Shown here piece by piece: positions 1-64,000 of a DNA stretch of 64,000 nucleotides (the stretch's first letter is position 1; the number at the start of each line of letters is the position of its first letter). The position numbers were made by a program, and so were the translations under genes. Source of the stretch: Limihaloglobus sulfuriphilus. GTDB lineage: Bacteria; Planctomycetota; Phycisphaerae; Sedimentisphaerales; Sedimentisphaeraceae. Under the pieces are notes generated by a model. That model was not told where the DNA came from. It saw only the letters and a list, made by a program, of their open reading frames with translations, and made no database searches. Location of the stretch: the NCBI RefSeq assembly GCF_001999965.1, contig NZ_CP019646.1, positions 1,798,001 through 1,862,000 of the forward strand, in the 5' to 3' direction.

Positions 1-86
1 ATGCGATATGATGTGACCCGTGGACACTTTAGTACCTTTTAAGTCTTTTTTATTATTCATATTGTAAAATCATTGTGAACATATAC

Positions 87-130
87 AAAAAAAGCCGACA
101 GCATCAACCATGAAAGCAGCTGCCGGCTTT
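87..130 (-). terminator. Rho-independent terminator after the first LamG gene
   Basis: On the minus strand a 12-bp stem (AAAGCCGGCAGC pairing with GCTGTCGGCTTT, one G-T wobble) is followed at once by a run of seven T. It lies about 25 bp past the stop of the LamG/PEP-CTERM gene ending at 155, the expected place for its transcript end. Confidence 0.85.
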
Positions 131-154
131 AATAAGCAGTTAATTAATCGAAAA

Positions 155-880
155 TCATGCTTTTCTTCTAAGCAGCCCAAGCGAGCCAAGACCAAGCAGC
201 AGCATAGTTGCCGGCTCTGGAATAACTGTATCGGTTACCTTTACATTGCTCATAATACCAAAAAATCCAGCATTAAGAGTACCACCGGACACAAATCCGC
301 CAAGATATGCATCATACGAGTCATTATCCAAAGTAATTGTTGTTGAAGCGTCAAGTTCGCCGTCAACGTACAGGCTTAACAGGCTCTCACTACTGTCATA
401 AGATGCCACCACATTATGCAATGCGCCCTGTACATTAATGGTTCCAGCCAAAACGCCCCTGCTGTGGCTCTGGAAAAGCAATTTCCCGCCAGAAACCTCA
501 AAACGTTTACCATGATATGCCCAGCTATCGGCTTCGGTTGTAGCGAATATTATCCCCCCGGAAGAAGTATGAATATCAGCAGAAATGGAAAAATCTCCAG
601 AAAAATCGAACGGAAAACCGCCCGCAGGCCTTACTGCTTCAAATCGTTGGGTTCCGTTAAAAGAGAAACCTGTTCCATACTGAGAATGCTCATACAGCCA
701 TTGACCGGCAGTAGAACCCGTCTCAATTACCATATTGTTACCGTAACCTGAACTGTCGTAAGCAGTATCACCGCCGCCGCTGCCGCCTTCATCCAACAGC
801 CATTGAGCTGTAACGGCTGCATGTGCGCAAACCGCGGACAGTAACATTACAACTAACACAAAGCTTCTTTTCTTTTTCAT
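155..880 (-). CDS. LamG-domain PEP-CTERM exoprotein
   Basis: 241 residues, predicted secreted. Residues 1-22 form a signal peptide (MKKKRSF then a hydrophobic stretch to AHAAV). Residues about 24-215 look like a concanavalin/LamG beta-sandwich (QWLLDEGGSGGGDTAYDSSG, later SLYVDGELDAS), a fold that often binds carbohydrate or serves in adhesion. The C-terminus has the PEP-CTERM sorting signal: VIPEPATM, a hydrophobic helix and RRKA, which in this system is processed by an exosortase and leaves the protein on the cell surface or in exopolymer. GGAG lies at good spacing before the ATG. It is a tandem near-duplicate of the gene at 976-1710. The ligand is unknown. Confidence 0.85.
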   Translation of the reverse strand: MKKKRSFVLVVMLLSAVCAHAAVTAQWLLDEGGSGGGDTAYDSSGYGNNMVIETGSTAGQWLYEHSQYGTGFSFNGTQRFEAVRPAGGFPFDFSGDFSISADIHTSSGGIIFATTEADSWAYHGKRFEVSGGKLLFQSHSRGVLAGTINVQGALHNVVASYDSSESLLSLYVDGELDASTTITLDNDSYDAYLGGFVSGGTLNAGFFGIMSNVKVTDTVIPEPATMLLLGLGSLGLLRRKA

Positions 881-975
881 TTTTAAATCTCCAATAAAAA
901 ATTATAAAAATTTGCTTTCCTTCGAATCCACTTTAATCTCAGGAAAGTTATTTAACTGCGGTTTCGGCCACAGCA

Positions 976-1710
976 TCATTTGCGTTTTTTGAAAAGAGAA
1001 AGAGCGCCAAAACCGAACAGAATTACGGTGGCCGGTTCCGGCAAAACGACATCGGATATCTGCACATTGCTTAATATTCCGGATAATGGAGCCAGAAGTT
1101 CACCGTCAGATTCGAGCCCCCCAAGATATGCATTGTATGAATCACTATACAATGTTAATGTTCCTGAAGCATCAAGTTCGCCGTCCACGTAGAGGCTTAA
1201 AAGGCTCTCACTGCTGTCATAGGTTACCATAACATTGTGCAAGGCTCCCTGAATATTAGTTGTTCCGCTCAGAGCACCTCTGCCATAGCTCTGAAAGTAA
1301 ACTTTCCCGCCAAGGATTTCAAAACGTTTACCATTATATGCCCAGCTGTCTGCTGCAGATGTTGCAAAAATAATTCCCCCGGAAGACGTATGAATATCAG
1401 CAGAAATAGAGAAGTCACCAGAAAAATCGAACGGAAAACCGCCTGCAGACCTGACCGCTTCAAATCGTTGGGTTCCGTTAAAAGAGAAACCTGTTCCATA
1501 TTGAGAATTTTCATACAGCCATTGACCGGCAGTAGAACCCGTCTCAATTACCATATTGTTACCGTAACCTGCACTGTCGTAAGCAGTATCACCGCCGCCG
1601 CTGCCGCCTTCATCCAACAGCCATTGAGCTGTAACGGCCGCATTGACCGCTGTACCTGCACAAACAATAACAGCTAAGGCAAAAAGACTTTTTCTTGTAA
1701 CTTTTCCCAT
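976..1710 (-). CDS. LamG-domain PEP-CTERM exoprotein (tandem paralogue)
   Basis: 244 residues from the preferred ATG at 1710, which follows GGAG and starts a proper signal peptide (MGKVTRKSLFALAVIV). An in-frame start at 1755 would add 15 residues without a ribosome site. The LamG-like domain (residues about 25-220) is almost the same as in the gene at 155-880, including the unusual GGSGGGDTAYDS turn. The C-terminus is PEP-CTERM (VLPEPATVILFGFGAL, KKRK). The two genes diverge most in the second half of the domain and in the tail. A sigma70-like promoter on the minus strand is seen at 1843-1870. Likely surface or exopolymer-associated; ligand unknown. Confidence 0.85.
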   Translation of the reverse strand: MGKVTRKSLFALAVIVCAGTAVNAAVTAQWLLDEGGSGGGDTAYDSAGYGNNMVIETGSTAGQWLYENSQYGTGFSFNGTQRFEAVRSAGGFPFDFSGDFSISADIHTSSGGIIFATSAADSWAYNGKRFEILGGKVYFQSYGRGALSGTTNIQGALHNVMVTYDSSESLLSLYVDGELDASGTLTLYSDSYNAYLGGLESDGELLAPLSGILSNVQISDVVLPEPATVILFGFGALSLFKKRK

Positions 1711-1842
1711 TTTTAAATCTCCAGTCTTAAGTTTATAAATGCTGATGACCCACATTAGACCATCATTAACAACAGCAAACTATACCTCTGCTGTGCAAAT
1801 CACATACTTTTTTCGCATTTACAACTACCATCTTAAAAGATA

Positions 1843-1870
1843 AATATAACCTTTGAAAAATAATTGTCAA
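1843..1870 (-). promoter_or_regulatory. Predicted sigma70-type promoter for the LamG pair
   Basis: On the minus strand TTGACA (1870-1865) is followed after 16 bases by TATATT (1848-1843). The start codon at 1710 lies about 125 bases further on. The 12-mer TTGACAATTATT containing this -35 box recurs on the plus strand at 1991-2002. Confidence 0.45.
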
Positions 1871-1985
1871 GATTTTTTCATTAACAATATTTATTTCCTT
1901 GAATAATCTGCACCCGAATATAGAATAACTCCAGCAAGAACAATAGAAACTTGCGTAAATACCATTCGCAGTAGTAAGAACTATG

Positions 1986-2002
1986 TATAATTGACAATTA
2001 TT
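1986..2002 (+). promoter_or_regulatory. Palindromic operator over the symporter promoter
   Basis: A perfect 15-bp palindrome, ATAATTG-A-CAATTAT, spans 1987-2001. It overlaps a consensus -10 box (TATAAT, 1986-1991) and lies 20 bp before the symporter ATG at 2022. A repressor bound here would block transcription. The central ATTGACAAT also forms a shorter palindrome at 22462-22472, before the GntR-LacI hybrid regulator gene. Confidence 0.4.
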
Positions 2003-2021
2003 ATGTTTTAAGGAACACTCA

Positions 2022-3596
2022 ATGGAAATATCACAAGCGTTAAACTTCATAGACTTCAGTGTTATTGTCCTTTATATAATTGCACTTCTATCACTTGGTT
2101 TCTGGGTAAGTTTTAGAGACAGACACACTGACGATTTGTTTCTGGCGGGGCGATCGCTGAAATGGCCCAATATAGGCCTTTCCATATTCGGAACCAACGT
2201 CAGCCCTTCAATGATGATCAGCTCAGCCGGCGTAGCCTATGCATCCGGCATGGTGGCAAGCAACATGGAATGGCTGGCGTGGTGGTTTTTGATGCTGCTT
2301 GCTATGGTGTTCGTTCCGCATTATATGAATACAAATATCAGCACAATGCCCGAATTCCTCGAAAAAAGGTTCAGCCCTACCTGCCGGACGTATCTTTCCT
2401 GTTACACGCTATTTGCGACGATAGTACTGTGGCTTGGAGGCACTCTTTATGCCGGCGGACTGCTGTTGAGCCAGATAATGGGCTGGCCGATATGGATTTC
2501 CATTGTGTTCCTGGTGATCATAGCAACCAGCTTTACAATTACAGGCGGTTTGGCCGCCGTGGTTATCACAGACTCATTTCAATCAATTCTGATGATCCTG
2601 GCCTCTACAATCCTGACAATCATAGCTTTCGTCAAAATAGGCAGTTTTGAAAAACTTGTAACCTCTGTACCAGAGGACTACTGGACACTCCTGCGGCCGG
2701 CAGACGACCCGAAATTCCCATGGTATGCTGTGCTCCTGGGCTACCCTGTCGGCGGAATCTGGTTCTGGTGCACCGATCAGACAATAGTGCAGAGGGTATT
2801 GGGCGGTAAAAACGCCAGAGAGGGACAGCTCGGCTGCGTCTTCGCGGCGTTTTTAAAGATTATCGTGCCTTTTATCTTCTTTGTCCCCGGCATAATGTGT
2901 AAAGTGCTCCACCCGAACCTTGAAGATGCGGACAAGGCATATATGACAATGGTGACAACGTATCTGCCGCACGGAATGATTGGTCTGATTGTTTCTGTGC
3001 TTATAGCGGCACTTATAAGTACCGTTGACTCGGGGCTTAACTCCCTGAGTACGGTATTTACTCTCGATATATACTGCAAAATATTCAAGCCCGACTCTAC
3101 TCAATTGCAGCGAAAGCGTATAGGACAGGTAGTGACGTTCGCCGGAGCCCTTATTGCCATTGCTGTCTCACTCTCAATAGCCAAAATTCCGGACAAGAAC
3201 CTTTTCGAGAAACTGTTGAGTATTATTCAGTTCCTCTCCCCGCCTCTGGCGGCGGTCTTCATTGTCGGGGTGCTGTGGAGAGGCGCCAACAAGATCAGCG
3301 CACTGCTGACACTGATAATCGGAAGTATCGCAAGTGTGGGTATCGGCATCTGCAACCTCGCCGGCTGGCCGAGCAAAGATTTCTATCCGCATTTTATGTT
3401 CCTCTCGTTCCTTATATTCGCAGGACTTATAATTTTTATGGTTGTGATATCACTCATAACCGGCAAAGATTCAGGCCAGAGATTCCACTCACTGCGTGAA
3501 GCAATGCAGAACACCAATAAAAACACAAAAGGCATCTGGACGTGGTGGCTGATCCTTGCTATCATAATGTTCACTCTTTATCTGATATTTAATTAA
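2022..3596 (+). CDS. Sodium:solute symporter (SSS family)
   Basis: 524 residues, inner-membrane transporter with about 13-14 hydrophobic helices. The SSS features are the DDLFLAGRSLKWPNIGLS stretch after the first helix, the GGLAAVVITDSFQ segment and the helix around residues 328-350 (STVDSGLNSLSTVFTLDIY), which in this family carries small and hydroxyl residues near the sodium site. AAGGA precedes the ATG. It is first in an operon with the GH29 fucosidase only 12 bp downstream, so the cargo is probably fucose or a fucose-containing oligosaccharide. That substrate is inferred from context only. A palindrome overlaps its promoter. Confidence 0.9.
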   Translation: MEISQALNFIDFSVIVLYIIALLSLGFWVSFRDRHTDDLFLAGRSLKWPNIGLSIFGTNVSPSMMISSAGVAYASGMVASNMEWLAWWFLMLLAMVFVPHYMNTNISTMPEFLEKRFSPTCRTYLSCYTLFATIVLWLGGTLYAGGLLLSQIMGWPIWISIVFLVIIATSFTITGGLAAVVITDSFQSILMILASTILTIIAFVKIGSFEKLVTSVPEDYWTLLRPADDPKFPWYAVLLGYPVGGIWFWCTDQTIVQRVLGGKNAREGQLGCVFAAFLKIIVPFIFFVPGIMCKVLHPNLEDADKAYMTMVTTYLPHGMIGLIVSVLIAALISTVDSGLNSLSTVFTLDIYCKIFKPDSTQLQRKRIGQVVTFAGALIAIAVSLSIAKIPDKNLFEKLLSIIQFLSPPLAAVFIVGVLWRGANKISALLTLIIGSIASVGIGICNLAGWPSKDFYPHFMFLSFLIFAGLIIFMVVISLITGKDSGQRFHSLREAMQNTNKNTKGIWTWWLILAIIMFTLYLIFN

Positions 3597-3608
3597 AAGG
3601 AGACTACA

Positions 3609-4964
3609 ATGTTTATGAAAACCCTGCTCTTTACAACAGCTGTATGCTTTATTTGCGGCAGCTTAGCAGTTCAGACTCCTTACGAGCCTAAATGGGAAAG
3701 CCTTGATGCCAGGCCCTGCCCTTCCTGGTACACAGATGCGAAATTCGGCATCTTCATACACTGGGGAGTTTATTCTGTACCGGCTTGGGGCCCAAAAGGC
3801 AAATACGCCGAGTGGTATTGGAGCTCAATGCAGAACAAATCAGCAGAAACATGGGCATTCCACAAGGAGATGTACGGCGAAGATTTCCAGTACCCGAATT
3901 TCGCCGCTGATTTTAAGGCCGAACTCTTTGAACCTCAGCAATGGGCAGAGCTGTTTAATCGCTCAGGGGCCAAATACGTTGTCTTAACGTCAAAGCATCA
4001 CGAGGGATACTGCCTATGGCCCAGCACCCACAGTTTCGGCTGGAACTCTGTCGATCTCGGTTCAGGCCGGGACCTGCTTGGAGAGCTCACAGAAGCCGTA
4101 CGCAGCCGGGGAATAAAGATGGGTTATTACTATTCACTTTACGAATGGTTTAACCCTCTATATAAAAATGACTTAAGTAAATACGTCGAAAACCATATGC
4201 TCCCTCAGCTCACTGAGCTCGTTGAAAAATATCAGCCCGCACTTATCTTTGCCGATGGTGAATGGAACCACCACAGCAGCGATTGGAAAAGCGAGAGCTT
4301 TCTTGCATGGCTCTTCAACAAGTCGTCCGTTAAAGATGAGGTGGTAGTAAACGACCGCTGGGGCAAGGACTGCCGCAGCAGACACGGCGGCTACTACACC
4401 ACCGAATACGGCAAAGTTGATGTCCACGGGACTGAGCTTACTCAAGAGAAACCCTGGGAAGAATGCCGCGGCATCGGAAGCTCTTTTGGGTACAACCGCA
4501 ATGAATCATTAGAGGATTACCAGAGTTCACAAGAGCTGATTCATATGCTCATAAAACTTGTAAGCAGCGGGGGTAACTTTCTGCTCAACGTCGGCCCGAC
4601 CGCCGACGGCCGCATACCAGTGATAATGCAGCAGAGACTTATCGACATTGGAAAGTGGCTTGAAGTCAACGGAGAAGCAATCTACTCATCAGCCCCTGCT
4701 AAAGGCCTGAAATCAAATAACTCTATTCGTTTTACTCAAAAAGAGAATTACTTATATGCAATCTGCCTTGAATGGCCCGGCAAACAGCTGAAACTCGATA
4801 GTATAGTCTGCCCAAAAGACACAGAAATAAAACTTTTGGGCACAGAGACTGCCCTGCCCTGGCAAGAGGCCGGCAATGGAATAGTTGTTGATCTTTCATC
4901 TTTAGGGCCGAACAATCTCCCATGTGAATATGCTTATACATTCAAAATAAAACTCTCAAAATGA
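3609..4964 (+). CDS. GH29 alpha-L-fucosidase
   Basis: 451 residues with a signal peptide (residues 1-21, ending SLAVQT). It would release terminal alpha-L-fucose outside the cytoplasm. Family marks: FGIFIHWGVYSVPAW (residues 46-60), KHHEGY (129-134), and FADGEW with D216 at the position of the GH29 nucleophile. Length is normal for the catalytic domain plus a short C-terminal beta domain (about 355-451). AGGAG lies 6 bp before the ATG. It follows the symporter by 12 bp and overlaps the next gene by 4 bp (ATGA), so it is in one operon with transporter, beta-helix enzyme and sulfatase. Target linkage (fucan, fucosylated glycoprotein, or other) cannot be read from sequence. Confidence 0.92.
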   Translation: MFMKTLLFTTAVCFICGSLAVQTPYEPKWESLDARPCPSWYTDAKFGIFIHWGVYSVPAWGPKGKYAEWYWSSMQNKSAETWAFHKEMYGEDFQYPNFAADFKAELFEPQQWAELFNRSGAKYVVLTSKHHEGYCLWPSTHSFGWNSVDLGSGRDLLGELTEAVRSRGIKMGYYYSLYEWFNPLYKNDLSKYVENHMLPQLTELVEKYQPALIFADGEWNHHSSDWKSESFLAWLFNKSSVKDEVVVNDRWGKDCRSRHGGYYTTEYGKVDVHGTELTQEKPWEECRGIGSSFGYNRNESLEDYQSSQELIHMLIKLVSSGGNFLLNVGPTADGRIPVIMQQRLIDIGKWLEVNGEAIYSSAPAKGLKSNNSIRFTQKENYLYAICLEWPGKQLKLDSIVCPKDTEIKLLGTETALPWQEAGNGIVVDLSSLGPNNLPCEYAYTFKIKLSK

Positions 4965-7861
4965 TTAAAGAAAATATTATGAAAAGCAGAAAACTATCAT
5001 CTCAGCTAATATTTGCTAAATCACTAAGCCGCGCTGCTTTACTTATATTGGTTCTTGCAGCAATTCACACCGTTCCGGCGGGAGAATGGCCGCGTTATAT
5101 TGATGTATATCGCGGAAGCACGCCTAAGCTCGACGGCATCCTGTCCAAAGGTGAATATGACGACGCCTCTCTGATTACAGGAGTTGGCGGCTGGAATGAG
5201 CAGTTTGTAAGCTCTGGTGCAGCAAAGCATGCTGACTTGTCAGTTAAATGTTTCATAAAACACGACGGGGAAAACCTTTTCTTTGCGTTTGATATTACAG
5301 ATGACGTTCTCTACGGCATAGAGACTGACAGGTGGGCGCCCGATGAGAATCCGGATCACGTGCATGATTTAACTAAAGCCGGTTTTCCCTGGTTCGGCGA
5401 CGGCGTGGAACTGTTGATAAACGCAAGCTACACCTGGCCAAAAGAGTCGGGTAAATTTAATTACGGCGATGCCCGAAGCTGGCAGGTCGTGTGCAACCAT
5501 TCAAAATCCCTGCTTGGCGGCATCGGTAAAGGCGGACTGATCCAGGGCGAGCAGAGAGACAGCCCAATTGCCTGGGAAAACCACGAAAAGTGGATCCGTT
5601 CAGGGGCAATGAAGGCTGTTACAAAAGTCAAACCTGACAAAAAGGGCTATATCGCTGAATGGATGGTCAGCCCGCAATGCCTGCAGGTTGACAAGAATAA
5701 AGAGATTTTCTGGTCACCCCAAATGGGTATAGTTAAAATGGGACTTAATATCGGTATTCAGGACCTGGATTATTATGATACCGCACCGCAGAACTGGGGC
5801 AGATTCCACCATGAATCATGGTGGGCAGGAGAGCGGGACTACCGCACCGAACCCCGCCAATGGGGAACCATGTACGTCCATCCCGACTATAAAATAACGA
5901 CTGATTTTTACGTATCAGTCAAAGGCAAAGACACTTACCCGGGCACAAAGCGAAAGCCGTTCTTCTCAATCAAAAGAGCTCAACAGGCTGTTCGTGAACT
6001 GACGGCCGCCGGGCTGAAAAATAACATAACGGTTTACATAAAAGACGGCACTTACAACATTACTGAACCTTTAACATTCATAGAATCTGACGGTGGAAAC
6101 ATCCGTTACACTGTAACATACAAGGCATATCCGGGCCACTCTCCGCTAATCAGCGGCGGCAGAACAATATCAGACTGGCAAAGGGTCAAGGGAAATCTCT
6201 GGAAAACACACATACCGGAAGTCAAATCCGGCAAGTGGCTTTTCAGAGACCTTTTCAAGGATGGCAGGCGAATGACAATTGCCCGATACCCGAACATAGA
6301 TGACTCATATCTGTACATAGTCGATATCAATGAGGAAAAAGACACCGTTGTACTTCCCAATCCTTTACCAGAAGGAGACTATTGGGACAGCGAAATAGTT
6401 GTTCTTCATCTGTGGGCAGAATCGATAGCGAAAATTAGATCACTGGAAAAGGCCAACCTGATAGCGGAAAATCCGATCGGATACATCGGCCACGGCGCAC
6501 TTGATGCTCAGGTTGGACGAAAACTCTACCTGCAGAACTCGATAGAGTTTCTTGACAAGCCCCAGGAATATTTCCTCGACAGGAAAACCGGCACGCTCTT
6601 CTATATGGCCGCCAAGGGAGAAAACCCGAACCGATGCGAATTCACCGCCCCGATTGCAGATAAACTCATCGTAATCGAAGGCACCAAAAACAACCCAGTC
6701 AAGAACCTGATTATAGAAGGTATCAGTTTTGAATATACAAAATGGCTCCTCCCCGAGGAAGGCTTCAATGAAGGCCAGTCAGGCCACTGGGGAAGTGAAT
6801 GGGGCAAGATTCAGTCTAAAGGTCTTCCCGCGGCGATAGAGCTCAAGTATGCCGAAGGTGTAAAATTTGACGGTTGCAGGCTCGCCCATACCGGAGCCCA
6901 CGGAATCGGCCTGAAACGCGGCACCCGCGAAAACATGATTCTGGGCTGTGATATATATGACATAGCTGGAAACGGCGTAATGGTCGGCCAGAGAATGAAA
7001 CCCTGCAGCAATGAAATCTGGTTCAATGTTGACTGGCAGGACCCCTCTGATGCGCCTTACAAAAACAGAATAAGCTCAAATACGATTATTAAAGCCGCAC
7101 AGGTTATGCACAGCTGCGTCGGCGTTTTTGATGCCTACGCAGATGGAACGAGCATTACGCACAATCTAATCAAAGACCTGCCTTATATTGGAATATCCAT
7201 AGGCTTCAACTGGGGTTACGCCCCTACTTCACAGAAGAACACCTTTGTAAGCTACAATGAGATATGCGACAATATGCAGCTTATGTTTGACGGCGCCGGC
7301 ATATACACACTCGGCCTCCAGCCCGGCACCGTGATCAGCAACAACTTCATTCACGATGTTAAAAACGCTCACGGGCTTTATACCGATGAAGGCAGTCAGC
7401 TCATTCTTTTTGAAAATAACATCGTCTACGGAGTAGGGGATTGTGCATATCAGCACCATCACGGATACAACAACATCTTCAGGAACAACATCTTCGCTGA
7501 TGCAAGGGTTAATTATGTCAGGCGTCTGCGGGAAGACGAAAAGCAGTCTTTCTGGCTTGACAGGAATATATTCTGGATTACCGGCGGCCGTGTATTAAAC
7601 GGCAGCTGGACAAACGGGCTTTACAAATTCACTGACAACATCTACTGGATAACCCGGGGTACTTATCCGCTCCAGTTTGTGGACATGACTCACGGCTGGA
7701 TAGGCGACTGGCAGAATATGGGACACGACCAGAACGGCATGTTCGCCAATCCACTGTTTAAAGACCCGCAAAACCGGGATTTCACAATGCCCGCCGATTC
7801 GCCGGCGGTGAAGGCCGGATTCAAACCAATATACCTCGAAAATGCAGGCCCTATTAAATAA
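4961..7861 (+). CDS. CBM9-like plus right-handed beta-helix protein (GH141-like)
   Basis: 966 residues with signal peptide (cleavage near VPAG, residue about 41). Residues about 45-310 resemble a family 9 carbohydrate-binding/DOMON-type sandwich (YRGSTPKLDGILSKGEYDDA). From about 323 (DFYVSVKGKDTYPGTKRKPF) runs a right-handed parallel beta-helix with many NxI/NxF turns to about residue 950. The block ISGGRTISDWQ...GNLWK...FRDLFKDGRR is typical of proteins placed in GH141, a family containing an alpha-L-fucosidase and a xylanase. Activity is thus probably glycosidase on a fucosylated or xylosylated polymer, by analogy only. Start at 4961 overlaps the fucosidase stop; an ATG at 4979 is an equally good alternative. 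Confidence 0.75.
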   Translation: MIKENIMKSRKLSSQLIFAKSLSRAALLILVLAAIHTVPAGEWPRYIDVYRGSTPKLDGILSKGEYDDASLITGVGGWNEQFVSSGAAKHADLSVKCFIKHDGENLFFAFDITDDVLYGIETDRWAPDENPDHVHDLTKAGFPWFGDGVELLINASYTWPKESGKFNYGDARSWQVVCNHSKSLLGGIGKGGLIQGEQRDSPIAWENHEKWIRSGAMKAVTKVKPDKKGYIAEWMVSPQCLQVDKNKEIFWSPQMGIVKMGLNIGIQDLDYYDTAPQNWGRFHHESWWAGERDYRTEPRQWGTMYVHPDYKITTDFYVSVKGKDTYPGTKRKPFFSIKRAQQAVRELTAAGLKNNITVYIKDGTYNITEPLTFIESDGGNIRYTVTYKAYPGHSPLISGGRTISDWQRVKGNLWKTHIPEVKSGKWLFRDLFKDGRRMTIARYPNIDDSYLYIVDINEEKDTVVLPNPLPEGDYWDSEIVVLHLWAESIAKIRSLEKANLIAENPIGYIGHGALDAQVGRKLYLQNSIEFLDKPQEYFLDRKTGTLFYMAAKGENPNRCEFTAPIADKLIVIEGTKNNPVKNLIIEGISFEYTKWLLPEEGFNEGQSGHWGSEWGKIQSKGLPAAIELKYAEGVKFDGCRLAHTGAHGIGLKRGTRENMILGCDIYDIAGNGVMVGQRMKPCSNEIWFNVDWQDPSDAPYKNRISSNTIIKAAQVMHSCVGVFDAYADGTSITHNLIKDLPYIGISIGFNWGYAPTSQKNTFVSYNEICDNMQLMFDGAGIYTLGLQPGTVISNNFIHDVKNAHGLYTDEGSQLILFENNIVYGVGDCAYQHHHGYNNIFRNNIFADARVNYVRRLREDEKQSFWLDRNIFWITGGRVLNGSWTNGLYKFTDNIYWITRGTYPLQFVDMTHGWIGDWQNMGHDQNGMFANPLFKDPQNRDFTMPADSPAVKAGFKPIYLENAGPIK

Positions 7862-7887
7862 GATTATTTTTGTGAAAGGATTATTCT

Positions 7888-9327
7888 ATGAAACGCAGAG
7901 ATTTTTTAAAACTTTCGATAGCGGCCGGAACCGGCTTGATCGCATCATGCGGCACATTACAAAAGAGAAATTCTGTAAACTCAAAACCGAATATTATCTT
8001 TATCCTCACAGACGATCAGGGCTGGGGGGATTTGGCTTCATACGGTCACCCATACCTTAAGACACCAAATATAGACCGATTAGCCGAAGAAGGCACCAGA
8101 TTCACGCAGTTTTATGTAAACGCCACGGTCTGCGCACCAAGCAGAGTGGCGTTTATGACCGGCCGGTACCCGGCAAGAAACAATGTTCATCACATCTACC
8201 TCAAAGAGGATTTTAACATTGAACACGGAGTCCCTGACTATCTTGACCATGACGCTTTTACTCTCGCAGATCTAATGAAAAAAGCAGGCTACACAACGGG
8301 GCATATCGGCAAATGGCATCTTGAAGGAAGAGATATAAAAAGCCCGCCTTCAAATTACGGTTTTGATGAATGGCTGGTGACACATGATGCATCCGCCAGC
8401 CCCTCTTATATAAAGCGTTTCAATTCGACAAAACACCATGTAACCCTCGCAAGCCACTGGATCGTTGATGATGCTCTTGATTTCATAGAGAGACATAAAA
8501 ACTCAGACACGCCCTTCTATCTGAACCTTTGGACGCTTGTCCCGCATGGCCTTTTACAGCCGACAGACGAAGAACTCTCTGAATATAAATACCTCAAAGC
8601 CGACCCTGAGGATTTCAAATCATGGATGAACGAATACGGACACAAGGCAAAAGATTTCACAGAACAGATGAAAGTTTACTGCGCTTCAATGACCAGTACA
8701 GACAAGGCTTTAGGCAGACTGCTCGATTATCTTGACGAAAACGGCCTGTCTGATAATACGCTGATAGTCTTTACCTCTGATAACGGGCCGGAGGATTATC
8801 ACGTTGGTGATTCTGCCAACGCAGGTGTTGGCAGCCCAGGGCTTAGCCGGGGACGAAAACGCAGCATCTACGAAGGCGGCATAAAGGTTCCCTGCATAGT
8901 CAGATGGCCGCGGAAGATTCCCCGCGGCAGGGTCGCTGATAATGTCTGGACAGGCGTTGACCTGATGCCTACTCTGGCATCTTTGACCAATACAGAACCA
9001 GCCGACACCACGCAGCTTGACGGCGAAGACGTCAGCGATATATGGCTCGGCTCTGACCGCAAGCGAAATAGGGAGATATACTGGGAATGGAAATACGAGG
9101 TTGTGGGCAATCAGGATTATAATCCGCCGCAGCTGGCAATTCGTGACGGCGACTGGAAACTTCTTTGTAATCCTGACGGGAGCAGTGTTGAGCTGTACAA
9201 CATACCCAAAGACCAGGCCGAGAAAAATAATATCGCGGCCAAATACCCGGAAATCACAAATAAACTCAAAGAAAAACTTTTAGACTGGAAGAAAACCATT
9301 CCCGAACGATTTGAACGGTCAGAATAA
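7888..9327 (+). CDS. Formylglycine-dependent sulfatase (S1 family), lipobox and Tat-like signal
   Basis: 479 residues. The N-terminus MKRRDFLKLS combines a twin-arginine motif with a lipobox-like LIASC (Cys21), so export as a folded lipoprotein is plausible. The sulfatase signature CAPSRVAFMTGR starts at Cys82, the residue converted to formylglycine. Metal ligands are suggested by TDDQGWGD (41-48) and by SDNGPED further on. It would remove sulfate esters from a sugar. It is the last gene of the fucosidase operon, 26 bp after the beta-helix gene, so a sulfated fucan-type substrate is likely by context. No sulfatase-maturating enzyme lies in the window. Confidence 0.93.
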   Translation: MKRRDFLKLSIAAGTGLIASCGTLQKRNSVNSKPNIIFILTDDQGWGDLASYGHPYLKTPNIDRLAEEGTRFTQFYVNATVCAPSRVAFMTGRYPARNNVHHIYLKEDFNIEHGVPDYLDHDAFTLADLMKKAGYTTGHIGKWHLEGRDIKSPPSNYGFDEWLVTHDASASPSYIKRFNSTKHHVTLASHWIVDDALDFIERHKNSDTPFYLNLWTLVPHGLLQPTDEELSEYKYLKADPEDFKSWMNEYGHKAKDFTEQMKVYCASMTSTDKALGRLLDYLDENGLSDNTLIVFTSDNGPEDYHVGDSANAGVGSPGLSRGRKRSIYEGGIKVPCIVRWPRKIPRGRVADNVWTGVDLMPTLASLTNTEPADTTQLDGEDVSDIWLGSDRKRNREIYWEWKYEVVGNQDYNPPQLAIRDGDWKLLCNPDGSSVELYNIPKDQAEKNNIAAKYPEITNKLKEKLLDWKKTIPERFERSE

Positions 9328-9349
9328 CCGGAATCTTCTAAAATTGCAA

Positions 9350-12300
9350 TTATTCATTGAGCACGGCATTGGCACAGATTGCATAATGCCCGCGAAAATC
9401 CGCGCTGTATTCTTTTAAAACCTTCTCGCCAAGACCCTTATGGTCACTGCACTGGTACAGGCTTCTGGCCAGCAGTATCTCACGCAGATTTAAATTTCTT
9501 ATCTCTTTGCTGCCGAAATATCTGGAGTTAAACTCATCAAGCTCTGACTTATCATTAAGAGCGTACCCTCTAATGCCTTCTTTTTGAAGAAGAGAATAAA
9601 GAAGCGGCGCCAGTTTTTTGTCCTCAAAGCTGCTGCAGGCCCTCGCAAGGGCGCAGAAATGCGAGAAATCACTGGAAGCATCAAGAGTCTTCGCTCTGGC
9701 AATAATGGCATCAATAGCTTTTGTATTCTTAGAATATCCCATCGCGATTATATAATTGTCAAGTTTGCTGAACGTGCTTCCGAACTGTCCTCCTGCCGTA
9801 AAGTTCCAACCTGGATCCCAGGCTGTATTATCCACCTTTTCAATCAAAGTATCAATTCCCGTATCATCACCAAGCATAGCAAGAACATGAGCATATTTAA
9901 GCCTATTATCATTACTTTTTGACTCATTCCAGGCCTTTCGCAGCAGTGGTATGCTTCTTTGCGGGTCGCTAATCAGCAGCTCAACTCGCTTATATTCATC
10001 TCTCACATCATTGACAGCCTCTTTAATTGCGTTTTGCGGCAGCGGAAAACTATCCTGCTGAGAAATAATATCCCGCGGCAAAGCTCCGATTTCAACCATC
10101 TGCTTCTGAATTTTATGAACATCAATGTCCGAGGGCAGCACCCCACTCTTAACGGCTAATACAGCGGCACAGCCCGCGGCATAACCGTGATTCTGAACAT
10201 CAGGCTGCATTCGTAATATCGGCACGGCGTCGCGGTGGGCACTTATACCCAGACCTGTTACGATTATCCCCTCAAGGCCAACGGGCAGCATACAGCGATA
10301 GGGTACATTGGCGTATATGAAATCGCCGTGTTCCGGCGTTTTTAGATTGAACAATGGATGCGTTGTATAGCCATGAGTGTCAAAATTGCTGTAAACGCGG
10401 GCAACAGTATCAGGATAAGTCCTCTGATTGTAGATATCAACCGGACTTATAATAAAACGCCCCTGGATTCGCCTCCGCTCACGCGTATCAATGAGCTGTG
10501 CAATATCATAGCTGCCTTTGAATTTTTTCCTTGCAGAAACGTGCATACGCCATACATCAAGCATATCACCGTCATCCACAAAACTGTAATCTGTATTGGT
10601 GTAACGTGCACCAAGCGTCCGCGGCGGCAGACCCGTGCCCTGAACCTCTACGGTATCTGCATCGGTATAAATAGTCGAGGCGCCGGCAGCCGCGGCGATG
10701 TCGCTGTTGCCTGTAGAATCAATCACTACATCTGCCTTAACCGCCACCCTGCCGTACGGTGTTGCTGCGATCACACCTTTGACATGACCATTTTCAACCA
10801 GTGCCCCGCAGCCGATGGCACCAAACCAGATATCACATTTGTTTTTTCGAAGCTGCCTTCGATACCATTCTTTTTTCAGCTCTATGTCCCAGGGCGTGCC
10901 AAGGCCTTCGTTATCTATCTGGTAATCATAACCGCCAAGTTCGGCCATTCCGCGGTCTATTTCCTCGGTAAAGCCTTTCCTTATACCAAGACAATAACGC
11001 CCGATCAAACCGCTCGTCCCTACACCGCCTAAACCATCAAGGTATTCAACGACAAGGGTCTTAGCTCCATTTCTCGACGCGGCGATAGCCGCCGGCGCAC
11101 CGCTGGTACCGCCGCCAATCACAACAACATCATAACCATCGACAAGTTTGAGCTTTACATTTTCTGACACAACCGTTTTGAATTGCTGATCAAATGTCCT
11201 TGGCCCGTTGAGAAACTCCTTTACATCAACTCTTAGAGCCTCATCAGAGGCTTTACTCTCATTCCCGTTAAAAACCGAGATACTATTTAAATCTATCGAC
11301 CGGGCCGCTCCTTCCGCCTCAGCAGCGATTCTCATACCGAGCCTCTCACCAATCTCAAATTGCGCAACGCTATCATCACAAAATTCGGCAGACTGAATAA
11401 CATAGAGATTGTCAATACCGGCGGGCATAAGACTTTTAAATTCATCATTACCCTGCATAAGGGGCCGGGAGAAAGGAAAGCCGGATAGACATTCAGACGC
11501 ATCTACCTGTCCCCGCAGCCATGTCATATCCCTTGCCAGCTGTTCAGCGAGGCAGTATTGTGTAAAACTATCTTCCGCAACATTGATATCAAACATATAC
11601 CGCACGGCGTTGTATTTCTGTTCTATCTTTTGAGGCATTACGACATGAGCTATATCGCTTTTTACGCCTTCGCCTCCAATCACTACCCGGTCACAGCTCA
11701 CCCTGCCGCCGGCAAAAGGCTCAAACTCTGCTCCGGCAAGCCTGGCAACAACTGAAGTTTGTGAAACATCAATTAGAGTATCGGCAATAACAGCCTGCCT
11801 CCCGGCACGATTTGAAAAAACGACTCCGCAAAGCCTCCCGCGGCTGTCTTTTAAAACTTCTGTGGGATAACATCCGTAAAGAAAATCCACGCCGTTTTCC
11901 AATAACAGGTTATCAAGAGCATATTTCACATCTAACGGCCTTAAAGCTCTATTGAGGGCATCATCAGCCGAACTGTTTGTTTCAACCGTTATTTCACCAA
12001 GCAGCATCCTGCCGGCATTTGATGGCTTGTGAATGTGAAGTTTCAGAAAGCGGGCCCGAAAATTATTGTCTATTCCAAGCTCGACCCTGTCTGTATTACC
12101 GGAAATCTGTTTATTGACCACCCTGGAAATATCTTCCCAATCTTCGCCGTTAATGCTCGCGGAAAGATCATAACCGGATGTCACAAAATCCCCTGATCTC
12201 TGATAAGCATACAGGCATACATTGCTTACCTGCTCAATATCATCAAGGTCAATATTGATCACAACACTTGAATTGTATTGAACCGAATCCTTAGCCGGGT

Positions 12301-12709
12301 CTCCGTAAGAAAAATCATTAAGCAATGACGGCACAGGTGTATCAGGATGCCTGCTGCTCGATTCAAAACTTGCTGTGTACTTATAGCTGCATCCTGCATA
12401 AAGATCTAAACCAGATTGAAATACTGTTTTGCTTAACTCAGTGCGGGGCCGGCTTTTAGTCCAGAGATTTCGACTGCGGCATATATCAGCGCCGAGATAC
12501 GGTCTTTCAGAGGCTAAAAAAACTCTCGCCCCGTTAGCCGCTGCCTGAGTTGCTGCTGCTGCACCTGTCGAACTGCCGCCAACCACAAGCAAATCAACTT
12601 CTTTAATAACAGGTATTTCGCGCCTTGATTCTTTGATATAAATTGAATCAGCCCATGCCCCGGAAAAGGCGCAAACACAGAATAAAAATAAAACTGACCT
12701 TTTAAGCAT
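9350..12709 (-). CDS. Tandem FAD-dependent oxidoreductase with inserted discoidin-like domain
   Basis: 1119 residues with signal peptide (MLKRSVLFLFCVCAFSGAWA). Two separate dinucleotide-binding fingers are present: VGGSSTGAAAA at residues 43-53 and IGGGTSGAPAA at 531-541, each followed by features of the FAD_oxidored family (YLGADICRSRNLW; YLDGLGGVGTSG). Between residues about 100 and 247 the first flavin domain is interrupted by a beta-rich segment resembling an F5/8 type C (discoidin) module (SASINGEDWEDIS, ARFLKLHIHKPSNAGRMLLGEI). Residues about 900-1119 are helical and HEAT-like. Substrate is unknown; related single-domain proteins occur in glycan loci. It ends 22 bp from the convergent sulfatase and lies 10 bp after the beta-helix gene, likely cotranscribed. 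Confidence 0.8.
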   Translation of the reverse strand: MLKRSVLFLFCVCAFSGAWADSIYIKESRREIPVIKEVDLLVVGGSSTGAAAATQAAANGARVFLASERPYLGADICRSRNLWTKSRPRTELSKTVFQSGLDLYAGCSYKYTASFESSSRHPDTPVPSLLNDFSYGDPAKDSVQYNSSVVINIDLDDIEQVSNVCLYAYQRSGDFVTSGYDLSASINGEDWEDISRVVNKQISGNTDRVELGIDNNFRARFLKLHIHKPSNAGRMLLGEITVETNSSADDALNRALRPLDVKYALDNLLLENGVDFLYGCYPTEVLKDSRGRLCGVVFSNRAGRQAVIADTLIDVSQTSVVARLAGAEFEPFAGGRVSCDRVVIGGEGVKSDIAHVVMPQKIEQKYNAVRYMFDINVAEDSFTQYCLAEQLARDMTWLRGQVDASECLSGFPFSRPLMQGNDEFKSLMPAGIDNLYVIQSAEFCDDSVAQFEIGERLGMRIAAEAEGAARSIDLNSISVFNGNESKASDEALRVDVKEFLNGPRTFDQQFKTVVSENVKLKLVDGYDVVVIGGGTSGAPAAIAASRNGAKTLVVEYLDGLGGVGTSGLIGRYCLGIRKGFTEEIDRGMAELGGYDYQIDNEGLGTPWDIELKKEWYRRQLRKNKCDIWFGAIGCGALVENGHVKGVIAATPYGRVAVKADVVIDSTGNSDIAAAAGASTIYTDADTVEVQGTGLPPRTLGARYTNTDYSFVDDGDMLDVWRMHVSARKKFKGSYDIAQLIDTRERRRIQGRFIISPVDIYNQRTYPDTVARVYSNFDTHGYTTHPLFNLKTPEHGDFIYANVPYRCMLPVGLEGIIVTGLGISAHRDAVPILRMQPDVQNHGYAAGCAAVLAVKSGVLPSDIDVHKIQKQMVEIGALPRDIISQQDSFPLPQNAIKEAVNDVRDEYKRVELLISDPQRSIPLLRKAWNESKSNDNRLKYAHVLAMLGDDTGIDTLIEKVDNTAWDPGWNFTAGGQFGSTFSKLDNYIIAMGYSKNTKAIDAIIARAKTLDASSDFSHFCALARACSSFEDKKLAPLLYSLLQKEGIRGYALNDKSELDEFNSRYFGSKEIRNLNLREILLARSLYQCSDHKGLGEKVLKEYSADFRGHYAICANAVLNE

Positions 12710-12719
12710 ACTTATTGCC

Positions 12720-15700
12720 TTAATTGTATATTAAAACCTCTTTTATGATTCCTCTGAAAGGTGCGTTTCTGCCGCCGGTTTCAAGCTCCGCCTGGCATCC
12801 TACAAAAAAATCATAATTATCCGGCTTGCTCGTCAGATCGACATTTAAAACACTGCTTACATCAAGCTCGCCGTCAACATAAATATCAATACGGTTAAAG
12901 GCCTTATCATAAGATACAGAGGCTGTATGCCATTGGCCGTCATTTACAATAATATTGCCGGGCACCGTCCCAACCCAGCCGCAATCAAAAAAAACTTTAC
13001 CGTTCTTGACGACAAACTGCTTGCACCCCGGCTCCCAGACAGTATTAAGACGTGACCAGATGGTATTAGTCCCGGTGTGGGTTGTCTTGAAAGACGCCTC
13101 AACAGTGAAATCTTTTAAAAAATCCAGATTGCTGCCTGGAGCATCCTTTGATATTGAAAAAAAAGCGGTATCAGAAAATAAAAAACCATCATCAGTCCAG
13201 CTCTCTTCGCCGGTCAGGCTCAAATCTCCTCCGCCCATGACATTTGAATAACAGAGCTGCCCGCTTCCGCCGGCAAAATCCCATGCTGCCGCTATTATCT
13301 GCGGATTATAGGAAAGCCAGTTGCCGGCCAGGCTGTACAGATCGTCAAAGACCAGAAAATGTCCATCAAAAAGTTCAACATCTTCGTGCCAGTTATCATA
13401 ATCGGATACAAACACAGCATAATCCACATTGTCTGTCCGAAGGCCGTTACCAAAGCTCATTGCCCCGCCGCCGATCTTCTTAACAACAAGATTATCGATA
13501 TAAAACGTTGAATTTCCGATAAGTGACTTTATTGAAACCGTTTCAAGAGAATCCGGTTTAAACGGCATATTTACAACTTCATCACAAACATTTGAGCTGA
13601 AGTCACTTAAAGATATCCGGCATTTGCCGTCGCTGCTTCTGCCGACATTGAAAGTCAGATTCAGTTTATACCATTTACCATGCTGCGTCGAAGCGAGTAT
13701 AGTTTGACCTACTTTCAGATTGCCTTCGCTGTCCAGTACAATTTCACCACGGTCAGCAGAGTCAGTAAAAGCGAATTCTATCGCGGCAGAGGCTTCCCGA
13801 TAATAATCACATGAAAAGCGAACTGTTCCGTTATAGATTATCGGATCATACATATCATAGACAAAACCCGCCTGCTCGCCTCCGGTCGATACTGCCTTGA
13901 CCGCATAGGTTCCGGTGCCGGCTTTATCATCACTTACTGTTACTGCGGGGCCGGTTACTTCTGCACCCTTCGGCCTGTTGCCCGGCACATTATACTCGAA
14001 TCCGCTTGCAAATCCGTCCTTTGAGAAGGCCACTGTGCGTGTAGTCATTCTTGAGCTTATAAACTCCTCGTAGAAAAGCGGCTGAGATTTTTCCGTATTG
14101 TATTGAGATGGCAGGCTTTTCCAGCTTTGACCACCAGTAAGGCCCGCAAGAGAGGTATCTATCGGATCAAATTCTATCTCGGCATAGAGAGAATCCTCTT
14201 TGAAGCTGAAATCACCTTTCGCCGGGTCAGTAAACATCGGGTCTGTCACATATGAGTTACTGTCAAAACCCGTCTCACTCTTCCATTGTTCAAAACTAAT
14301 TCTGTCTGTAACAGTGCTTCCATCAGGGCTTGGTTTCTGGAACAGAACCGGCTTACCGCCCTGCCTCCAGTAGATATTATTGTCGCACTCAATAAACCAG
14401 GATGGAGAAATATGATCGTAGTTATCGCTGTAAGGATTTCCAAAGTAGTAATAAAATATATTATTCGTGATCCTCGCGTCAGCCCTGTGCCCGAACATGA
14501 ATGGTGCCTTGCCGTAGGCGGAAGCAAAGATATTGTTCCGCAGAGTTATATCACGGCAGTAGTTTACACCAAGACAATACGCTCCTACTTCATATACCAC
14601 ATTATTCTGATATGTTACACCTTTTGTATTCTCATCGGGATAAAGGCCCTTGCCGCTGCCCTCCATCCAGCAAAAGATATCGTGAATGTGATTGTTATTG
14701 ACGGTGGTATTGAGATTTTCACCAACAGTATATATGCCGCCAAGATCGCTTGATATATTCAGCCCTATATGGTGGATATGATTGAAACTTATATTATTGT
14801 CATGAGAATAGCTTGTAGAAGTATCCCAGTTCCAGCCTATCTGGATACCAGACTGTTTAAAATATGAAATCTCATTGTTAGTTACAGTATTCCCGTCCGA
14901 CTGGCCGATAATCATACCCATACCCGACTGAACAACCTGGCCGCCGTGATGAATATAATTGTTATGTATAGTGTTGCTTCCCGTACGTCCATAATCGCCC
15001 GGGCTGTAACCGGCATTAGTATGCACTCTTTCACCGATGTATATGCCGCCCGCGCCGACATCGTATATATGGCATTTTTCAATCCTGTTATTCGTGCAGC
15101 CGCGGCCCAGCTGTATTCCGTGCGTTCCGTTGCGAGAGATTTCACAGCCGATTATATTGACATACCTGGCTCCGTCGATCTGTACACAAGCAGGGTGGTT
15201 TGCCGCACCCTGATTAGACCGGTAACCGCTTGACTGGCCTCGTCCAAGCGGCGGAGCGGCGTAATGCCGGAATGCTAAACCTTCAAGACTGACATACTCC
15301 ACAAACTGATTTGCGTCGGGGTTGCCTGTAATCTCTAAGGCTCTCTGCGTAACAGGTGCAACCGCCGTCATAGAACTTAAGTCCTCATCGGCAAACGGGA
15401 TAACCTTTAACAATCCGGTATTTCGGTCCATGTACCATTCCCCTGATGTGTCCATTGCATCGGGAGCGTTCTCGACAAAATAACGCTTTACTATTCCGCC
15501 TGCAGTTATCTCCTCGTTGGGATTCAGCCCCCAGAGTACGTGGCTTTCCGTATAACCCTCTTTAGATGCGGGAGTAACGCTTCCCAGAACAACTGTCTGC
15601 ACTTCCCAGAGCGAAAAAACCTGAAGATTTATATCTCCATCGGAAAGACCGGGCCACATCTTCAAATCGTAGTCATGATAATTAAAATGATGACACTGCC

Positions 15701-16277
15701 AATAGTTTTCCCAGTACTCATCAAGCCCATCGGGTTTTTCGGGAATACCCGCAACATAAAAATAACCGGTATTGGGGCTCTTTGCCAGTGTATAACGTTT
15801 ATCGCCGACCCAGAGCTGTCTGAAAAGCCATTTATGATCCTGGGCTTGTGCAACAGTCGCGGAATAATAATTCTCACCCGAGACATTTGTTAACTCCGGC
15901 AGTTCCCTGCCGCCGGAAAAGACAGGTTGTTCATCTGCGTAGGCCTTGTATGTAACAGGATAATTTTCTGAGCCCGAATCGTACCAAAAAAGCTGAAAGG
16001 TTGCCGATTCATAATACACGCCGCCGCGTACCTGAACCTCAACGGGTGACTGCATACTGCCGCCCCACTGATCCCACTTGAGACTGCGAACCTTGTCCCT
16101 CGCCGCTGTAAGAGTGGCAAACGGCCCATCAGTCCCTGCTGCGTTAGGCTCCGGTAGAGTCCCGCTCCAGCTGTTGCTGCCGTTTGTAGAAACATAGAAA
16201 ACAACCGGCTCTGCGAGAGAAGCCGAAAGCAACAAAAGACATGAAAACAAGCTCAAAAATAAAATATTTTTATACAT
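12720..16277 (-). CDS. GH141-like beta-helix protein with C-terminal LamG
   Basis: 1185 residues with signal peptide (residues 1-22). Residues about 25-660 form a right-handed parallel beta-helix starting VVFYVSTNGSNSWSGT, with FSGGRELPEL and HKWLFRQLWVGDKRYTLAKSPN as in GH141-like proteins and repeated NNxIxH turns. Residues about 745-935 look like a beta-sandwich (TFYIDNLVVKK). A dockerin-like fragment follows (FDDLYSLAGNWLSYNP, about residue 970). Residues about 990-1185 are LamG-like (FTVEASFKTTHTG, RIDIYVDGELDVSS). It lacks the N-terminal CBM9-like part of the region A homologue. Probable glycosidase on a plant or algal polymer; no substrate can be assigned. Cotranscribed with the FAD protein. 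Confidence 0.75.
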   Translation of the reverse strand: MYKNILFLSLFSCLLLLSASLAEPVVFYVSTNGSNSWSGTLPEPNAAGTDGPFATLTAARDKVRSLKWDQWGGSMQSPVEVQVRGGVYYESATFQLFWYDSGSENYPVTYKAYADEQPVFSGGRELPELTNVSGENYYSATVAQAQDHKWLFRQLWVGDKRYTLAKSPNTGYFYVAGIPEKPDGLDEYWENYWQCHHFNYHDYDLKMWPGLSDGDINLQVFSLWEVQTVVLGSVTPASKEGYTESHVLWGLNPNEEITAGGIVKRYFVENAPDAMDTSGEWYMDRNTGLLKVIPFADEDLSSMTAVAPVTQRALEITGNPDANQFVEYVSLEGLAFRHYAAPPLGRGQSSGYRSNQGAANHPACVQIDGARYVNIIGCEISRNGTHGIQLGRGCTNNRIEKCHIYDVGAGGIYIGERVHTNAGYSPGDYGRTGSNTIHNNYIHHGGQVVQSGMGMIIGQSDGNTVTNNEISYFKQSGIQIGWNWDTSTSYSHDNNISFNHIHHIGLNISSDLGGIYTVGENLNTTVNNNHIHDIFCWMEGSGKGLYPDENTKGVTYQNNVVYEVGAYCLGVNYCRDITLRNNIFASAYGKAPFMFGHRADARITNNIFYYYFGNPYSDNYDHISPSWFIECDNNIYWRQGGKPVLFQKPSPDGSTVTDRISFEQWKSETGFDSNSYVTDPMFTDPAKGDFSFKEDSLYAEIEFDPIDTSLAGLTGGQSWKSLPSQYNTEKSQPLFYEEFISSRMTTRTVAFSKDGFASGFEYNVPGNRPKGAEVTGPAVTVSDDKAGTGTYAVKAVSTGGEQAGFVYDMYDPIIYNGTVRFSCDYYREASAAIEFAFTDSADRGEIVLDSEGNLKVGQTILASTQHGKWYKLNLTFNVGRSSDGKCRISLSDFSSNVCDEVVNMPFKPDSLETVSIKSLIGNSTFYIDNLVVKKIGGGAMSFGNGLRTDNVDYAVFVSDYDNWHEDVELFDGHFLVFDDLYSLAGNWLSYNPQIIAAAWDFAGGSGQLCYSNVMGGGDLSLTGEESWTDDGFLFSDTAFFSISKDAPGSNLDFLKDFTVEASFKTTHTGTNTIWSRLNTVWEPGCKQFVVKNGKVFFDCGWVGTVPGNIIVNDGQWHTASVSYDKAFNRIDIYVDGELDVSSVLNVDLTSKPDNYDFFVGCQAELETGGRNAPFRGIIKEVLIYN

Positions 16278-16290
16278 AAAACGCCTTATC

Positions 16291-16322
16291 TAAAAAACAA
16301 GGCGGCCAATTGACCGCCTTGC
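16291..16322 (-). terminator. Rho-independent terminator
   Basis: On the minus strand CAAGGCGGTCAATTGGCCGCCTTG forms a perfect hairpin and is followed by TTTTTT. It sits 26 bp after the stop of the LamG/dockerin gene ending at 16348 and separates that unit from the beta-helix gene starting at 16277. Confidence 0.9.
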
Positions 16323-16347
16323 GTCAGGATCTAGTAAAAAGAATAAA

Positions 16348-18240
16348 CTATTCAATCTCTGCGAAAATTTCATAGAAATAATCATCGCAGCTGTCTGCCG
16401 GTATTCGGTTGCAGCCAAGCCAGTTGCCGGCTATCACCGCAAAATCTCTTAAATCAATCTGGCAATCGCCGTAAGCATCGCCGGCAAGTCCGCCGCCTTC
16501 ACACTGAGGTACGGTTATTGTCAGCGTATCGACAAATAGCCAGCGGGCAGGTTCAAACTGCGGAACTGTCAGCTCAACTGCCGCGACCGCGTCAAGTCCG
16601 GCGGTCTGAGCAGCGAACGGAACAATCCAGCGGTACCAGACCTTCACATCGAACTGACCGTCGTCACTTAAGATATCACCGGGTGTGTATGTCGATGAAA
16701 TGATCGTTCCACCCTGCTCGTCAAGAAGAGTGATGGTCAACGGTGCGCAGTTTACCAAGCCATCTGCCTCATGGAAAATGCTTAATGTCATGTTCGCGGC
16801 CTTGGAAAAGTCCAGTGGAGATTCAAAAGTCTTTATAAACGAAGACGCTCCGTCAGGACCATACGGAATATTAGCAAATGCAGGGTTGTTATACGGGGCA
16901 TTCGGACGGCTCAGCCATGCAATGTCATAGCCGCTGCCGGCTTGCTGAACCCATGCAGCCCTAATCGCATCATTGCTTCCGTAGTCAAACCTGTCGAGCC
17001 ATTCATCGCCGGTAGTCTGGAAACTGGAAACCGCCGAATCAAATTCCTGACCATCGATGACCGCGGCAACCTTCCAGTAATACCACCTGTACAGATCAAG
17101 GGCGTTGGCTGCAAAGCTCAGTGATGTCTCTGTTGTAGAGAAAGGTGTTACGCTGTCGAGGCCTCCAAGCTCATCAGAGATATAAACATTAAAGCTGTCA
17201 ACATCGGAATCCTCTGTCCAGCTGAGAGTTACGAAAGTGCTTATACCGGTCGAGTCATCCGCGGGCAGAAGTCCGTAAGGCTTTGCACCCTGTGTCTGGA
17301 AACTCCAGGTATCACCTATGATCCCGTCTCCGTCAACAGCCCAGTAATAAACACTGTCGCCGTCAACTGTCACCTCCGCGCTGTTTGCCGCGGCAGCAAT
17401 CGGAGTTACACTTCTATTGGTAATCTCATCTTCCACAGTGCTTATATACACGCTGTAACCTGCGGAATAACCCTCATAAGAGTCGTCCCAGCTCAGTGTT
17501 ACACTGCCCGGCACAACCGCCGCCTGGCCGTTATAAGGCGAAGGACTGGTCGGCTTCTCTAAGGTCTGATAAATACGGACATTACGAAGGCCGCCGTTTA
17601 ACAGCTGGTAACCGACAGAATGGTAGCCAAGGACAAGCTCTGTTCTTTGCAGGCTGTTGGACAGGTTAATGCCAGTTCCGCCCTCGTAGTAGTGGACACC
17701 TGTATCCTCCACACCATCTATCGACATTCCTACCTGGTTTGTACCGGCATCGTAGCTGATTTCAACGCTGTACCAGTCATCACCGATAACACCGTCACCA
17801 TCCTTATCACAGTCACCTAAATAGATGTTTCCAGTAGCCACGCCGCCTGAGTGCTGCTGCATAACGATATAACCGTTCTGTTTAAGAATATTCCAGGCAC
17901 CGGCTCCCCAGCCTATAGTGTCATTACTCAACAAACCGCCGTTGCCGCCGGTCCAGAAATCAAAAGTCACCCTGAAGTCTTTACTGAAATCAATAGGAAA
18001 GACATCGTACGAGGCCTGAAAAGTCTGGGTTCCGGCAAATCTGAACCATGTACCGTTTTCATCGGTAGTCCAGTTTTCCCCGCCGTTGAGAATGGCATCT
18101 GTCATCATATACGAACCTGGTGAGCAAAAGGCGGTACCTCCGCTGCCTTCATTGATAAGCCATTCACCGATAAGCTGCTCACCGGCAAAACATATTCCGC
18201 TGATAAGAATAGCCGTTATTGTAAACAATTTAAATTTCAT
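16348..18240 (-). CDS. LamG, Fn3-like repeats and four-Cys dockerin-like tag protein
   Basis: 630 residues with signal peptide (residues 1-19). Order of parts: LamG-like sandwich (about 22-225), two Fn3-like repeats (about 235-415; SVTLSWDDSY...YYWAVDGDG and VTLSWTEDSD...YYWKVAAV), a second carbohydrate-binding-like sandwich (about 420-575), and a C-terminal dockerin-like motif (GDAYGDCQIDLRDFAVIAGN, then WLGCN). No catalytic motif is seen. It is a paralogue of the neighbour at 18284-20203. Probably a secreted scaffold or binding protein. The tag carries four cysteines. Ends at a strong terminator. Confidence 0.75.
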   Translation of the reverse strand: MKFKLFTITAILISGICFAGEQLIGEWLINEGSGGTAFCSPGSYMMTDAILNGGENWTTDENGTWFRFAGTQTFQASYDVFPIDFSKDFRVTFDFWTGGNGGLLSNDTIGWGAGAWNILKQNGYIVMQQHSGGVATGNIYLGDCDKDGDGVIGDDWYSVEISYDAGTNQVGMSIDGVEDTGVHYYEGGTGINLSNSLQRTELVLGYHSVGYQLLNGGLRNVRIYQTLEKPTSPSPYNGQAAVVPGSVTLSWDDSYEGYSAGYSVYISTVEDEITNRSVTPIAAAANSAEVTVDGDSVYYWAVDGDGIIGDTWSFQTQGAKPYGLLPADDSTGISTFVTLSWTEDSDVDSFNVYISDELGGLDSVTPFSTTETSLSFAANALDLYRWYYWKVAAVIDGQEFDSAVSSFQTTGDEWLDRFDYGSNDAIRAAWVQQAGSGYDIAWLSRPNAPYNNPAFANIPYGPDGASSFIKTFESPLDFSKAANMTLSIFHEADGLVNCAPLTITLLDEQGGTIISSTYTPGDILSDDGQFDVKVWYRWIVPFAAQTAGLDAVAAVELTVPQFEPARWLFVDTLTITVPQCEGGGLAGDAYGDCQIDLRDFAVIAGNWLGCNRIPADSCDDYFYEIFAEIE

Positions 18241-18283
18241 TGTTTTATCTCCATTGTGTATTATTGTTCTATACTAACCGATT

Positions 18284-20203
18284 TCACTCTACATCTGCCT
18301 GAAAGAAGTACGTAAAGCAGCTTTCGGCAGGTATTCTGTTACATTCCAGCCAGTTTTCCGCCATGATGGCAAAATCACGGATATCTATAACGCAATCTCC
18401 GTAAACATCACCCGCAATAGCACCGCTGCAATACGGGGTTCTCAGGGTAATGGTATCGATTCGAAGATCGCCGGCAACAGACTGCCCGGGAACTGAAATC
18501 GTCATCTTTTTAACCTGATCAGCGTTGGGAGCATCGGCAAGTGAAATATAAACCCAGTGCCACTCGCCTTCTACACTGCCGCCTTCGGGAGTTATAAAAT
18601 CATCAACTGAGTCAACAGTCTTTTCAGCTATAACGCCTCCGGATTCGTCCTGGAGTTTAAAGTTAAACGATTCGGGGTTATCACCCTGTACCGCGGACTT
18701 GTATAGGAACTCAAAAGCAATAGCCGGTACGCCTGTAAAATCGATAGCTGTTTCGTATGTCCTGCTGTAGGTAACATCCGATGTACCGAATGGTACAACT
18801 AATGCGTACCTGCTGAATTCCGGCCCTACATCAAGCTCGTTGGTCTGATAAACAGGGCAGGTCCAGACTTCACGAACATCTGCTGCCGTTGCATAAGCAT
18901 TGAAATCTTCAAGAGTCTCAACACCGCCTGTCCTGAACCACCTGACAGAAGAAAAATACTCGCTGCCGTCTCTGACAACTCCCAGCTTCCAGTAATAAGT
19001 CCTGTGCAGCTCCAGCGTACCCGGATCAAAAGATATTTCCGTACCGCCGGCTGTGAAACTTACAGGTACAGCAGTATCAAGCTCTGCCTGTGAGTTTGCG
19101 ATATAGAAATTGTAGGTGTCCGCCTCAATATCAACATTCCAGCCAAACTGGGTAAAGATGCTTAAGCCCTCGGAACCGGTCACGGGCGTAAGATTAACGG
19201 CATAATTGCCAACCGTTGTAAAATTCCAGGTATCACCTGAAAGCCCCTCCCAGAGAACCTGTTCAGTTACGCCGTCTTCGGGATCAGGATCGTAGAAGCA
19301 GTCAACCGCCCAGTAGTAGGTTGTATCACCCAGAAGCGTGTAATCAATACTGTTCTGGGATGCATATGATGCCACCTTTGCACTTGCGTCACGGTTATCA
19401 ACCAACTCCTCATCTGTACTGATGTAAACATCATACCATGTAACGGCCGCATCAGGGCTGTTCCAGCTAAGAGTCTGGGTACCCGCCGCGTTTCCAAAAC
19501 TATTGATTTCAGGTGACGGGTTATACGCAACGTTAACCACACGGTAAACACGGACATTCTTGATCCAGCCTTCAAAAAACTGATAATTGCTGTGGTTGCC
19601 GATCCAGATATGACCGGAGTTGTCAGGAGTGCCGTTTTTAAACGGGCTCGTTTCAAACTCGTTTATTTCTTTGCCGTCAACATTGCAGTATATCGTATCA
19701 GTATCAGAAACATACCACATATCAATGCTGTGCCAGAAAAAATCGTTAACAATCGTCGTACCGGGCCCGTAAGTCCCTACACCGTAACCATTTCCTGTAA
19801 TAACACCATTGTTTAAGGCCATGAACCAGTCGCCCGACTGCCAGCCGCTGCCGGCTCTTCTGCTGAAAAACGGCCTCCAGCCGGTTGCAGCTGTTGCAAC
19901 ATCAAGTGTGATCCGGAAATCTTTGGTAAAATCATACGGATAAACTGCATTGGCAATATCAAGATAATCCGCCCCGTCCGCATCATCAGCGACTCCATCA
20001 AAGTAGAAACCTCCATAACCGGAGTCATAAGAAGCGCCGTTAACGACTGCGTCGTAGCCGTAACCTGAGGTGTCGGGGAAAACACCGCCTGAATCGGCAC
20101 TATCAAGCAGCCACTCTCCTATCAGCTCTTCTGCCGCCATCGCTGGACATACGGCGAAAAGAACCATGCAAAACATATAAAAAGAAACTCTGAATGCTTT
20201 CAT
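18284..20203 (-). CDS. LamG, Fn3-like repeats and four-Cys dockerin-like tag protein (paralogue)
   Basis: 639 residues from the ATG at 20203, chosen because AAAGG lies just upstream and a clean signal peptide follows (MKAFRVSFYMFCMVLFAVCPAMA). Same order as the neighbour: LamG-like (about 25-235), two Fn3-like repeats (TLSWNSPDAAVTWYDVYIS; FGWNVDIEADTYNFYIA), a second sandwich domain, and the C-terminal GDVYGDCVIDIRDFAIMAEN, then WLECN. The linker CNRIPA[ED]SC after the tag is shared by both proteins. No enzyme motif seen; likely secreted binding or structural protein. 43 bp separate the two genes, so they are probably one transcript. Confidence 0.75.
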   Translation of the reverse strand: MKAFRVSFYMFCMVLFAVCPAMAAEELIGEWLLDSADSGGVFPDTSGYGYDAVVNGASYDSGYGGFYFDGVADDADGADYLDIANAVYPYDFTKDFRITLDVATAATGWRPFFSRRAGSGWQSGDWFMALNNGVITGNGYGVGTYGPGTTIVNDFFWHSIDMWYVSDTDTIYCNVDGKEINEFETSPFKNGTPDNSGHIWIGNHSNYQFFEGWIKNVRVYRVVNVAYNPSPEINSFGNAAGTQTLSWNSPDAAVTWYDVYISTDEELVDNRDASAKVASYASQNSIDYTLLGDTTYYWAVDCFYDPDPEDGVTEQVLWEGLSGDTWNFTTVGNYAVNLTPVTGSEGLSIFTQFGWNVDIEADTYNFYIANSQAELDTAVPVSFTAGGTEISFDPGTLELHRTYYWKLGVVRDGSEYFSSVRWFRTGGVETLEDFNAYATAADVREVWTCPVYQTNELDVGPEFSRYALVVPFGTSDVTYSRTYETAIDFTGVPAIAFEFLYKSAVQGDNPESFNFKLQDESGGVIAEKTVDSVDDFITPEGGSVEGEWHWVYISLADAPNADQVKKMTISVPGQSVAGDLRIDTITLRTPYCSGAIAGDVYGDCVIDIRDFAIMAENWLECNRIPAESCFTYFFQADVE

Positions 20204-20264
20204 TACATAACACCTTTCTAAAAACATCATTTATATCTCGTATCAGCAACCATTTACTGATTTT

Positions 20265-21131
20265 TTATTTTACATCAAAACCTTTAAAGCCGTTATTAGT
20301 CCAGTCGAGATTCTTCAACCCTCCAAACGTCTGGTTGTCAGGGTCACCATTCTGGACTGAGCGGGGTTCCATTTTCTCCAGCGGCACCCATTCGGCATGA
20401 CCGTCAAGAAAACCCGCCTGGTGTCCATTGCCCTTTTCGTTTGTCGCGTGAACCATGACATCGTTATAAATATAGTTGCTGCCTGTAACTATTGGAGCAT
20501 TGTGACAGCTGAAAGGGATCAGCTTGGAAGGATATCTTGACTCACTTATTCTCCAGGATTTTGGCTTATTTGGGCTTCCCCACTGCAGCTGATATATACG
20601 CCCGGTTCGCTGATCAAAATCCGTGTACATTTTCAAGTTATAATAATAGCTGAAATCCACCATAGGAGCACCCTTGTCGTTTAGGGGGTAACGCGGTTCT
20701 ACCTGGAAGTACTGCATGGAATAGTTAAAGGGAGTGCCCTTCTGCAGCTGTCTCTGAAACCAGTTATAAGTAGAGCCCGGCTTGTTTTTATCACCTGGGC
20801 AATGCATGTTTTCCTGATCCAGGGCCCCGTATTCCATCAGCATACCCCACACGTTGAGCAGACCGAAATAAGGATAATAACCCCTTACAGGAAAATAGTT
20901 TGCTGACATGTTCGGCGGACGGTTATATTCAATAACCGGCATTTTGTCATCAAAAGATGCCGCATAAGCCTGAAACGAAAGCCCGGTACCCCTCATATTC
21001 GCAAGACACACGGTTTTCTGGGCCTGCTTTCTGACACGGCCAAGTGCCGGCAGGAGTATAGCCATAAGCATGGCTATTATGGAGATTACTACCAACAATT
21101 CGATTAGTGTAAAAGCGCGTTTTTTCCTCAT
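20265..21131 (-). CDS. Pseudopilin-like protein (prepilin N-terminal methylation motif)
   Basis: 288 residues from the ATG at 21131. The in-frame ATG at 21146 is part of the ribosome site (GAGGT, 8 bp before 21131), and the same leader sequence recurs before the gene at 59487. The N-terminus [16 protein letters not shown] is a class III prepilin signal: cleavage before Phe, Glu at +5, hydrophobic helix. The C-terminal half has HQAGFLDGHAEWV, the degenerate H-x-DG block of planctomycete pseudopilins. These proteins are processed by prepilin peptidase and assembled by type II secretion or type IV pilus-like machines. Its place between a regulator and two exoproteins suggests a role tied to glycan handling. 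Confidence 0.8.
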   Translation of the reverse strand: MRKKRAFTLIELLVVISIIAMLMAILLPALGRVRKQAQKTVCLANMRGTGLSFQAYAASFDDKMPVIEYNRPPNMSANYFPVRGYYPYFGLLNVWGMLMEYGALDQENMHCPGDKNKPGSTYNWFQRQLQKGTPFNYSMQYFQVEPRYPLNDKGAPMVDFSYYYNLKMYTDFDQRTGRIYQLQWGSPNKPKSWRISESRYPSKLIPFSCHNAPIVTGSNYIYNDVMVHATNEKGNGHQAGFLDGHAEWVPLEKMEPRSVQNGDPDNQTFGGLKNLDWTNNGFKGFDVK

Positions 21132-21172
21132 TTTATAATACCTCATATAATTTTACTTTTTAAACATACTTG

Positions 21173-22309
21173 TTATTTTTTTACAGGTCCTGTGGAACCT
21201 CTTTGTATCAGCTCACCTTCAAGACGGAAAGTTTTTTCACTGATGTCTTTCCCGTCAATCATATCTATAAGTATTTCGGCTGCGGTAAAACCGATTTCGC
21301 GGAGCGGCTGCGCATAGACCGTAACAGGCGGATTCAGATGTGCCGCTAAAGGCTCATCATCAATACATATAAGGCTGATATCGTCGGGAACCTTTAAACC
21401 ATGGTCATGAATGGCTTTTAGAGCGCCAAACACAAAGTGAAAATACAACAGGAAAACGGCTGTTGGCCTCTGCTTCTGCAGAAGAAGCCTGTTCATTGGA
21501 GCATATCCAAGGCTTTCGTAATAAGACGGCCCAGGATGTTCGCCAGCGGTGAAAAGTGCCCCTTCCTGGACATAATCCGGAGGGGCCGGCAGCCCTGCTT
21601 TACATAATGCCATCTGATAACCCTCTTTTCGTTTCTGCATCTCACGTAAAAGCGGACGTACTGAAGAATCGTACGTTATATGGGCAATCCGTTCGTGGCC
21701 AAGCTCAATCAAATGATTTGTCGCATCGAAGCCGGCCTTCTCCTGGTCCATCTTTACACACGGAAAACGTACATCCAAATCGCTCCTGTCAACAAGAACA
21801 AGAGGAAAATCATCCGGCACCATCTCTTCCAATATCTGGAGGTTTTCTTTGTGTTCGCCAACACGAACAACAGCACCTGAACAATTTGCATGAGTCAGAT
21901 TCTTAATCAGTTTTTTCTCTGTTTCTGAGCTGTAATCACTGTTAAGCAGGCTCAGCATCATTTTATGTTCTCTGCAGGCCACATCAACACCCCGCATTAT
22001 TTCAGCGGCCAGAAACGACTCGATTTCATCTGCCATAAACGCAATCGAATGAATTTTGGGCAATAACAAATCAGAGGAATCCTGAGACGGACGGCTTATA
22101 CGAACACTGCCAAACCTCGGACGTCTTTCAACGTAACCCTCGGCTGACAACTCGGTTAAAGCTCTTTCGGCAGCGTAAACACTGGTACCAAGATTATTGG
22201 ATATTACACGTATCTTAGGAAGTTTTTGACCTTCCTTGAATTGCGTGAGAATATAATCTTTTACCATCTCACGACCATTAGTGCTTTCTGTAGCTTGAGA
22301 TGTAGACAT
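21173..22309 (-). CDS. GntR-LacI hybrid transcriptional regulator
   Basis: 378 residues, cytoplasmic. Residues about 12-72 are a GntR-type winged helix (MVKDYILTQFKEGQKLPKIR, SVYAAERALTELSAEGYVERRP). Residues about 88-375 are a periplasmic-binding/LacI-type sensor (HSIAFMADEIESF, LVLVDRSDLDVRFPCVKMDQ, GHERIAHITYD, ISLICIDDEPLA). This arrangement is known from AraR-like sugar regulators. The effector is probably a sugar from a nearby pathway. A palindrome (TATTGACAATA) lies 153 bp upstream, just inside a TTGACA box, and may be its own operator. It is followed by the pseudopilin gene after 41 bp. Confidence 0.85.
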   Translation of the reverse strand: MSTSQATESTNGREMVKDYILTQFKEGQKLPKIRVISNNLGTSVYAAERALTELSAEGYVERRPRFGSVRISRPSQDSSDLLLPKIHSIAFMADEIESFLAAEIMRGVDVACREHKMMLSLLNSDYSSETEKKLIKNLTHANCSGAVVRVGEHKENLQILEEMVPDDFPLVLVDRSDLDVRFPCVKMDQEKAGFDATNHLIELGHERIAHITYDSSVRPLLREMQKRKEGYQMALCKAGLPAPPDYVQEGALFTAGEHPGPSYYESLGYAPMNRLLLQKQRPTAVFLLYFHFVFGALKAIHDHGLKVPDDISLICIDDEPLAAHLNPPVTVYAQPLREIGFTAAEILIDMIDGKDISEKTFRLEGELIQRGSTGPVKK

Positions 22310-22673
22310 TTACTTAACCTAAACAATAAAACAATATTTACATAAAATCTTATATTTGATTTTACAATAAACCCGCAACAATGTCAAACAATAATGCTAT
22401 TTTTCACAAATTTATGCGATTATTCAATTAACAAGGCTAAATAAATACTCATTATTTGTATTATTGACAATATTTTACCTGTCAACATCTAAACATTAAT
22501 AAGATCGCTGCAAACTTGCAAATTGCCCCTGTACTATCAAATACACAAGCTCAAACAATCTACGCATACAAGTTTTGCATTAGCTTCACGCTTCAAAAGC
22601 ACAAACGCAAACTTCACACAGACCAAATATTTGCGGCGAAGTGAAATCTGACACATCATCAATTATACCTGCC
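22310..22673. other. 364-bp intergenic region upstream of the hybrid regulator
   Basis: AT-rich, no coding potential seen. It lies past the symporter stop (22674) and before the regulator start (22309). The only structured element noticed is the promoter-like block with palindrome at 22462-22485. No terminator with a T-run was found after the symporter. Confidence 0.6.
22462..22485 (-). promoter_or_regulatory. Candidate promoter and operator of the hybrid regulator
   Basis: On the minus strand TTGACA (22485-22480) is followed within the spacer by the perfect 11-bp palindrome TATTGTCAATA (22472-22462). The -10 box is weak (TAATAC or TACAAA). The nine-base core ATTGACAAT is shared with the palindrome over the symporter promoter at 1987-2001. 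Confidence 0.3.
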
Positions 22674-24731
22674 CTATTGCTTGGCGGACCTTGAGACAAA
22701 GCCCGTGTCAGACTCGTCTCTTTTGAGCTCTTTAAGCGTTGAGAATAAGTGCCCGAGGTCTTTGATTCCTCCTACGCAGAACCAGATGGTTGTACCTATG
22801 CCGACAGTTACGATAACAGTTACATGGATTTTCCAGAAAGTCATCCATGATTCAATCGCGACATCTGTTGAAAGATTGATTATAACGCCGGCTATAAAAA
22901 CTGTAAACCACACAGCACACCACGAAAGTTTAAAATAGTATATGAGCTTATCAGAAAAACTGAACTCGCTGCTTGGCAGCAGTGCCCTTATCCCGACAGC
23001 CGGCTTAGTTACGCCTCGGGCATGGTCATCTTTTACGGCGTAGTCTCCCCTGTGAAGCAGCTTCTCAAGGTTATAAGCGGGACGTTTGAATACAATCCCG
23101 TCAATCAGTGACACAAGTACGTAACCGGCTATTGCAGAGAGAATTGTGAAGAAGAATATCCACTGGCTGTTTATGGGGAACTCATCCGGGCCTACTACCC
23201 AGTTGGCGCCTGGGATTCTGGCCGCGACGCCCTCTATGACAAATTTCAGATTTGCAAGAAGTGCGGGGGCAGAACTATCCAGCCAGGGATATATCTGAGG
23301 AACCCACATCTGGCGAAGAACCATACTGCCGATTGAAATAACCAGGCCTATAACAAGTGCACTGTACGCGCCTGCGGAGGTACCTCTTTTCCAGTACAGC
23401 CCGCCTATCATTAAAGAACCCGCCCCGCCGACAAATATTGAGGCAGTGATGGATAAAAACATCAGGATGTATTCCTTCTGGCTGAAGAGAAGGCTGAATA
23501 GGAACACAAAGACAGCGACAAATAAAACAGAAAACTTCAGCAGAATCATGTGCTGCTTTTTACTGAACGGCTCCCTGCGGAACGGCATTATGATATCCTG
23601 GATAAAGATACTGCCCCATGAATGAAGATAAGTGCTGTATGTGGAGATACATGCCATGAGCATAACCGAAACGAACAGGCCCATTATACCCCTTGGGAAC
23701 AATTTGCTGAGCACTACAGGAACTGTCAGCTGTCTTCTTATCGTATCATCGCTGATATTCGAAAGCGCCGCCCTTGCCGGCTCAGCAATACTGGAAAAAG
23801 CGGTATTATGCATCACTACATAAGCTCCAACAGGCAGAATCATCAGCAAGAGCGTTAAGATAAGCCCTCTCCACTCGCCGAGCATACTGCCGAGCTTTGC
23901 CTCATGAGCATTTTTCGCAGAAGCCGCGTAGCCTTGAGCCCCCTGCCAGGCGTTTCTTACATAAAACAGTGAGACAGCGGTTATTATAAAGAAAGAAGGG
24001 TTGAAATCTTTGATTTTCTCGGTTTTGAATGGATTTATCATGGACGAATCAACCGGGGCATCCTTTAGCGTATCAAAAACAATATCCCAGTTGAACCTGT
24101 AGAAGAAAAACCCCGCCATTATAATGAGAACTATATTGGTAAAAAGCCCCTGAACAAAATCTGTTACCATAATAGTCACCTGGCCGCCTGTGAAGACAAA
24201 AAGCAGCCCGACAGACAGAAGTATAAGCATTATTAAAGGAAAAGTATCTATCGGCAGATAGGGTATCTCAGTAGGCAGGCCGCAGAAATGGATCAGAAAA
24301 CGGGCTCCCACCGCGGGAAAGATACCGAAGTTGAGTATTCCTGAGAACCACCCCAACATGCCGGCAAAAATCCTGACCCCCCTGCTGTATCTGCGTTCAA
24401 ACAACTCGGCAACGGTATATGCCCTTGTCTCTCGAAATCTGTATGTCACCCAGCCTGAAACGGTTATCAGCAAAAGCAGCGGCGAGGTAATCATCGTCCA
24501 CCAGGAGCCGGTAAAGCCGGCCTGATAATACATCTCAAACATCCCAACGACTGTGATCGCCCCTACGCTTGCGGCTCCCTGTGAAATGCAGAGCAGATAC
24601 TTGCCGGCTGATCTGCTGGCGGCAAGAAAATCGGATACGCTCTGAACATATCTGGTAGTATATCGAGCTACAAAAACTATAAACAGCAGTGCTGCTGAGA
24701 CTATAAGCCAGTCGTAAAAACTGAGATTCAT
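22674..24731 (-). CDS. Sodium:solute symporter (SSS family), long form
   Basis: 685 residues, inner-membrane transporter with about 14 helices and an extended C-terminal part (about residues 560-685) containing a cytoplasmic loop and two or three further helices. SSS features: VQSVSDFLAASRSAGKYLL after helix 1, FVFTGGQVTIMVTDFVQG, and LMACISTYSTYLHSWGSIFIQDI near residues 370-390. Substrate is unknown; neighbours are a LacI regulator, a Gfo/Idh/MocA dehydrogenase and two putative glycosidases, so a sugar or sugar acid is likely. It lies 52 bp after the LacI gene and is probably in the same transcript. Confidence 0.88.
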   Translation of the reverse strand: MNLSFYDWLIVSAALLFIVFVARYTTRYVQSVSDFLAASRSAGKYLLCISQGAASVGAITVVGMFEMYYQAGFTGSWWTMITSPLLLLITVSGWVTYRFRETRAYTVAELFERRYSRGVRIFAGMLGWFSGILNFGIFPAVGARFLIHFCGLPTEIPYLPIDTFPLIMLILLSVGLLFVFTGGQVTIMVTDFVQGLFTNIVLIIMAGFFFYRFNWDIVFDTLKDAPVDSSMINPFKTEKIKDFNPSFFIITAVSLFYVRNAWQGAQGYAASAKNAHEAKLGSMLGEWRGLILTLLLMILPVGAYVVMHNTAFSSIAEPARAALSNISDDTIRRQLTVPVVLSKLFPRGIMGLFVSVMLMACISTYSTYLHSWGSIFIQDIIMPFRREPFSKKQHMILLKFSVLFVAVFVFLFSLLFSQKEYILMFLSITASIFVGGAGSLMIGGLYWKRGTSAGAYSALVIGLVISIGSMVLRQMWVPQIYPWLDSSAPALLANLKFVIEGVAARIPGANWVVGPDEFPINSQWIFFFTILSAIAGYVLVSLIDGIVFKRPAYNLEKLLHRGDYAVKDDHARGVTKPAVGIRALLPSSEFSFSDKLIYYFKLSWCAVWFTVFIAGVIINLSTDVAIESWMTFWKIHVTVIVTVGIGTTIWFCVGGIKDLGHLFSTLKELKRDESDTGFVSRSAKQ

Positions 24732-24783
24732 CTAAGACCTTTCTTGATACTGTTGGACTTGTTTGAAAAAAACTAGAACAAAA

Positions 24784-25827
24784 CTATGCGGATTCTCTTG
24801 GAATAAGTTTCGGTTTTACCGTTACAACTTTCTGATCAACGCTGCCCTTGTCGATAAGATCGAGAAGCATATTGATCATTTTGCTGCCTACTGCCTCTTC
24901 GCGGCCGTCGATAGTAGTAAGTGAGGGGGTTGTCATCGCTGATACCCTGAGATTATCGTATCCTATGACGGCGACATCTTCGGGTACCCTGATAGACCTG
25001 GAATGCAGATGCTTCATTAGCATAATCGCCCAGTCATCATTTGAAGCTATTACAGCATCGGCTTTCTTTTCTGATACGAGCTTTTTATAGATGCTCCGCA
25101 TGTACTCGGGCTGTGGTACAACTTTTTCAGGGCCGACCCAGATAAGCTCCGGATCGAATGCCATCCGTTCATTTGCCAGCCCAAGTTTGTAACCTTCCAT
25201 ACGTTCAATCATGGGCCTGAACTTTTTACCTGCCAGTGCAAGAGCTATTCTTTTTCTTCCTTTTGATGCCAGGTAATGAACCGCCTGTATGATACCGTCG
25301 CAATGGTCCATGGTCACGCAATGGGCATCTTCAACTCCGGCCGGCAGGCCCAGATAAACTACGTTTTCTATTCTGGACAAACTCTTTACAATAGAGTTTT
25401 TGTCGCCCTGGAGCTCATGCTGAAGGCACAATACGCCCTCAACACTGCGTGAGATGAAGTCATCGACATAATTTTCAGCAATATCAGGGTTCTGAATATG
25501 ACCGATCATCATCCGATAGCCTCTTTGGTTGGCTATCTGCTCCAGAACAATCAAACGCATCTGCCTCTCTGAAATAAATGACAAAGAAGGCGCAGGCATG
25601 AGAATACCTATAACAGAGCTCTTTCCGCCGCGAAGCTCGTAAGCCGCCCTGTTCGGTTTGTAACCCATTTTTTTCGCCGCGTTGAGAATCTCATCAACCT
25701 TATCCCTGCTTACCCGCACGGTGCTGTTGTTGAAATTGCCGCTTAAAACTGCCGAAACAAGGGTTTGATGCACGCCTAAAGCGTTCGCGACGTCTATCTG
25801 TCTTACACGTTTACCGTTCTTAGCCAT
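24784..25827 (-). CDS. LacI-family transcriptional regulator
   Basis: 347 residues, cytoplasmic. Residues about 7-60 are the LacI helix-turn-helix and hinge (IDVANALGVHQTLVSAVLSG, RDKVDEILNAAKKMGYKPN). Residues about 70-345 are the sugar-binding sensor (SSVIGILMPAPS, VYLGLPAGVEDAHCVTMDHC, PEDVAVIGYDNLRVSAMTTP). It sits between a pseudopilin gene (36 bp upstream) and the symporter (52 bp downstream), so it probably controls this block in response to the imported sugar. No clear palindromic LacI operator was found near its start. Confidence 0.9.
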   Translation of the reverse strand: MAKNGKRVRQIDVANALGVHQTLVSAVLSGNFNNSTVRVSRDKVDEILNAAKKMGYKPNRAAYELRGGKSSVIGILMPAPSLSFISERQMRLIVLEQIANQRGYRMMIGHIQNPDIAENYVDDFISRSVEGVLCLQHELQGDKNSIVKSLSRIENVVYLGLPAGVEDAHCVTMDHCDGIIQAVHYLASKGRKRIALALAGKKFRPMIERMEGYKLGLANERMAFDPELIWVGPEKVVPQPEYMRSIYKKLVSEKKADAVIASNDDWAIMLMKHLHSRSIRVPEDVAVIGYDNLRVSAMTTPSLTTIDGREEAVGSKMINMLLDLIDKGSVDQKVVTVKPKLIPRESA

Positions 25828-25863
25828 AATTTATTATTCTATTCGCTGTAATTTAATTTGCTT

Positions 25864-26640
25864 CTATCTTTTGGGCAGCTCTAATTCCCGGGGGGTAAAC
25901 CCTCTGTGCCAGTACAGCTGCCAGATATCCTCAATATTAACATGCATTACAGAACCGTCAACCATTGCTATATTTACAGCCATATCATGACGGTCCATCG
26001 CAAAGGTGGCGGTATTGTTGAACCTGCCCGGAAGCAGATCACCCGTTAGGTTGTCCGGTTTAGGATCACTTGTCTGGGGCAGAGCGTGAGTCCACACACA
26101 ATCGCCGAAAGTCGGTGTTTTGTCCGGATGTTCTACATAGCCCAGAGACCTGTAAGGTTTATCAAACCTGTCAACATAATTTATGTACATCATGCCTTCT
26201 TTGTTGAGCCATGCATTCCAGCCGTAACTGCCGGTGTACTCTGCTTCTTCGGTATTGAGCCATGAACCTCTGCTGCCGTGCCATTTATGTTGATAATTTC
26301 CGGTATAGGGATAGTCTCTTGTCTTTGTTGCCGAAGGACAGGTGCGAAGCTCGTTAGCTTCTTCTGGATTCATACCGTGATAGGGCATGAGCAGCCCCGT
26401 CCAGTATTTTCCGATGGAGAGCTCGTACGGCGGGAAGCGGTCTCCATATTCTGCGATATAAGTCAGATAGCCTATATTCATATCTCTAAGTTTCGCTGAA
26501 CAGACAACTGAGCGGGCCTGATTCCGGGCTTTATTCAGCGCAGGCATCATTATAGCCATCAGCAAAGCGATAATTGAGATAACAACAAGAAGCTCTATCA
26601 GCGTAAATGCTTTAGAACTGTTTTTATTTGAACTGTACAT
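25864..26640 (-). CDS. Pseudopilin-like protein with H-X9-DG domain
   Basis: 258 residues. The N-terminus [20 protein letters not shown] is a class III prepilin signal with Glu at +5. The C-terminus shows the full H-X9-DG pattern (RHDMAVNIAMVDGSVMHVN), the mark of the large planctomycete family of secreted pseudopilins. Function of the C-terminal domain is unknown. It lies between the Gfo/Idh/MocA gene (32 bp) and the LacI gene (36 bp), so it is embedded in a sugar-metabolism operon and not in a pilus locus. Confidence 0.82.
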   Translation of the reverse strand: MYSSNKNSSKAFTLIELLVVISIIALLMAIMMPALNKARNQARSVVCSAKLRDMNIGYLTYIAEYGDRFPPYELSIGKYWTGLLMPYHGMNPEEANELRTCPSATKTRDYPYTGNYQHKWHGSRGSWLNTEEAEYTGSYGWNAWLNKEGMMYINYVDRFDKPYRSLGYVEHPDKTPTFGDCVWTHALPQTSDPKPDNLTGDLLPGRFNNTATFAMDRHDMAVNIAMVDGSVMHVNIEDIWQLYWHRGFTPRELELPKR

Positions 26641-26672
26641 TTCTACCTCGGTAAAAAGGGGTTTGATAGTAT

Positions 26673-27767
26673 TTAAAACTTTGACTGCACGGGGACTAAA
26701 TCGTCCAGGCGGACAATATCAGAAGTATTGGCAGATTCTTCCGCGGCAAAAACAAGTTTCATTGTCTCAAAGGAATCACGGGCATCGGTCATCGGCGGTT
26801 TGCCAAGGGCAACCCTCTGGGCGATATCAATGTCCTGGTCCTCAAGATTATGGACGTATTTGTCATCGTATTTGGAATCCCAGGTAATTTCCTCGACCAG
26901 CTCACTTGTCATGCAGAAGTCTGAATCACCAAACTCCCAGCGGCGAATCTGCCTGTCAAAGATGCTTGTTGATGCCGCGCCTTTGGTACCTTCGATAATG
27001 TAGCGGTTTTCGTGGCCGTCTCCCATGTGAACGCTTATAAGGTTCTGCAGCGGATCCCTGTCCATTGTGGGTGCAACAGCCATCATAAAACTCAAATGGC
27101 TTACCGCACCGTTGGAGAAGCTGTAAGTGGTCTGGTAATTGTCCTTTACCTCGTAATAGGGTATTACGTTGGGGGCACACATTGAGATTACCTTCTCAAC
27201 CTTATCACCGATCCACCATCTGGGCAGATCAACGTAATGAGAGAGTTTCTCGCCGAACATGCTCCCCCCGTTGGACTCATAGTTTCTCCATGACTTTTTG
27301 CCGTGGAACTCGCTGCATATATACTGGCAGTGGGTGCATACAACATCTCCCAGAAGGCCCTGGTCAATCCATTCTTTGATTTTAACAAACATCTTGGAGT
27401 ATCTAAGCTCAAAGCCTATCTGCAGAAAGCCGCCGAGCCGTTCAGCCGTAAGAACCATCTCTTCGGCATCCTCCAGCGATAAAGCCATCGGTTTTTCACA
27501 CATTACGGCTTTACCGGCCTCAAGGGCTTTTACCGTAAGCTCTTTGTGAGCATCGTTGGAGGCCTTGACATAAACAAGTTTAACATCATCATCGTCAAGA
27601 ATATCCTCATAGTTTTCACATACATCTATGCCGTGTTCAGTACGTGCCGCGTCAAGTTTATCACGGTCAATATCATAACCAGCAATACGAGTTACATGGG
27701 GAGACTTCCTTAAATGGAGAATAGTTTTAATGCCCATGCTTCCCAATCCTGCTATTGCAACTTTCAT
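26673..27767 (-). CDS. Gfo/Idh/MocA-family oxidoreductase
   Basis: 364 residues, cytoplasmic, no signal peptide. An N-terminal Rossmann fold with AGLGSMG at residues 6-12, the family EKP motif at 91-93 (MCEKPMALS) and a C-terminal alpha/beta domain with GEKLSHYVDLPRWWIG near residues 172-187, where the catalytic histidine normally lies. Family members use NAD(P) to oxidise or reduce sugars, inositols or amino sugars; some catalyse glycoside cleavage. The substrate here is unknown. First of the block pseudopilin, LacI and symporter. Confidence 0.88.
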   Translation of the reverse strand: MKVAIAGLGSMGIKTILHLRKSPHVTRIAGYDIDRDKLDAARTEHGIDVCENYEDILDDDDVKLVYVKASNDAHKELTVKALEAGKAVMCEKPMALSLEDAEEMVLTAERLGGFLQIGFELRYSKMFVKIKEWIDQGLLGDVVCTHCQYICSEFHGKKSWRNYESNGGSMFGEKLSHYVDLPRWWIGDKVEKVISMCAPNVIPYYEVKDNYQTTYSFSNGAVSHLSFMMAVAPTMDRDPLQNLISVHMGDGHENRYIIEGTKGAASTSIFDRQIRRWEFGDSDFCMTSELVEEITWDSKYDDKYVHNLEDQDIDIAQRVALGKPPMTDARDSFETMKLVFAAEESANTSDIVRLDDLVPVQSKF

Positions 27768-27825
27768 TGTTAACCTTTCTTATTTATCTTTTACAAATTC
27801 AATAATCATTTATACACAAACATAC

Positions 27826-27841
27826 GCGGCGGAACTGCCGC
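27826..27841 (-). terminator. Weak hairpin after the first DUF6259-like gene
   Basis: A short stem GCGGC/GCCGC with a 6-base loop lies about 30 bp past the stop at 27873 on the minus strand. The following bases are T-rich (GTATGTTTGTG) but lack a clean T-run, so terminator function is doubtful. Confidence 0.3.
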
Positions 27842-27872
27842 AAATGCACTTAAAATCGCTATTAGTTCGCTC

Positions 27873-30851
27873 CTAAAAATTTCTAACAATACAGCCGACA
27901 TCTCGCGGGCCTATGTTGAGATTGATAAATGCCTTGTTTCCTTCGATACGCGGCGTAATCGGCCGCTCGTTCCAGAGGTCATAATATGTACTGCCGTCAA
28001 TGTGCTCAACCTCCAGGGCTTCACCGCGAATATGCTCAAAACCGCTGTTAAAGAAAGTCCAGACGTGCTTATCTTCTGACGGAAAGAAGTTGCAGTACAG
28101 TTCCGGATCAAGCGTCGGAACAAGAGGCACCGGCGAATCGGAAGTAAACGCATCACTGTGCTGAGTCAAAATAGAATGACATTTCTGTATAACAACCCGA
28201 AGCTCTGGAGAAAACCACTCGCCGGCGCCGCCCATAAGCCAGATGCCCTGGCCGTTGTAGAAAACGAGCTTGACACCTTCGAAATCGTCCATAATGGGCC
28301 TGTCAACAACCAGAATCTCAAACATCTTGAATTCGGGCAATATAAACCGGCCGATGCTTAGATAACCGTACGAATCTTGAAAACGAGTCTGCCGGATTGC
28401 GGTAGTAAAGCTGCCGTCCTGATACTGTGTTCCTACATCAACCGGCATTGATTCGGTATAGACTACCGACTCACGCGGCAGCCTGCTGGTTCTGATTATT
28501 TTAGTCAAGACTGCCTCCGCCCTCGCCGGATTTGACGGTAATGGGTGGTGATGAAGCGGGTTGTAGCATTTATAACTCGAAGGGCCAAACCCGAAAGAAT
28601 CGAGGTAAACCCCGTTAATGCCCAGAAGGTCATTGGCGTTGAGAACACTGCACAAGAGATGGTCCTGCCAGCCTTTAGACAGCGGACACATCTTGTAGCG
28701 GCTTCCAAAGGCATCAATATTGAACCCGTCAGCGTTTAGAATCTGAAATTCTCTGCCCTTTGATCTGGAAATCATTGAATTGAGGCTTGTCAGGTATCCC
28801 TGAAAATACAGCCCCACAGGTATATCATTATTCTGCAGCGACTGAATCTCAGAGCGGAATTGCTCGTGGCCGCCCAGATAAGACCAGGGAGCATAATCAC
28901 CGTACATCTCATAAGATGGTGTCCAGCCCCAGTCAAAAAGATGAAGATAATCCACACCGCCAAATGCCTCTATATCAGCCTGAACCATTTCCCAGAGGCA
29001 GAGCTCTTTGGTCTCTTTATTGAAAGCACCAGTCTCGACCGGCCAGCCGAAATGCAAAAACTGCTGGCGGAAGTTGAACACCTCTCTAAACCACTGTTTG
29101 CGAGGGGCTGCCGGACTGTACCACTCGTGCATGGTTTCTTTGTACTCTTCCAATGCACTATGCCAGTCGCCGGTGTGAGCGCCTATAATTGCCTGCGGCA
29201 GAACAAGCTCGGAATCAGCTCCAAGCTCAAGCTCAACGTATTCGCAGCCCATCTCGATTTCATTCAGTTTATCAAGCCAGAAATTTTTAGCCCAATTCTC
29301 TGAATCATTAGTATTTATGTAAAGCCCTCCGGACCCGGGATAGAATACATCTATAAACTGAAAAGGTACATAACCCGAATAATCACCTCTTATATAGGTG
29401 TTTTCGTTGTTGATTATGGGACTTCTTAAAGGGAAGCAATACCCAAGAGAAGTGCTGTCGCCGCCGGGATTGATATTGGAAATAACGGGAAATTTAACAT
29501 TGCAGCGGACTTTACGTGATGTATTATTAGTCAGTTTAAGAGTAAAGCCTATCTGCCCTGAGGGCAGAGCGTTTGCAGTTAATTCTGCCTGAGGCAGCCC
29601 CTCAACTTCCTCAACCTGGTATATACTGCACGCCGACGAGAGCCACTGAGTATTTGTCAGCTTGTTGGCTATTGAATATACCTGCCCGCCACTGTCGTAG
29701 CTGATTGCTAATTTGTCATTGGAAACATTGAGCGGCCCGGACGCGGCGTCAAATGACTTCTGCGGTGATGTACGGCCCGGCTCTGATTTTTCCGGCATTG
29801 CAGGCCCGCTCGTAACGGCAAAGACTGCCAGCTGGCCATTTCTTATGTTATCGATAAACCTTATGCTCTCAACCTGGCCGCCGGGGCGGGTATTGATGTA
29901 ATATACGCCCAGCCCCTTGCTGATCCGGTGGATGCCCGACTGGACTCTGGCAGGAAGGCACCTCTCAACGCTGCCGTCAGAATATACCAGTTCCAGCCTC
30001 ATCTGATCGGGCTGGGCAATATTATTTCTATCTCCGTAGCCGATAGACGCCCATTCTTCACCAGTAAATCTCGCGCCCATCAGGACATATACCGCCCCAG
30101 GGCTGTCATTTATATCTACATTCAGAGTTTCCGTATCTTCAAGGGCGGTTGCAAACACACTCAGAGGATTTCCTGAAACGTTAAACGGAACGCCCGACAC
30201 TGTAACCTGAGCAGATTCAAAGTCTTGAGAGTAACCTGCAAGCTCAAGCCAGGAAGCGGCAGTCTGATTTGTTTCAAATGGAACAAAACTGTACAAAGGA
30301 TCGCTTGCGCCCGGCGACAACTCTACTTCATCAGAGACATTTTTTTCAGGCATACTGTCAAAGACAGAAAGCGATACAATTTCCATGTATGCCCCGGACT
30401 TATCCGATTGACACTGGACAGCGATTGTATTTATCCTGGCGTCAGGGGGCATTTCTATTATCTCACAATGCCGGCATCCATCATCGATGATATCGCTGAG
30501 TTCAATTGTGGCAAGATTTTGCCCTGATGAGTCAACCAAAAACCCATAATCCTGATAAACACGTATATTATGGGCTTTATAAACAATTTTGAGATAGTGA
30601 GGAATTTCAGGATCAATCTCTATTGCCGGATAATGCACCCACTTCATGCCCCTGAGCAGCTCATTGACAGTAAAACGGACGCCTTCAACGGTGTTATGCG
30701 TATAATCCCGTGAAGGAGTGCCAAGCCATGTGGGACGGGCACTCCACAATTGAGCGTCTGTGCTGTCAAGCGTCCAGACACTGCCGCAGTACGCAGAAGC
30801 CGCGGCCAATAGACATAAAACACTTATATATATTTTCAGTTTTGCAGACAA
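27873..30851 (-). CDS. Putative TIM-barrel glycoside hydrolase, DUF6259-like
   Basis: 992 residues with signal peptide (to about residue 23), starting at TTG with AGGA 8 bp before. Residues about 25-580 are beta-rich. Residues about 585-850 look like a (beta/alpha)8 barrel of the GH36/GH101 type (FREVFNFRQQFLHFGWPV, GVDYLHLFDWGWTP, GVYLDSFGF, VVYTESMPVD). A C-terminal beta domain follows. D751 and E800 are candidate catalytic residues because both are kept in the tandem paralogue. Proteins like this are usually labelled DUF6259; I recall no characterised activity. Probably a secreted glycosidase. It lies 24 bp after its paralogue. Confidence 0.65.
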   Translation of the reverse strand: MSAKLKIYISVLCLLAAASAYCGSVWTLDSTDAQLWSARPTWLGTPSRDYTHNTVEGVRFTVNELLRGMKWVHYPAIEIDPEIPHYLKIVYKAHNIRVYQDYGFLVDSSGQNLATIELSDIIDDGCRHCEIIEMPPDARINTIAVQCQSDKSGAYMEIVSLSVFDSMPEKNVSDEVELSPGASDPLYSFVPFETNQTAASWLELAGYSQDFESAQVTVSGVPFNVSGNPLSVFATALEDTETLNVDINDSPGAVYVLMGARFTGEEWASIGYGDRNNIAQPDQMRLELVYSDGSVERCLPARVQSGIHRISKGLGVYYINTRPGGQVESIRFIDNIRNGQLAVFAVTSGPAMPEKSEPGRTSPQKSFDAASGPLNVSNDKLAISYDSGGQVYSIANKLTNTQWLSSACSIYQVEEVEGLPQAELTANALPSGQIGFTLKLTNNTSRKVRCNVKFPVISNINPGGDSTSLGYCFPLRSPIINNENTYIRGDYSGYVPFQFIDVFYPGSGGLYINTNDSENWAKNFWLDKLNEIEMGCEYVELELGADSELVLPQAIIGAHTGDWHSALEEYKETMHEWYSPAAPRKQWFREVFNFRQQFLHFGWPVETGAFNKETKELCLWEMVQADIEAFGGVDYLHLFDWGWTPSYEMYGDYAPWSYLGGHEQFRSEIQSLQNNDIPVGLYFQGYLTSLNSMISRSKGREFQILNADGFNIDAFGSRYKMCPLSKGWQDHLLCSVLNANDLLGINGVYLDSFGFGPSSYKCYNPLHHHPLPSNPARAEAVLTKIIRTSRLPRESVVYTESMPVDVGTQYQDGSFTTAIRQTRFQDSYGYLSIGRFILPEFKMFEILVVDRPIMDDFEGVKLVFYNGQGIWLMGGAGEWFSPELRVVIQKCHSILTQHSDAFTSDSPVPLVPTLDPELYCNFFPSEDKHVWTFFNSGFEHIRGEALEVEHIDGSTYYDLWNERPITPRIEGNKAFINLNIGPRDVGCIVRNF

Positions 30852-30875
30852 AGATGTTTTCCTGTTATAAGTTTC

Positions 30876-33851
30876 TTATTTCTGTTTTCTCACAATACAG
30901 CCGGCATCCCGCGGACGGATACCCAGAGTCAATACCGCTTTGCCTTCGCGAATCTCAGGCTCTAAGGGCCTGCCGTTCCAGCAGTCATAATATGTGCTGC
31001 CCGGCAGATGTTCGACTTCTATCACAGGTGCCTTTATATGTTCAAAGCCAAAGTTGAAAAACGTCCAGACCTGCTCGGTTTCAGACGGAAAATAGTTTGC
31101 CGAAACGTCGCTTCTCAAGGTCTCAACCAGCGGAACGGGATTGTCTGTTGTAAAGGCATCTCTATATTTACGTAAAATAGAATGAGTTTTCTTTATAAGC
31201 TCTCTTACCTCGGGCGAATACCACTGATGCGCTCCGCCCATCAGCCAAAGGCCCTGACCATTGTAGAATACCAGCTTTATGCCTTCGAAATCATCATGGG
31301 TAGGTTTATCAACCACAAGTATCTCGAATATTTTGAAATCCGGTATCACGAAACGTGCCAGACTTGCGCAGCCATACCTTCCGTGAAACCTCATCTGTCT
31401 TACCGTAGTGGTAAAGCTGCCGTCCTGATACTGGCTTGTAACGTCTGTCGGAACGGCCTCGGTATATATAACAGATTCCTTAGAAAGAGGACTCTGGCAG
31501 CGCAGACGTTTTGTAACCTCCATCTCGGTCAGCACCGAATCTGTCGGTATCTCGTGGCCGTGATCACGGTTGAAGCAGCGGTACTGTTTCGAGAAGCCAA
31601 ACTGATCAAGGTAGTATCCGTCGGCATTGAGCAGCTCGGATGTTCCAACGACTCTGGAGATAAGGTGGTTCTGCCAGTCCTTCTGCACCGGACACATGTG
31701 GAACTTGTCGCCGTATTTAGTGTAGCGTTTCTGATTTGCATCGAGCATACGCCATTCCAATCCGTGCTCAATGCCCACGGCCGATTTCGGACTTGCCAGA
31801 TAACCTTCAAAATACAGGCCTACAGGTATGCCCATCTGCTGTAATTTAGCTATCTCTGAAGCGAACTGCTCATGTCCGCCTAGATACTCCCACGGCACGT
31901 AATCGCCGACCCTGCCGTGCTCCGGCGTCCAGGTCCAGTCAAAAACGTGCAGGTAATCAACTCCGCCGAATGCCTGGATATCTGTCTCAACCATATCGGT
32001 GAGCACAAGCTCTTTTGTGTCTTTGTCAAATGCGCCGGTCGGCACCGGCCAGGAATAATGCAGAAACTGCTCCCTGAAATTAAATACTTCTCTGAACCAC
32101 TGTTTACGACTGACAGCAGGCCTGTACCATTTGGAGAGCGATTTTTTGTAACCCTCAAGGCTCTCGTGCCAGTCTCCATTGTGAACAGCGATGGTCGCCT
32201 GAGGGAGAGTGATCGTCTGGCCGGGCTTGAGCAGCAGTTCCTGATATTCACAGCCGATTTCAATATCGGTATCTTTATCCAGCCAGAAACGCTTCTTTTT
32301 ATTTGAAGAATCATTTGCGTTAATGTACACTCCGCCGCTCTCACTGTGCCAGGCATCTACAAACTGAAAAGGAAAGTATCCCGAATAATCAGATGTAACG
32401 TATGTATTCTCATTACTGATGAGATTTGTTCTTCCCGGGAAGAAGTACGAAAGCGCAGATGAGCTGCCGCCGGGGTTAAGCCCGCTCAGAACGGGGAATT
32501 TCACACTGAATTTAACATCTTTGGATGTCTTATTGCTAAGTGTCAGTGACACACCAACCTGGCCATCTTCCAGTTCATTTACTTTAATAGAGCCCTCAAG
32601 GTCTTTACCGGCTGTGTCCGTCTCGAAGATGTAAGCCGGTTCTTTGAGCCACTGGGCGGCGAGGTCTCTATTGATAATGGAATACAGCCTGCCGTCCGGG
32701 TCATACCTTATGTCTATACTTCCGCAGACCTGTCTCATTGAACCGCTGCGTATTTTGGGCCGCGGCGTTATAAAATTATTCGGTTTGCCCTGAGCCGGCA
32801 GTTCTATTGATTTGCCTGCTGTCATGGCAAAAACCGCCAGAGAGCCGTTACGGATGTTATCTGTAAATTTAATCTTTGAGACCTGTTTATTATCGGACAA
32901 ATTCACATAGTAAGCTCCCAGACCCGAGCTGATGCAATGAACGCCGCTTTCGACTCTTGCAGGAAACAGAAAATCCTCGCTGCCGTCCTGGTAGGCTATA
33001 ACAACGGCTAACTGATCCGGCATGGAGGTCTTATTTCTCTGTCTGTACCCGATAGACGGCGTTTCATCTCCGTTAAAATATCCCCCAAGAAGCAGATAGA
33101 GGCATTCGGATTTAAAATTATGCCTCCATTCGATTTGGCCTGTATTTTCGACACCGGTTTCCATATGTTTGACGGGGTTGCCGGAGAGCTTGAAAGGTAT
33201 GCCTGAGACAGTAACCTCTTCGGAGGGAAATCCGGATTCATAACCGGCTCTTGTGAACCAGTCGCCAGAGGCAATGCTGCCCATTATCGGCAAAAATTCA
33301 TAACCGGCTGAATCCTCCAATCCTGACAGAATATCAATTTCTTTGTCAAGTAATCTTGCAGGTTTGGCAGAGGTGAATTTTAAATCTTTTATTTCCATAA
33401 AACCGCCGCTCCTGTCCACCTGAAGATGCAAATTGACCGCATCCACTGAGCTAATCCCGTCAACAGAGGCCCAGGCAAGATGCCAGCATCCATCGTCGAT
33501 CAACTCAGTCAGATAAACAGGACTTGCCGCACCCCGTCCAAGAGAAAGGGCATATTCATTCCAGACCGGAATGCTGCGGGCTCTGTACATAAACGAGACA
33601 TAGCCGGTATCTTCAATATTTATATCGTCCTGAGGGTAATAGACCCACTTCATTCCCATACCAATCTCATCGATAGTAAAGCGGATGCCGTCTATTACCT
33701 CCACACTGAAGTGGCGGGCAGAATTGCTGACCCAGCCGGGCCTGCTTTGCCATATCTGGGTATCTCCGGTTTCAACCACCTGTTCACCCATCAGCGGCAA
33801 AACAAGAAGAAACGGCATAAATAAAAATTTACAAAAGTTCGGCAGTCTCAT
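30876..33851 (-). CDS. Putative TIM-barrel glycoside hydrolase, DUF6259-like (paralogue)
   Basis: 991 residues from the ATG at 33851, which has AAAGG 7 bp before it; earlier in-frame ATGs at 33878 and 33857 have no room for a ribosome site. Signal peptide to about residue 23 (LVLPLMG). Same architecture as the gene at 27873-30851 and colinear with it throughout: FREVFNFREQFLHYSWPV, GVDYLHVFDWTWTPEHG, GYYLDQFGFS and VIYTEAVPTD. Candidate catalytic Asp and Glu are kept in both. Divergence is spread over the whole protein, unlike the near-identical LamG pair, so this duplication is old. Activity unknown; likely acts on related substrates. Confidence 0.65.
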   Translation of the reverse strand: MRLPNFCKFLFMPFLLVLPLMGEQVVETGDTQIWQSRPGWVSNSARHFSVEVIDGIRFTIDEIGMGMKWVYYPQDDINIEDTGYVSFMYRARSIPVWNEYALSLGRGAASPVYLTELIDDGCWHLAWASVDGISSVDAVNLHLQVDRSGGFMEIKDLKFTSAKPARLLDKEIDILSGLEDSAGYEFLPIMGSIASGDWFTRAGYESGFPSEEVTVSGIPFKLSGNPVKHMETGVENTGQIEWRHNFKSECLYLLLGGYFNGDETPSIGYRQRNKTSMPDQLAVVIAYQDGSEDFLFPARVESGVHCISSGLGAYYVNLSDNKQVSKIKFTDNIRNGSLAVFAMTAGKSIELPAQGKPNNFITPRPKIRSGSMRQVCGSIDIRYDPDGRLYSIINRDLAAQWLKEPAYIFETDTAGKDLEGSIKVNELEDGQVGVSLTLSNKTSKDVKFSVKFPVLSGLNPGGSSSALSYFFPGRTNLISNENTYVTSDYSGYFPFQFVDAWHSESGGVYINANDSSNKKKRFWLDKDTDIEIGCEYQELLLKPGQTITLPQATIAVHNGDWHESLEGYKKSLSKWYRPAVSRKQWFREVFNFREQFLHYSWPVPTGAFDKDTKELVLTDMVETDIQAFGGVDYLHVFDWTWTPEHGRVGDYVPWEYLGGHEQFASEIAKLQQMGIPVGLYFEGYLASPKSAVGIEHGLEWRMLDANQKRYTKYGDKFHMCPVQKDWQNHLISRVVGTSELLNADGYYLDQFGFSKQYRCFNRDHGHEIPTDSVLTEMEVTKRLRCQSPLSKESVIYTEAVPTDVTSQYQDGSFTTTVRQMRFHGRYGCASLARFVIPDFKIFEILVVDKPTHDDFEGIKLVFYNGQGLWLMGGAHQWYSPEVRELIKKTHSILRKYRDAFTTDNPVPLVETLRSDVSANYFPSETEQVWTFFNFGFEHIKAPVIEVEHLPGSTYYDCWNGRPLEPEIREGKAVLTLGIRPRDAGCIVRKQK

Positions 33852-33877
33852 TGGCATACCTTTCAAGCTATAATACA

Positions 33878-34852
33878 TCAGTTACAGTTAACATCTTCCG
33901 GGTCATTGCAGCTGAGCCAGGTATCTGCCAGCATGGCAAAATCCGCAATATCAACATGACAGTCTTCGTTGATATCCGCTGTATATCCGCCGCCGAAAAG
34001 CATAAGCTGCTCGCATGTATCAGGGTAAAGCTCGTACGTAACCCATACGTTGTCAACGCTTACAGCGACATCATCATCTGGAAAGCCAAGACCGTCAACG
34101 AATACCGATACCGTGTCAAATGTGAAATAGTCAGGATCAGAAGGCGTATCGATCACATCTGTGATGATGTAGCCGGGGCCGACCCTTGCGCTTAGACTGA
34201 GCGTCGTCTCATCTAATCTTGTAACTGCGATATCCATGTCGGTTACCAGGTCCTGACAGTTGTAAGAACGGAAAGTGTCTAACAACTGATAACTGATGAA
34301 GTGATCTGTGGATGTACCCTCTGTAACCTTTCTGATGCTGGCGTAGCCGTCGGTAGTTCTGCCGGGGTTTGTGATCACAAAGTATCCGGTATCATCAACC
34401 CTTTCACCGCCGGTGCCCGAGCCGTCGCCGGTGTCTCTGGTTTCGTTCGAATTAAAGAGGCCAAACATCAAAGCTCTGTCAAAAGATGCGTCTGAAGGCT
34501 CAAGAAACTGAAACCTGATTATCGCTTTTAGTGTCTCACCGACCTCAAGCGTGATCGGGTCAACCGCGATAGAATTGGGAATCGCATAATTCTGCCCTGT
34601 AAAATGTGCCCAGAACTGATGAACACCGGCCTCCAGTGTCTCAAGGCGGTAATTGGGAACCTCTGTGTTGACAAAGATTGAATCCGCAGCCATTCTTGAA
34701 AACCAGTGCATCGAGTATGGTATATCCTGTGTGTGGCGCTCTCTGTCAGTGAACTGGTCGTTAACAATTGTTGCATTGATAATATCCTGGGCAGCGACAG
34801 TGAATGTCAAACTCAAGATTACCAGAGTCGGTAACAATACTTTTTTTAACAT
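33878..34852 (-). CDS. Secreted protein with new repeated domain and four-Cys dockerin-like tag
   Basis: 324 residues, signal peptide to about residue 21. No known family recognised. Residues about 25-280 form a beta-rich domain found four times in this window. Its blocks are NDQFTDRERHTQ, QFWAHFT, FDRALMFGLFNSNETRD, DDTGYFVITNPGRTT, TDHFISY and FDTVSVFVDGLGFPDD. The C-terminus is a dockerin-like tag (DINEDCHVDIADFAMLADTW, then LSCN) with four cysteines. AAGGAG lies well placed before the ATG. The motif set, with jellyroll-like spacing, suggests a carbohydrate-binding role, but nothing shows a catalytic site. It follows the SASA-type gene by 64 bp. Confidence 0.7.
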   Translation of the reverse strand: MLKKVLLPTLVILSLTFTVAAQDIINATIVNDQFTDRERHTQDIPYSMHWFSRMAADSIFVNTEVPNYRLETLEAGVHQFWAHFTGQNYAIPNSIAVDPITLEVGETLKAIIRFQFLEPSDASFDRALMFGLFNSNETRDTGDGSGTGGERVDDTGYFVITNPGRTTDGYASIRKVTEGTSTDHFISYQLLDTFRSYNCQDLVTDMDIAVTRLDETTLSLSARVGPGYIITDVIDTPSDPDYFTFDTVSVFVDGLGFPDDDVAVSVDNVWVTYELYPDTCEQLMLFGGGYTADINEDCHVDIADFAMLADTWLSCNDPEDVNCN

Positions 34853-34888
34853 AATTTAATCTCCTTAAAAAAATAATATTAAGTTGCC

Positions 34889-34916
34889 GCGGCAGGGAAA
34901 TTCAATACCCTGTCGC
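34889..34916 (-). terminator. Possible terminator hairpin after the SASA-type gene
   Basis: On the minus strand GCGACAGGG pairs with CCCTGCCGC (one mismatch, 10-base loop) directly after the stop codon at 34917. A run of seven T follows only about 18 bases later, after GGCAACTTAATATTA. It may attenuate and need not end transcription. Confidence 0.4.
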
Positions 34917-37900
34917 TTATATACATAACGGGTTGTTGAAATCCTGGCACTCAAGCCATTGAGATGCGAGGATATCTATATCTTCAAAATTCACATAACA
35001 GTCAGAGTTTATATCTGCCGGCATTCTCTGGCCTGTGCTGATAACTTCGGCGCAGCTGCCCGCAGAGGTTCTCCAGTTATGGCTTAACAGAACCTTATCA
35101 ACGGTAAGCCTGCCCAGATCCCCTGGGAACGCTCTCCCGTCAACAAAAATTGAAATGGTATCAAAAGAAAAATATCTCTGTTCTGCGGGAACATCTACAA
35201 TCCCGGTAACATAATATCCCGGGCCTGCCTTAGCGTCAATGCTCAGCGATGTCTCGCTTGTTCTCTCCACTCCAAACTCGACATCATACCCAGTGCCCTG
35301 CTGCATGGTAAACGAGCTGAAGGCAACCAATGTCTCATAAAAAGAAAAATGATCGTTGTACTGTGAGCCTTCCTGCAGAATCATTTTCTGTATCTTGGCG
35401 TAGCTCATGGTAGTTCGTCCCGGATTTGTCTCGGCATAATAACCGCTGTCATCGCTCCGCTGGGCTCCGGTTCCGGTATAGTCAACTGTATCCCTTGTAC
35501 CCATTGAGTTAAACAGCCCGAACATCAAAGCCCTGTTCCAGGACGTATCTGCCGCCACCGGAAGGCTTAGCCGCATCACAAAACTCAGAGAATCGCCAAC
35601 CCCCAGTGTTATCGGGCTGCCCGGCTGGGTAAAATGCGCCCAAACCTGTTGAGATGTGCAGTCGTCAAGGTGCATGTAATAATCCGCCGAAGACGTGTCA
35701 ACCGTTACGGCGCCGGAGAGGCGTTTGAGCCATTTAGCCGAATCGGGAAGCAGTTGAGTATTTCGTTCTCCGTCAGCAAACTCATCATGCATGAGAATTT
35801 GCTCTTCAGTTTCACCGTACAGAGGAGTGGCCTCGGGGCTCTCAGGATCGTTTGTTTCGAGCCACTGCTGAGAAAGAACCTGCCAGTCGTTAATGTCGAT
35901 ATAACAGTCTTTGTTTACATCACTTGTCAAGTCTTTGCCCATATCTGCCGCCTCTATGCGGAAAGTGCCAACGGGCAGGCCGCCCGCTTTGTCTATCAGC
36001 TGAGCAATTGGGTTGTAGTCCCAGGCGTATCTCATCTCAACAGGCTGCTCAACCTGGTCTGACCAGACAATTACTGTGTGCTCATCCACTATCTGACATT
36101 GAGCTTTGTAGAAAACTCCGTCACTTCCGCATACGGTAAACCCGGCAGGACTGTTCGTCTCGCCGCTGCTGCCCAGGCCCTGCTCGCCTACAGGAGCAAA
36201 TTGCAGCCTTATGCTTCCGGAACACCGTGAAGCCGTCTCAGCGTTTGGCCGCGGACTCTGCGGAAGATTTTCCCAGCCGTAAGCTATTTTAAGGGCTTCA
36301 AGCCCCAGACGGCGGGCAGTTTCTGGTTTATTATCGGGATGTATGTTGTCTGCCTCGCCTATATCTATAGTAACAGCCATACCCACTTTATCAAGCAGCA
36401 ATGCCTGATTCTGGGCATCTCGAAGCTCGGCCCATTCACTATCTCTTGGTTCATCAGAGCGGGTTCCATAGTTTGGCAGCTGAACAAAGATAAACGGCAG
36501 ATCACTCGCCCAGTCCCGCCGCCACTGCTCTATCAGAGCCGGAAACAATGTGCGGTATTCCTGCGCCCTTGAAGCGTTAGATTCGCCCTGATACCAGACA
36601 AAACCCTTAAAGGCATAACCCATCACAGGCTCTATCATGCCATTGTACAGACCGCCGGGCCGATAGTAGGCCAGCATCGGATTTAACGAATAATCCATTG
36701 TATCCGGATCGTAATCTTCCAGATCCTGCTCCCACCTGGCGATCAAATCAGGAAAATCTTCTTCAAGCAGCTCTCTGTTCATCCAGCACTCCGCCCGGGT
36801 TCCGCCCCATGCCGCTACCACCATGCCTACAGGCACATTGAGCTGCTCTTTGAAGTAGAGTCCGAGCTGATAGGCAATTGCGGAAAAATCGCCGACAGTA
36901 TCGCGGCTGCATGAAAGCCAGCGCCCTCTCGGGTCATACATCGGAGTATCTGAGACTTCCTTATATACACTGAAAACCCTCAGATAGTCATCAGGAGCTG
37001 AATCAAGTGCCTGCTGGGCCTCTTTGGTATAGCCAAGCCACCACTCCATATTTGACTGACCCGAACAGAGCCAGACTTCTCCAAAAAGGACATCATTGAG
37101 CTCAACAAATTCATCACCGCAGGTTACAGTAATCCTGTGCGAATCAAACCCTCCCTGCTGCGGCGGCAATGTTATCTTCCATTCTCCGTTATTATCTGCC
37201 GTGGTCTGCCACTGACTATCTCCCAGAGACACCGTTACATCACTCGCTGCCGGCGCCTTGCCCCAGAGAGGTGCGGGCTCATTCTGCTGGAGAATCATAT
37301 TATCTGAAAATATCGTAGGAAGCACAAGCGAAGGATCCTGCGGGATTGTATTCTGTGCCTGGTCAAACAGGGCAATCCTGTCAAGGCCTATGGTAAGCGG
37401 CGGCTGCCAGCTCCATGCCATACTGGAAGATGTAAAAGCGTATCCCTGGAAGTAAACACGCACCAGAGTTATAGGATTGGAGTTGGTGCATTTAAAAAAC
37501 GGCTCTCCGTTTAGTTTTACAGCGATATCCTCGCCTACCCTGTCTGCTTCCCAAACCGCACTGCCCTGGGCTGACGGTACTGAATTTACCAGAGAAAAAC
37601 CGTCGGGATACGAATAACTGCGGCACACTCCGAAGCCCGCTTTGCTGTTGTCCTCATAATTCAGCGAGAGCACAACCTCACTGCCGGAATACAGCAGCAC
37701 CTTTATAAACGGAGCACTTACTATCTCCTGCTGCTGCCACAACGCATCGACACGCAGATGGAAATCTCCAACGTTGTCAACGTACCTTCGCAAACCAAAA
37801 GATGTCCACAGATTTTCACCGGTAGGCGCTATATTTGTAAGCATGATCTTAGAATCAGAAACCTGATAGCTGCAATTCTCAGTATCTGTGTTGTCGTATG

Positions 37901-38024
37901 ATAACAGCCATCCCTCAAGAGCGGAACTGTCAAAATCATCATCAAATACGACCTCACCGTACAAGATTCCCGAACATAAAACTGTGAACAGAACAACTGA
38001 TAATCTTAAAAGTTTGTAATTCAT
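34917..38024 (-). CDS. Sialate O-acetylesterase-type (SGNH) protein with two dockerins and the new domain
   Basis: 1035 residues from the ATG at 38024, which starts a good signal peptide (MNYKLLRLSVVLFTVLCSG); the longer frame from 38090 would overlap the upstream gene. Residues about 25-225 are a beta-sandwich. Residues about 235-690 are a SASA/SGNH esterase: SGQSN with Ser324, YQGESN at 478-483, and D559-x-x-H562 as the other catalytic residues. It would remove O-acetyl groups from a sugar. A dockerin-like motif (DVNKDCYIDINDW) follows at about 700, then a copy of the new domain (about 745-990), then a second dockerin-like tag with four cysteines. An internal dockerin followed by another module is unusual. 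Confidence 0.8.
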   Translation of the reverse strand: MNYKLLRLSVVLFTVLCSGILYGEVVFDDDFDSSALEGWLLSYDNTDTENCSYQVSDSKIMLTNIAPTGENLWTSFGLRRYVDNVGDFHLRVDALWQQQEIVSAPFIKVLLYSGSEVVLSLNYEDNSKAGFGVCRSYSYPDGFSLVNSVPSAQGSAVWEADRVGEDIAVKLNGEPFFKCTNSNPITLVRVYFQGYAFTSSSMAWSWQPPLTIGLDRIALFDQAQNTIPQDPSLVLPTIFSDNMILQQNEPAPLWGKAPAASDVTVSLGDSQWQTTADNNGEWKITLPPQQGGFDSHRITVTCGDEFVELNDVLFGEVWLCSGQSNMEWWLGYTKEAQQALDSAPDDYLRVFSVYKEVSDTPMYDPRGRWLSCSRDTVGDFSAIAYQLGLYFKEQLNVPVGMVVAAWGGTRAECWMNRELLEEDFPDLIARWEQDLEDYDPDTMDYSLNPMLAYYRPGGLYNGMIEPVMGYAFKGFVWYQGESNASRAQEYRTLFPALIEQWRRDWASDLPFIFVQLPNYGTRSDEPRDSEWAELRDAQNQALLLDKVGMAVTIDIGEADNIHPDNKPETARRLGLEALKIAYGWENLPQSPRPNAETASRCSGSIRLQFAPVGEQGLGSSGETNSPAGFTVCGSDGVFYKAQCQIVDEHTVIVWSDQVEQPVEMRYAWDYNPIAQLIDKAGGLPVGTFRIEAADMGKDLTSDVNKDCYIDINDWQVLSQQWLETNDPESPEATPLYGETEEQILMHDEFADGERNTQLLPDSAKWLKRLSGAVTVDTSSADYYMHLDDCTSQQVWAHFTQPGSPITLGVGDSLSFVMRLSLPVAADTSWNRALMFGLFNSMGTRDTVDYTGTGAQRSDDSGYYAETNPGRTTMSYAKIQKMILQEGSQYNDHFSFYETLVAFSSFTMQQGTGYDVEFGVERTSETSLSIDAKAGPGYYVTGIVDVPAEQRYFSFDTISIFVDGRAFPGDLGRLTVDKVLLSHNWRTSAGSCAEVISTGQRMPADINSDCYVNFEDIDILASQWLECQDFNNPLCI

Positions 38025-38062
38025 AAAATTTTTCTCTATAAAAATTCTATTTTTCCGCCGCT

Positions 38063-38971
38063 TTACTGGAGGGCAGTTTCCCAGAGCCATTGACGTGAAA
38101 GCACGTAAAAATCAATAATATTGACGTAACAATCCCTGTTAATATCGCCGGCAAGCCTGTTTCCGTAACCGCATGTTTCGCTGCATGCATCAGTCCGGTA
38201 GAGATAAACACCGGCAAAATCAAGCCCGAAAGCCCCAATGTCACCGGGAAAGGCCCTGCCGTCAAGAAACAGAGAAATAGTATCAAAGCACAGGTAATCT
38301 GAGCCGTCTTCTATCGGTATAAACTCATCATAAATACTTGAGTAAGGCCCGATTACCGAATTGATTTTCAAACCGCCGGGGACACGAAGAATATCAAAGC
38401 TGATATCAACTGCCTCTGTTGACATATTATAAGATGTGAAAGTATTTAACACAGTGTAATTAACGAAATGATCGCTTGAAGTATTTTCCGTAACCATACA
38501 CAGCTTGGCATAGTTATAAGTCGTTTTACCGGGGTTTGTGATTATGAAAAATCCATTATCATCGTTTCTGTTGGCAGAACTGTAAGTCCCGTCTGTTTCA
38601 TCTCTTGTACCCATTGAATTGAAAAGCCCCAGCATAAGTCCCCGGTCCCACGAAGCATCAGAGCCGCTGAGCATCTCTAATACAACACGCAAACGGATCT
38701 GCTCGCCGCTCTCAAGGCATACCTGCTGACCTGCCGGCGTGAAATGGCACCACACCTGCTGAACTCCGTAGGGAGCGGTTTCAATCCTGTAGTCAAGTCC
38801 GTGCGACGACGTAAAAACCGACTCTGGAGGCATCTTGGTAAACCATCTTGCCGAGTCCGGCAGGCTCTGAGACACCCTTTCACCGTCGGCAAACCTGTCA
38901 TACATAAGTGTCTCGTAGCCGGCAATAAGCGGCGAAATAAATACAACAATAAATATGATAATTTTTTGCAT
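38063..38971 (-). CDS. Secreted protein with new repeated domain and dockerin-like tag
   Basis: 302 residues from the ATG at 38971; a GTG at 38980 is an alternative. Signal peptide MQKIIIFIVVFISPLIAG. Carries the same unrecognised domain as three neighbours: YDRFADGERVSQ, QVWCHFT, WDRGLMLGLFNSMGTRD, DDNGFFIITNPGKTT, SDHFVNY, FDTISLFLDGRAFPGD. The end is a dockerin-like tag (DINRDCYVNIIDFYVLSRQW) that lacks the last two cysteines and stops soon after WL. A near-palindrome of the GATATTACGTAATATC type lies just upstream (38983-38998). Function unknown; probably carbohydrate-binding or surface-associated. Confidence 0.68.
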   Translation of the reverse strand: MQKIIIFIVVFISPLIAGYETLMYDRFADGERVSQSLPDSARWFTKMPPESVFTSSHGLDYRIETAPYGVQQVWCHFTPAGQQVCLESGEQIRLRVVLEMLSGSDASWDRGLMLGLFNSMGTRDETDGTYSSANRNDDNGFFIITNPGKTTYNYAKLCMVTENTSSDHFVNYTVLNTFTSYNMSTEAVDISFDILRVPGGLKINSVIGPYSSIYDEFIPIEDGSDYLCFDTISLFLDGRAFPGDIGAFGLDFAGVYLYRTDACSETCGYGNRLAGDINRDCYVNIIDFYVLSRQWLWETALQ

Positions 38972-38982
38972 CGGGCTCACTT

Positions 38983-38998
38983 GATAATACGTAATATC
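38983..38998. promoter_or_regulatory. Near-palindrome GATAATACGTAATATC
   Basis: A 16-bp sequence with one mismatch from the perfect palindrome GATATTACGTAATATC. It lies 11 bp before the ATG at 38971. A second one-mismatch copy lies before the paralogous gene at 40072 (40116-40131). Possible operator shared by the two paralogues. Confidence 0.35.
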
Positions 38999-39145
38999 GT
39001 TATTTTTAAAAAAACTCTAAATTTCTATAAAAAATGCACCTTTTCTGCAAACTGCAAAAAACGCGACTGATACTGCCTTAATTTTAACAATGATTGCTGA
39101 AATACGCAAACTAATATTATGACGTACCAAAATATCAAACTTTTA

Positions 39146-39186
39146 AACGAGGCATTTGCCCGCCTGAACCAACAGACAAATGCCTC
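39146..39186 (-). terminator. Terminator after the PEP-CTERM copy
   Basis: On the minus strand GAGGCATTTG pairs perfectly with CAAATGCCTC (18-base loop), followed by GTTTAAAAGTTTG. It lies 17 bp past the stop at 39203. The stem is strong but the T-run is broken, so termination is likely, not certain. Confidence 0.55.
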
Positions 39187-39202
39187 ACGCTGCATATTAC
39201 AA

Positions 39203-40072
39203 TTACTGCTTCCTGGTTTTCCTAAAAAACGGAACCATAGCGGCTAAAAGTACAAATGTAGCCGGCTCTGGTATCTGGTTGTAAACCACCGTAACATAAT
39301 CGGCGGCTATCGCGCCGGTATCGCCTGGAAATCCTCTGCCATCATAATAGAAAGAAATCGTATCGAAAACTGAATAGACATCGCTGCTGTCAACTATACC
39401 CGAAAAAGTATAGTTGCTCGGGCCGGTTCTTCCGCTAAGAGTAATCTCAGACTCACCGGTCCTGGCAACGGTAAGCCCAACCTGATACTGTGCCTCCGCC
39501 TGCATTGGCCATGAAGACGTATTTGCCATATTTGTATAATGCACAAAATGGTCACTTGCTGTAGATGGCGTAACCTTGTTGACAGTTGAACGATTTATGC
39601 TGTTGACTCCGGGATTGGTAATCACAAAATAACCTGTATCATCCGTTCTGGCAGCGCCTACGCCCGAGCCGTCCGCGGCATCCCTGGTACCGTTGGAATT
39701 AAACAGACCAAACCATAAAGTCCTGTCCCAGCTGCCGTCAGAAGCTACAGGCATTAGAGCGTTAAATGTAAAATCGATGCTCTCACCTACCTGCAGATTG
39801 ACCGGAGAGCCGCTTTCTGTGAAATGTGCCCAAAACTGATTGCCGGCGGAAACACTTGTTTCAATCCTGTAATTAGCAACACCTGTGTTGACAAACAGCG
39901 TTGAACTATCACTTCTGGTGTACCACTTTGCGGAACTCGGCAGGTTTTGAGTGTCCCGCTCGCTGTCATTAAACGGATCATACATAAGCTGTAACGCATC
40001 TGCATAAACAAAAGACACACAAAACAACGTCAAAACCACCAGGTAATTAACAAATAATCCTTTACTCAACAT
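39203..40072 (-). CDS. Secreted protein with new repeated domain and PEP-CTERM tail
   Basis: 289 residues with signal peptide to about residue 25 and GGAG before the ATG. Residues about 27-262 are the same unrecognised domain as in the three downstream proteins: YDPFNDSERDTQ, QFWAHFT, WDRTLWFGLFNSNGTRD, DDTGYFVITNPG, SDHFVHY, FDTISFYYDGRGFPGD. Here the tail is PEP-CTERM (IPEPATFVLLAAMVPF, RKTRKQ) in place of a dockerin-like tag, so the same module is sent to a different anchoring route. First gene of the minus-strand series; near-palindrome 44 bp upstream. Function unknown. Confidence 0.75.
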   Translation of the reverse strand: MLSKGLFVNYLVVLTLFCVSFVYADALQLMYDPFNDSERDTQNLPSSAKWYTRSDSSTLFVNTGVANYRIETSVSAGNQFWAHFTESGSPVNLQVGESIDFTFNALMPVASDGSWDRTLWFGLFNSNGTRDAADGSGVGAARTDDTGYFVITNPGVNSINRSTVNKVTPSTASDHFVHYTNMANTSSWPMQAEAQYQVGLTVARTGESEITLSGRTGPSNYTFSGIVDSSDVYSVFDTISFYYDGRGFPGDTGAIAADYVTVVYNQIPEPATFVLLAAMVPFFRKTRKQ

Positions 40073-40115
40073 AGTTTTTCTCCAATTAAACTAATTTTCA
40101 ATTCCCTGAAAACAT

Positions 40116-40131
40116 GATATTACGCAATATC
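40116..40131. promoter_or_regulatory. Near-palindrome GATATTACGCAATATC
   Basis: A 16-bp near-perfect inverted repeat 44 bp before the start at 40072, one base from GATATTACGTAATATC. The related copy at 38983-38998 stands before the next paralogue. A related perfect palindrome (CGTAATATTACG) is at 40480-40491. Confidence 0.35.
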
Positions 40132-40479
40132 AATCATTTAGCAATTATTGTAAAGACAAATTACGGTTATGTCAAATAATTATTTGCTTTTTTTTTGGAG
40201 TTAGCGCATATTTTAGGTGTGATGTGTTGTCGAGACATTAACGAATCATATTAAAAACCGTCAAAGCAAGTATCTGTAAATAGGAAACGGCATCTCACGG
40301 CAAATAACATGTACCGTTTCAAAACGAGACTTCTTATTTTTTTGCTGCTACGAAACACAAAACGGTTTAAGCGGCATAAGAAATAAAACTGTATCATGTT
40401 CTATAATACCCATCACACAAACTTCCAAACAGGGACTTCACCCTTAAAAACCCATTTTCCCAAAGTTATGCTAAAAACA

Positions 40480-40491
40480 CGTAATATTACG
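40480..40491. promoter_or_regulatory. Perfect palindrome CGTAATATTACG
   Basis: A 12-bp perfect inverted repeat in the divergent region. It uses the same half word CGTAATAT as the two 16-bp near-palindromes but in the opposite arrangement. It could be a further binding site of the same factor; evidence is sequence likeness only. Confidence 0.25.
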
Positions 40492-40618
40492 AGTTGCTTG
40501 CCTTACTCAATAATACTAACATTAAGATGAAAGTATTTATCTTGTTTTATATAAGATTTTGTACATGCGCTATAAGATGAATTATGAGTACTTGATTTAA
40601 ATTACAGAGGCAGGATTC

Positions 40619-40687
40619 ATGAAAAGTATCACTCTTTTAACACAATTAATTAAACTCAAAAGATGTTCCTGTAATTTTTACGCCTGA
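40619..40687 (+). CDS. Possible 22-residue leader peptide
   Basis: A short frame starting MKSITLLTQLIKLKRC with AGGCAGGA just before the ATG, ending at TGA 83 bp before the PilX-like gene. It could be a leader peptide or chance. There is no composition evidence beyond the ribosome site. Confidence 0.22.
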   Translation: MKSITLLTQLIKLKRCSCNFYA

Positions 40688-40770
40688 AAATCAGTCAGAG
40701 TTAACAATATATAAGGTTTAGGTCTAAATAACAACAGACCCTGCCTTACAGAGCAAAAAGGAACATGACA

Positions 40771-41352
40771 ATGTTAAGAACAGGCAACAGACGATTTAGA
40801 GGCAGCTCAATGCCGCTTGCAGTGGTTGGTTTGATGATAACTACGGCTGTTACTACGACAGTTATAAAAGAAAAAGCAGAGTTTTTTCTCTTTTCTAAAG
40901 AATCAAAGAAGGATTATGTCGCTAATGTCGCTGCTGAGGCAGCTCTTGAGGAAGCGATTAACATATCCCGCCGGATACACAGAGAAAAACGGCTTCCAAA
41001 CCAGAGCAAAAGTGCCGCCTCAAAGATTTCCAGTGAGAGACAGCCTGTTCAGCAGCAGGGCAGCGATTATGTGACTAAAGACGGATCTTTAAGCATCTGC
41101 AAACATGATTCTGTGAAACAAAACCGAAACCGCATAACTATCCCGCAAAAATACATCTATGTCACGCCGGTGCGGGGATTCTATCAAACCATAAGAGCGG
41201 CAGCCAATTATTATGTAATCAAAACTGACTCAAACTTCACTGACTTCGAGGTTACCGGCTACGGCCAATGCGGTAAAGTAAAATCGGACTTTTTAGCAAA
41301 ACTCCGCGGTGGTAAAAACGGTCTGGAAACCATCTACAAAGAGAGCTATTAG
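40771..41352 (+). CDS. Small membrane-anchored protein, PilX-like
   Basis: 193 residues from the ATG at 40771, which is 8 bp after AAGGA; the ATG at 40765 is too close. The N-terminus RFRGSSMPLAVVGLMITTAV is a short polar segment then one hydrophobic helix, as in PilX/PulK-type pilus assembly proteins, and VAAEAALEEAINISRRIH soon after fits the same family. The rest is basic and polar, with two short beta stretches. It stands alone on the plus strand between minus-strand units. It may work with the pseudopilins encoded in the window; this is an inference and the family call is tentative. Confidence 0.45.
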   Translation: MLRTGNRRFRGSSMPLAVVGLMITTAVTTTVIKEKAEFFLFSKESKKDYVANVAAEAALEEAINISRRIHREKRLPNQSKSAASKISSERQPVQQQGSDYVTKDGSLSICKHDSVKQNRNRITIPQKYIYVTPVRGFYQTIRAAANYYVIKTDSNFTDFEVTGYGQCGKVKSDFLAKLRGGKNGLETIYKESY

Positions 41353-41401
41353 CAATAAATACGGATTCAACTTCTGCAACGGTTTACAAATATTTATGCA
41401 G

Positions 41402-41423
41402 GAGCAAATTCGTGAGTTTGCTC
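41402..41423. terminator. Hairpin between convergent genes
   Basis: GAGCAAA and TTTGCTC form a perfect 7-bp stem with an 8-base loop between the ends of the convergent genes at 41352 and 41461. There is no T-run on either strand, so a terminator role is only suggested by position. Confidence 0.3.
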
Positions 41424-41460
41424 TACGATACTGATAAAATGCCGTCCGGCTTTTCGGGAC

Positions 41461-42594
41461 TTACGGGCGGTTTTCAATCAGCTCATTCATATCGAACCTA
41501 TAGTACTTCTGCTGCCATGCCGGACTGCCGTCCTTGTCGGCGTTGGCGACGTATATCACGCCGTCCTGGGGTATCATGAGGGCATTATGCAGATTTGATT
41601 TCATTGCTACGGGGTGATCCATCAGACGGATCGCGGCGTGCTCATCAAACTTTCCGTAGTTTTCACGCACCAGCCTGGCAAGATTCGCGTAGCGTTTACC
41701 GGAGGATAGCAGCACCGTATTCTCCACAGGCTCAGGCAGCAGCTCGTGAAAACTGCCCGGATTTACCCGCTCAACCTTCTCCGGCAGGCACCACAGACCC
41801 GCCGCGTCATCTGCCCGAGCGTCAGCGATTACATAGTAATACTCGCAAGTCCTTGGATTATCAGTAAATACAGAGACAGCCTGCTCAAGTGAGCCAGCCT
41901 GTTCAAGCACCATACGCACGAGAAATGACATAGGAATCCCGTTCCACATGCCGACACCGCCGCCGCCCATCTCGCCGATGCTGATCTGCTCGGTGTTCAT
42001 ACCGGTTACAGAGCCGATAAAGCCGGCATACGAGACGTTGACAAAGGGGATCTTGCCCTCGGGCTCTGCAATTATCAGAACAGCGTGGTCCTGGAGTTTC
42101 CAGTCAACGCCGTAATCAAGCACCCTGCCGTGATAAAGTCTGCCGGTTGAGCCTGCGTCTTTGAGCAGAGCAAAACCCGAACAGTGAAAAAGCTCCGGTA
42201 TCAAATTGGTTGCGAACACTTCAAGCTCGGGAACATCGGCAGCCTTTGCCAGCGTCTTCATCTCAGCGATATAGTCCGGCGGAATTTTATCAGAAAATAT
42301 CTCGTTTATTCCAGCGGCTATCATCATGGGTGTTAGCTTAATCCCGCAGAAATCGAGTTTTATATCTTCCCTGCCGTGAAGGAGGTACTGGATATTCCGG
42401 CGGATATGCTCCTTTAACAGTGTGCCGTGCTGGGTACCCATTTCTTGCGGTGTGCCCTTAAGATGCAGAACCGGATAGCCGTCAACCGTCTCCAGATACC
42501 CCTTGCCGCACTCCGCGATGAGTTTTCGATCGACCGCGGCAGCGACGAATGAAACAATCAGAAACAATGTGAGCGATAAACGTACAATCTTCAT
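41461..42594 (-). CDS. C45-family Ntn hydrolase/acyltransferase-like protein
   Basis: 377 residues with signal peptide (residues 1-20). The family frame is GTPQEMGTQHGTLLKEHI (47-64), then FHCSGFAL with Cys138 as the likely N-terminal nucleophile exposed by self-cleavage, GRVLDYGVDW, and a later SNLHNALMIPQDG. C45 enzymes hydrolyse or transfer acyl groups on amides; many bacterial exported members have no known substrate. In this locus an N-acyl sugar or peptide substrate is possible but unproven. It lies downstream of the XylR-like regulator (63 bp), so it may be in the same transcript. Confidence 0.78.
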   Translation of the reverse strand: MKIVRLSLTLFLIVSFVAAAVDRKLIAECGKGYLETVDGYPVLHLKGTPQEMGTQHGTLLKEHIRRNIQYLLHGREDIKLDFCGIKLTPMMIAAGINEIFSDKIPPDYIAEMKTLAKAADVPELEVFATNLIPELFHCSGFALLKDAGSTGRLYHGRVLDYGVDWKLQDHAVLIIAEPEGKIPFVNVSYAGFIGSVTGMNTEQISIGEMGGGGVGMWNGIPMSFLVRMVLEQAGSLEQAVSVFTDNPRTCEYYYVIADARADDAAGLWCLPEKVERVNPGSFHELLPEPVENTVLLSSGKRYANLARLVRENYGKFDEHAAIRLMDHPVAMKSNLHNALMIPQDGVIYVANADKDGSPAWQQKYYRFDMNELIENRP

Positions 42595-42657
42595 ATTAAC
42601 TCCTTTATTTATAACAATTTACAACTATAACCTTAAATCTGTCAGCTATAAACATAA

Positions 42658-43821
42658 TTACTGCCTGATTATCTGGCCAAATCGTTCTCTATGTTCGCTG
42701 GGGCTTATACCGGTTTCACGCCTGAAATAACGTGAAATATTGTTAACGCTTGTAAAACCGAGAATTATAGCAATTTTATAAATGGAGAGATTTGTTTCTT
42801 CAAGCATTCTGGCAACCCGCTGAACTCTTGCCCTGCGTATTTCCTGCAATACAGAGCGGTTTCTCTCGTTGCGGAATTTCTGCTCAAGTGTCCTGCGTGA
42901 AGCAACAACCGCCTCGGCGACATCGGTAACCTGGATTGGACGTTTACTGTTTACGTAGATAAAATCAAGCGCCCTTGCGACTAACGGCTCGTTTGTAATA
43001 AGAGCAGGGGTTGAGCCTCTTTCAATTACTCTAAGAGGGAAGGCAGATATCATCCGCGGCTCATATTTCGCCCCGTCCATGAGTTCTTTCAGGAATTCCG
43101 CGGCCTCATAACCTGTTCTTTCGTAATCAAGCTCTATGCTGGAGAGTATCGGATTTGTCAGATGGCAAATCAGTCTGTCATTATCAACACCTAAAACCGC
43201 CACCTCATTAGGGACTGAAATTCCCTGATTTTTACACGCCTCAAGAATGTGCAGCGCTCTGTCATCATTACAGGCCATAACCGCCACCGGCTTAGGCAGT
43301 GACTTTAGCCAGTCCATGAGCAATTTTTGCTCCTTTTCCCAGGGCCGCTGGTACCGCATCTGCGGGCGGCTGTAGAATTGAATTTTAAATCCATGCTTCT
43401 TGAGCTCATCTCTGAACGCTTCCCCTCTTTCTGTTGACCAGTACATATCACTCCAACCGCAGAATGCAAAGTTGCGGAAATTCTTCTCTAAGAAAAAATC
43501 AGCGGCCATTTTGCCGATAGCCCCGCTGTCAGGATGGATTGTGTGGACGCTGTGATATTTTTGCTTCCCTCCAAAAGCTATAACAGGCAGCCCGGGGCGG
43601 CGAAGTTTTTCAAGCTGTTCAAGCTCAGAGACATGCGCTACTATGCCGTCGGCATTCCAGTTCTCCAAAATTGGAATAACTCTTTCATGCTGACCGCCCG
43701 GTTCGTTGTAAAACGTCCACGGCCCGTGAAGTCTGGCATATTTTGTTATGCCCGACAACAAAGCACGATCATAACCCCGGGCAGTCGATATAAGCAGAAT
43801 AACCTTGGGTATATTTGGCAT
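42658..43821 (-). CDS. XylR-like regulator (LacI-type sensor plus AraC-type HTH)
   Basis: 387 residues, cytoplasmic. Residues about 5-275 are a periplasmic-binding-type sensor (KVILLISTARGYDRALLSGI, EVAVLGVDNDRLICHLTNP, SSIELDYERTGYEAAEFL). Residues about 285-385 are an AraC DNA-binding domain with two helix-turn-helices (IQVTDVAEAVVASRRTLEQK, SIYKIAIILGFTSVNNISRYF). This order is that of the xylose regulator XylR, usually a sugar-dependent activator that binds direct repeats. It is encoded just after the terminator of the lyase operon. The paired direct repeats at 60505-60537 and 60916-60948 fit this class of protein. Confidence 0.9.
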   Translation of the reverse strand: MPNIPKVILLISTARGYDRALLSGITKYARLHGPWTFYNEPGGQHERVIPILENWNADGIVAHVSELEQLEKLRRPGLPVIAFGGKQKYHSVHTIHPDSGAIGKMAADFFLEKNFRNFAFCGWSDMYWSTERGEAFRDELKKHGFKIQFYSRPQMRYQRPWEKEQKLLMDWLKSLPKPVAVMACNDDRALHILEACKNQGISVPNEVAVLGVDNDRLICHLTNPILSSIELDYERTGYEAAEFLKELMDGAKYEPRMISAFPLRVIERGSTPALITNEPLVARALDFIYVNSKRPIQVTDVAEAVVASRRTLEQKFRNERNRSVLQEIRRARVQRVARMLEETNLSIYKIAIILGFTSVNNISRYFRRETGISPSEHRERFGQIIRQ

Positions 43822-43877
43822 TTATTATATCTCCAATGACTGCCGGTAATTGTATCAGGTCACCATCGCAAAACAAT

Positions 43878-43913
43878 AAAAAAAACGCCGCCGCTTTAAA
43901 TTTACGGCAGCGT
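43878..43913 (-). terminator. Rho-independent terminator of the lyase operon
   Basis: On the minus strand ACGCTGCCG pairs with CGGCGGCGT (one T-G wobble, 11-base loop) followed by eight T. It lies 15 bp past the stop of the DUF2264 gene and separates the glycosaminoglycan-type operon from the regulator gene at 43821. Confidence 0.92.
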
Positions 43914-43927
43914 GTTAATCAGTAAAA

Positions 43928-45802
43928 TCATTTAAGATCGGGAATATCACACTCAAAAACAGGGCTCTTGGCACCTGGGATTGATATCTTTAGACTGCCC
44001 GATTCAACCGTGGCTGTCGGCTTAGCGGATATCATCTCGCTAAGTTCCGTATCTGTATTGGCTCTAACCGCACAAACCAGAAGGCTTATGCCTTTATCCA
44101 GCTGGCCGGTCAACATCGGAATCGCTGTCCTTTGATGTATCAGGTTGGTATTCGGGCTTGGCTTAATTATCTGCGGGTCACGTTTTCCAAGTAAGTCCGC
44201 GATAACGCTGGTGCCCCAGGGGTAATTTGCCGCCGCCAGTGAGTTTTCACAGTGAATTGTCTCAGAATCCGGCGGGTACTGTAAGTCTTCTTCTCTTGAC
44301 AGGGCGAAACCGCCCTCCGCGGCAACTAATTTCCTCCGGCTGTCAATCAAATGCACTCTGACATGCCAGGGATTAGCCGCGATGAGCCATGTTTTGACCG
44401 ATACATCGTTCCATGGACGCCACAATGAATAGATACATTCAGGGCTGATCTCGAATTGTTCGCACTTTCTTCTGGTTCTGTAAACATTGTCGTCCTGCTC
44501 AATAAGTGCCAGCGTTGAATCGAAAGCCCCCTGCTCAAGGCTGTTCATTTCCCTTGGAACACTGAATCCAAACCTGTTTGAATACGCGAACTTAGAATAC
44601 TTGGCAGCGTTATGACTGAACTCCATACCTGGGAACTGGCCTGAAGTCAGCGAAAAAACGTGGTCTTTGTCGCGGCAGATTGTCATTCTGCAATGCTCCA
44701 GGGTCACAGTCGCCTTCAGCTCCGGCAGGGGTTTTTCCTCTGCCTGCCAGAATGGATGCTGTTCATCTAAGGCAAGCGGCAGAAACGCCTTAAAAGCCCA
44801 ATAGGGTGAGCCCGGAGCGTTATAAATTTCAGACATAAACAGGTTTGGATAACAATAACCAATAGACATAATCCCGTTTGGATAGTAGATAGGCTGACGC
44901 AGCCACCATCTAAGATGCCTTAAATACAGACCTTTTACAATGCCCCAGTCATCGAACGCGTCAACATCGGCAAACGCCAGAGCACCCCAGAAGGCACCCT
45001 GCGCAAAACGATAGGTCAAACTTCTGCCAAAAGGTACGGCAGAACCGTCAGAGGCAAACCAGTAGATAAAATCTTTGGCAAACTCCGCCGCACGTTCACG
45101 AAAGCGCCGCGACCTTTCAGGGTCAATATCAGACATGAGATGGGCATAGATCAAAGCGTAATAGTGCATAGCGAAGGGGATATAATAATCACGCTGCTCT
45201 CTTTTATAGCCGTCGGAATACCAGCCGTCAGAGATGTAGAAATCTTCCATTCTCTGAAGATATTCATCGTTGCGTTCTTTATTATAATCCAGCCCGAGCT
45301 TTTGAAAAGCCATGTTGACCAGTATAGCCATAAACTTCCAGTTACAATCGGGAAGCTCCTTATCATTGCACTGGTCCAGCCAGCAGACAAAATTCTTTTT
45401 CTGCTTCTCGTCTAAGCTGTCCCATATTACATCACTGCCAAGCGAGAGGCCAAGGGCTAAAGGAGGCATCTCGACAACTCTCTGATCTACATCCCATATT
45501 TTACCCCAGTATTCAGGGTGCTGAGGGTCTGTACCGTTTTTAATGCCTTCGATGCACTTATCCCAAAGTTCTGTTTCTCCGCCGCCGGCAACTAACGGAA
45601 CCAGGCCCCAGAGAGGACGGGAAAAAGATTCCATAACCGCGGCGATTTCTTCGTAATTAGCACCGCTGGTGCCCGCGTAAACCCTTGCGCAGCCCGGGCT
45701 GTAGAGATCCTTTAAAGGACTGCACAGCTGAGAAACTGCCGTCTGCACATCTTTTCTGGTTTTTACAGGGTTCTTTGTAATTGGTAAATCGAAATATTGC
45801 AT
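43928..45802 (-). CDS. DUF2264 protein, GH154-like putative glucuronidase
   Basis: 624 residues, no signal peptide, so cytoplasmic. The N-terminal two thirds are helical in the (alpha/alpha) barrel style of DUF2264 (SFSRPLWGLVPLVAGGGE, DCNWKFMAILVNMAFQKLG, DGWYSDGYKREQRDYYIPF, YPNGIMSIGYCYPNLFMSE); the C-terminal third is beta-rich. As I recall, DUF2264 proteins are placed in CAZy family GH154, where beta-glucuronidase activity was reported; the window itself cannot confirm it. As last gene of the operon, 12 bp after GH3, it may split the uronic acid residue from imported disaccharides, a job more often done by GH88, which is absent here. Confidence 0.75.
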   Translation of the reverse strand: MQYFDLPITKNPVKTRKDVQTAVSQLCSPLKDLYSPGCARVYAGTSGANYEEIAAVMESFSRPLWGLVPLVAGGGETELWDKCIEGIKNGTDPQHPEYWGKIWDVDQRVVEMPPLALGLSLGSDVIWDSLDEKQKKNFVCWLDQCNDKELPDCNWKFMAILVNMAFQKLGLDYNKERNDEYLQRMEDFYISDGWYSDGYKREQRDYYIPFAMHYYALIYAHLMSDIDPERSRRFRERAAEFAKDFIYWFASDGSAVPFGRSLTYRFAQGAFWGALAFADVDAFDDWGIVKGLYLRHLRWWLRQPIYYPNGIMSIGYCYPNLFMSEIYNAPGSPYWAFKAFLPLALDEQHPFWQAEEKPLPELKATVTLEHCRMTICRDKDHVFSLTSGQFPGMEFSHNAAKYSKFAYSNRFGFSVPREMNSLEQGAFDSTLALIEQDDNVYRTRRKCEQFEISPECIYSLWRPWNDVSVKTWLIAANPWHVRVHLIDSRRKLVAAEGGFALSREEDLQYPPDSETIHCENSLAAANYPWGTSVIADLLGKRDPQIIKPSPNTNLIHQRTAIPMLTGQLDKGISLLVCAVRANTDTELSEMISAKPTATVESGSLKISIPGAKSPVFECDIPDLK

Positions 45803-45814
45803 GAGAAAACCTGA

Positions 45815-47542
45815 CTATTTTTTACCGTAGATAAGTTCTGCCGCGGCCTCAAGAGATTCAGGCGCAACGCCGTATGTATTGATCACGGTTTTGAATTTAT
45901 CGGAAACTGTGAGCGGATAGTGAGAGTTTGTAACAACAATAACCGGTTTGCCTTTTTTGTGAAGCTCTTCGATATAATCAGTGTCATTATGCTCTCTTCT
46001 GTCGAAATAGTTAGTAACTACCAGCACATCCGCCTCATCAAGACGATTTTCTATCCTGGCCTTGTCATCATCAGTATAGCACATTTCAGTCTCAACAATG
46101 CCGACGTTTTCAGAGTGTTTGCACATGATTTCCCAGAAGATACCAGGGTGGCATTTCTGGCTGTTGATACGTACATGGAGCGGATTACGCTGTTCTACCA
46201 GAATAACCTTAGTGTCCGGGCTTAACGGCAGAATTTCGTTTTCATCTCTCATCAGCTTCAAGCTGGCCTCGGCGGTTTCTTTCGCAATTTGAGCTACACG
46301 GGGGTCAAGAAAACCCTCATCAGCTTTTGTCTCGTCGGCGAGATTACCGTTTTCGAACAGACCATAATCATACTTAACACTCAGCGTACGGGCAATAGCC
46401 TCATCAAGCCTTTCTTCCGGCAGATCGCCCTTGTAGGCAGAATCAACCAGTTTTTCGATAACCTCATCAATCAACGGGCTCTCATCCCGCAGAAGGATCA
46501 GATCAGAACCGGCCATTATTGAACGCCTGCACGCCTCGTAAACTTCGTATTTCTGAACGATGCCGCCCATTGTTATATCATCAGTTGTAACGGTTCCCTC
46601 AAAACCCATCTCATTTCTAAGCAGATCGATAAGAAGCGGCTTAGAAAGTGTACTCGGCTCTTTGTCATCGTAAGCCGGATATACAGTATGGGCAGTCATG
46701 ATGGAAGGAATCCCGGCATCAACCAGCGCCTGGAAAGGTTTTAAATGTTCCTGCATCTGCCCTTTGTCAAGATTGATGTACGGCAGGCCGGCATGAGCAT
46801 CTTCTTTGGAGGCACCTCTGCCGGGGTAATGCTTGCCAGAAGTTATCAGCCCGCCGTCTCTGTAACCTTCAAACGCGGCGGTGGCAAATTTAATCACCTC
46901 TTGGGCAGTTTCACCGTAAGCTCTGTCTGATATTTCCGGATTCAGCGGCTCAGTATTTACGCCAAGTACCGGAGAATGAAGCCAGTTAACGCCAATACTC
47001 CTCAGCTGTCTGGCTGTAGCCCACGCGGCGTTGTACGCCTGCTGCGGGTCGCCGCTCTTTGCAAGGCCCATCGGCATTGGGAAGTTATATATCCCGCCTC
47101 TGGTGTAATCACAGCTGACGCCGCCTTCCATATCCATTGTAACGTGCAGCGGGACTCCAAGACCGTTATCCAACGCTTCCTGCTTCATGGTGTTAAGGAA
47201 GCGGCAGTATTCTTCGTTTGTGCAGTGCGGAACGGTGTTATCTTCCACGTAGTCCTTTACGCTGCGTACCGGAGAACGCAAAACCCTGTCGGCAAATTCC
47301 CGACTTGTGGCATAGGGGTCATGCCTTGCGGTCTTGCTGCGGAAGGTCAGCCCCGCCCTGATACCTGATGGATAGTAATTGCGGATTCTACGCAGTATTT
47401 CCGGTGTTATAATAGTACCGCAAAAACCTATCACAAAACATTGGCCGACTTTCTGCTCAATGCTCATCTCTGCGATAAGTTTGCTTATCAATTCTTTCTT
47501 GCTCTGTTTCCTGCTTGTTTTTTCCATTAGTTCTGGACTCAT
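45815..47542 (-). CDS. GH3 beta-N-acetylhexosaminidase-type enzyme
   Basis: 575 residues, no signal peptide, so cytoplasmic. The NagZ-type signature GKHYPGRGASKEDAHAGLP is at 236-254 with the Asp248-His250 dyad that serves as acid/base in GH3 hexosaminidases, and the nucleophile is D321 in TVTTDDITMGG. A GH3 C-terminal domain follows (about 400-575). AAGGAA lies 7 bp before the ATG. In a lyase operon it most likely releases N-acetylgalactosamine or N-acetylglucosamine from imported oligosaccharides; a role in peptidoglycan recycling is less likely given the context. It lies between the symporter (39 bp) and DUF2264 (12 bp). Confidence 0.88.
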   Translation of the reverse strand: MSPELMEKTSRKQSKKELISKLIAEMSIEQKVGQCFVIGFCGTIITPEILRRIRNYYPSGIRAGLTFRSKTARHDPYATSREFADRVLRSPVRSVKDYVEDNTVPHCTNEEYCRFLNTMKQEALDNGLGVPLHVTMDMEGGVSCDYTRGGIYNFPMPMGLAKSGDPQQAYNAAWATARQLRSIGVNWLHSPVLGVNTEPLNPEISDRAYGETAQEVIKFATAAFEGYRDGGLITSGKHYPGRGASKEDAHAGLPYINLDKGQMQEHLKPFQALVDAGIPSIMTAHTVYPAYDDKEPSTLSKPLLIDLLRNEMGFEGTVTTDDITMGGIVQKYEVYEACRRSIMAGSDLILLRDESPLIDEVIEKLVDSAYKGDLPEERLDEAIARTLSVKYDYGLFENGNLADETKADEGFLDPRVAQIAKETAEASLKLMRDENEILPLSPDTKVILVEQRNPLHVRINSQKCHPGIFWEIMCKHSENVGIVETEMCYTDDDKARIENRLDEADVLVVTNYFDRREHNDTDYIEELHKKGKPVIVVTNSHYPLTVSDKFKTVINTYGVAPESLEAAAELIYGKK

Positions 47543-47581
47543 TTTAAATTCCTTAAATTATCAATTTACATCATTTCATAT

Positions 47582-49366
47582 TTATTTTACAACTGAATCG
47601 TCCGCAGATTCCCCGCTTGTAGAGATCAGCAGTAACCCTATAGCAGCGACAAAACCGCCGACAAAAAGTATCCCAAACCTTCCAAAGAATGACCACGGGT
47701 TTGGAAGCAGCATTAAAAAACACACTGCAGCACCAATTACCAGGCATATCCGCCCAACCATCCGGCTCTGTCTTGAATCGTTTCCCACGCCGACTTCCCG
47801 GGCAAAATCTATCGGAGTCTTCATTCGAACGAAAAACTCTTTGACCTGTTCCCTGTATGCCTGGCCGGCGCTCTTCCAGAAAAGTTTTGTGAAATAGAAC
47901 GCACTTATAGAGGCCGCAAAATTAGCGGCTGTCTTTGTCTGCCAGAGCCATGGCTCTTTGAGGAAAGGTACAGACTGAATCAGGCTCGACTCACTTCCGC
48001 TGAAAAAGCCCATTGCCGAAACAATAAAGCCGACAATAACAGAGAAGATGCACGACCAGTGCGGAACTCTCTGCACAAGCAGACCAAGCAGCATCGGAGT
48101 AAGAAGCGGCACCATAAGCATCGCGCTTATATCAAGCATGTACTGGAATATGCCTTTGCTGTCTTTTATTGAGAAATAATACGCAATAGACATAACCATC
48201 AATCCCATAAGGCCCGTTGTAATTCGGCCTACTAAAAGCAGCACACGGCTGTCTTCATCGGGCTCTTTAATACGCAACGCGCGGCATACAGCCGGAAAAA
48301 TGTCGTTAGTTATAACAGCGGAATTGCGGTTAAGGCCCGAATCCATTGAGCTTGTAGTAGCGGCAAACATAGCAACCACCATCAGTCCGGTCAGACCCAC
48401 CGGCAGCAGATTCATACCCGCAATAGCGTAAGAGGCCTCTGCCGGTTTGGCAATGGCTATAGAGTTAACCGCCTCGGGAAACATAAGCCTTGCCGTCATA
48501 GGAGGGATAAACCATATCAGGCTCCCGATAAACATCAAAACCGCGGTGAGCAGGGCTGCCTTGCGGGCTTCATTTCCGGTCTTTACCGAAAAGAATCTCT
48601 GAGCGTTGGTAAGCGAGTTAAATGCGGTAACATTTTTTACCAGTATTATAAACGCCCAGAAATATGTATAATTTGAGTTGAACCTCTGCGGCTCGTTAAA
48701 CATCTTATAATCGGCACTAAGTCCGGCTTCTTTGATTTTGCTGAACAACCCGTCAATGCCGCCCAGCTTAATCATGCAGAGCACCGCCAGAAGTATTGTC
48801 ATCGGCATCAGGATACTGCTCTGTATAAAATCGCTGGCCATGATACCCCAGCTGCCGCCCAGCATTGAGTAAAACAGAACAACAAAACCTATGACAAATA
48901 TGATAACCTGTACATCATAGCCAAAAACCGCCGAGCTGAATATCGCAAGGCCGTAGAGATGAAGTGCGGAAAAACACATCTGTGTCAGAACCGTTATCCA
49001 GGCATAAAACTGGCGGGTTTTCTCTCCAAAACGGTTTCTGATAACCTCTGGAGGGCTGATAACACGCAGCTGCCTGAACCAGGGGGCCAGAAAAGCGGCG
49101 TTAACCAGAAACGCAACAACGTTAGCGAGGAAAATAATCATAGCAGACCAGCCCGCCTCAAAAGCGACGCCGGCGGCTCCGGTAAACGTCCACGCACTGA
49201 AACAGCTCATAAAACAGCTTGCTCCCACAAGCCACCACTTGCCGCGGCAGCCGCTGCGGAAATAATCACTCTTATTTGTGCTGAGCCGTTTGAAAACAAA
49301 CGATACAGCTATAAGAAGCAGTAAATAACCCGCTATAACAGAATATTCTAACCAGGTGTTATCCAT
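47582..49366 (-). CDS. Sodium:solute symporter (SSS family)
   Basis: 594 residues, inner membrane, about 14 helices. Features: LSTNKSDYFRSGCRGKWWLV after helix 1, FYSMLGGSWGIMASDFIQSS, and FAATTSSMDSGLNRNSAVITN near residues 340-360. AAAGGC lies 8 bp before the ATG. It stands 12 bp after the heparinase-type lyase and 39 bp before GH3, so it is the probable uptake route for the disaccharides or amino sugars made by the lyases; this is inferred from operon position. It is the third SSS symporter in the window and not a close copy of the other two. Confidence 0.9.
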   Translation of the reverse strand: MDNTWLEYSVIAGYLLLLIAVSFVFKRLSTNKSDYFRSGCRGKWWLVGASCFMSCFSAWTFTGAAGVAFEAGWSAMIIFLANVVAFLVNAAFLAPWFRQLRVISPPEVIRNRFGEKTRQFYAWITVLTQMCFSALHLYGLAIFSSAVFGYDVQVIIFVIGFVVLFYSMLGGSWGIMASDFIQSSILMPMTILLAVLCMIKLGGIDGLFSKIKEAGLSADYKMFNEPQRFNSNYTYFWAFIILVKNVTAFNSLTNAQRFFSVKTGNEARKAALLTAVLMFIGSLIWFIPPMTARLMFPEAVNSIAIAKPAEASYAIAGMNLLPVGLTGLMVVAMFAATTSSMDSGLNRNSAVITNDIFPAVCRALRIKEPDEDSRVLLLVGRITTGLMGLMVMSIAYYFSIKDSKGIFQYMLDISAMLMVPLLTPMLLGLLVQRVPHWSCIFSVIVGFIVSAMGFFSGSESSLIQSVPFLKEPWLWQTKTAANFAASISAFYFTKLFWKSAGQAYREQVKEFFVRMKTPIDFAREVGVGNDSRQSRMVGRICLVIGAAVCFLMLLPNPWSFFGRFGILFVGGFVAAIGLLLISTSGESADDSVVK

Positions 49367-49378
49367 TCAAATGCCTTT

Positions 49379-51388
49379 TTAATTGAAACATATAATTTTA
49401 TCTTCAAGGTTGTAGTAAACTTCAAATATATCACTTTTGTATTTGATTTGAAATTTACCCTTATCCGGCTCCAGCGATGATGCGTTTATATTAAAGTCAA
49501 CCTCAGGAGAGCTCCCTTTATAGGGAACAACCGCAGCGGCAAAGAACACAAAATCGTCACAGCTTTGTTTCTCCAGCGTATAGGCACAGGCTTCTCTGGG
49601 CTGTTTTTCGCCGTAAACGTAAGAGACGTACCCCTCGCGCCTTTCAAGGTTCATGCCCTGCTGGGCAAAGGGCTTAACAATGAGATTTACATCGCCGCTG
49701 TAATCGGTTTTGGCTGTTAGCTCGAGCTTGTCATACAGTACTCTGCCGGGAGCAAAATTATAATGACAGGCAACTTCACCCTCCGCAGAGCCGATGGCAA
49801 AATCTAATACGACAAAGAATTCATTGTTGAGGAAAAACACGCCTCTGCGGTGTTTTAGATTTTCATAACTCTGATTCTCGACCAAAACAGCGTCAATATT
49901 CCCGGAGGATTCAAACATAAGAAACTTCGGCGCATATTCAGAGTTCTCGCCGTTTAAAGTAACAGTCTGGTGAGACGAGGTCTTTCTAAACCAGTCCCGC
50001 CACTTTTCGTCACCGCTATATACATACTTGCCCGAATCAGGCATCAGGTGTTTGCCGTATGCATACACCTCAAAAGTCCCGTTATCCGGCTGACAGTGCC
50101 AGCCGCCGTCGGGGCCGTTTTTCATTACAAGACAGACATCATCCTCTGACCAGCCGCTTCTGAATGAATAAAAACCGCTTTTTTTCAGGGCAAAGGCTGT
50201 CTGGGCAGGGGCTGTTCCCTCACTGCCGCCGGTCGCCAGGTACCGGAAATCATCCCTGTCGAACAAATCGGCATATCTTCCCAGAAAACGCCAGAGCGTT
50301 CCTTTGGCATCTTCTGTGCCTTTCCAGGAATCTCCAAACTGAGCTGCCCTGCCGTCGGGCATGGCCGTCTTCATCGTTGCTTCGGCCATCTTTTCAAGAA
50401 GATCCACAAAATTAAATTTACCGTGTCTGCCGTTCATATATGCTATTCCATAGCTTGAGGAGAAACTGTCAACGGTACCGACATGGTAATGCGGAGAAAG
50501 CTCTATGTGAAAACCGTCAGGGTAAACCTGATTGCGTATTTCTCTGTTAAGAATTTTCGCCGCCTTTTCGAGCCATTTATCAGAGTTTTTGAATTCAGGG
50601 AAAAATGAACCGGCAAAACTGAGCCCGTTGGCATTTATCAGGGCTATATTTTTGGTTTCACGGTGGTTTTGGGTTACATAATCTGCATGTTCGCCGTAAC
50701 TGTTTAGAAAATCAATCAAAACGGTCTCGTCAAACTCGCCGGAGTCGAAGAAATACTGAAAATGGTACGTCCAGCTTTTGAGCCTGCTTGAAGCCTCGAG
50801 ACTGCGCCAGGCAAACGCATGGTCGCTGTCATTGGGATTTTTCTTTATCCAGTCCTGCAGCTGAAAGACATATCCGGCGGCATACTTCGAGTCCTTTGTT
50901 CGCTGGTATTGCAGCCCCATAGACTCCCACCAGTACATCCTGTGCAGCTGCCAGAGCCATTCTTTATCCTGCACGGGACTCTGCGACCAGTTTATATCCT
51001 TGCCGCAAAAGTGCGGCGGGTAGCTTTTCTGGCCGATGAATTTATGTTCCAACGCCAGATCCGCCCACTCAGGGTTATCAGCCCAGCCGCGGAAACGCGC
51101 TGACATCAAGCCCCCGCCCAGATTCAGGCTCCCGTCTCTGCCGACAGGATGCTTGACATTGCTTCGCCGGCTGTAGTATTTGAGCAGTTCTTCGCCAAAA
51201 AGCTCGAAATCGCCTTTATCATAAGCGGTTTTTACCTTTTCAAGACCAGGGTAACTCAAATCAAGCTGGGCGCCCAAATTTTCAACCGCTTTTTGCGATG
51301 CAACAGCGATGCTGTTCAAAGCAGAGAAAAGAAAGCACATCAGCAAGATGCTGCCGCTGAATAATACTGTTTTACCGGTGTTTTTCAC
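49379..51388 (-). CDS. Heparinase II/III-type polysaccharide lyase (PL12-like)
   Basis: 669 residues with signal peptide (to about residue 30). Residues about 35-370 are the helical lyase N-domain (LSYPGLEKVKTAYDKGDFE, SLEASSRLKSWTYHFQYF, NHRETKNIALINANGLSFAG, IELSPHYHVG with Tyr301-His302). Residues about 395-669 are the heparinase II/III beta domain with GWHCQPDNGTFEVYAYG (His431) and DSGKYVYSGD. Enzymes of this fold cleave uronic acid linkages by beta-elimination; PL12 members act on heparan sulfate. Subfamily and substrate need testing. It follows the PL8 gene by 2 bp. Confidence 0.82.
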   Translation of the reverse strand: MKNTGKTVLFSGSILLMCFLFSALNSIAVASQKAVENLGAQLDLSYPGLEKVKTAYDKGDFELFGEELLKYYSRRSNVKHPVGRDGSLNLGGGLMSARFRGWADNPEWADLALEHKFIGQKSYPPHFCGKDINWSQSPVQDKEWLWQLHRMYWWESMGLQYQRTKDSKYAAGYVFQLQDWIKKNPNDSDHAFAWRSLEASSRLKSWTYHFQYFFDSGEFDETVLIDFLNSYGEHADYVTQNHRETKNIALINANGLSFAGSFFPEFKNSDKWLEKAAKILNREIRNQVYPDGFHIELSPHYHVGTVDSFSSSYGIAYMNGRHGKFNFVDLLEKMAEATMKTAMPDGRAAQFGDSWKGTEDAKGTLWRFLGRYADLFDRDDFRYLATGGSEGTAPAQTAFALKKSGFYSFRSGWSEDDVCLVMKNGPDGGWHCQPDNGTFEVYAYGKHLMPDSGKYVYSGDEKWRDWFRKTSSHQTVTLNGENSEYAPKFLMFESSGNIDAVLVENQSYENLKHRRGVFFLNNEFFVVLDFAIGSAEGEVACHYNFAPGRVLYDKLELTAKTDYSGDVNLIVKPFAQQGMNLERREGYVSYVYGEKQPREACAYTLEKQSCDDFVFFAAAVVPYKGSSPEVDFNINASSLEPDKGKFQIKYKSDIFEVYYNLEDKIICFN

Positions 51389-51390
51389 AA

Positions 51391-54300
51391 TTAGTCTGCC
51401 TTTATCAATTTTAACTCATAAGTTTCTGCTTCTACGCTCGTAACTTTCAATACTGTTGAATCTTTTGTGTATCTAAAAATCTCAGCGTTTGCCGGCAGAG
51501 CCGCCGCCGACCACCTGCCTTTGAGCTCTATATAATTGTCCTGGGTCTTGCCCTCGTCAAATACATTGCTCTGGTCAATATCAGTTATTCCGCTGAGATG
51601 GGCCCTTCTAAAATCCGGATCACAAACACTTAGCGTAATAACATCTTCAGCACTCCCCGAAACCGCCATCAACACGGGCGTGCTGACCTTTTCTAAAATC
51701 TCATCACCTGCAAAATCGTATTGACTGTCAAATACCGCGTAGCCTCTCAAGCCGGCCTCTTCGAATTCCAGAACGTGGGCCTGCTTGTTTTTCTCTATAA
51801 CCGTATAAGGCAATTTGTCGGCGTATTTTTTCACAGTAATGGCCTTTCCCGGCTGAACGACTATTAAGTATTCATATTCGCCGCCCTTTGGAGCCTTGCC
51901 GTGATCAATCCAGCTGACAGTATAGTCTCCATGAGTGTCACTGGTATTGCGGTCATCGCGGGATTTCTGACTGGCCCGCTCGATTCTCAGGTTCTCTGCG
52001 TCTGCGACAACATAACCGTTGCCGACCGGGTCAGTAAACCATACAGGGGATTTGCCTTGGGACTCGAAACTGTAAGGAAACTCCTTTACAGGACGAGCGT
52101 TTATTATAATAGAATCATCTTGTGAGCTCATCCAGGTTTGCGAAATCGTTGTCTCTGTGGGATATTCTTTATCAGTATTTTCAATATCCGAACCTAAACA
52201 AACGATCAGGTCATCACAGAAGAAAACGCTTTTTCTGGCACTAAACGAGAGGTCAAATACGGTATCGTGGAAATCCATTGCCCACACGCCGTTGCGTCCC
52301 TGTGACTCTACTGCTCCGACAAAGGTCCTGTCGGTGAAGCGTCTTTTTGTGTTGCCGACGTATATCTTTCCTGTCTTGTCAACAGTTTTCGCATCATCTC
52401 TATGCTGAAGTTTATCAATCGGCAGGTGTATAGTTGTGGCATTGGGCCAGCGGTTCCAGTCCCAGCCGTTCTGAAGATTATAGCCGCTGCTGATAAAGTC
52501 AACCGGATCTCCGGAACCGAGTATCTGCATGGATCCGTAACTTAAATACCTGCCGTAGGCATTCTGGCCGGGCCTGCCTTCATAGTTCCATACGTACCGG
52601 CTCCAGCCCTTTACGCTGACCATCCACTCATCTCTCCTGTGAACTGCCAGAGCGCCGTACGGCTTGCTCCAGAAGCCGCTGGGGGCATTTGACTTTTGGA
52701 TACCTTTATCCGCAAAATCCAGCATCAGCTCAATGTCGCCAACCGGATAAAAATACGATATTCCCGTACCACCGTGTGCAAACACATTCTGGAGATATTG
52801 CGACCGGGGCTGCCACAGTCTCATGAAAACCCCCGCCATGTCTTTATCAACAGGCTCTTTTGCCATAGCCATGTATGCGTACGCCGCGATCATTTCGTTG
52901 CCTGTCTCGGCGTTCATAAGGCGGCCGTTAAAAGCTGCCGGGGTATGATACTTGTTCATTATGATTTCCTGGGTGAGCAGGGCATTTTTAAGATTCCGGT
53001 ACGCCTGATCGGAAATCGCAAACTCTGTGCCGCCAAGAAAATGAGTTACTATTGAACTCATATGGAACGCATTGGGGCAGTATGCATTGGCATACACGCC
53101 GCGGTGATGATAACCCAGGTAGTCATTCTTGATCGTGCCTGACCAGCCCGGAGTAACCGCGAGTGCCTGATTGAACCAGTTTACATAGCATTGCATATAC
53201 TGAACCTTTTGCGGAGAATCTTCCATTGCCAGTATTCTTAAAAGCCGGTGCATGGATTTTGTCCGAAGCGCATCTGCGGTAGTGGTATCCTTCAACGGCT
53301 GCTTTACGAATATCTCTCTAAATACAGTAAACCACTCAATCGCTTCAAGCTCTCTGTTGAGTTTGCCGGCAGCCTTTAATTCATCTCTCATTAAGAATAC
53401 GGAATGAACCCAGCTTGATATCCTGTTGCTTATATGGTTCATTGTTCCAAGGCCGCTGCCCTCTGCCCAGCCCTGATCATTGAAAAAGTCGTAGAGCAGC
53501 ATCAGCTTATCTCTGCTTTCGGTGCTGCCGTTTAGTTTGTAATCCAGCGCCAAAGCCAGGAAGGTTTTTTCGCCGAGACTGGTGTGGAAAAAGTTCGGCA
53601 CATAAGGCGAGCGGCTGGCGAAAAGCCCGGTACCTGTTATCCGGCCGTCTTCATGGCGTTTGATATTGTATTTATCAAATTCCTCTATCCCGTTTCTAAT
53701 ATAACTTTGCGTCGCCTCAAGCCTCTTGGAGTATATCTGGTTACCCTTGTACTTGCCGGTGCCGAGAACCCATTTTTCATATCTCTGGGCAATCTTTTCA
53801 AAATCATCTCTCTGACTTTTGCTGATTTGCTCCGGCAGTTCAAATTCGGGCTCAACTTTCGACCATTCATAAGCATCCCAGGTTGCCGTCTCGACTTTGC
53901 CCGGATGACGGTATTGATAGTCGTTGCTGGCATCCCAATGGATATAATCAGTAAAATCCACTATATCAAAATATAAAACACCGCTGCTGTGCCTGCGGGG
54001 CGCCAGAATTTGCAGTTCGCTGATAACCTCTCCTGATTTTAGACCGAGGTCATCCCTGAAACTTACCCACAAGACCCTCCAGCCGGTGAAATTAAGATCA
54101 AAATCTGCGGGGCGGATACTGCGCCTGGATTTTGTTTTAAACTGAAAGCGGATTGCATCATCGATCTGCTCGGTGTTATAAATCCATATCTTGAAACCGC
54201 CGTTACTGCTCTTGCACGCGGCTTCGATCCTGTGCAGAGAATCAACCCTGACAGCGTCAAATTTTTCCCATCTCCACTTTAATGACTTGTCTCCATGCTT

Positions 54301-54501
54301 GCTTCGATGGTCTGTGACAGAAAGTTTGCCGTTTTGACTCCTTAACTGCCAGTTTGAAGGGACATTTCCCGCCTCAAAAGACTCAACGCCGTCAAAAGGG
54401 GAATCCGGCTGAATAAAATATGCAGCACTTGTACCGGCAAAGACAGCCAATACAAAGCATAAAGCAATAAACGTCTTTTTAAAGTTCACATAAGCGGTCA
54501 T
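51391..54501 (-). CDS. PL8 chondroitinase ABC-type lyase
   Basis: 1036 residues with signal peptide (to about residue 27). Residues about 33-190 are the N-terminal sandwich of chondroitin ABC lyases (FEAGNVPSNWQLRSQNGKLS). Residues about 225-615 are the helical catalytic domain. Likely catalytic residues: His466 with Tyr470 or Tyr474 in GYHHRGVYANAY, Arg527 in FNGRLMN and Glu641 before NAYGRYLSYGSMQI. The conserved HRRDEWMVSVKGWSRY block and the beta domains to the C-terminus fit the family. It would depolymerise chondroitin or dermatan sulfate, perhaps hyaluronan. The length matches ABC lyases; the short bacterial hyaluronidases are smaller. Confidence 0.88.
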   Translation of the reverse strand: MTAYVNFKKTFIALCFVLAVFAGTSAAYFIQPDSPFDGVESFEAGNVPSNWQLRSQNGKLSVTDHRSKHGDKSLKWRWEKFDAVRVDSLHRIEAACKSSNGGFKIWIYNTEQIDDAIRFQFKTKSRRSIRPADFDLNFTGWRVLWVSFRDDLGLKSGEVISELQILAPRRHSSGVLYFDIVDFTDYIHWDASNDYQYRHPGKVETATWDAYEWSKVEPEFELPEQISKSQRDDFEKIAQRYEKWVLGTGKYKGNQIYSKRLEATQSYIRNGIEEFDKYNIKRHEDGRITGTGLFASRSPYVPNFFHTSLGEKTFLALALDYKLNGSTESRDKLMLLYDFFNDQGWAEGSGLGTMNHISNRISSWVHSVFLMRDELKAAGKLNRELEAIEWFTVFREIFVKQPLKDTTTADALRTKSMHRLLRILAMEDSPQKVQYMQCYVNWFNQALAVTPGWSGTIKNDYLGYHHRGVYANAYCPNAFHMSSIVTHFLGGTEFAISDQAYRNLKNALLTQEIIMNKYHTPAAFNGRLMNAETGNEMIAAYAYMAMAKEPVDKDMAGVFMRLWQPRSQYLQNVFAHGGTGISYFYPVGDIELMLDFADKGIQKSNAPSGFWSKPYGALAVHRRDEWMVSVKGWSRYVWNYEGRPGQNAYGRYLSYGSMQILGSGDPVDFISSGYNLQNGWDWNRWPNATTIHLPIDKLQHRDDAKTVDKTGKIYVGNTKRRFTDRTFVGAVESQGRNGVWAMDFHDTVFDLSFSARKSVFFCDDLIVCLGSDIENTDKEYPTETTISQTWMSSQDDSIIINARPVKEFPYSFESQGKSPVWFTDPVGNGYVVADAENLRIERASQKSRDDRNTSDTHGDYTVSWIDHGKAPKGGEYEYLIVVQPGKAITVKKYADKLPYTVIEKNKQAHVLEFEEAGLRGYAVFDSQYDFAGDEILEKVSTPVLMAVSGSAEDVITLSVCDPDFRRAHLSGITDIDQSNVFDEGKTQDNYIELKGRWSAAALPANAEIFRYTKDSTVLKVTSVEAETYELKLIKAD

Positions 54502-54666
54502 AAATCAATCCTCAGCTGCAACTTTTGGTAATTTAATTTAACATTCGTAAAACGCAAATCTATTCCGTTATTGTATATTTCGTATAATATTTTATTTCAA
54601 CATAATCTGTCTGATTTATAAATTGGGCTCGCCAGACATTTGAAGACGTGAATCGTATAAGAAGCC

Positions 54667-56931
54667 CTATTTATAATTCAGCCAGGTAGAAGCCAGTATT
54701 GCCAGATCATGATGATCAACAGCACCGTCATCATTGATATCACCGTAGAGAGGAATTCGCCAAAGCCTGTCTGGTGCTGTCTCGCCTGATGCCAGACTGT
54801 AAACCTCTGAGCCGGTCAATGCGGTCGCAAATACGGCAAATTCATCAACCGCTCCGGTATAAAAGGCACTGTTGTCGGCCCTGCCGCCTAAACCAAAACG
54901 GTAGCCGCCCTGCTGATATCTCATAACGGCGGTGTTGGCAAGAACGCCGTCAATGTAGATACTGCCCCTGCCGGTATAAATCCCATCTGCCGCAGGCCCG
55001 TCAGGACTGAATGTGTAGGCGATATGAGTCCACTTCTCCGCAGTCAAAACGGCCCCGGAGTCTAACTGGTTAAAATCTCGATAAAGGGTTACGCGCCAGC
55101 TGGCCGGAGAGCCGCTGCTGACAATCGAAAAGCCGCCGGTACTTGACGCTGGACGGCTAAGAGCCATATCTGATACTGCGGCATCGGGTTTGACCCAGGT
55201 TGACACTGAAAACTCTCCATCCGGATAGATAGCAGGCTCGGTATCAGAGAGCTTAATATCATAAAGATCATCAACACCGTCAAAATATACGCCGCCGTTT
55301 ACCCGTCCTGCTGCCGCAGATGCGGGGCTGCCCTGATTGAGCTGCAAATCAGATCCGTTAGACGAATCATCTGTATGCAGGTTTTGGGCATCGTCAAAGC
55401 TGTAATACGCGGCGAGTTTCACTTCCTCTATATCGCCCTGCTCGAGTTGAGAAAATGAACGGGTTGCGGCTATGCTCCAGCTGTCACCGCCGTCGTCGCT
55501 GGTTATGACAACCGGATCATGAGCATAGATAACTTCATCGGGATCCGGCTCATCGGGCCACTTTGTTCGATACTGCTCTTTTTCCGTTTCGCTCAGATTA
55601 TGAGCGTAGTAAAAGTAAGCCAGATAAAGCCTGTCCTGCCTGTCGATTGTAAGTTTATGGTAATACACGCTGTAGCCCCTGTGGTGAGGAACTACCAGTT
55701 TGCCTAAGTCTTTCCAGGAGCTCTCATTTGCTTTTTTTCTCATATAGTGCAGGCAGTACCTGTCCTGAGAATCTACCATCCTTGAAACAAGATGCAAAGT
55801 ATCGCTGCTGTCGGCAACAAGCCCGACATAGGTTTCATGTACTGTCTCATTGTTATTGAACGGCTCAGGTTCACTCCAGCTCAAGCCCCCATCAAGAGAA
55901 AATGTGTATTTAAACGGCCTCTGATGAGAACCTAAAACCACGTGCAGCCCGCCGCTGCTGTCTGCTGTTATTGCCGGGCCGTTGTGGCCGTCCCCGTCTT
56001 CGCAGCAGCTCAATGTTGTGCCCAGCAGTTTGGGCCCGGTTGCAGCGCCTGTCTTTTTATCATATCTAAAGTAATACTGATCCGTACCGCCGGCAACCTG
56101 AGAAACTCCGGTATAGGTTGCGACAATATGTACCTTATCGCCTAAAGTTATTGTGGAGTTACCAAGCCCTGAATGGCTTGGAGATAGTATATAATCCGGA
56201 TCTGAGATAATCCAGGTTATTGGAGGCACCGTAAGAGAGCCGTCCGGGTTCTTGACCGGAGCTGTTATCCCGATCCCGTCACCGTTGTCGGTAACTATTA
56301 CAGGGGGCCCGCTGCGGTCATTAGACGCCTCTGAGAACTCAAGCCTTACAGAGCCGTAACCTATCTTGTAATGATCCCACGTCTGCATACCGTCGCTTGA
56401 ATGGAACAGAAATGTACCGCTTAATGTATCCGGGTTGACAGCGAAATAAGCATCACCGTCACTGTCAAAAACAATTCTTTCATCGGGCAGAAAAACGCCG
56501 CTGTAGAGCTTGCCGCTCCAGGAAGGCAGCACACTTTTAATAATCTGGGATATTGAATAAGCGACCCAGCCGCCCTCGCTCTCAAGTGTTTGAATATAAG
56601 CGTCTTCGACCCAGGCTCTCTGCGGATAAGGGCAAAAATTTTCACCGGCGCCGCCGTGAAGGCCGACAATCATATACGGCCTGTTATCGTTATCAAAAGT
56701 AACTGTATTGGGCAGAAACCTGGGATTGTAGCCATAGGTCTCACGTTCACGCTCAAAAGTCCCAAAATAAGTTATCGGTGTAACTCCGGGAACAATCAAG
56801 GGCGCATTTGAATCAATCTCCTGATCCTCATGTTCCCAGGGAGAAACCTCCGCTGAAACCGCGAACAGGTTGCAGAGACAAACAGTAAGTGTAAGAGCTT
56901 TTACTATGGCTGTTTTGTTTTTAATCTTCAT
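54667..56931 (-). CDS. BNR-type beta-propeller, LamG and dockerin-like exoprotein
   Basis: 754 residues with signal peptide (to about residue 27). Residues about 30-500 are a BNR_4-type propeller (RPYMIVGLHGG, DGHNGPAITADSSGGLHVVL, FSLDGGLSWSEP, ITSDDGGDSWS). Residues about 510-715 are a LamG module very similar to the one at 57799-58584. The C-terminus is a dockerin-like motif in the Gly form (YGDINDDGAVDHHDLAILAS, then TWLNYK), without cysteines. Several ulvan and glucuronan-type lyases have this propeller fold, so an enzyme role is possible; plain binding is also possible. It lies 165 bp before the PL8 gene in transcription order. Confidence 0.75.
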   Translation of the reverse strand: MKIKNKTAIVKALTLTVCLCNLFAVSAEVSPWEHEDQEIDSNAPLIVPGVTPITYFGTFERERETYGYNPRFLPNTVTFDNDNRPYMIVGLHGGAGENFCPYPQRAWVEDAYIQTLESEGGWVAYSISQIIKSVLPSWSGKLYSGVFLPDERIVFDSDGDAYFAVNPDTLSGTFLFHSSDGMQTWDHYKIGYGSVRLEFSEASNDRSGPPVIVTDNGDGIGITAPVKNPDGSLTVPPITWIISDPDYILSPSHSGLGNSTITLGDKVHIVATYTGVSQVAGGTDQYYFRYDKKTGAATGPKLLGTTLSCCEDGDGHNGPAITADSSGGLHVVLGSHQRPFKYTFSLDGGLSWSEPEPFNNNETVHETYVGLVADSSDTLHLVSRMVDSQDRYCLHYMRKKANESSWKDLGKLVVPHHRGYSVYYHKLTIDRQDRLYLAYFYYAHNLSETEKEQYRTKWPDEPDPDEVIYAHDPVVITSDDGGDSWSIAATRSFSQLEQGDIEEVKLAAYYSFDDAQNLHTDDSSNGSDLQLNQGSPASAAAGRVNGGVYFDGVDDLYDIKLSDTEPAIYPDGEFSVSTWVKPDAAVSDMALSRPASSTGGFSIVSSGSPASWRVTLYRDFNQLDSGAVLTAEKWTHIAYTFSPDGPAADGIYTGRGSIYIDGVLANTAVMRYQQGGYRFGLGGRADNSAFYTGAVDEFAVFATALTGSEVYSLASGETAPDRLWRIPLYGDINDDGAVDHHDLAILASTWLNYK

Positions 56932-56962
56932 TTATATCTCTGATGTAAATCCGTATATGCTG

Positions 56963-57721
56963 TTAATTCGCCTCAGGAGAAGGCCGGCGAATCGGACCTT
57001 CTTCAATACAGTCTTCAACCAGCTCATCGTATGATGCGTATTCAACGTGAAGATCTATGCATAAGTAGTTGCAGCCGTCGCTGTGCCGTTTGCCGTAATA
57101 GTATTCACCGGGAATCTGCCAGTATTCTCCGCCCCAGAAACGGGTGCGGTCAAAATCAAGCTCCGTCCTGCTGTCGCCCAGAAGTGCCGTCACAGCGTGA
57201 TTTTCGAGTTTTGATTTTTTTCTCGGTTTCCACCAGTCTCCATCTCCGACATCTCTTCTGTAATAGGCTCCGATAAGCCAGTTCCAGCCGTAGCAGAGCA
57301 CCTTTCGGCCATGTACAGCAGCATTTGCTCCTTTAAAGCCGGGGCAGACCAATACCTTCGGAGCATCACCATTGTCGTTCTGCTCATCCGGACGGCCTTT
57401 ACCGTCAAACCAAGGGTCGTTTTTATAGTCCATGTAAGGGGCAATCTCTTTGTACCACCACGTGGTGTGGGGAAACTTGGGAAACAGATCTGATACAGTT
57501 CTGCTGCCTATACCCGTGCCGTCAGCCATCGGAAGCCAGTCGTTATTGTCCATGGTAAACATTTCCACACCCATGCCGATTTGTTTCTGATTGCTTTTGC
57601 AAACAACCCTCTGGGCAAGATTTCTGGCTTTATTGAGAGAAGGCATCATGATAGCCATAAGCAACGCAATAATCGAAATTACTACCAGAAGCTCAATCAG
57701 TGTAAAACCTTTTTTTGTCAT
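56963..57721 (-). CDS. Pseudopilin-like protein
   Basis: 252 residues from the ATG at 57721, six bases after AAAGAG; the ATG at 57739 precedes any ribosome site. Prepilin signal [15 protein letters not shown] with Glu at +5. It is paralogous to the protein at 59570-60346 (shared [51 protein letters not shown]). The H-X9-DG motif is degenerate here (H then nine residues then DL). It lies 31 bp before the BNR protein gene, downstream of a likely terminator. Role of these pseudopilins in a lyase operon is unknown. Confidence 0.8.
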   Translation of the reverse strand: MTKKGFTLIELLVVISIIALLMAIMMPSLNKARNLAQRVVCKSNQKQIGMGVEMFTMDNNDWLPMADGTGIGSRTVSDLFPKFPHTTWWYKEIAPYMDYKNDPWFDGKGRPDEQNDNGDAPKVLVCPGFKGANAAVHGRKVLCYGWNWLIGAYYRRDVGDGDWWKPRKKSKLENHAVTALLGDSRTELDFDRTRFWGGEYWQIPGEYYYGKRHSDGCNYLCIDLHVEYASYDELVEDCIEEGPIRRPSPEAN

Positions 57722-57749
57722 TTTTTCTCTTTCGTTCATCAGTGATTAT

Positions 57750-57787
57750 TTAAAGCATGGGGCCTTTTCAGCATAAAGACCCCATGC
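57750..57787 (-). terminator. Terminator or attenuator inside the exoprotein block
   Basis: On the minus strand GCATGGGG pairs perfectly with CCCCATGC across a 17-base loop, followed by TTTAAATAATC. It is 12 bp past the stop at 57799. As genes on both sides belong together, it may act as an attenuator giving more of the upstream exoprotein mRNA. Confidence 0.6.
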
Positions 57788-57798
57788 CGTAACTTAAT

Positions 57799-58584
57799 TT
57801 AGCTGCGTCTGGTTCTGCCAAAGAGCATACCAACACCGACAAGCAGCATTGTCGCAGGCTCGGGTACCGTAATCGGAGTATATGTACCGTCAGCAAGGCC
57901 GGCAACCTCATCAGCGGTCAATGCAGAGCCGAAAATGGCAAATTCATCAATTGCCCCGCCAAAGAAAGCGCTGTTATTGCCGCGGCCGCCTAAACCAAAG
58001 CGGAAACCGCCCTGCTGGTATGCCGCAGTACCAGAATTGGCAAGTGTGCCATCGACATACAGACTGGCTGTACCGTTATAGAGCCCGTCAACACCAGCTC
58101 CGTCTGGTGCAAAGGTGTAAACTATGTGAGCCCATTGCTCCGCGGCAACCTGCACACCGGAATTTACCTGATCATAATCAGGATACACGGTAACACGCCA
58201 GGTCGCCGGTGTACCGTCGGTAATTAACGCAAAACCGCCGCTGTTTGACGCTGCCGGACGGCTGACTGCAACACCAGAAGCTGTCGTGTCAGGCCTTACC
58301 CATGTCGATACCGAAAAGGCACCGTCAGGGTAAATCGCGGGATCTGTATCTGAAAGTTTAATATCATACAGATCGTCAACGCCGTCGAAATACGCGGCTC
58401 CGTTAACCTGTCCGCTCGTCGCGGCGGCAGGATTGCCCTGATTGTTTTGCAAATCAGAACCATTGCCGGAATCATCCGTTACCAGAGAGGCTGCGTTATC
58501 AAAACTGTAATAGGCAACCAGATTGGCATTTACTGCCGCGGCAGCTAAACACATTAAAACCACTAAACTAATCTTCTTTAACAT
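57799..58584 (-). CDS. LamG-domain PEP-CTERM exoprotein
   Basis: 261 residues with signal peptide (MLKKISLVVLMCLAAAAVNA). Residues about 22-232 are a LamG module (AYYSFDNAASLVTDDSGNGS, YFDGVDDLYDIKLSDTDPAI, GGFRFGLGGRGNNSAFFGGA) that matches the one in the BNR protein almost block by block. The tail is PEP-CTERM (VPEPATMLLVGVGMLF, RTRRS). AGGGAGA precedes the ATG. Probably a surface or exopolymer protein that binds the glycan. It lies between a LamG/dockerin gene (36 bp) and the attenuator-like hairpin. Confidence 0.85.
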   Translation of the reverse strand: MLKKISLVVLMCLAAAAVNANLVAYYSFDNAASLVTDDSGNGSDLQNNQGNPAAATSGQVNGAAYFDGVDDLYDIKLSDTDPAIYPDGAFSVSTWVRPDTTASGVAVSRPAASNSGGFALITDGTPATWRVTVYPDYDQVNSGVQVAAEQWAHIVYTFAPDGAGVDGLYNGTASLYVDGTLANSGTAAYQQGGFRFGLGGRGNNSAFFGGAIDEFAIFGSALTADEVAGLADGTYTPITVPEPATMLLVGVGMLFGRTRRS

Positions 58585-58620
58585 AATGAGGTCTCCCTTC
58601 TAAATAAAATAATAAAAAAT

Positions 58621-59487
58621 TTACTTCTGCATCAGCCAATTCTGAGCCAGAAGTGCAAGATCTGCGTAATCAACAATACCGTCACTGTTTATGTCACCGG
58701 CAAGGTCAACAAAAACATTTGCCGGAGTTGAACCCCCTGTGTAGAGGCTGTTTACCTGACTATCCGTCAATACGCCGTTGAAAACCGCGTACTCATCAAC
58801 CGAACCGGTAAAGAAAGCACTTCCGTTAGGTGTGCTGTTGGCGCGGAAGCCGAGTCCAAACCTGAAACCGCCCGGAACATACCAGCTTGTCTCTGTGCCG
58901 ACTAACTGGCCATTAGCATAGATTGATGCATCACCTTCGTACACTCCCCAGACATCATCCCATACACCGTTATAAGTAAGAGCGATATGTGTCCACTCGC
59001 CGGCTGTTACAAGAGCGCCTGTGTTAAGTGTGTATGCAGCTCCGTCTTCATAAAGAACGAATCTGTAGGTCGCAGGGGTGCCGTCAGTGGTGATTGCATA
59101 GCCGCCGCCGAGAGACGCTGCGGTTCTAGATACGCACACTCCGGAAGCACCATCGTCGCTTTTCACCCACAAAGAAATCGAAAACGGGCCATCGGGATAA
59201 ATCGAAGGATTTGTATCAGCTTCCCTGACGGCATATCCGTTTGTGCCGTCAAAATAGACGGCCCCGCCAACCTGGCCGGCCGCAGCTGTGGGTTCTGAAA
59301 AATCAAATTCATCTGTGGTCAGAGTAGAACCGTTACCCGAATCATCAGTACCCAGAGCATCCGGGTTGTCAAAGCTGTAATACACTGCCAGCGAGCCGTC
59401 AGCGGCTAAGGCTGAATTCAACGAAAGCAGTAAGACAGCTCCCATTACCAGAACGACTGTTTTTACTAAACTTTTCTTGTTTCTCAT
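58621..59487 (-). CDS. LamG-domain dockerin-like exoprotein
   Basis: 288 residues from the ATG at 59487; the TTG at 59502 belongs to a GAGGT ribosome site, the same leader as at 21131. Signal peptide MRNKKSLVKTVVLVMGAVLL to about LAADG. LamG-like domain at about 30-245 (AVYYSFDNPDALGTDDSGNG, VYFDGTNGYAVREADTNPSI, GGFRFGLGFRANSTPNGSAF). The tail is a Gly-form dockerin-like motif (GDINSDGIVDYADLALLAQN, WLMQK). Same module as the neighbour but with a different sorting tag. Ligand unknown. Confidence 0.82.
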   Translation of the reverse strand: MRNKKSLVKTVVLVMGAVLLLSLNSALAADGSLAVYYSFDNPDALGTDDSGNGSTLTTDEFDFSEPTAAAGQVGGAVYFDGTNGYAVREADTNPSIYPDGPFSISLWVKSDDGASGVCVSRTAASLGGGYAITTDGTPATYRFVLYEDGAAYTLNTGALVTAGEWTHIALTYNGVWDDVWGVYEGDASIYANGQLVGTETSWYVPGGFRFGLGFRANSTPNGSAFFTGSVDEYAVFNGVLTDSQVNSLYTGGSTPANVFVDLAGDINSDGIVDYADLALLAQNWLMQK

Positions 59488-59569
59488 TTTGTAATACCTC
59501 AATAAAATAATAAAATTTGAGTAAGACTGACTTTTACAAAGCCATCACACATACTATGCATCTAAAATG

Positions 59570-60346
59570 TTAATTTTTTCTCAATGGCCTGGCCCAGCGA
59601 ATCGGACCGCCATTAACGCAATCCTCGACAAGCTCCTCATAACCGGCATGGTTTACAGCGCCCGAGACTGTCAGATAATGAGTCCCATCGTTATGGCGCT
59701 TTGAATAATAATATTCACCCGGTATCTGCCAGTACTCGCCGCCCCATACGCGTGTCCGGTCAAAATCAAGCTCTGTTCGGCTGTCGCCTACCATAGCGGT
59801 GGATTCGTCTGAAGATACCTTAGACCTTTTCCACGGTTTCCACCAGGCCTGAGACGGATCCTGGTCTCTGCTGTTGTAATACGCGCCCAGCCGGTTATTC
59901 CAGCCGTAGCACAAAACCTTTGCGCCGGGCTGACCGATACTGCCGGCAGTAAATGACGGGCAAACCAGAATATCAGGCGCTCTATTCTCAAAATGCTGAT
60001 CAGGGCGGCCCTTTGTATCGAACCACGGGTGATCCTTGAATTCCATATAAGGTGCTATCTCTTTGTACCACCACGTTGTGTGGGGATACTCGGGGAAAAT
60101 GTCTGAAACTGTCCGCCTGCCGATGCCTGTTCCGTCAAGCATTGGCAGCCAGTCGTTATTATCCTGAGCAAAAAACTCAACGCCCAAACCGATCTGCTTC
60201 AAATTACTCTTGCAGACCACACCCTTGGCCGCTTCTCTGGCTTTTTGCAGTGAGGGCATCATAATCGCCATGAGCAATGCTATAATGGAAATCACCACCA
60301 AAAGCTCAATCAGTGTAAAGGCCTTAATTCTATTTGCAGATTTCAT
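59570..60346 (-). CDS. Pseudopilin-like protein, first gene of the lyase operon
   Basis: 258 residues with AGGAGA 6 bp before the ATG. Prepilin signal [14 protein letters not shown] with Glu at +5. Close paralogue of the protein at 56963-57721 over its whole length, with the H-X9-DG motif further altered (H then nine residues then SG). As first gene after the divergent control region it is likely the most strongly expressed of the operon. It may help place exoproteins or lyases at the cell surface; this is inference from position. Confidence 0.82.
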
Positions 60347-60504
60347 TGTTTCTCCTGAATTTAATGGTTTATTTACGGCTTAGCTTTATTATCAAAATTA
60401 TTCATCACCTGTTAATGATGCTCTCGCACGGTTGGCTCTGTGCATTCACAGTATTTCATTTTAACCTGGTTATACGGTAAGCTATCGGCACATTTCTACA
60501 AGCG

Positions 60505-60537
60505 CATTTTGCGTAAACATATTACTCATTTTGCGCA
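60505..60537 (+). promoter_or_regulatory. Paired direct repeat CATTTTGCGYA, site 1
   Basis: CATTTTGCGTA (60505-60515) and CATTTTGCGCA (60527-60537) start exactly 22 bp apart, two helical turns, so both face the same side of the DNA. The site lies 159 bp from the start codon of the lyase operon. Direct half-sites at about 21-22 bp are the usual target of AraC-family dimers, in line with the XylR-like regulator of this locus. Confidence 0.6.
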
Positions 60538-60915
60538 GCACCACAGGACCCATAACCGCCAGCATTAGCTAAATCATTATTATTCATATATTTACATCTC
60601 TATATTCAGTCATAAAACTTAAAAACAAAACATTTTAAAATCACAGACCAGGTGTCTCTAAAAACCCTAATGCTATATATTACAATTACTTACAAATTTA
60701 AATCGAATTAAGTCCAGCTGCACAAATCTTTATGAAACCCGCAAGCCCCGATGAGTCTGTGAAGGAAAGTACAGGAAAAAAATATACTTACAAATAATAC
60801 TCTGATTCGGTTAAAATGTTCGCTGAATATAAACCCAAATCACCGCGGCGAGAGTGCAATCAGCATTGAAACGCTTTTAAAACACACAAAATCGAATCAG
60901 AGACGGAAAATTTAG

Positions 60916-60948
60916 CATTTTGCGCAAAACGCCGTATCATTTTGCGTA
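60916..60948 (+). promoter_or_regulatory. Paired direct repeat CATTTTGCGYA, site 2
   Basis: CATTTTGCGCA (60916-60926) and CATTTTGCGTA (60938-60948), again starting exactly 22 bp apart. It lies 145 bp before the sulfatase ATG at 61093 and 17 bp upstream of a possible -35 box, a usual place for an AraC-type activator. Confidence 0.62.
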
Positions 60949-60964
60949 ATAAGCGGTTTTAAAA

Positions 60965-60993
60965 TTGTATCGGCTTTAAAATATGTTTAAATT
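60965..60993 (+). promoter_or_regulatory. Possible sulfatase promoter
   Basis: TTGTAT (60965-60970), 17-base spacer, TAAATT (60988-60993). Both boxes are near consensus, and the unit lies just after direct-repeat site 2. Such matches are common in AT-rich DNA, so confidence is low. Confidence 0.3.
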
Positions 60994-61092
60994 CAAGTGG
61001 TGTATGCTGAATAATGACGGATTCTAACGCCTTTTAATATACGCCCTCTCTTCATTTGCAATAAAACGTATGTTTGACTATAAAGTTCCAAT

Positions 61093-62712
61093 ATGAAATC
61101 AGATACAAATAAAATAAACAGAAGATGCTTCTTAAAAACCGTTGGGCTCTCATCCGTAACTGCTCTTGCGGCAATTGAAAGTTTATCAATGGCTGAAGCT
61201 GAGCCGACCCCGACCGAGAAAGGCGGCATACCCAATATTCTCATATTGAAATCTGATGAGCACAACCCGTTTATAAGCAGTGTAGAAGGCGATCCGGTTG
61301 TCCAGACTCCAAACATGCAGAGACTTGCCCGAATGGGCACATATTACGAGAACTGCTACTGTCTCTCTCCGCTGTGTACGCCGTCACGGTCGGCATACCT
61401 TTCAGGCATGTACGTACACCAGATAAAAACTTACAATAACTGCTGTATATTCAAAGACGACTACCCAACATACGGCGAGGTTCTTAAAGAGCAGGGAATA
61501 CATACTGTCATGGTTGGAAAAACAGACGCTTATCGTGACGCTAACGAATTAGGCTTTTCAGAACTGTTTATCGGAACCTGGCCCGCGGTCAGAAACCCCG
61601 GCGATTTGAATATATCCCGCAGCCCTCTTAAAGTCAGGCCTATGGAAAGACCAGACGGTTCATTACGGCATGAAGGCTATGGAGTTGTCGAAGAGACATC
61701 CTCAAGGGACAGGGCAAGTATTGAATTTGCCATAAACTGGCTGAAAACAAAGGCCTTATCGCTCAATAAGCCATGGACGCTTGAGATAAATACATCAAAG
61801 CCGCACTTTCCAAATGAAGCCACACAGGATCTGTGGGATTTATACTCCGGGCATGAAAGTCTGCCCAAATACGACAAAGACTGCCGCACGGCCCGCCACC
61901 CCTACGCCGAAGACCTGCGTGAACACTTCCAGACAGAAAAATACCCTGAAAGCTCGATAAAAGGCCTCAGACGTGGATATTATGCGGTAATAACATACCT
62001 CGACAGAAAACTTGGTGAACTCCTTGACGTGCTGGAGGAAACCGGCCAGATCAAAAACACAATTATAATCTACACATCCGATCATGGAGAAATGCACGGC
62101 AAGTTTGGACTATGGTGGAAATCCGCACCATTCGACGATTCTGCCCGTGTACCGTTAATAATCGCAGGCCCCGGCTTCAAGAAAAACCACAGGGTTAAAA
62201 CGCCGGTAAACCAGCTTGACTTACAGGCCTGCATCTTTGAAACGCTCAAATGCAGCCGCCCTGCTCACTGGGCAGGCTCGCCGCTGCAGAACATACCCGA
62301 CAATGACCCGCAACGCTGCACGTTTTCTGAATATCACGGACACGGCGTACGGGGAAGCTGGTATATCATCCGCCGGAGAGACTGGAAGTATATCTGGTAC
62401 AAATCAGCTCCAAACCAGCTTTTCAATATGCGGCAGGACCCACAGGAACTGAGCAATGTCATCGACAAATATCCGCAAAAAGCCGCGGAGCTGGAAAAAG
62501 AGCTGAGAAAAATCTGCGACCCTGATAAAGAACATAAAAGGTCAGAAGCATATATAAAGATGGAGCTCGCCGCGATTGAAGCTGCCGGCAAAGCCGGAAA
62601 ATTAAAAATCAGACCCGGCGGACACGCCTGGGCGGCGGAAGATATTGATGATTTTATAAACAGAAAATTCAAAAGGCACAAATCTCCAGACCTGAATAAC
62701 TGGAAAAAATAA
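61093..62712 (+). CDS. Sulfatase (S1 family), Tat-type signal
   Basis: 539 residues. N-terminus KINRRCFLKTVGLSS fits a twin-arginine signal, so export in folded form is likely. The signature is CTPSRSAYLSG with Cys95 as the formylglycine precursor. The N-terminal metal site reads SDEHN, the form seen in several sulfatase subfamilies, and TSDHGEMHG supplies later ligands. The C-terminal subdomain has the PNQLFNMRQDPQELSNV block common in the family. It would remove sulfate from a sugar, probably of the glycosaminoglycan handled by the divergent operon. No clear ribosome site is seen before the ATG. One base separates it from the next sulfatase gene. Confidence 0.92.
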   Translation: MKSDTNKINRRCFLKTVGLSSVTALAAIESLSMAEAEPTPTEKGGIPNILILKSDEHNPFISSVEGDPVVQTPNMQRLARMGTYYENCYCLSPLCTPSRSAYLSGMYVHQIKTYNNCCIFKDDYPTYGEVLKEQGIHTVMVGKTDAYRDANELGFSELFIGTWPAVRNPGDLNISRSPLKVRPMERPDGSLRHEGYGVVEETSSRDRASIEFAINWLKTKALSLNKPWTLEINTSKPHFPNEATQDLWDLYSGHESLPKYDKDCRTARHPYAEDLREHFQTEKYPESSIKGLRRGYYAVITYLDRKLGELLDVLEETGQIKNTIIIYTSDHGEMHGKFGLWWKSAPFDDSARVPLIIAGPGFKKNHRVKTPVNQLDLQACIFETLKCSRPAHWAGSPLQNIPDNDPQRCTFSEYHGHGVRGSWYIIRRRDWKYIWYKSAPNQLFNMRQDPQELSNVIDKYPQKAAELEKELRKICDPDKEHKRSEAYIKMELAAIEAAGKAGKLKIRPGGHAWAAEDIDDFINRKFKRHKSPDLNNWKK

Positions 62713-62713
62713 C

Positions 62714-64000
62714 ATGAAAAACAGAAGAGAATTTTTAAAACAGACCCTCTTAACTGCCGGGGTAACACTAACTGGATGTAAAATGAAGAATCAAAACATC
62801 GCAAATACAATAGATAGAAGACCTAACATACTTTACATAATGACTGACCAGCAGTGCGCTTCTGCCATGAGCTGCGCAGGAAACCCCGACCTCAAGACCC
62901 CCGCTATGGACAGTATCGCGGCCGAGGGTGTGATGTTCGAAAAGGCCTACTGCACACAGCCGGTCTGCGTGCCCTCCAGAGTGAGCATGTTTACGGGAAA
63001 GATGCCCCACGAAACAGAAGTTACATACAACACAGAAGACTACGGGCTTAGCCCGAAAAACGGTATTATCGGAAAGATAATGAACGAAGCGGGATATGAC
63101 TGCGGCTATGCCGGCAAATGGCATGTCACAATACCGCCGCGGGATATAGACCTCCACGGTTTTGAAACAATCTTTACCACAGTACCAAAAGGGCAGCGGC
63201 TTCTTCACGGTTTTGGCGAACAGACAGAGGCCGCGGACCACAGCGACTTTCAAATACCTGAATTCACCGGCAAATTCCTTGATCGCCGCCGCGAGAAACC
63301 TTATTTTCTGTTTGTCTCATTCACTAACCCGCATGATATCTGCCAGTGGGCACGGGGCGACAGCCTCCCAAACGGAGATATCGGCGAGGCTCCCGAAGCT
63401 GAAAAATGCCCGCTGCTGCCGGATAATTTTGAAATCCCCAAAGACGAGCCGTCTATTATCCGCACTCACAAAAGCCAATCACCCAAGATGTACCCCTCCG
63501 GCGACTGGCAGGACGATAAATGGCGCCAATACAGATGGGCGTATTACAGGTGCACTGAGCTGATTGACTCTCTTATAGAAAAAGTCCTCAAGCAGGCACG
63601 CGGCATCGAGAGCACCAGGGAAACCGTAATTATCTTCACCAGCGACCACGGCGACGGCAATGCGGCCCACAAATGGAACCAGAAAATGGTTCTCTACGAA
63701 GAGCCGGCACGAATCCCCCTGATAATAACCACTCAAAACAAGAAATTAAAAAACACAAAAGACTCCACGCACCTTGTCTCAAACGGATTGGATTTAATTC
63801 CAACAATCTGTGACTACGCCCAAACCAGCCCGCCCCAGGACCTCCGGGGACTTAGTCTTAAAGATATAGTCCAAAAAGGCAGCACAGAGAAGTGGCGGGA
63901 TTATGTAGTTTGCGAAACAGACCTGCACCACAAATACGGCCAACCTGACGGCAATCTTGGACGTATGCTCAGAACTGACAATTACAAATACATCATTTAC
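62714..64000 (+). CDS. Sulfatase (S1 family), 3' end cut by the window
   Basis: 429 residues visible, in frame to the last base with no stop. The N-terminus MKNRREFLKQTLL has a twin-arginine motif and a lipobox-like TLTGC (Cys22). The signature is CVPSRVSMFTGK with Cys85 as the formylglycine precursor. Metal ligands are suggested by TDQQ (44-47) and TSDHGDGNAAHKW. It starts one base after the previous stop, so the two sulfatases are translated from one mRNA. A second sulfatase with a different signature suggests removal of sulfate at a different position on the same polymer. Confidence 0.9.
   Translation, partial: MKNRREFLKQTLLTAGVTLTGCKMKNQNIANTIDRRPNILYIMTDQQCASAMSCAGNPDLKTPAMDSIAAEGVMFEKAYCTQPVCVPSRVSMFTGKMPHETEVTYNTEDYGLSPKNGIIGKIMNEAGYDCGYAGKWHVTIPPRDIDLHGFETIFTTVPKGQRLLHGFGEQTEAADHSDFQIPEFTGKFLDRRREKPYFLFVSFTNPHDICQWARGDSLPNGDIGEAPEAEKCPLLPDNFEIPKDEPSIIRTHKSQSPKMYPSGDWQDDKWRQYRWAYYRCTELIDSLIEKVLKQARGIESTRETVIIFTSDHGDGNAAHKWNQKMVLYEEPARIPLIITTQNKKLKNTKDSTHLVSNGLDLIPTICDYAQTSPPQDLRGLSLKDIVQKGSTEKWRDYVVCETDLHHKYGQPDGNLGRMLRTDNYKYIIY

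Follow-up and report, generated by a model that had tools for sequence, protein, structure and literature searches.

The PEP-CTERM/exosortase system, according to the available part of its description (Haft et al. 2006, PMC1569441), joins a PEP motif, a helix and a basic C-terminal end with an exosortase and many tagged proteins, all of which recur in Limihaloglobus sulfuriphilus; what differs here is that neighbouring copies of the same module end either in PEP-CTERM or in an EF-hand tag that is not of the membrane type. Families in which GlyGly-CTERM, LPXTG and PEP-CTERM replace one another are another case of one family with different C-terminal sorting signals (PMC3237569, in the text accessible); however, that exchange involves membrane-helix signals in different genomes, whereas the copies described here lie side by side in a single genome, with a tag of the calcium-loop type on one side of the exchange. 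With type I dockerins the EF-hand tag shares the sequence of one F-hand repeat and a C-terminal place, but it usually consists of one repeat, often has cysteine at loop position 6 and finishes in a W-L end, and 16 of 18 sampled genomes of the order lack a Pfam cohesin. The two F-hand repeats (about 57 positions) expected of a type I dockerin are more than is found in the tags of the window, as we call the whole stretch of 64,000 nucleotides that was analysed.

The 'Planctosome' proposed from cohesins and dockerins of freshwater Planctomycetes (PMC6461901, excerpted) also places non-cellulosomal dockerins in the phylum, although the model as given there requires cohesins. Planctomycete pili acting as 'fishing rods' (Boedeker et al. 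2017, as related in a portion of PMC12078418) likewise tie pilin-like proteins to polysaccharide use; the link seen here is genetic, with pseudopilin genes lying beside tagged genes. For Limihaloglobus sulfuriphilus itself, the consulted portion of a survey (PMC11557425) reports a single scaffoldin-like protein and counts 13 dockerin proteins. No report of dockerins together with PEP-CTERM in Planctomycetes, or of EF-hand dockerins in Rhodopirellula, was found in the limited literature collection searched, in whose available texts dockerins are associated with exosortase in an archaeal context only. As far as this collection shows, the exchange of dockerin-like and PEP-CTERM ends is undescribed.

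The locus is a run of five genes on the minus strand, with intergenic distances of 82, 36, 59 and 31 bases, followed by a lyase gene. In the features below, A1 denotes a search with an alignment of eight tags from the window as its rows, so the A1 score of 52.5 bits for both tags of the trio follows by construction.

59570..60346, minus strand: pseudopilin of 258 aa, first gene in the run (N_methyl and DUF1559 above cut-off)
58621..59487, minus strand: LamG alone with a C-terminal single EF-hand tag, 288 aa (ORF and Pfam; alternative TTG start at 59502, 15 bases earlier)
58732..59394, minus strand: LamG module of this EF protein, about residues 32-252 (Pfam, alignment)
58624..58698, minus strand: its EF-hand (half-dockerin-like) tag, Gly type (PF00404 16.4 bits, below cut-off; A1 52.5 bits)
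57799..58584, minus strand: LamG alone with PEP-CTERM, 261 aa (ORF and Pfam)
57886..58524, minus strand: LamG module of the PEP protein, about residues 21-233 (Pfam, alignment)
57805..57870, minus strand: its PEP-CTERM tag (Pfam)
56963..57739, minus strand: pseudopilin of 258 aa (N_methyl above cut-off; DUF1559 match below cut-off)
54667..56931, minus strand: BNR_4 propeller, LamG and a C-terminal single EF-hand tag, 754 aa (ORF and Pfam)
54769..55419, minus strand: LamG module of the BNR protein, about residues 505-721 (Pfam, alignment)
54670..54744, minus strand: its EF-hand (half-dockerin-like) tag, Gly type (PF00404 14.9 bits, below cut-off; A1 52.5 bits)
51391..54501, minus strand: protein of polysaccharide lyase family 8; the BNR-LamG gene lies 165 bases upstream

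An earlier note had read three neighbouring LamG proteins at these positions, two with a dockerin-like end and one with PEP-CTERM, and Pfam bears this out. Laminin_G_3 scores 75.1, 85.3 and 70.5 bits in the three proteins against a cut-off of 27.6, and PEP-CTERM scores 25.0 bits against 20.7 in the 57799..58584 protein. The Dockerin_1 matches on the other two ends, at 14.9 and 16.4 bits, fall below the cut-off of 22.9 and align to positions 1-22 and 1-23 only of the model's 57; both of these tags are of the Gly type, without a cysteine pair. The score of the lyase with the NCBIfam chondroitinase-AC model is far under its cut-off. Signal peptides and a flavoprotein body were assigned by eye, and scans for promoters and terminators, whose counts exceeded those of shuffled sequence by about 1.5 and 1.3 standard deviations respectively, were not used.

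The modules were previously described as nearly superimposable; they do share the LamG domain, yet that wording is somewhat strong for pairwise identities of 64%, 50% and 51% over 212 columns. The three are closer to one another than to any other of the 68 LamG modules detected in the genome; tree support is 99/99 for this group and 100/92 for the PEP and BNR modules as a pair. Synonymous sites are saturated (dS about 3), hence the duplications are old, and recent gene conversion within the trio was rejected on the same grounds. A scan of genome contigs with the three-row alignment, from which the window's own records or very near ones may have been excluded, returned no close orthologues within the order, and seven loci from other phyla at 22-42% identity.

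The same choice of ends was said to recur on a new domain in a second part of the window, region B. This is the case, with three EF-tagged genes and one PEP-like end recognised by eye:

33878..34852, minus strand: region B domain with EF tag of the Cys type (translation read)
34917..38090, minus strand: N-terminal half resembling an esterase (by eye) and closed by an internal EF tag; the region B domain and an EF tag follow (translation read)
38063..38980, minus strand: region B domain with EF tag of the Cys type (translation read)
39203..40072, minus strand: region B domain with a PEP-CTERM-like end, without the EF tag and its cysteines (by eye)

Pfam gives no match at E values up to 0.01 on the protein encoded at 39203..40072, which lies outside the 61 PEP-CTERM places counted in the genome. 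Among the 50 Foldseek matches listed for a model of the domain are legume lectins and galectins, with TM-scores of 0.23-0.35 by query length, which is only a hint at a ConA-like fold.

A comparison of the two tags across the whole genome, as the earlier note had proposed, reveals that neighbouring EF- and PEP-tagged homologues are a general pattern, reaching beyond the trio. Of the 61 PEP-CTERM proteins, 13 have an EF-tagged homologue within 6 kb, against a mean of 0.26 and a maximum of 3 in 2000 permutations, and in all 13 cases this neighbour is the top homologue among tagged proteins. Two PEP-like LamG genes assigned by pattern or eye (C1:1675178 and C1:1798976) are not counted in the 61. 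In two relatives, where the search for EF-tagged ORFs was confined to the surroundings of PEP genes, 8 of 40 PEP proteins (G056, top homologue in seven) and 5 of 44 (G099, top homologue in three; one of its 45 PEP places had no usable ORF and was dropped) have such a neighbour. In one G056 pair the DNA agrees at 94% of 732 bases, and the match stops at about the start of the PEP tag. The LamG tree requires eight changes of PEP label for nine PEP modules, at least seven of them on strongly supported branches. The proposal that one module is sent by two routes is supported in so far as two tags are repeatedly exchanged and a candidate exosortase is present; its second half, leading from the dockerin-like tag to a cohesin complex, is not supported.

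How the tags came to be mixed is a separate matter. Shuffled labels give a mean of 8.6 changes on the LamG tree, so PEP modules are about as scattered as by chance, and the 19 cross-tag pairs among local paralogues compare with a mean of 21.2 under random dealing. The local mixture thus fits exchangeable suffixes rather than proven partners, and shows no selection for one of each. Homology is seen in 19 of 53 EF-PEP neighbour pairs against 29 of 54 EF-EF ones, which also speaks against a dedicated two-route design. The random-like pairing and the scatter on the tree are in keeping with the tags being interchangeable means of equivalent surface retention, duplication or fusion simply taking the nearest tag and protein length setting which is tolerated, with no two-route design. 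We regard this as rather unlikely: cross-tag pairs are commoner locally (19 of 52 homologous pairs) than at a distance (36 of 251; Fisher 0.0005), and equivalent tags do not lead one to expect the strong division of the tagged proteins by size and content, nor that none of the genome's tagged ORFs was found to carry both tags. PEP proteins have a median length of 252 aa and EF proteins one of 722 aa. A single enzyme family, peptidase M28, was matched among the 61 PEP proteins, while the EF proteins include one each of sulfatase, phosphodiester glycosidase, SASA esterase, trypsin, alpha-amylase and Trypsin_2, and two GxGYxYP proteins, among the 25 of 37 families listed for 62 proteins drawn at random from those no longer than 1100 aa (105 of the 118 complete ones).

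At least 127 ORFs in the genome carry the EF tag, a lower bound as A1 scored 150 of 300 candidates; nine of them are incomplete at the ends of fetched stretches. The tag lies within 30 aa of the C terminus in 99 of the 127, whilst in 18 the last match is more than 150 aa from the visible end. By a strict pattern, 81 have one loop near the end, 24 have two or three and 22 none. With Dockerin_1, 22 of the 116 matches listed exceed the cut-off alone and a further 13 do so with their in-frame neighbours (150 of 189 candidates scored). In 95 aligned terminal tags the ligand positions are occupied by Asp (78), Asn (66), Asp (82), Asp or Asn (86) and Asp (89), so the calcium-ligand pattern of an F-hand loop is kept, and calcium binding is predicted.

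Cysteines in these tags are strongly coupled. Among the 98 tags kept for this count (those without the W, without the loop pattern or more than 60 aa from the end were dropped), an upstream cysteine is present in 54 of 55 with a loop cysteine and in 7 of 43 without, one of the latter rows being shifted by a second W and really having both cysteines. The corresponding figures are 10 of 10 and 3 of 7 in G056, and 10 of 10 and 4 of 10 in G099. The tag therefore looks selected, and a disulphide may tie the calcium loop to the linker in about half of the scored tags. Conserved ligand positions and a stabilising cysteine pair are also what would be expected of a calcium-stabilised protective cap with no part in location; however, the EF end is common to unrelated families, mostly terminal, and found where sibling proteins have a sorting signal instead, which makes such a cap improbable. 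The solved structures most related to the tag are dockerins; structure models, with mean pLDDT of 56.1 and 42.0, were too poor for the tag to be judged.

That relationship is one of the points suggesting that the tag is a true dockerin, docking on cohesin scaffolds in a cellulosome-like complex beside a PEP-CTERM-anchored layer. Pfam identifies two cohesins in the genome, separated by a dockerin-like repeat within a single ORF (C1:1003222-1009431, 2069 aa), in agreement with the scaffoldin-like protein mentioned in the part of PMC11557425 available. However, two cohesins face at least 127 tagged ORFs, most tags have one loop instead of two, and the cohesin ORF, which by eye looks like an S8 protease, itself ends in EF-type repeats. 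The tag was found in all 18 sampled genomes of the order (at most 71 candidates were scored per genome in the class-wide run, and A1, being built from eight window tags, has poor reach outside the order), whilst Pfam cohesins were found in two; the other 16, all tag-positive, have none by Pfam. G056 and G099 show no Pfam cohesin. Hence the reading from dockerin to complex is weak, and a true dockerin is improbable. Pfam may miss a divergent cohesin-like receptor, which would tell against cohesin independence. PEP-CTERM and exosortase, by comparison, each occur in 18 of the 18 genomes. The one exosortase found in Limihaloglobus sulfuriphilus (193.3 bits) adjoins genes that, read by eye, resemble those for polysaccharide export.

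The best reading, held with about even confidence, is that exosortase anchoring operates beside a cohesin-independent EF-hand tag with its own, as yet hypothetical, receptor. The locus would belong to a gene run for polysaccharide utilisation in a planctomycete of the Sedimentisphaerales type, and there a lectin-like LamG module was probably duplicated locally and then fused to either of two exchangeable C-terminal tags. PEP-CTERM, on short single-module copies, would be cleaved by the one exosortase, fixing the protein to the envelope or exopolymer as proposed for the family. Longer multi-domain copies would bear the other end, mostly one EF-hand loop-helix with a W-L end, which appears to be a real, selected and exported tag independent of cohesins, most likely retaining or assembling proteins either through a putative partner at the surface or because two half-dockerins pair with each other. 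In this way the enzymes and binding modules directed at one polymer could stay together on the cell surface. Should this be correct, many 'dockerin' annotations in these bacteria point away from cellulosomes, and the 13 dockerin proteins given in the accessible part of PMC11557425 would cover roughly one in ten of the tagged ORFs, of which there are at least 127. Matched natural pairs, with the same module and two tags in one gene run, allow each tag's destination to be tested directly.

The run also contains two pseudopilins, 67% identical to each other. Across the genome, 40 of 67 pseudopilin genes adjoin a tagged gene on the same strand, against a mean of 2.68 and a maximum of 10 in 1000 permutations; the neighbouring tag is EF in 30 cases and PEP in 10, and, of the 188 tagged ORFs, the majority lack a pseudopilin neighbour. 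An EF tag specific for pseudopilins was rejected, as both tags have such neighbours; for the same reason pseudopilins do not explain the difference between the tags, which is also what equivalent tags would predict. Their position beside many tagged genes of both kinds suggests a shared export or display route. Tentatively, and with somewhat less than even confidence, we propose that the order Sedimentisphaerales has, in the single and often disulphide-locked EF-hand end, a sorting or assembly tag in its own right, which does not depend on cohesins and can be exchanged for PEP-CTERM. Within pseudopilin cassettes, this tag would retain enzymes and binding proteins at the surface through a putative receptor or through the trans pairing of two half-dockerins. 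If so, the pseudopilin expansions of planctomycetes would be tied to surface lectins and enzymes. In the stretches from relatives, which were chosen around PEP genes and carry no null expectation, 8 of 15 pilin-like ORFs adjoin a tagged ORF.

The run of five genes on the minus strand between 60346 and 54667 is tightly packed, with successive intergenic gaps of 82, 36, 59 and 31 bases, and joins pseudopilins to proteins ending either in a PEP-CTERM tag or in a single, half-dockerin-like EF-hand (the EF tag). In order of transcription, these genes are:

59570-60346, minus strand, pseudopilin (N_methyl match)
58621-59487, minus strand, LamG module with EF tag
57799-58584, minus strand, LamG module with PEP-CTERM tag
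56963-57739, minus strand, pseudopilin (N_methyl match)
54667-56931, minus strand, BNR and LamG modules with EF tag

Next in the run, 165 bases further on, is a PL8 lyase; given this and a nearby sulfatase, the polymer targeted by the locus is probably glycosaminoglycan-like. The two pseudopilins are 67% identical, and the three LamG modules share pairwise identities of 64%, 50% and 51%, forming a well-supported clade in a tree of the 68 such modules found in the genome. Within it, the PEP-CTERM copy is nearer to that of the BNR protein than either EF-tagged copy is to the other, hence the tag has not followed the descent of the module. All three proteins also weakly match the NCBIfam TafC family fimbrial protein (23-37 bits against a cut-off of 410).

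The earlier note's proposal that one binding module is combined with both tags was borne out across the genome, a single 3.87 Mb contig of which the window is part. The 68 matches to PF13385 (LamG) fall in 56 ORFs: 35 with the EF tag, nine with PEP-CTERM, ten tagless and two cut by the ends of the stretches searched. All nine PEP-CTERM ORFs have exactly one LamG module, with one to three in those bearing EF tags. At five loci (1163-1166, 1675-1681, 1709-1715, 1852-1857 and 2393-2397 kb) the best homologue of the PEP-CTERM module is an EF-tagged module a few kilobases away; at 247-251 kb it is an untagged neighbour, with the EF-tagged neighbour second, and the remaining three (1083, 1798 and 1799 kb) lack a nearby EF-tagged best homologue.

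This pattern is not confined to LamG. An EF-tagged homologue lies no more than 6 kb from 13 of the 61 PEP-CTERM proteins, whatever their fold (null expectation: mean 0.26, maximum 3), and 27 of the 61 have a same-strand EF-tagged gene within 5 kb (circular shifts: mean 8.0, maximum 20). The families involved are diverse, including LamG, solenoid-like, FG-GAP-like and other proteins, as judged partly by eye. In most of 26 pairs examined the shared part covers nearly the whole PEP-CTERM protein; in the longer EF-tagged partner it is most often N-terminal, sometimes adjoining the tag, as in the window. Two of the region B proteins scanned (window 33878-40072) had no Pfam match at E values up to 0.01; for a third, a low-quality structure prediction (pLDDT 56) has similarities to ConA-like lectins and galectins.

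Neighbouring duplicates are frequent, and which tag each one carries looks like a random draw: the 52 homologous pairs found locally comprise 29 EF-EF, 19 EF-PEP and four PEP-PEP, from 54, 53 and 18 neighbouring pairs within 6 kb, respectively. As the 19 cross-tag pairs compare with 21.2 under label shuffling, selection for pairing as such is not shown. Cross-tag pairs are nevertheless a greater share of local than of distant homologues (19/52 against 36/251; Fisher p = 0.0005). The choice of tag by protein type is strongly non-random: median lengths are 252 aa for PEP-CTERM and 722 aa for EF-tagged proteins, and the few enzyme matches fall mostly on the latter.

Similar neighbours occur in two relatives, one of the same family (G056) and one from another family of the order Sedimentisphaerales (G099), where 8/40 (null mean 0.30, maximum 3) and 5/44 (mean 0.20, maximum 2) PEP-CTERM proteins, respectively, have an EF-tagged sibling within 6 kb. 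No ORF bearing both tags, and no Pfam cohesin, was found in either. In G056, the DNA coding for the N-terminus of a 1413 aa EF-tagged protein, whose body is flavoprotein-like by eye, shares 94% identity with the adjacent PEP-CTERM gene over 732 bases, the match breaking off at about the start of the PEP-CTERM tag; this pair probably represents a recent module fusion with a change of tag.

The genome has 67 N_methyl matches, two more of which lie in the window:

20265-21146, pseudopilin (N_methyl match)
25864-26640, pseudopilin (N_methyl match)

Forty of the 67 adjoin a same-strand tagged gene, EF in 30 cases and PEP-CTERM in ten (shifts: mean 2.68, maximum 10), and 24 of these lie no more than 400 bases downstream (mean 0.71, maximum 5). 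Thirteen of the other 27 are clustered at 596-601, 2279-2280, 3059-3060 and 3375-3376 kb, perhaps as true pilus or secretion operons. The adjacency to tagged genes ties in with the hypothesis, described in PMC12078418, that pili act in polysaccharide uptake.

The EF tag lies within 10 aa of the C-terminus in 84, and within 30 aa in 99, of the 127 EF-tagged ORFs counted, a minimum for the genome. Its calcium-ligand positions are conserved, it ends in W-L, and its closest relatives of solved structure are dockerin repeats. Position 6 of an EF-hand loop is usually glycine; here 55 of the 98 tags that could be scored have cysteine instead. Another cysteine lies within 20 residues upstream in 54 of those 55, compared with 7 of the 43 lacking the loop cysteine (background expectation 0.21 per 20 residues). 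The relatives follow the same trend (10/10 against 3/7, and 10/10 against 4/10). This coupling argues for a disulphide between loop and linker, and therefore that the tag is exported into oxidising surroundings, as well as being under selection; it suggests two classes of tag, disulphide-locked and unlocked. Both EF tags on LamG proteins in the window are of the glycine type. In 27 of the 98, the tail following the tryptophan holds at least two cysteines.

PEP-CTERM has its expected partner, whilst the EF tag is mostly without its own by the Pfam test, since exosortase is found in all 18 sampled genomes of the order and cohesin in two. PEP-CTERM is likewise present in all 18, as is the EF tag, the latter with 19 to at least 71 matches per genome. 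Across 120 genomes of the class, PEP-CTERM occurs in 114 and exosortase in 117; cohesin is present in 19, a match to the tag profile (an alignment of eight window tags, with poor reach outside the order) in 55, and, when the two sets are compared, both in seven. One genome outside the order (G113), with 37 matches to the EF tag and none to PEP-CTERM, may use the EF tag alone. The only ORF of the window's own genome with Pfam cohesins is:

1003222-1009431 of the contig (8223-14432 of stretch L034), two cohesins with a dockerin-like repeat between them and an EF-type end

It looks like an S8 protease, and fits the 'Coh2-Doc1-Coh1' protein reported from L. sulfuriphilus in PMC11557425.

The best-supported reading is that a recurrent type of cassette would provide, for any one polymer, both a pseudopilin and the surface proteins, exosortase fixing the small binding modules, and the EF tag, through some putative partner, holding the large multi-domain proteins; the steps from tag to cellular place are inferred. 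Exchange of C-terminal sorting signals within one family (PMC3237569) and non-cellulosomal dockerins in planctomycetes (PMC6461901) were already known. As far as the literature searched shows, the exchange of PEP-CTERM and single EF-hand tags between neighbouring genes of a single genome is new, as are the occurrence of the EF tag throughout the sampled genomes of the order, most of which show no cohesin, the coupled cysteines of that tag, and the association with pseudopilins.

Three far-apart PEP-CTERM genes (contig positions 2851657, 3318849 and 3635507) are 98-100% identical over their aligned part, and were perhaps spread by a mobile element.

Follow-up and report, generated by a model that had tools for sequence, protein, structure and literature searches.

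Two direct-repeat pairs between glycosaminoglycan lyase and sulfatase genes of Limihaloglobus sulfuriphilus as candidate operators of a XylR-type regulator

The window analysed here is a stretch of 64,000 nucleotides from the genome of Limihaloglobus sulfuriphilus. In it, a divergent region of 746 bp separates a long run of minus-strand genes from a plus-strand operon (Table 1). The leftward run opens with a prepilin-like gene, followed by LamG and further prepilin-like genes upstream of the PL8 lyase gene. Its last collinear gene encodes a XylR-like regulator with an AraC-type HTH, which the preliminary description had correctly placed at the end of the locus; an acyltransferase-like gene then follows on the same strand. 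On the opposite side, the second sulfatase gene runs past the window to position 64174 and is succeeded by genes for a second PL8 lyase (genome positions 1862159-1866586), a DUF3604 protein and another sulfatase. Chondroitinase and heparinase lyases are thus predicted to occur together with glycosaminoglycan-type sulfatases, and by sequence this is a glycosaminoglycan utilisation locus. From collinearity, we assume that the genes from 60346 to 42658 form a single operon. The run includes gaps of about 165 bp (54501-54667) and 106 bp (43821-43928), which could hold other promoters.

Table 1. Genes, candidate operators and predicted promoter elements at the locus (window coordinates)
Feature	Coordinates	Strand	Basis or remark
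DUF2264 protein	43928..45802	-	sequence match
XylR-like regulator, 387 aa, candidate binder of both pairs	42658..43821	-	LacI-type periplasmic-binding-protein sensor + AraC HTH
GH3 glycoside hydrolase	45815..47542	-	sequence match
Sodium:solute symporter (SSF), candidate importer of sugar products	47582..49366	-	sequence match
Heparinase II/III lyase	49379..51388	-	best solved relative 4mmh, heparinase III, E 1.5e-123
PL8 chondroitinase-type lyase	51391..54501	-	best solved relative 2q1f, chondroitinase, E 2e-113
Prepilin-like protein (N_methyl, DUF1559), first gene of lyase-side run	59570..60346	-	domain matches
Predicted weak -10, TACCGT	60474..60479	-	TAnnnT at offset 34
Predicted -35, TTGTAG, abutting left operator	60496..60501	-	family offset 12; consensus position
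Left operator (candidate)	60505..60537	+	CATTTTGCGTA-N11-CATTTTGCGCA, 22-bp direct repeat; on the - strand CGCAAAATG...CGCAAAATG toward lyase operon
Right operator (candidate)	60916..60948	+	CATTTTGCGCA-N11-CATTTTGCGTA, 22-bp direct repeat; about 145 bp before sulfatase gene, rarer polarity
Sulfatase, first gene of divergent operon	61093..62712	+	sequence match
Sulfatase similar to 2-O-glycosaminoglycan sulfatase 5g2t	62714..64000	+	runs past window

A search of 397 genomes of the class gave no orthologous locus; identity there reaches at most 49% for the XylR protein and 37% for the PL8 lyase. The closest PL8 gene (in genome G372) has no XylR-type gene within the surrounding 20 kb. Few genomes of the class encode a PL8 lyase of this type (3 of the 397 at E <= 1e-100), and the present genome has two. 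The carbohydrate operons of the window contain several prepilin-like (N_methyl) genes (20265-21146, 25864-26640, 56963-57739 and 59570-60346). Two neighbouring DUF6259 genes, each encoding about 1000 aa (27873-33878), are perhaps a tandem duplication.

The sequence CATTTTGCGYA occurs four times in the divergent region, always on the plus strand, and the copies form two pairs. In the left pair, CATTTTGCGTA (60505-60515) precedes CATTTTGCGCA (60527-60537), while the right pair consists of CATTTTGCGCA (60916-60926) and CATTTTGCGTA (60938-60948); the start-to-start distance is 22 bp in each. An exact search thus reproduces the arrangement given in the preliminary description, and is in line with its remark that no other copy was noticed in the window: no fifth exact example was found in the 64 kb. 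Copies with one mismatch lie at 23909, 39540, 45000 and 60921 (minus strand). The distances to the two divergent start codons, previously given as 159 and 145 bp, were recounted: the left pair lies 158 bp from the first lyase-side gene (59570-60346), and the right pair 144-146 bp from the sulfatase gene at 61093, the exact value depending on where the site edge is set. When up to three mismatches are allowed, the complete 33-bp pair pattern occurs in the window only at these two places and not once in 100 shuffles. It was not found again, at unrelated genes or elsewhere, in the whole 3,868,357-bp genome at the same threshold (the reversed-pattern control also gave 0). In the stretch that separates the half-site cores, only 4 of 13 bases are shared by the left and right pairs, so a recent duplication of one pair is ruled out; what the pairs have in common is the half-sites and their spacing.

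Similar pairs occur in related genomes. We counted exact ATTTTGCG pairs in 59 of these for spacings from 12 to 40 bp (background 0.74 per spacing) and obtained 20 at 21 bp, 10 at 22 bp and 20 for the other 27 spacings together. Eight of the pairs at 22 bp lie outside the window (Poisson P ~1e-6). Most pairs with 21- or 22-bp spacing are intergenic (27/30), compared with 6/20 of those at the remaining spacings (p 3e-5). Ten of the 30, but none of the 20, have a XylR-type gene at a distance of up to 8 kb; if such a gene is counted anywhere in the examined stretch, the figures are 14/30 and 0/20, with longer flanks for the window and for one other locus of this genome (L228, see below). For relatives, pairs were counted motif-specifically, an unbiased direct-repeat scan being dominated by simple tandem repeats. 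In 19 relative loci chosen by their XylR protein alone, 12 pairs (up to three mismatches) have a spacing of exactly 21 bp, whereas 20, 22 and 23 bp are not represented. A second collection of loci, mostly from Planctomycetota, also includes 21-bp pairs, often just upstream of xylR (L070, L077, L082, L091, L095, L102). The usual spacing of the family is therefore 21 bp and 22 bp is a minority form. The latter sits on scattered branches of the XylR protein tree, which gives no support to a single origin: six changes are needed, three of them forced by well-supported branches.

The window pairs belong to this family. They are CATTTTGCG direct repeats of the 22-bp form with exact cores, they are intergenic, and a XylR-type gene lies at the end of the same run, 16.7 kb away. 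Judged from the genome-wide association across the order and from this co-occurrence, they are very probably operators for a regulator of the XylR type (a LacI-like sensor with an AraC HTH). The earlier proposal that the repeats are targets of an AraC-type, XylR-like protein is supported by the same association, with binding as its prediction.

The family sites also have a preferred orientation. From 63 distinct intergenic sites, we scored those flanked by a single outward-reading gene: CGCAAAATG reads toward that gene in 27 cases and away from it in 3 (4 if the edge-cut site 3341274 is added; p 3e-5). At 16 of 45 non-window sites, a TTG (-35) occurs at offset 12 from the proximal half-site, compared with at most 3 for any other offset, and TAnnnT follows downstream at offset 34-35. 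Such a fixed promoter beside the sites is, on sequence criteria, a class II layout, in which the activator would touch the -35 region. The left pair has this layout toward the lyases, with CGCAAAATG facing the target, TTG at offset 12 and TAnnnT at offset 34; the -10 could alternatively be TATAAC at offset 39. It thus suits the usual promoter arrangement for the lyase run, with the sulfatase side less certain.

Since both pairs are on the same strand, a point missing from the preliminary description, their polarity is opposite relative to the two divergent genes. Toward the sulfatase gene at 61093, the right pair is therefore in the rarer polarity and does not show the family layout; on its leftward side, TTG at offset 12 is absent. 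Rarer-polarity sites with no other outward gene do exist, including 3341274 and 3347376 in a cluster of this genome at 3.34 Mb. For this reason, we regard control of the sulfatase operon by the right pair as plausible rather than established. Of the joint control of lyases and sulfatases initially proposed, the lyase part is backed by the class II layout at the left pair, whereas the sulfatase part meets the uncommon orientation of the right pair (27 versus 3-4).

The protein encoded at 42658-43821 matches E. coli XylR over its full length (4fe4/4fe7, E 2.5e-50) and carries the Pfam domains Peripla_BP_3, PBP1_XylR and HTH_18. It is thus of the XylR type (a LacI/PBP1-type sensor fused to an AraC HTH). 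Its HTH1 residues SRRxLExKF are common to proteins linked to such sites and are largely present in Bacteroidota relatives too. Unlike many relatives, its gene has no pair directly upstream. The genome contains eight XylR-type genes. One of these (3350334-3351485) encodes a paralogue that groups weakly with the window protein (86/55 in the protein tree) and has its own cluster of 21-bp pairs with a TCATTTTGCG core, one of them 80 bp upstream of the paralogue gene. This cluster (contig C1, 3340004-3351500; L228) includes six 21-bp pairs with the same core, one with three mismatches, among genes mostly without Pfam matches but including the XylR-type gene and an MFS_2 transporter. It is probably another sugar regulon, that of a sister regulator. 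Further 21-bp pairs lie at 2504708-2528289 and 2661128-2666489 of the same contig (L229-L231), near sulfatase, GH2, argininosuccinate-lyase-like and DHDPS-like genes; no XylR-type gene occurs in the examined stretches, and these pairs are possibly orphan members of some XylR regulon. Another XylR-type gene (3691670-3692839) has one in-frame TAG inside the search match, yet a 396-aa open frame is called. As a protein encoded in the locus itself, the 42658-43821 regulator is the natural candidate binder of the window pairs.

We consider it likely that both pairs are operators of a XylR-type AraC-HTH regulator, most likely the 42658-43821 protein, with class II activation of the lyase run. One monomer would bind each CATTTTGCG half-site, so that a dimer would span the 22-bp direct repeat. 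With its proximal half-site next to the -35 of a weak promoter, the left pair would let the bound activator recruit RNA polymerase and so switch on the glycosaminoglycan lyase run. The xylR gene that ends this run would be induced as well, giving positive feedback. A glycosaminoglycan-derived sugar that enters through the SSF transporter is the probable effector. As for the right pair, it most likely places the divergent sulfatase and second-lyase operon under the same regulator, acting either from its less usual orientation or via contact with the left pair.

Several other explanations were weighed. A chance origin without function, with nothing in its favour beyond the shortness of the repeat, is ruled out by the shuffles and the genome scan, and the family-wide spacing and polarity leave it virtually no credit. 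It is rather unlikely that another XylR paralogue, most probably that at 3350334-3351485, or more than one of them, binds the window pairs while the 42658 protein acts elsewhere or shares the sites. The number of XylR-type genes, the weak grouping of the two proteins and the use of TCATTTTGCG pairs in the 3.34-Mb cluster speak for such an assignment, and with the same core at 21 bp the sister paralogue could cross-bind. Its own sites, however, are all 21 bp apart, while the window pairs have 22 bp and other flanks, and the 42658 gene sits in the locus itself.

The alternative to which we give most weight, although we still think it doubtful, is that the lyase operon is the sole target of both pairs. 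The right pair would then be an auxiliary or looping operator like araO2, and the sulfatases would be controlled otherwise. In both pairs, CGCAAAATG faces the lyase operon, in agreement with the polarity bias of the family, and the right pair lies 411 bp upstream of the left, that is, 39.1 helical turns (411/10.5). Against this, 145 bp separate the right pair from the sulfatase start, compared with 569 bp on the lyase side; rarer-polarity sites facing their sole outward gene occur in a few relatives and in the 3.34-Mb cluster; and the sulfatases and second PL8 lyase belong to the same pathway. Repression, in which protein bound on or beside the promoters would block them when sugar is lacking, seems improbable. 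A sigma-70-like TTAGCA-17-TATCAT does overlap the right pair, but it matches the consensus weakly; across the family the operator lies directly next to the -35 and does not cover it, which is an activator layout, and activation is the role of both E. coli XylR and Vibrio XylRA (PMC8647362, PMC12125979). Activation by the XylR-type protein of the locus remains our preferred reading.

XylR-type activators with direct-repeat operators are already known from E. coli (XylR; PMC8647362) and Vibrio (XylRA; PMC12125979), so the kind of system is not new. Our literature search found no description of an operator for XylR-type regulators of Planctomycetota, nor of this operator sequence, its use in planctomycetes or its glycosaminoglycan targets. 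Polysaccharide-degrading enzymes are abundant in this phylum. A readable rule, made up of core, spacing, polarity and promoter position, may permit regulon prediction from sequence across an order, and the locus provides a directly testable candidate regulator-operator pair for planctomycete glycosaminoglycan breakdown. More speculatively, and with the balance against it, the XylR paralogues, which form an expanded set in these planctomycetes, might share the CATTTTGCG core and be kept apart partly by spacing (21 versus 22 bp) and by the bases before the core, the spacing serving as the address of a sugar regulon.

The araI1-I2 site of AraC at araBAD is a direct repeat about two helical turns apart with its proximal half-site beside the -35, and acts by class II activation. 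The left pair resembles it in both the two-turn repeat and the half-site next to the -35; the sensor domain and half-site sequence differ, and the window spacing is 22 rather than 21 bp. The Bacteroides HTCS regulators of chondroitin/hyaluronan (BT3334) and heparin (BT4663) use (PMC3878776) share with the window system an AraC-type HTH, direct-repeat motifs and the same substrates. They are, however, hybrid two-component proteins with a periplasmic sensor domain, whereas the window protein is a one-component regulator with a LacI-type sensor; the SusC/SusD uptake typical of HTCS systems is a further difference. E. coli XylR has the same architecture as the window protein (LacI-type sensor and AraC HTH; 4fe4/4fe7), and xylR is likewise the last gene of one of two divergent units (xylAB and xylFGHR). 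Its operators are described as AT-rich direct repeats (PMC12125979), a likeness to the window pairs that does not extend to a shared sequence: the half-site differs, and a scan of the E. coli xylA-xylF gap gave no CATTTTGCG pair and low profile scores. E. coli XylR controls xylose genes, while the candidate targets here are glycosaminoglycan lyases and sulfatases. Vibrio XylRA, an activator of a beta-1,3-xylan locus with EMSA-shown binding to direct-repeat sites at several promoters (PMC12125979), differs in its ligand (xylose), its substrate (xylan) and its host (Gammaproteobacteria). Like the window system, it combines a XylR-type regulator with a polysaccharide locus that carries direct-repeat sites at several of its promoters; in the present case, binding to the sites is predicted.
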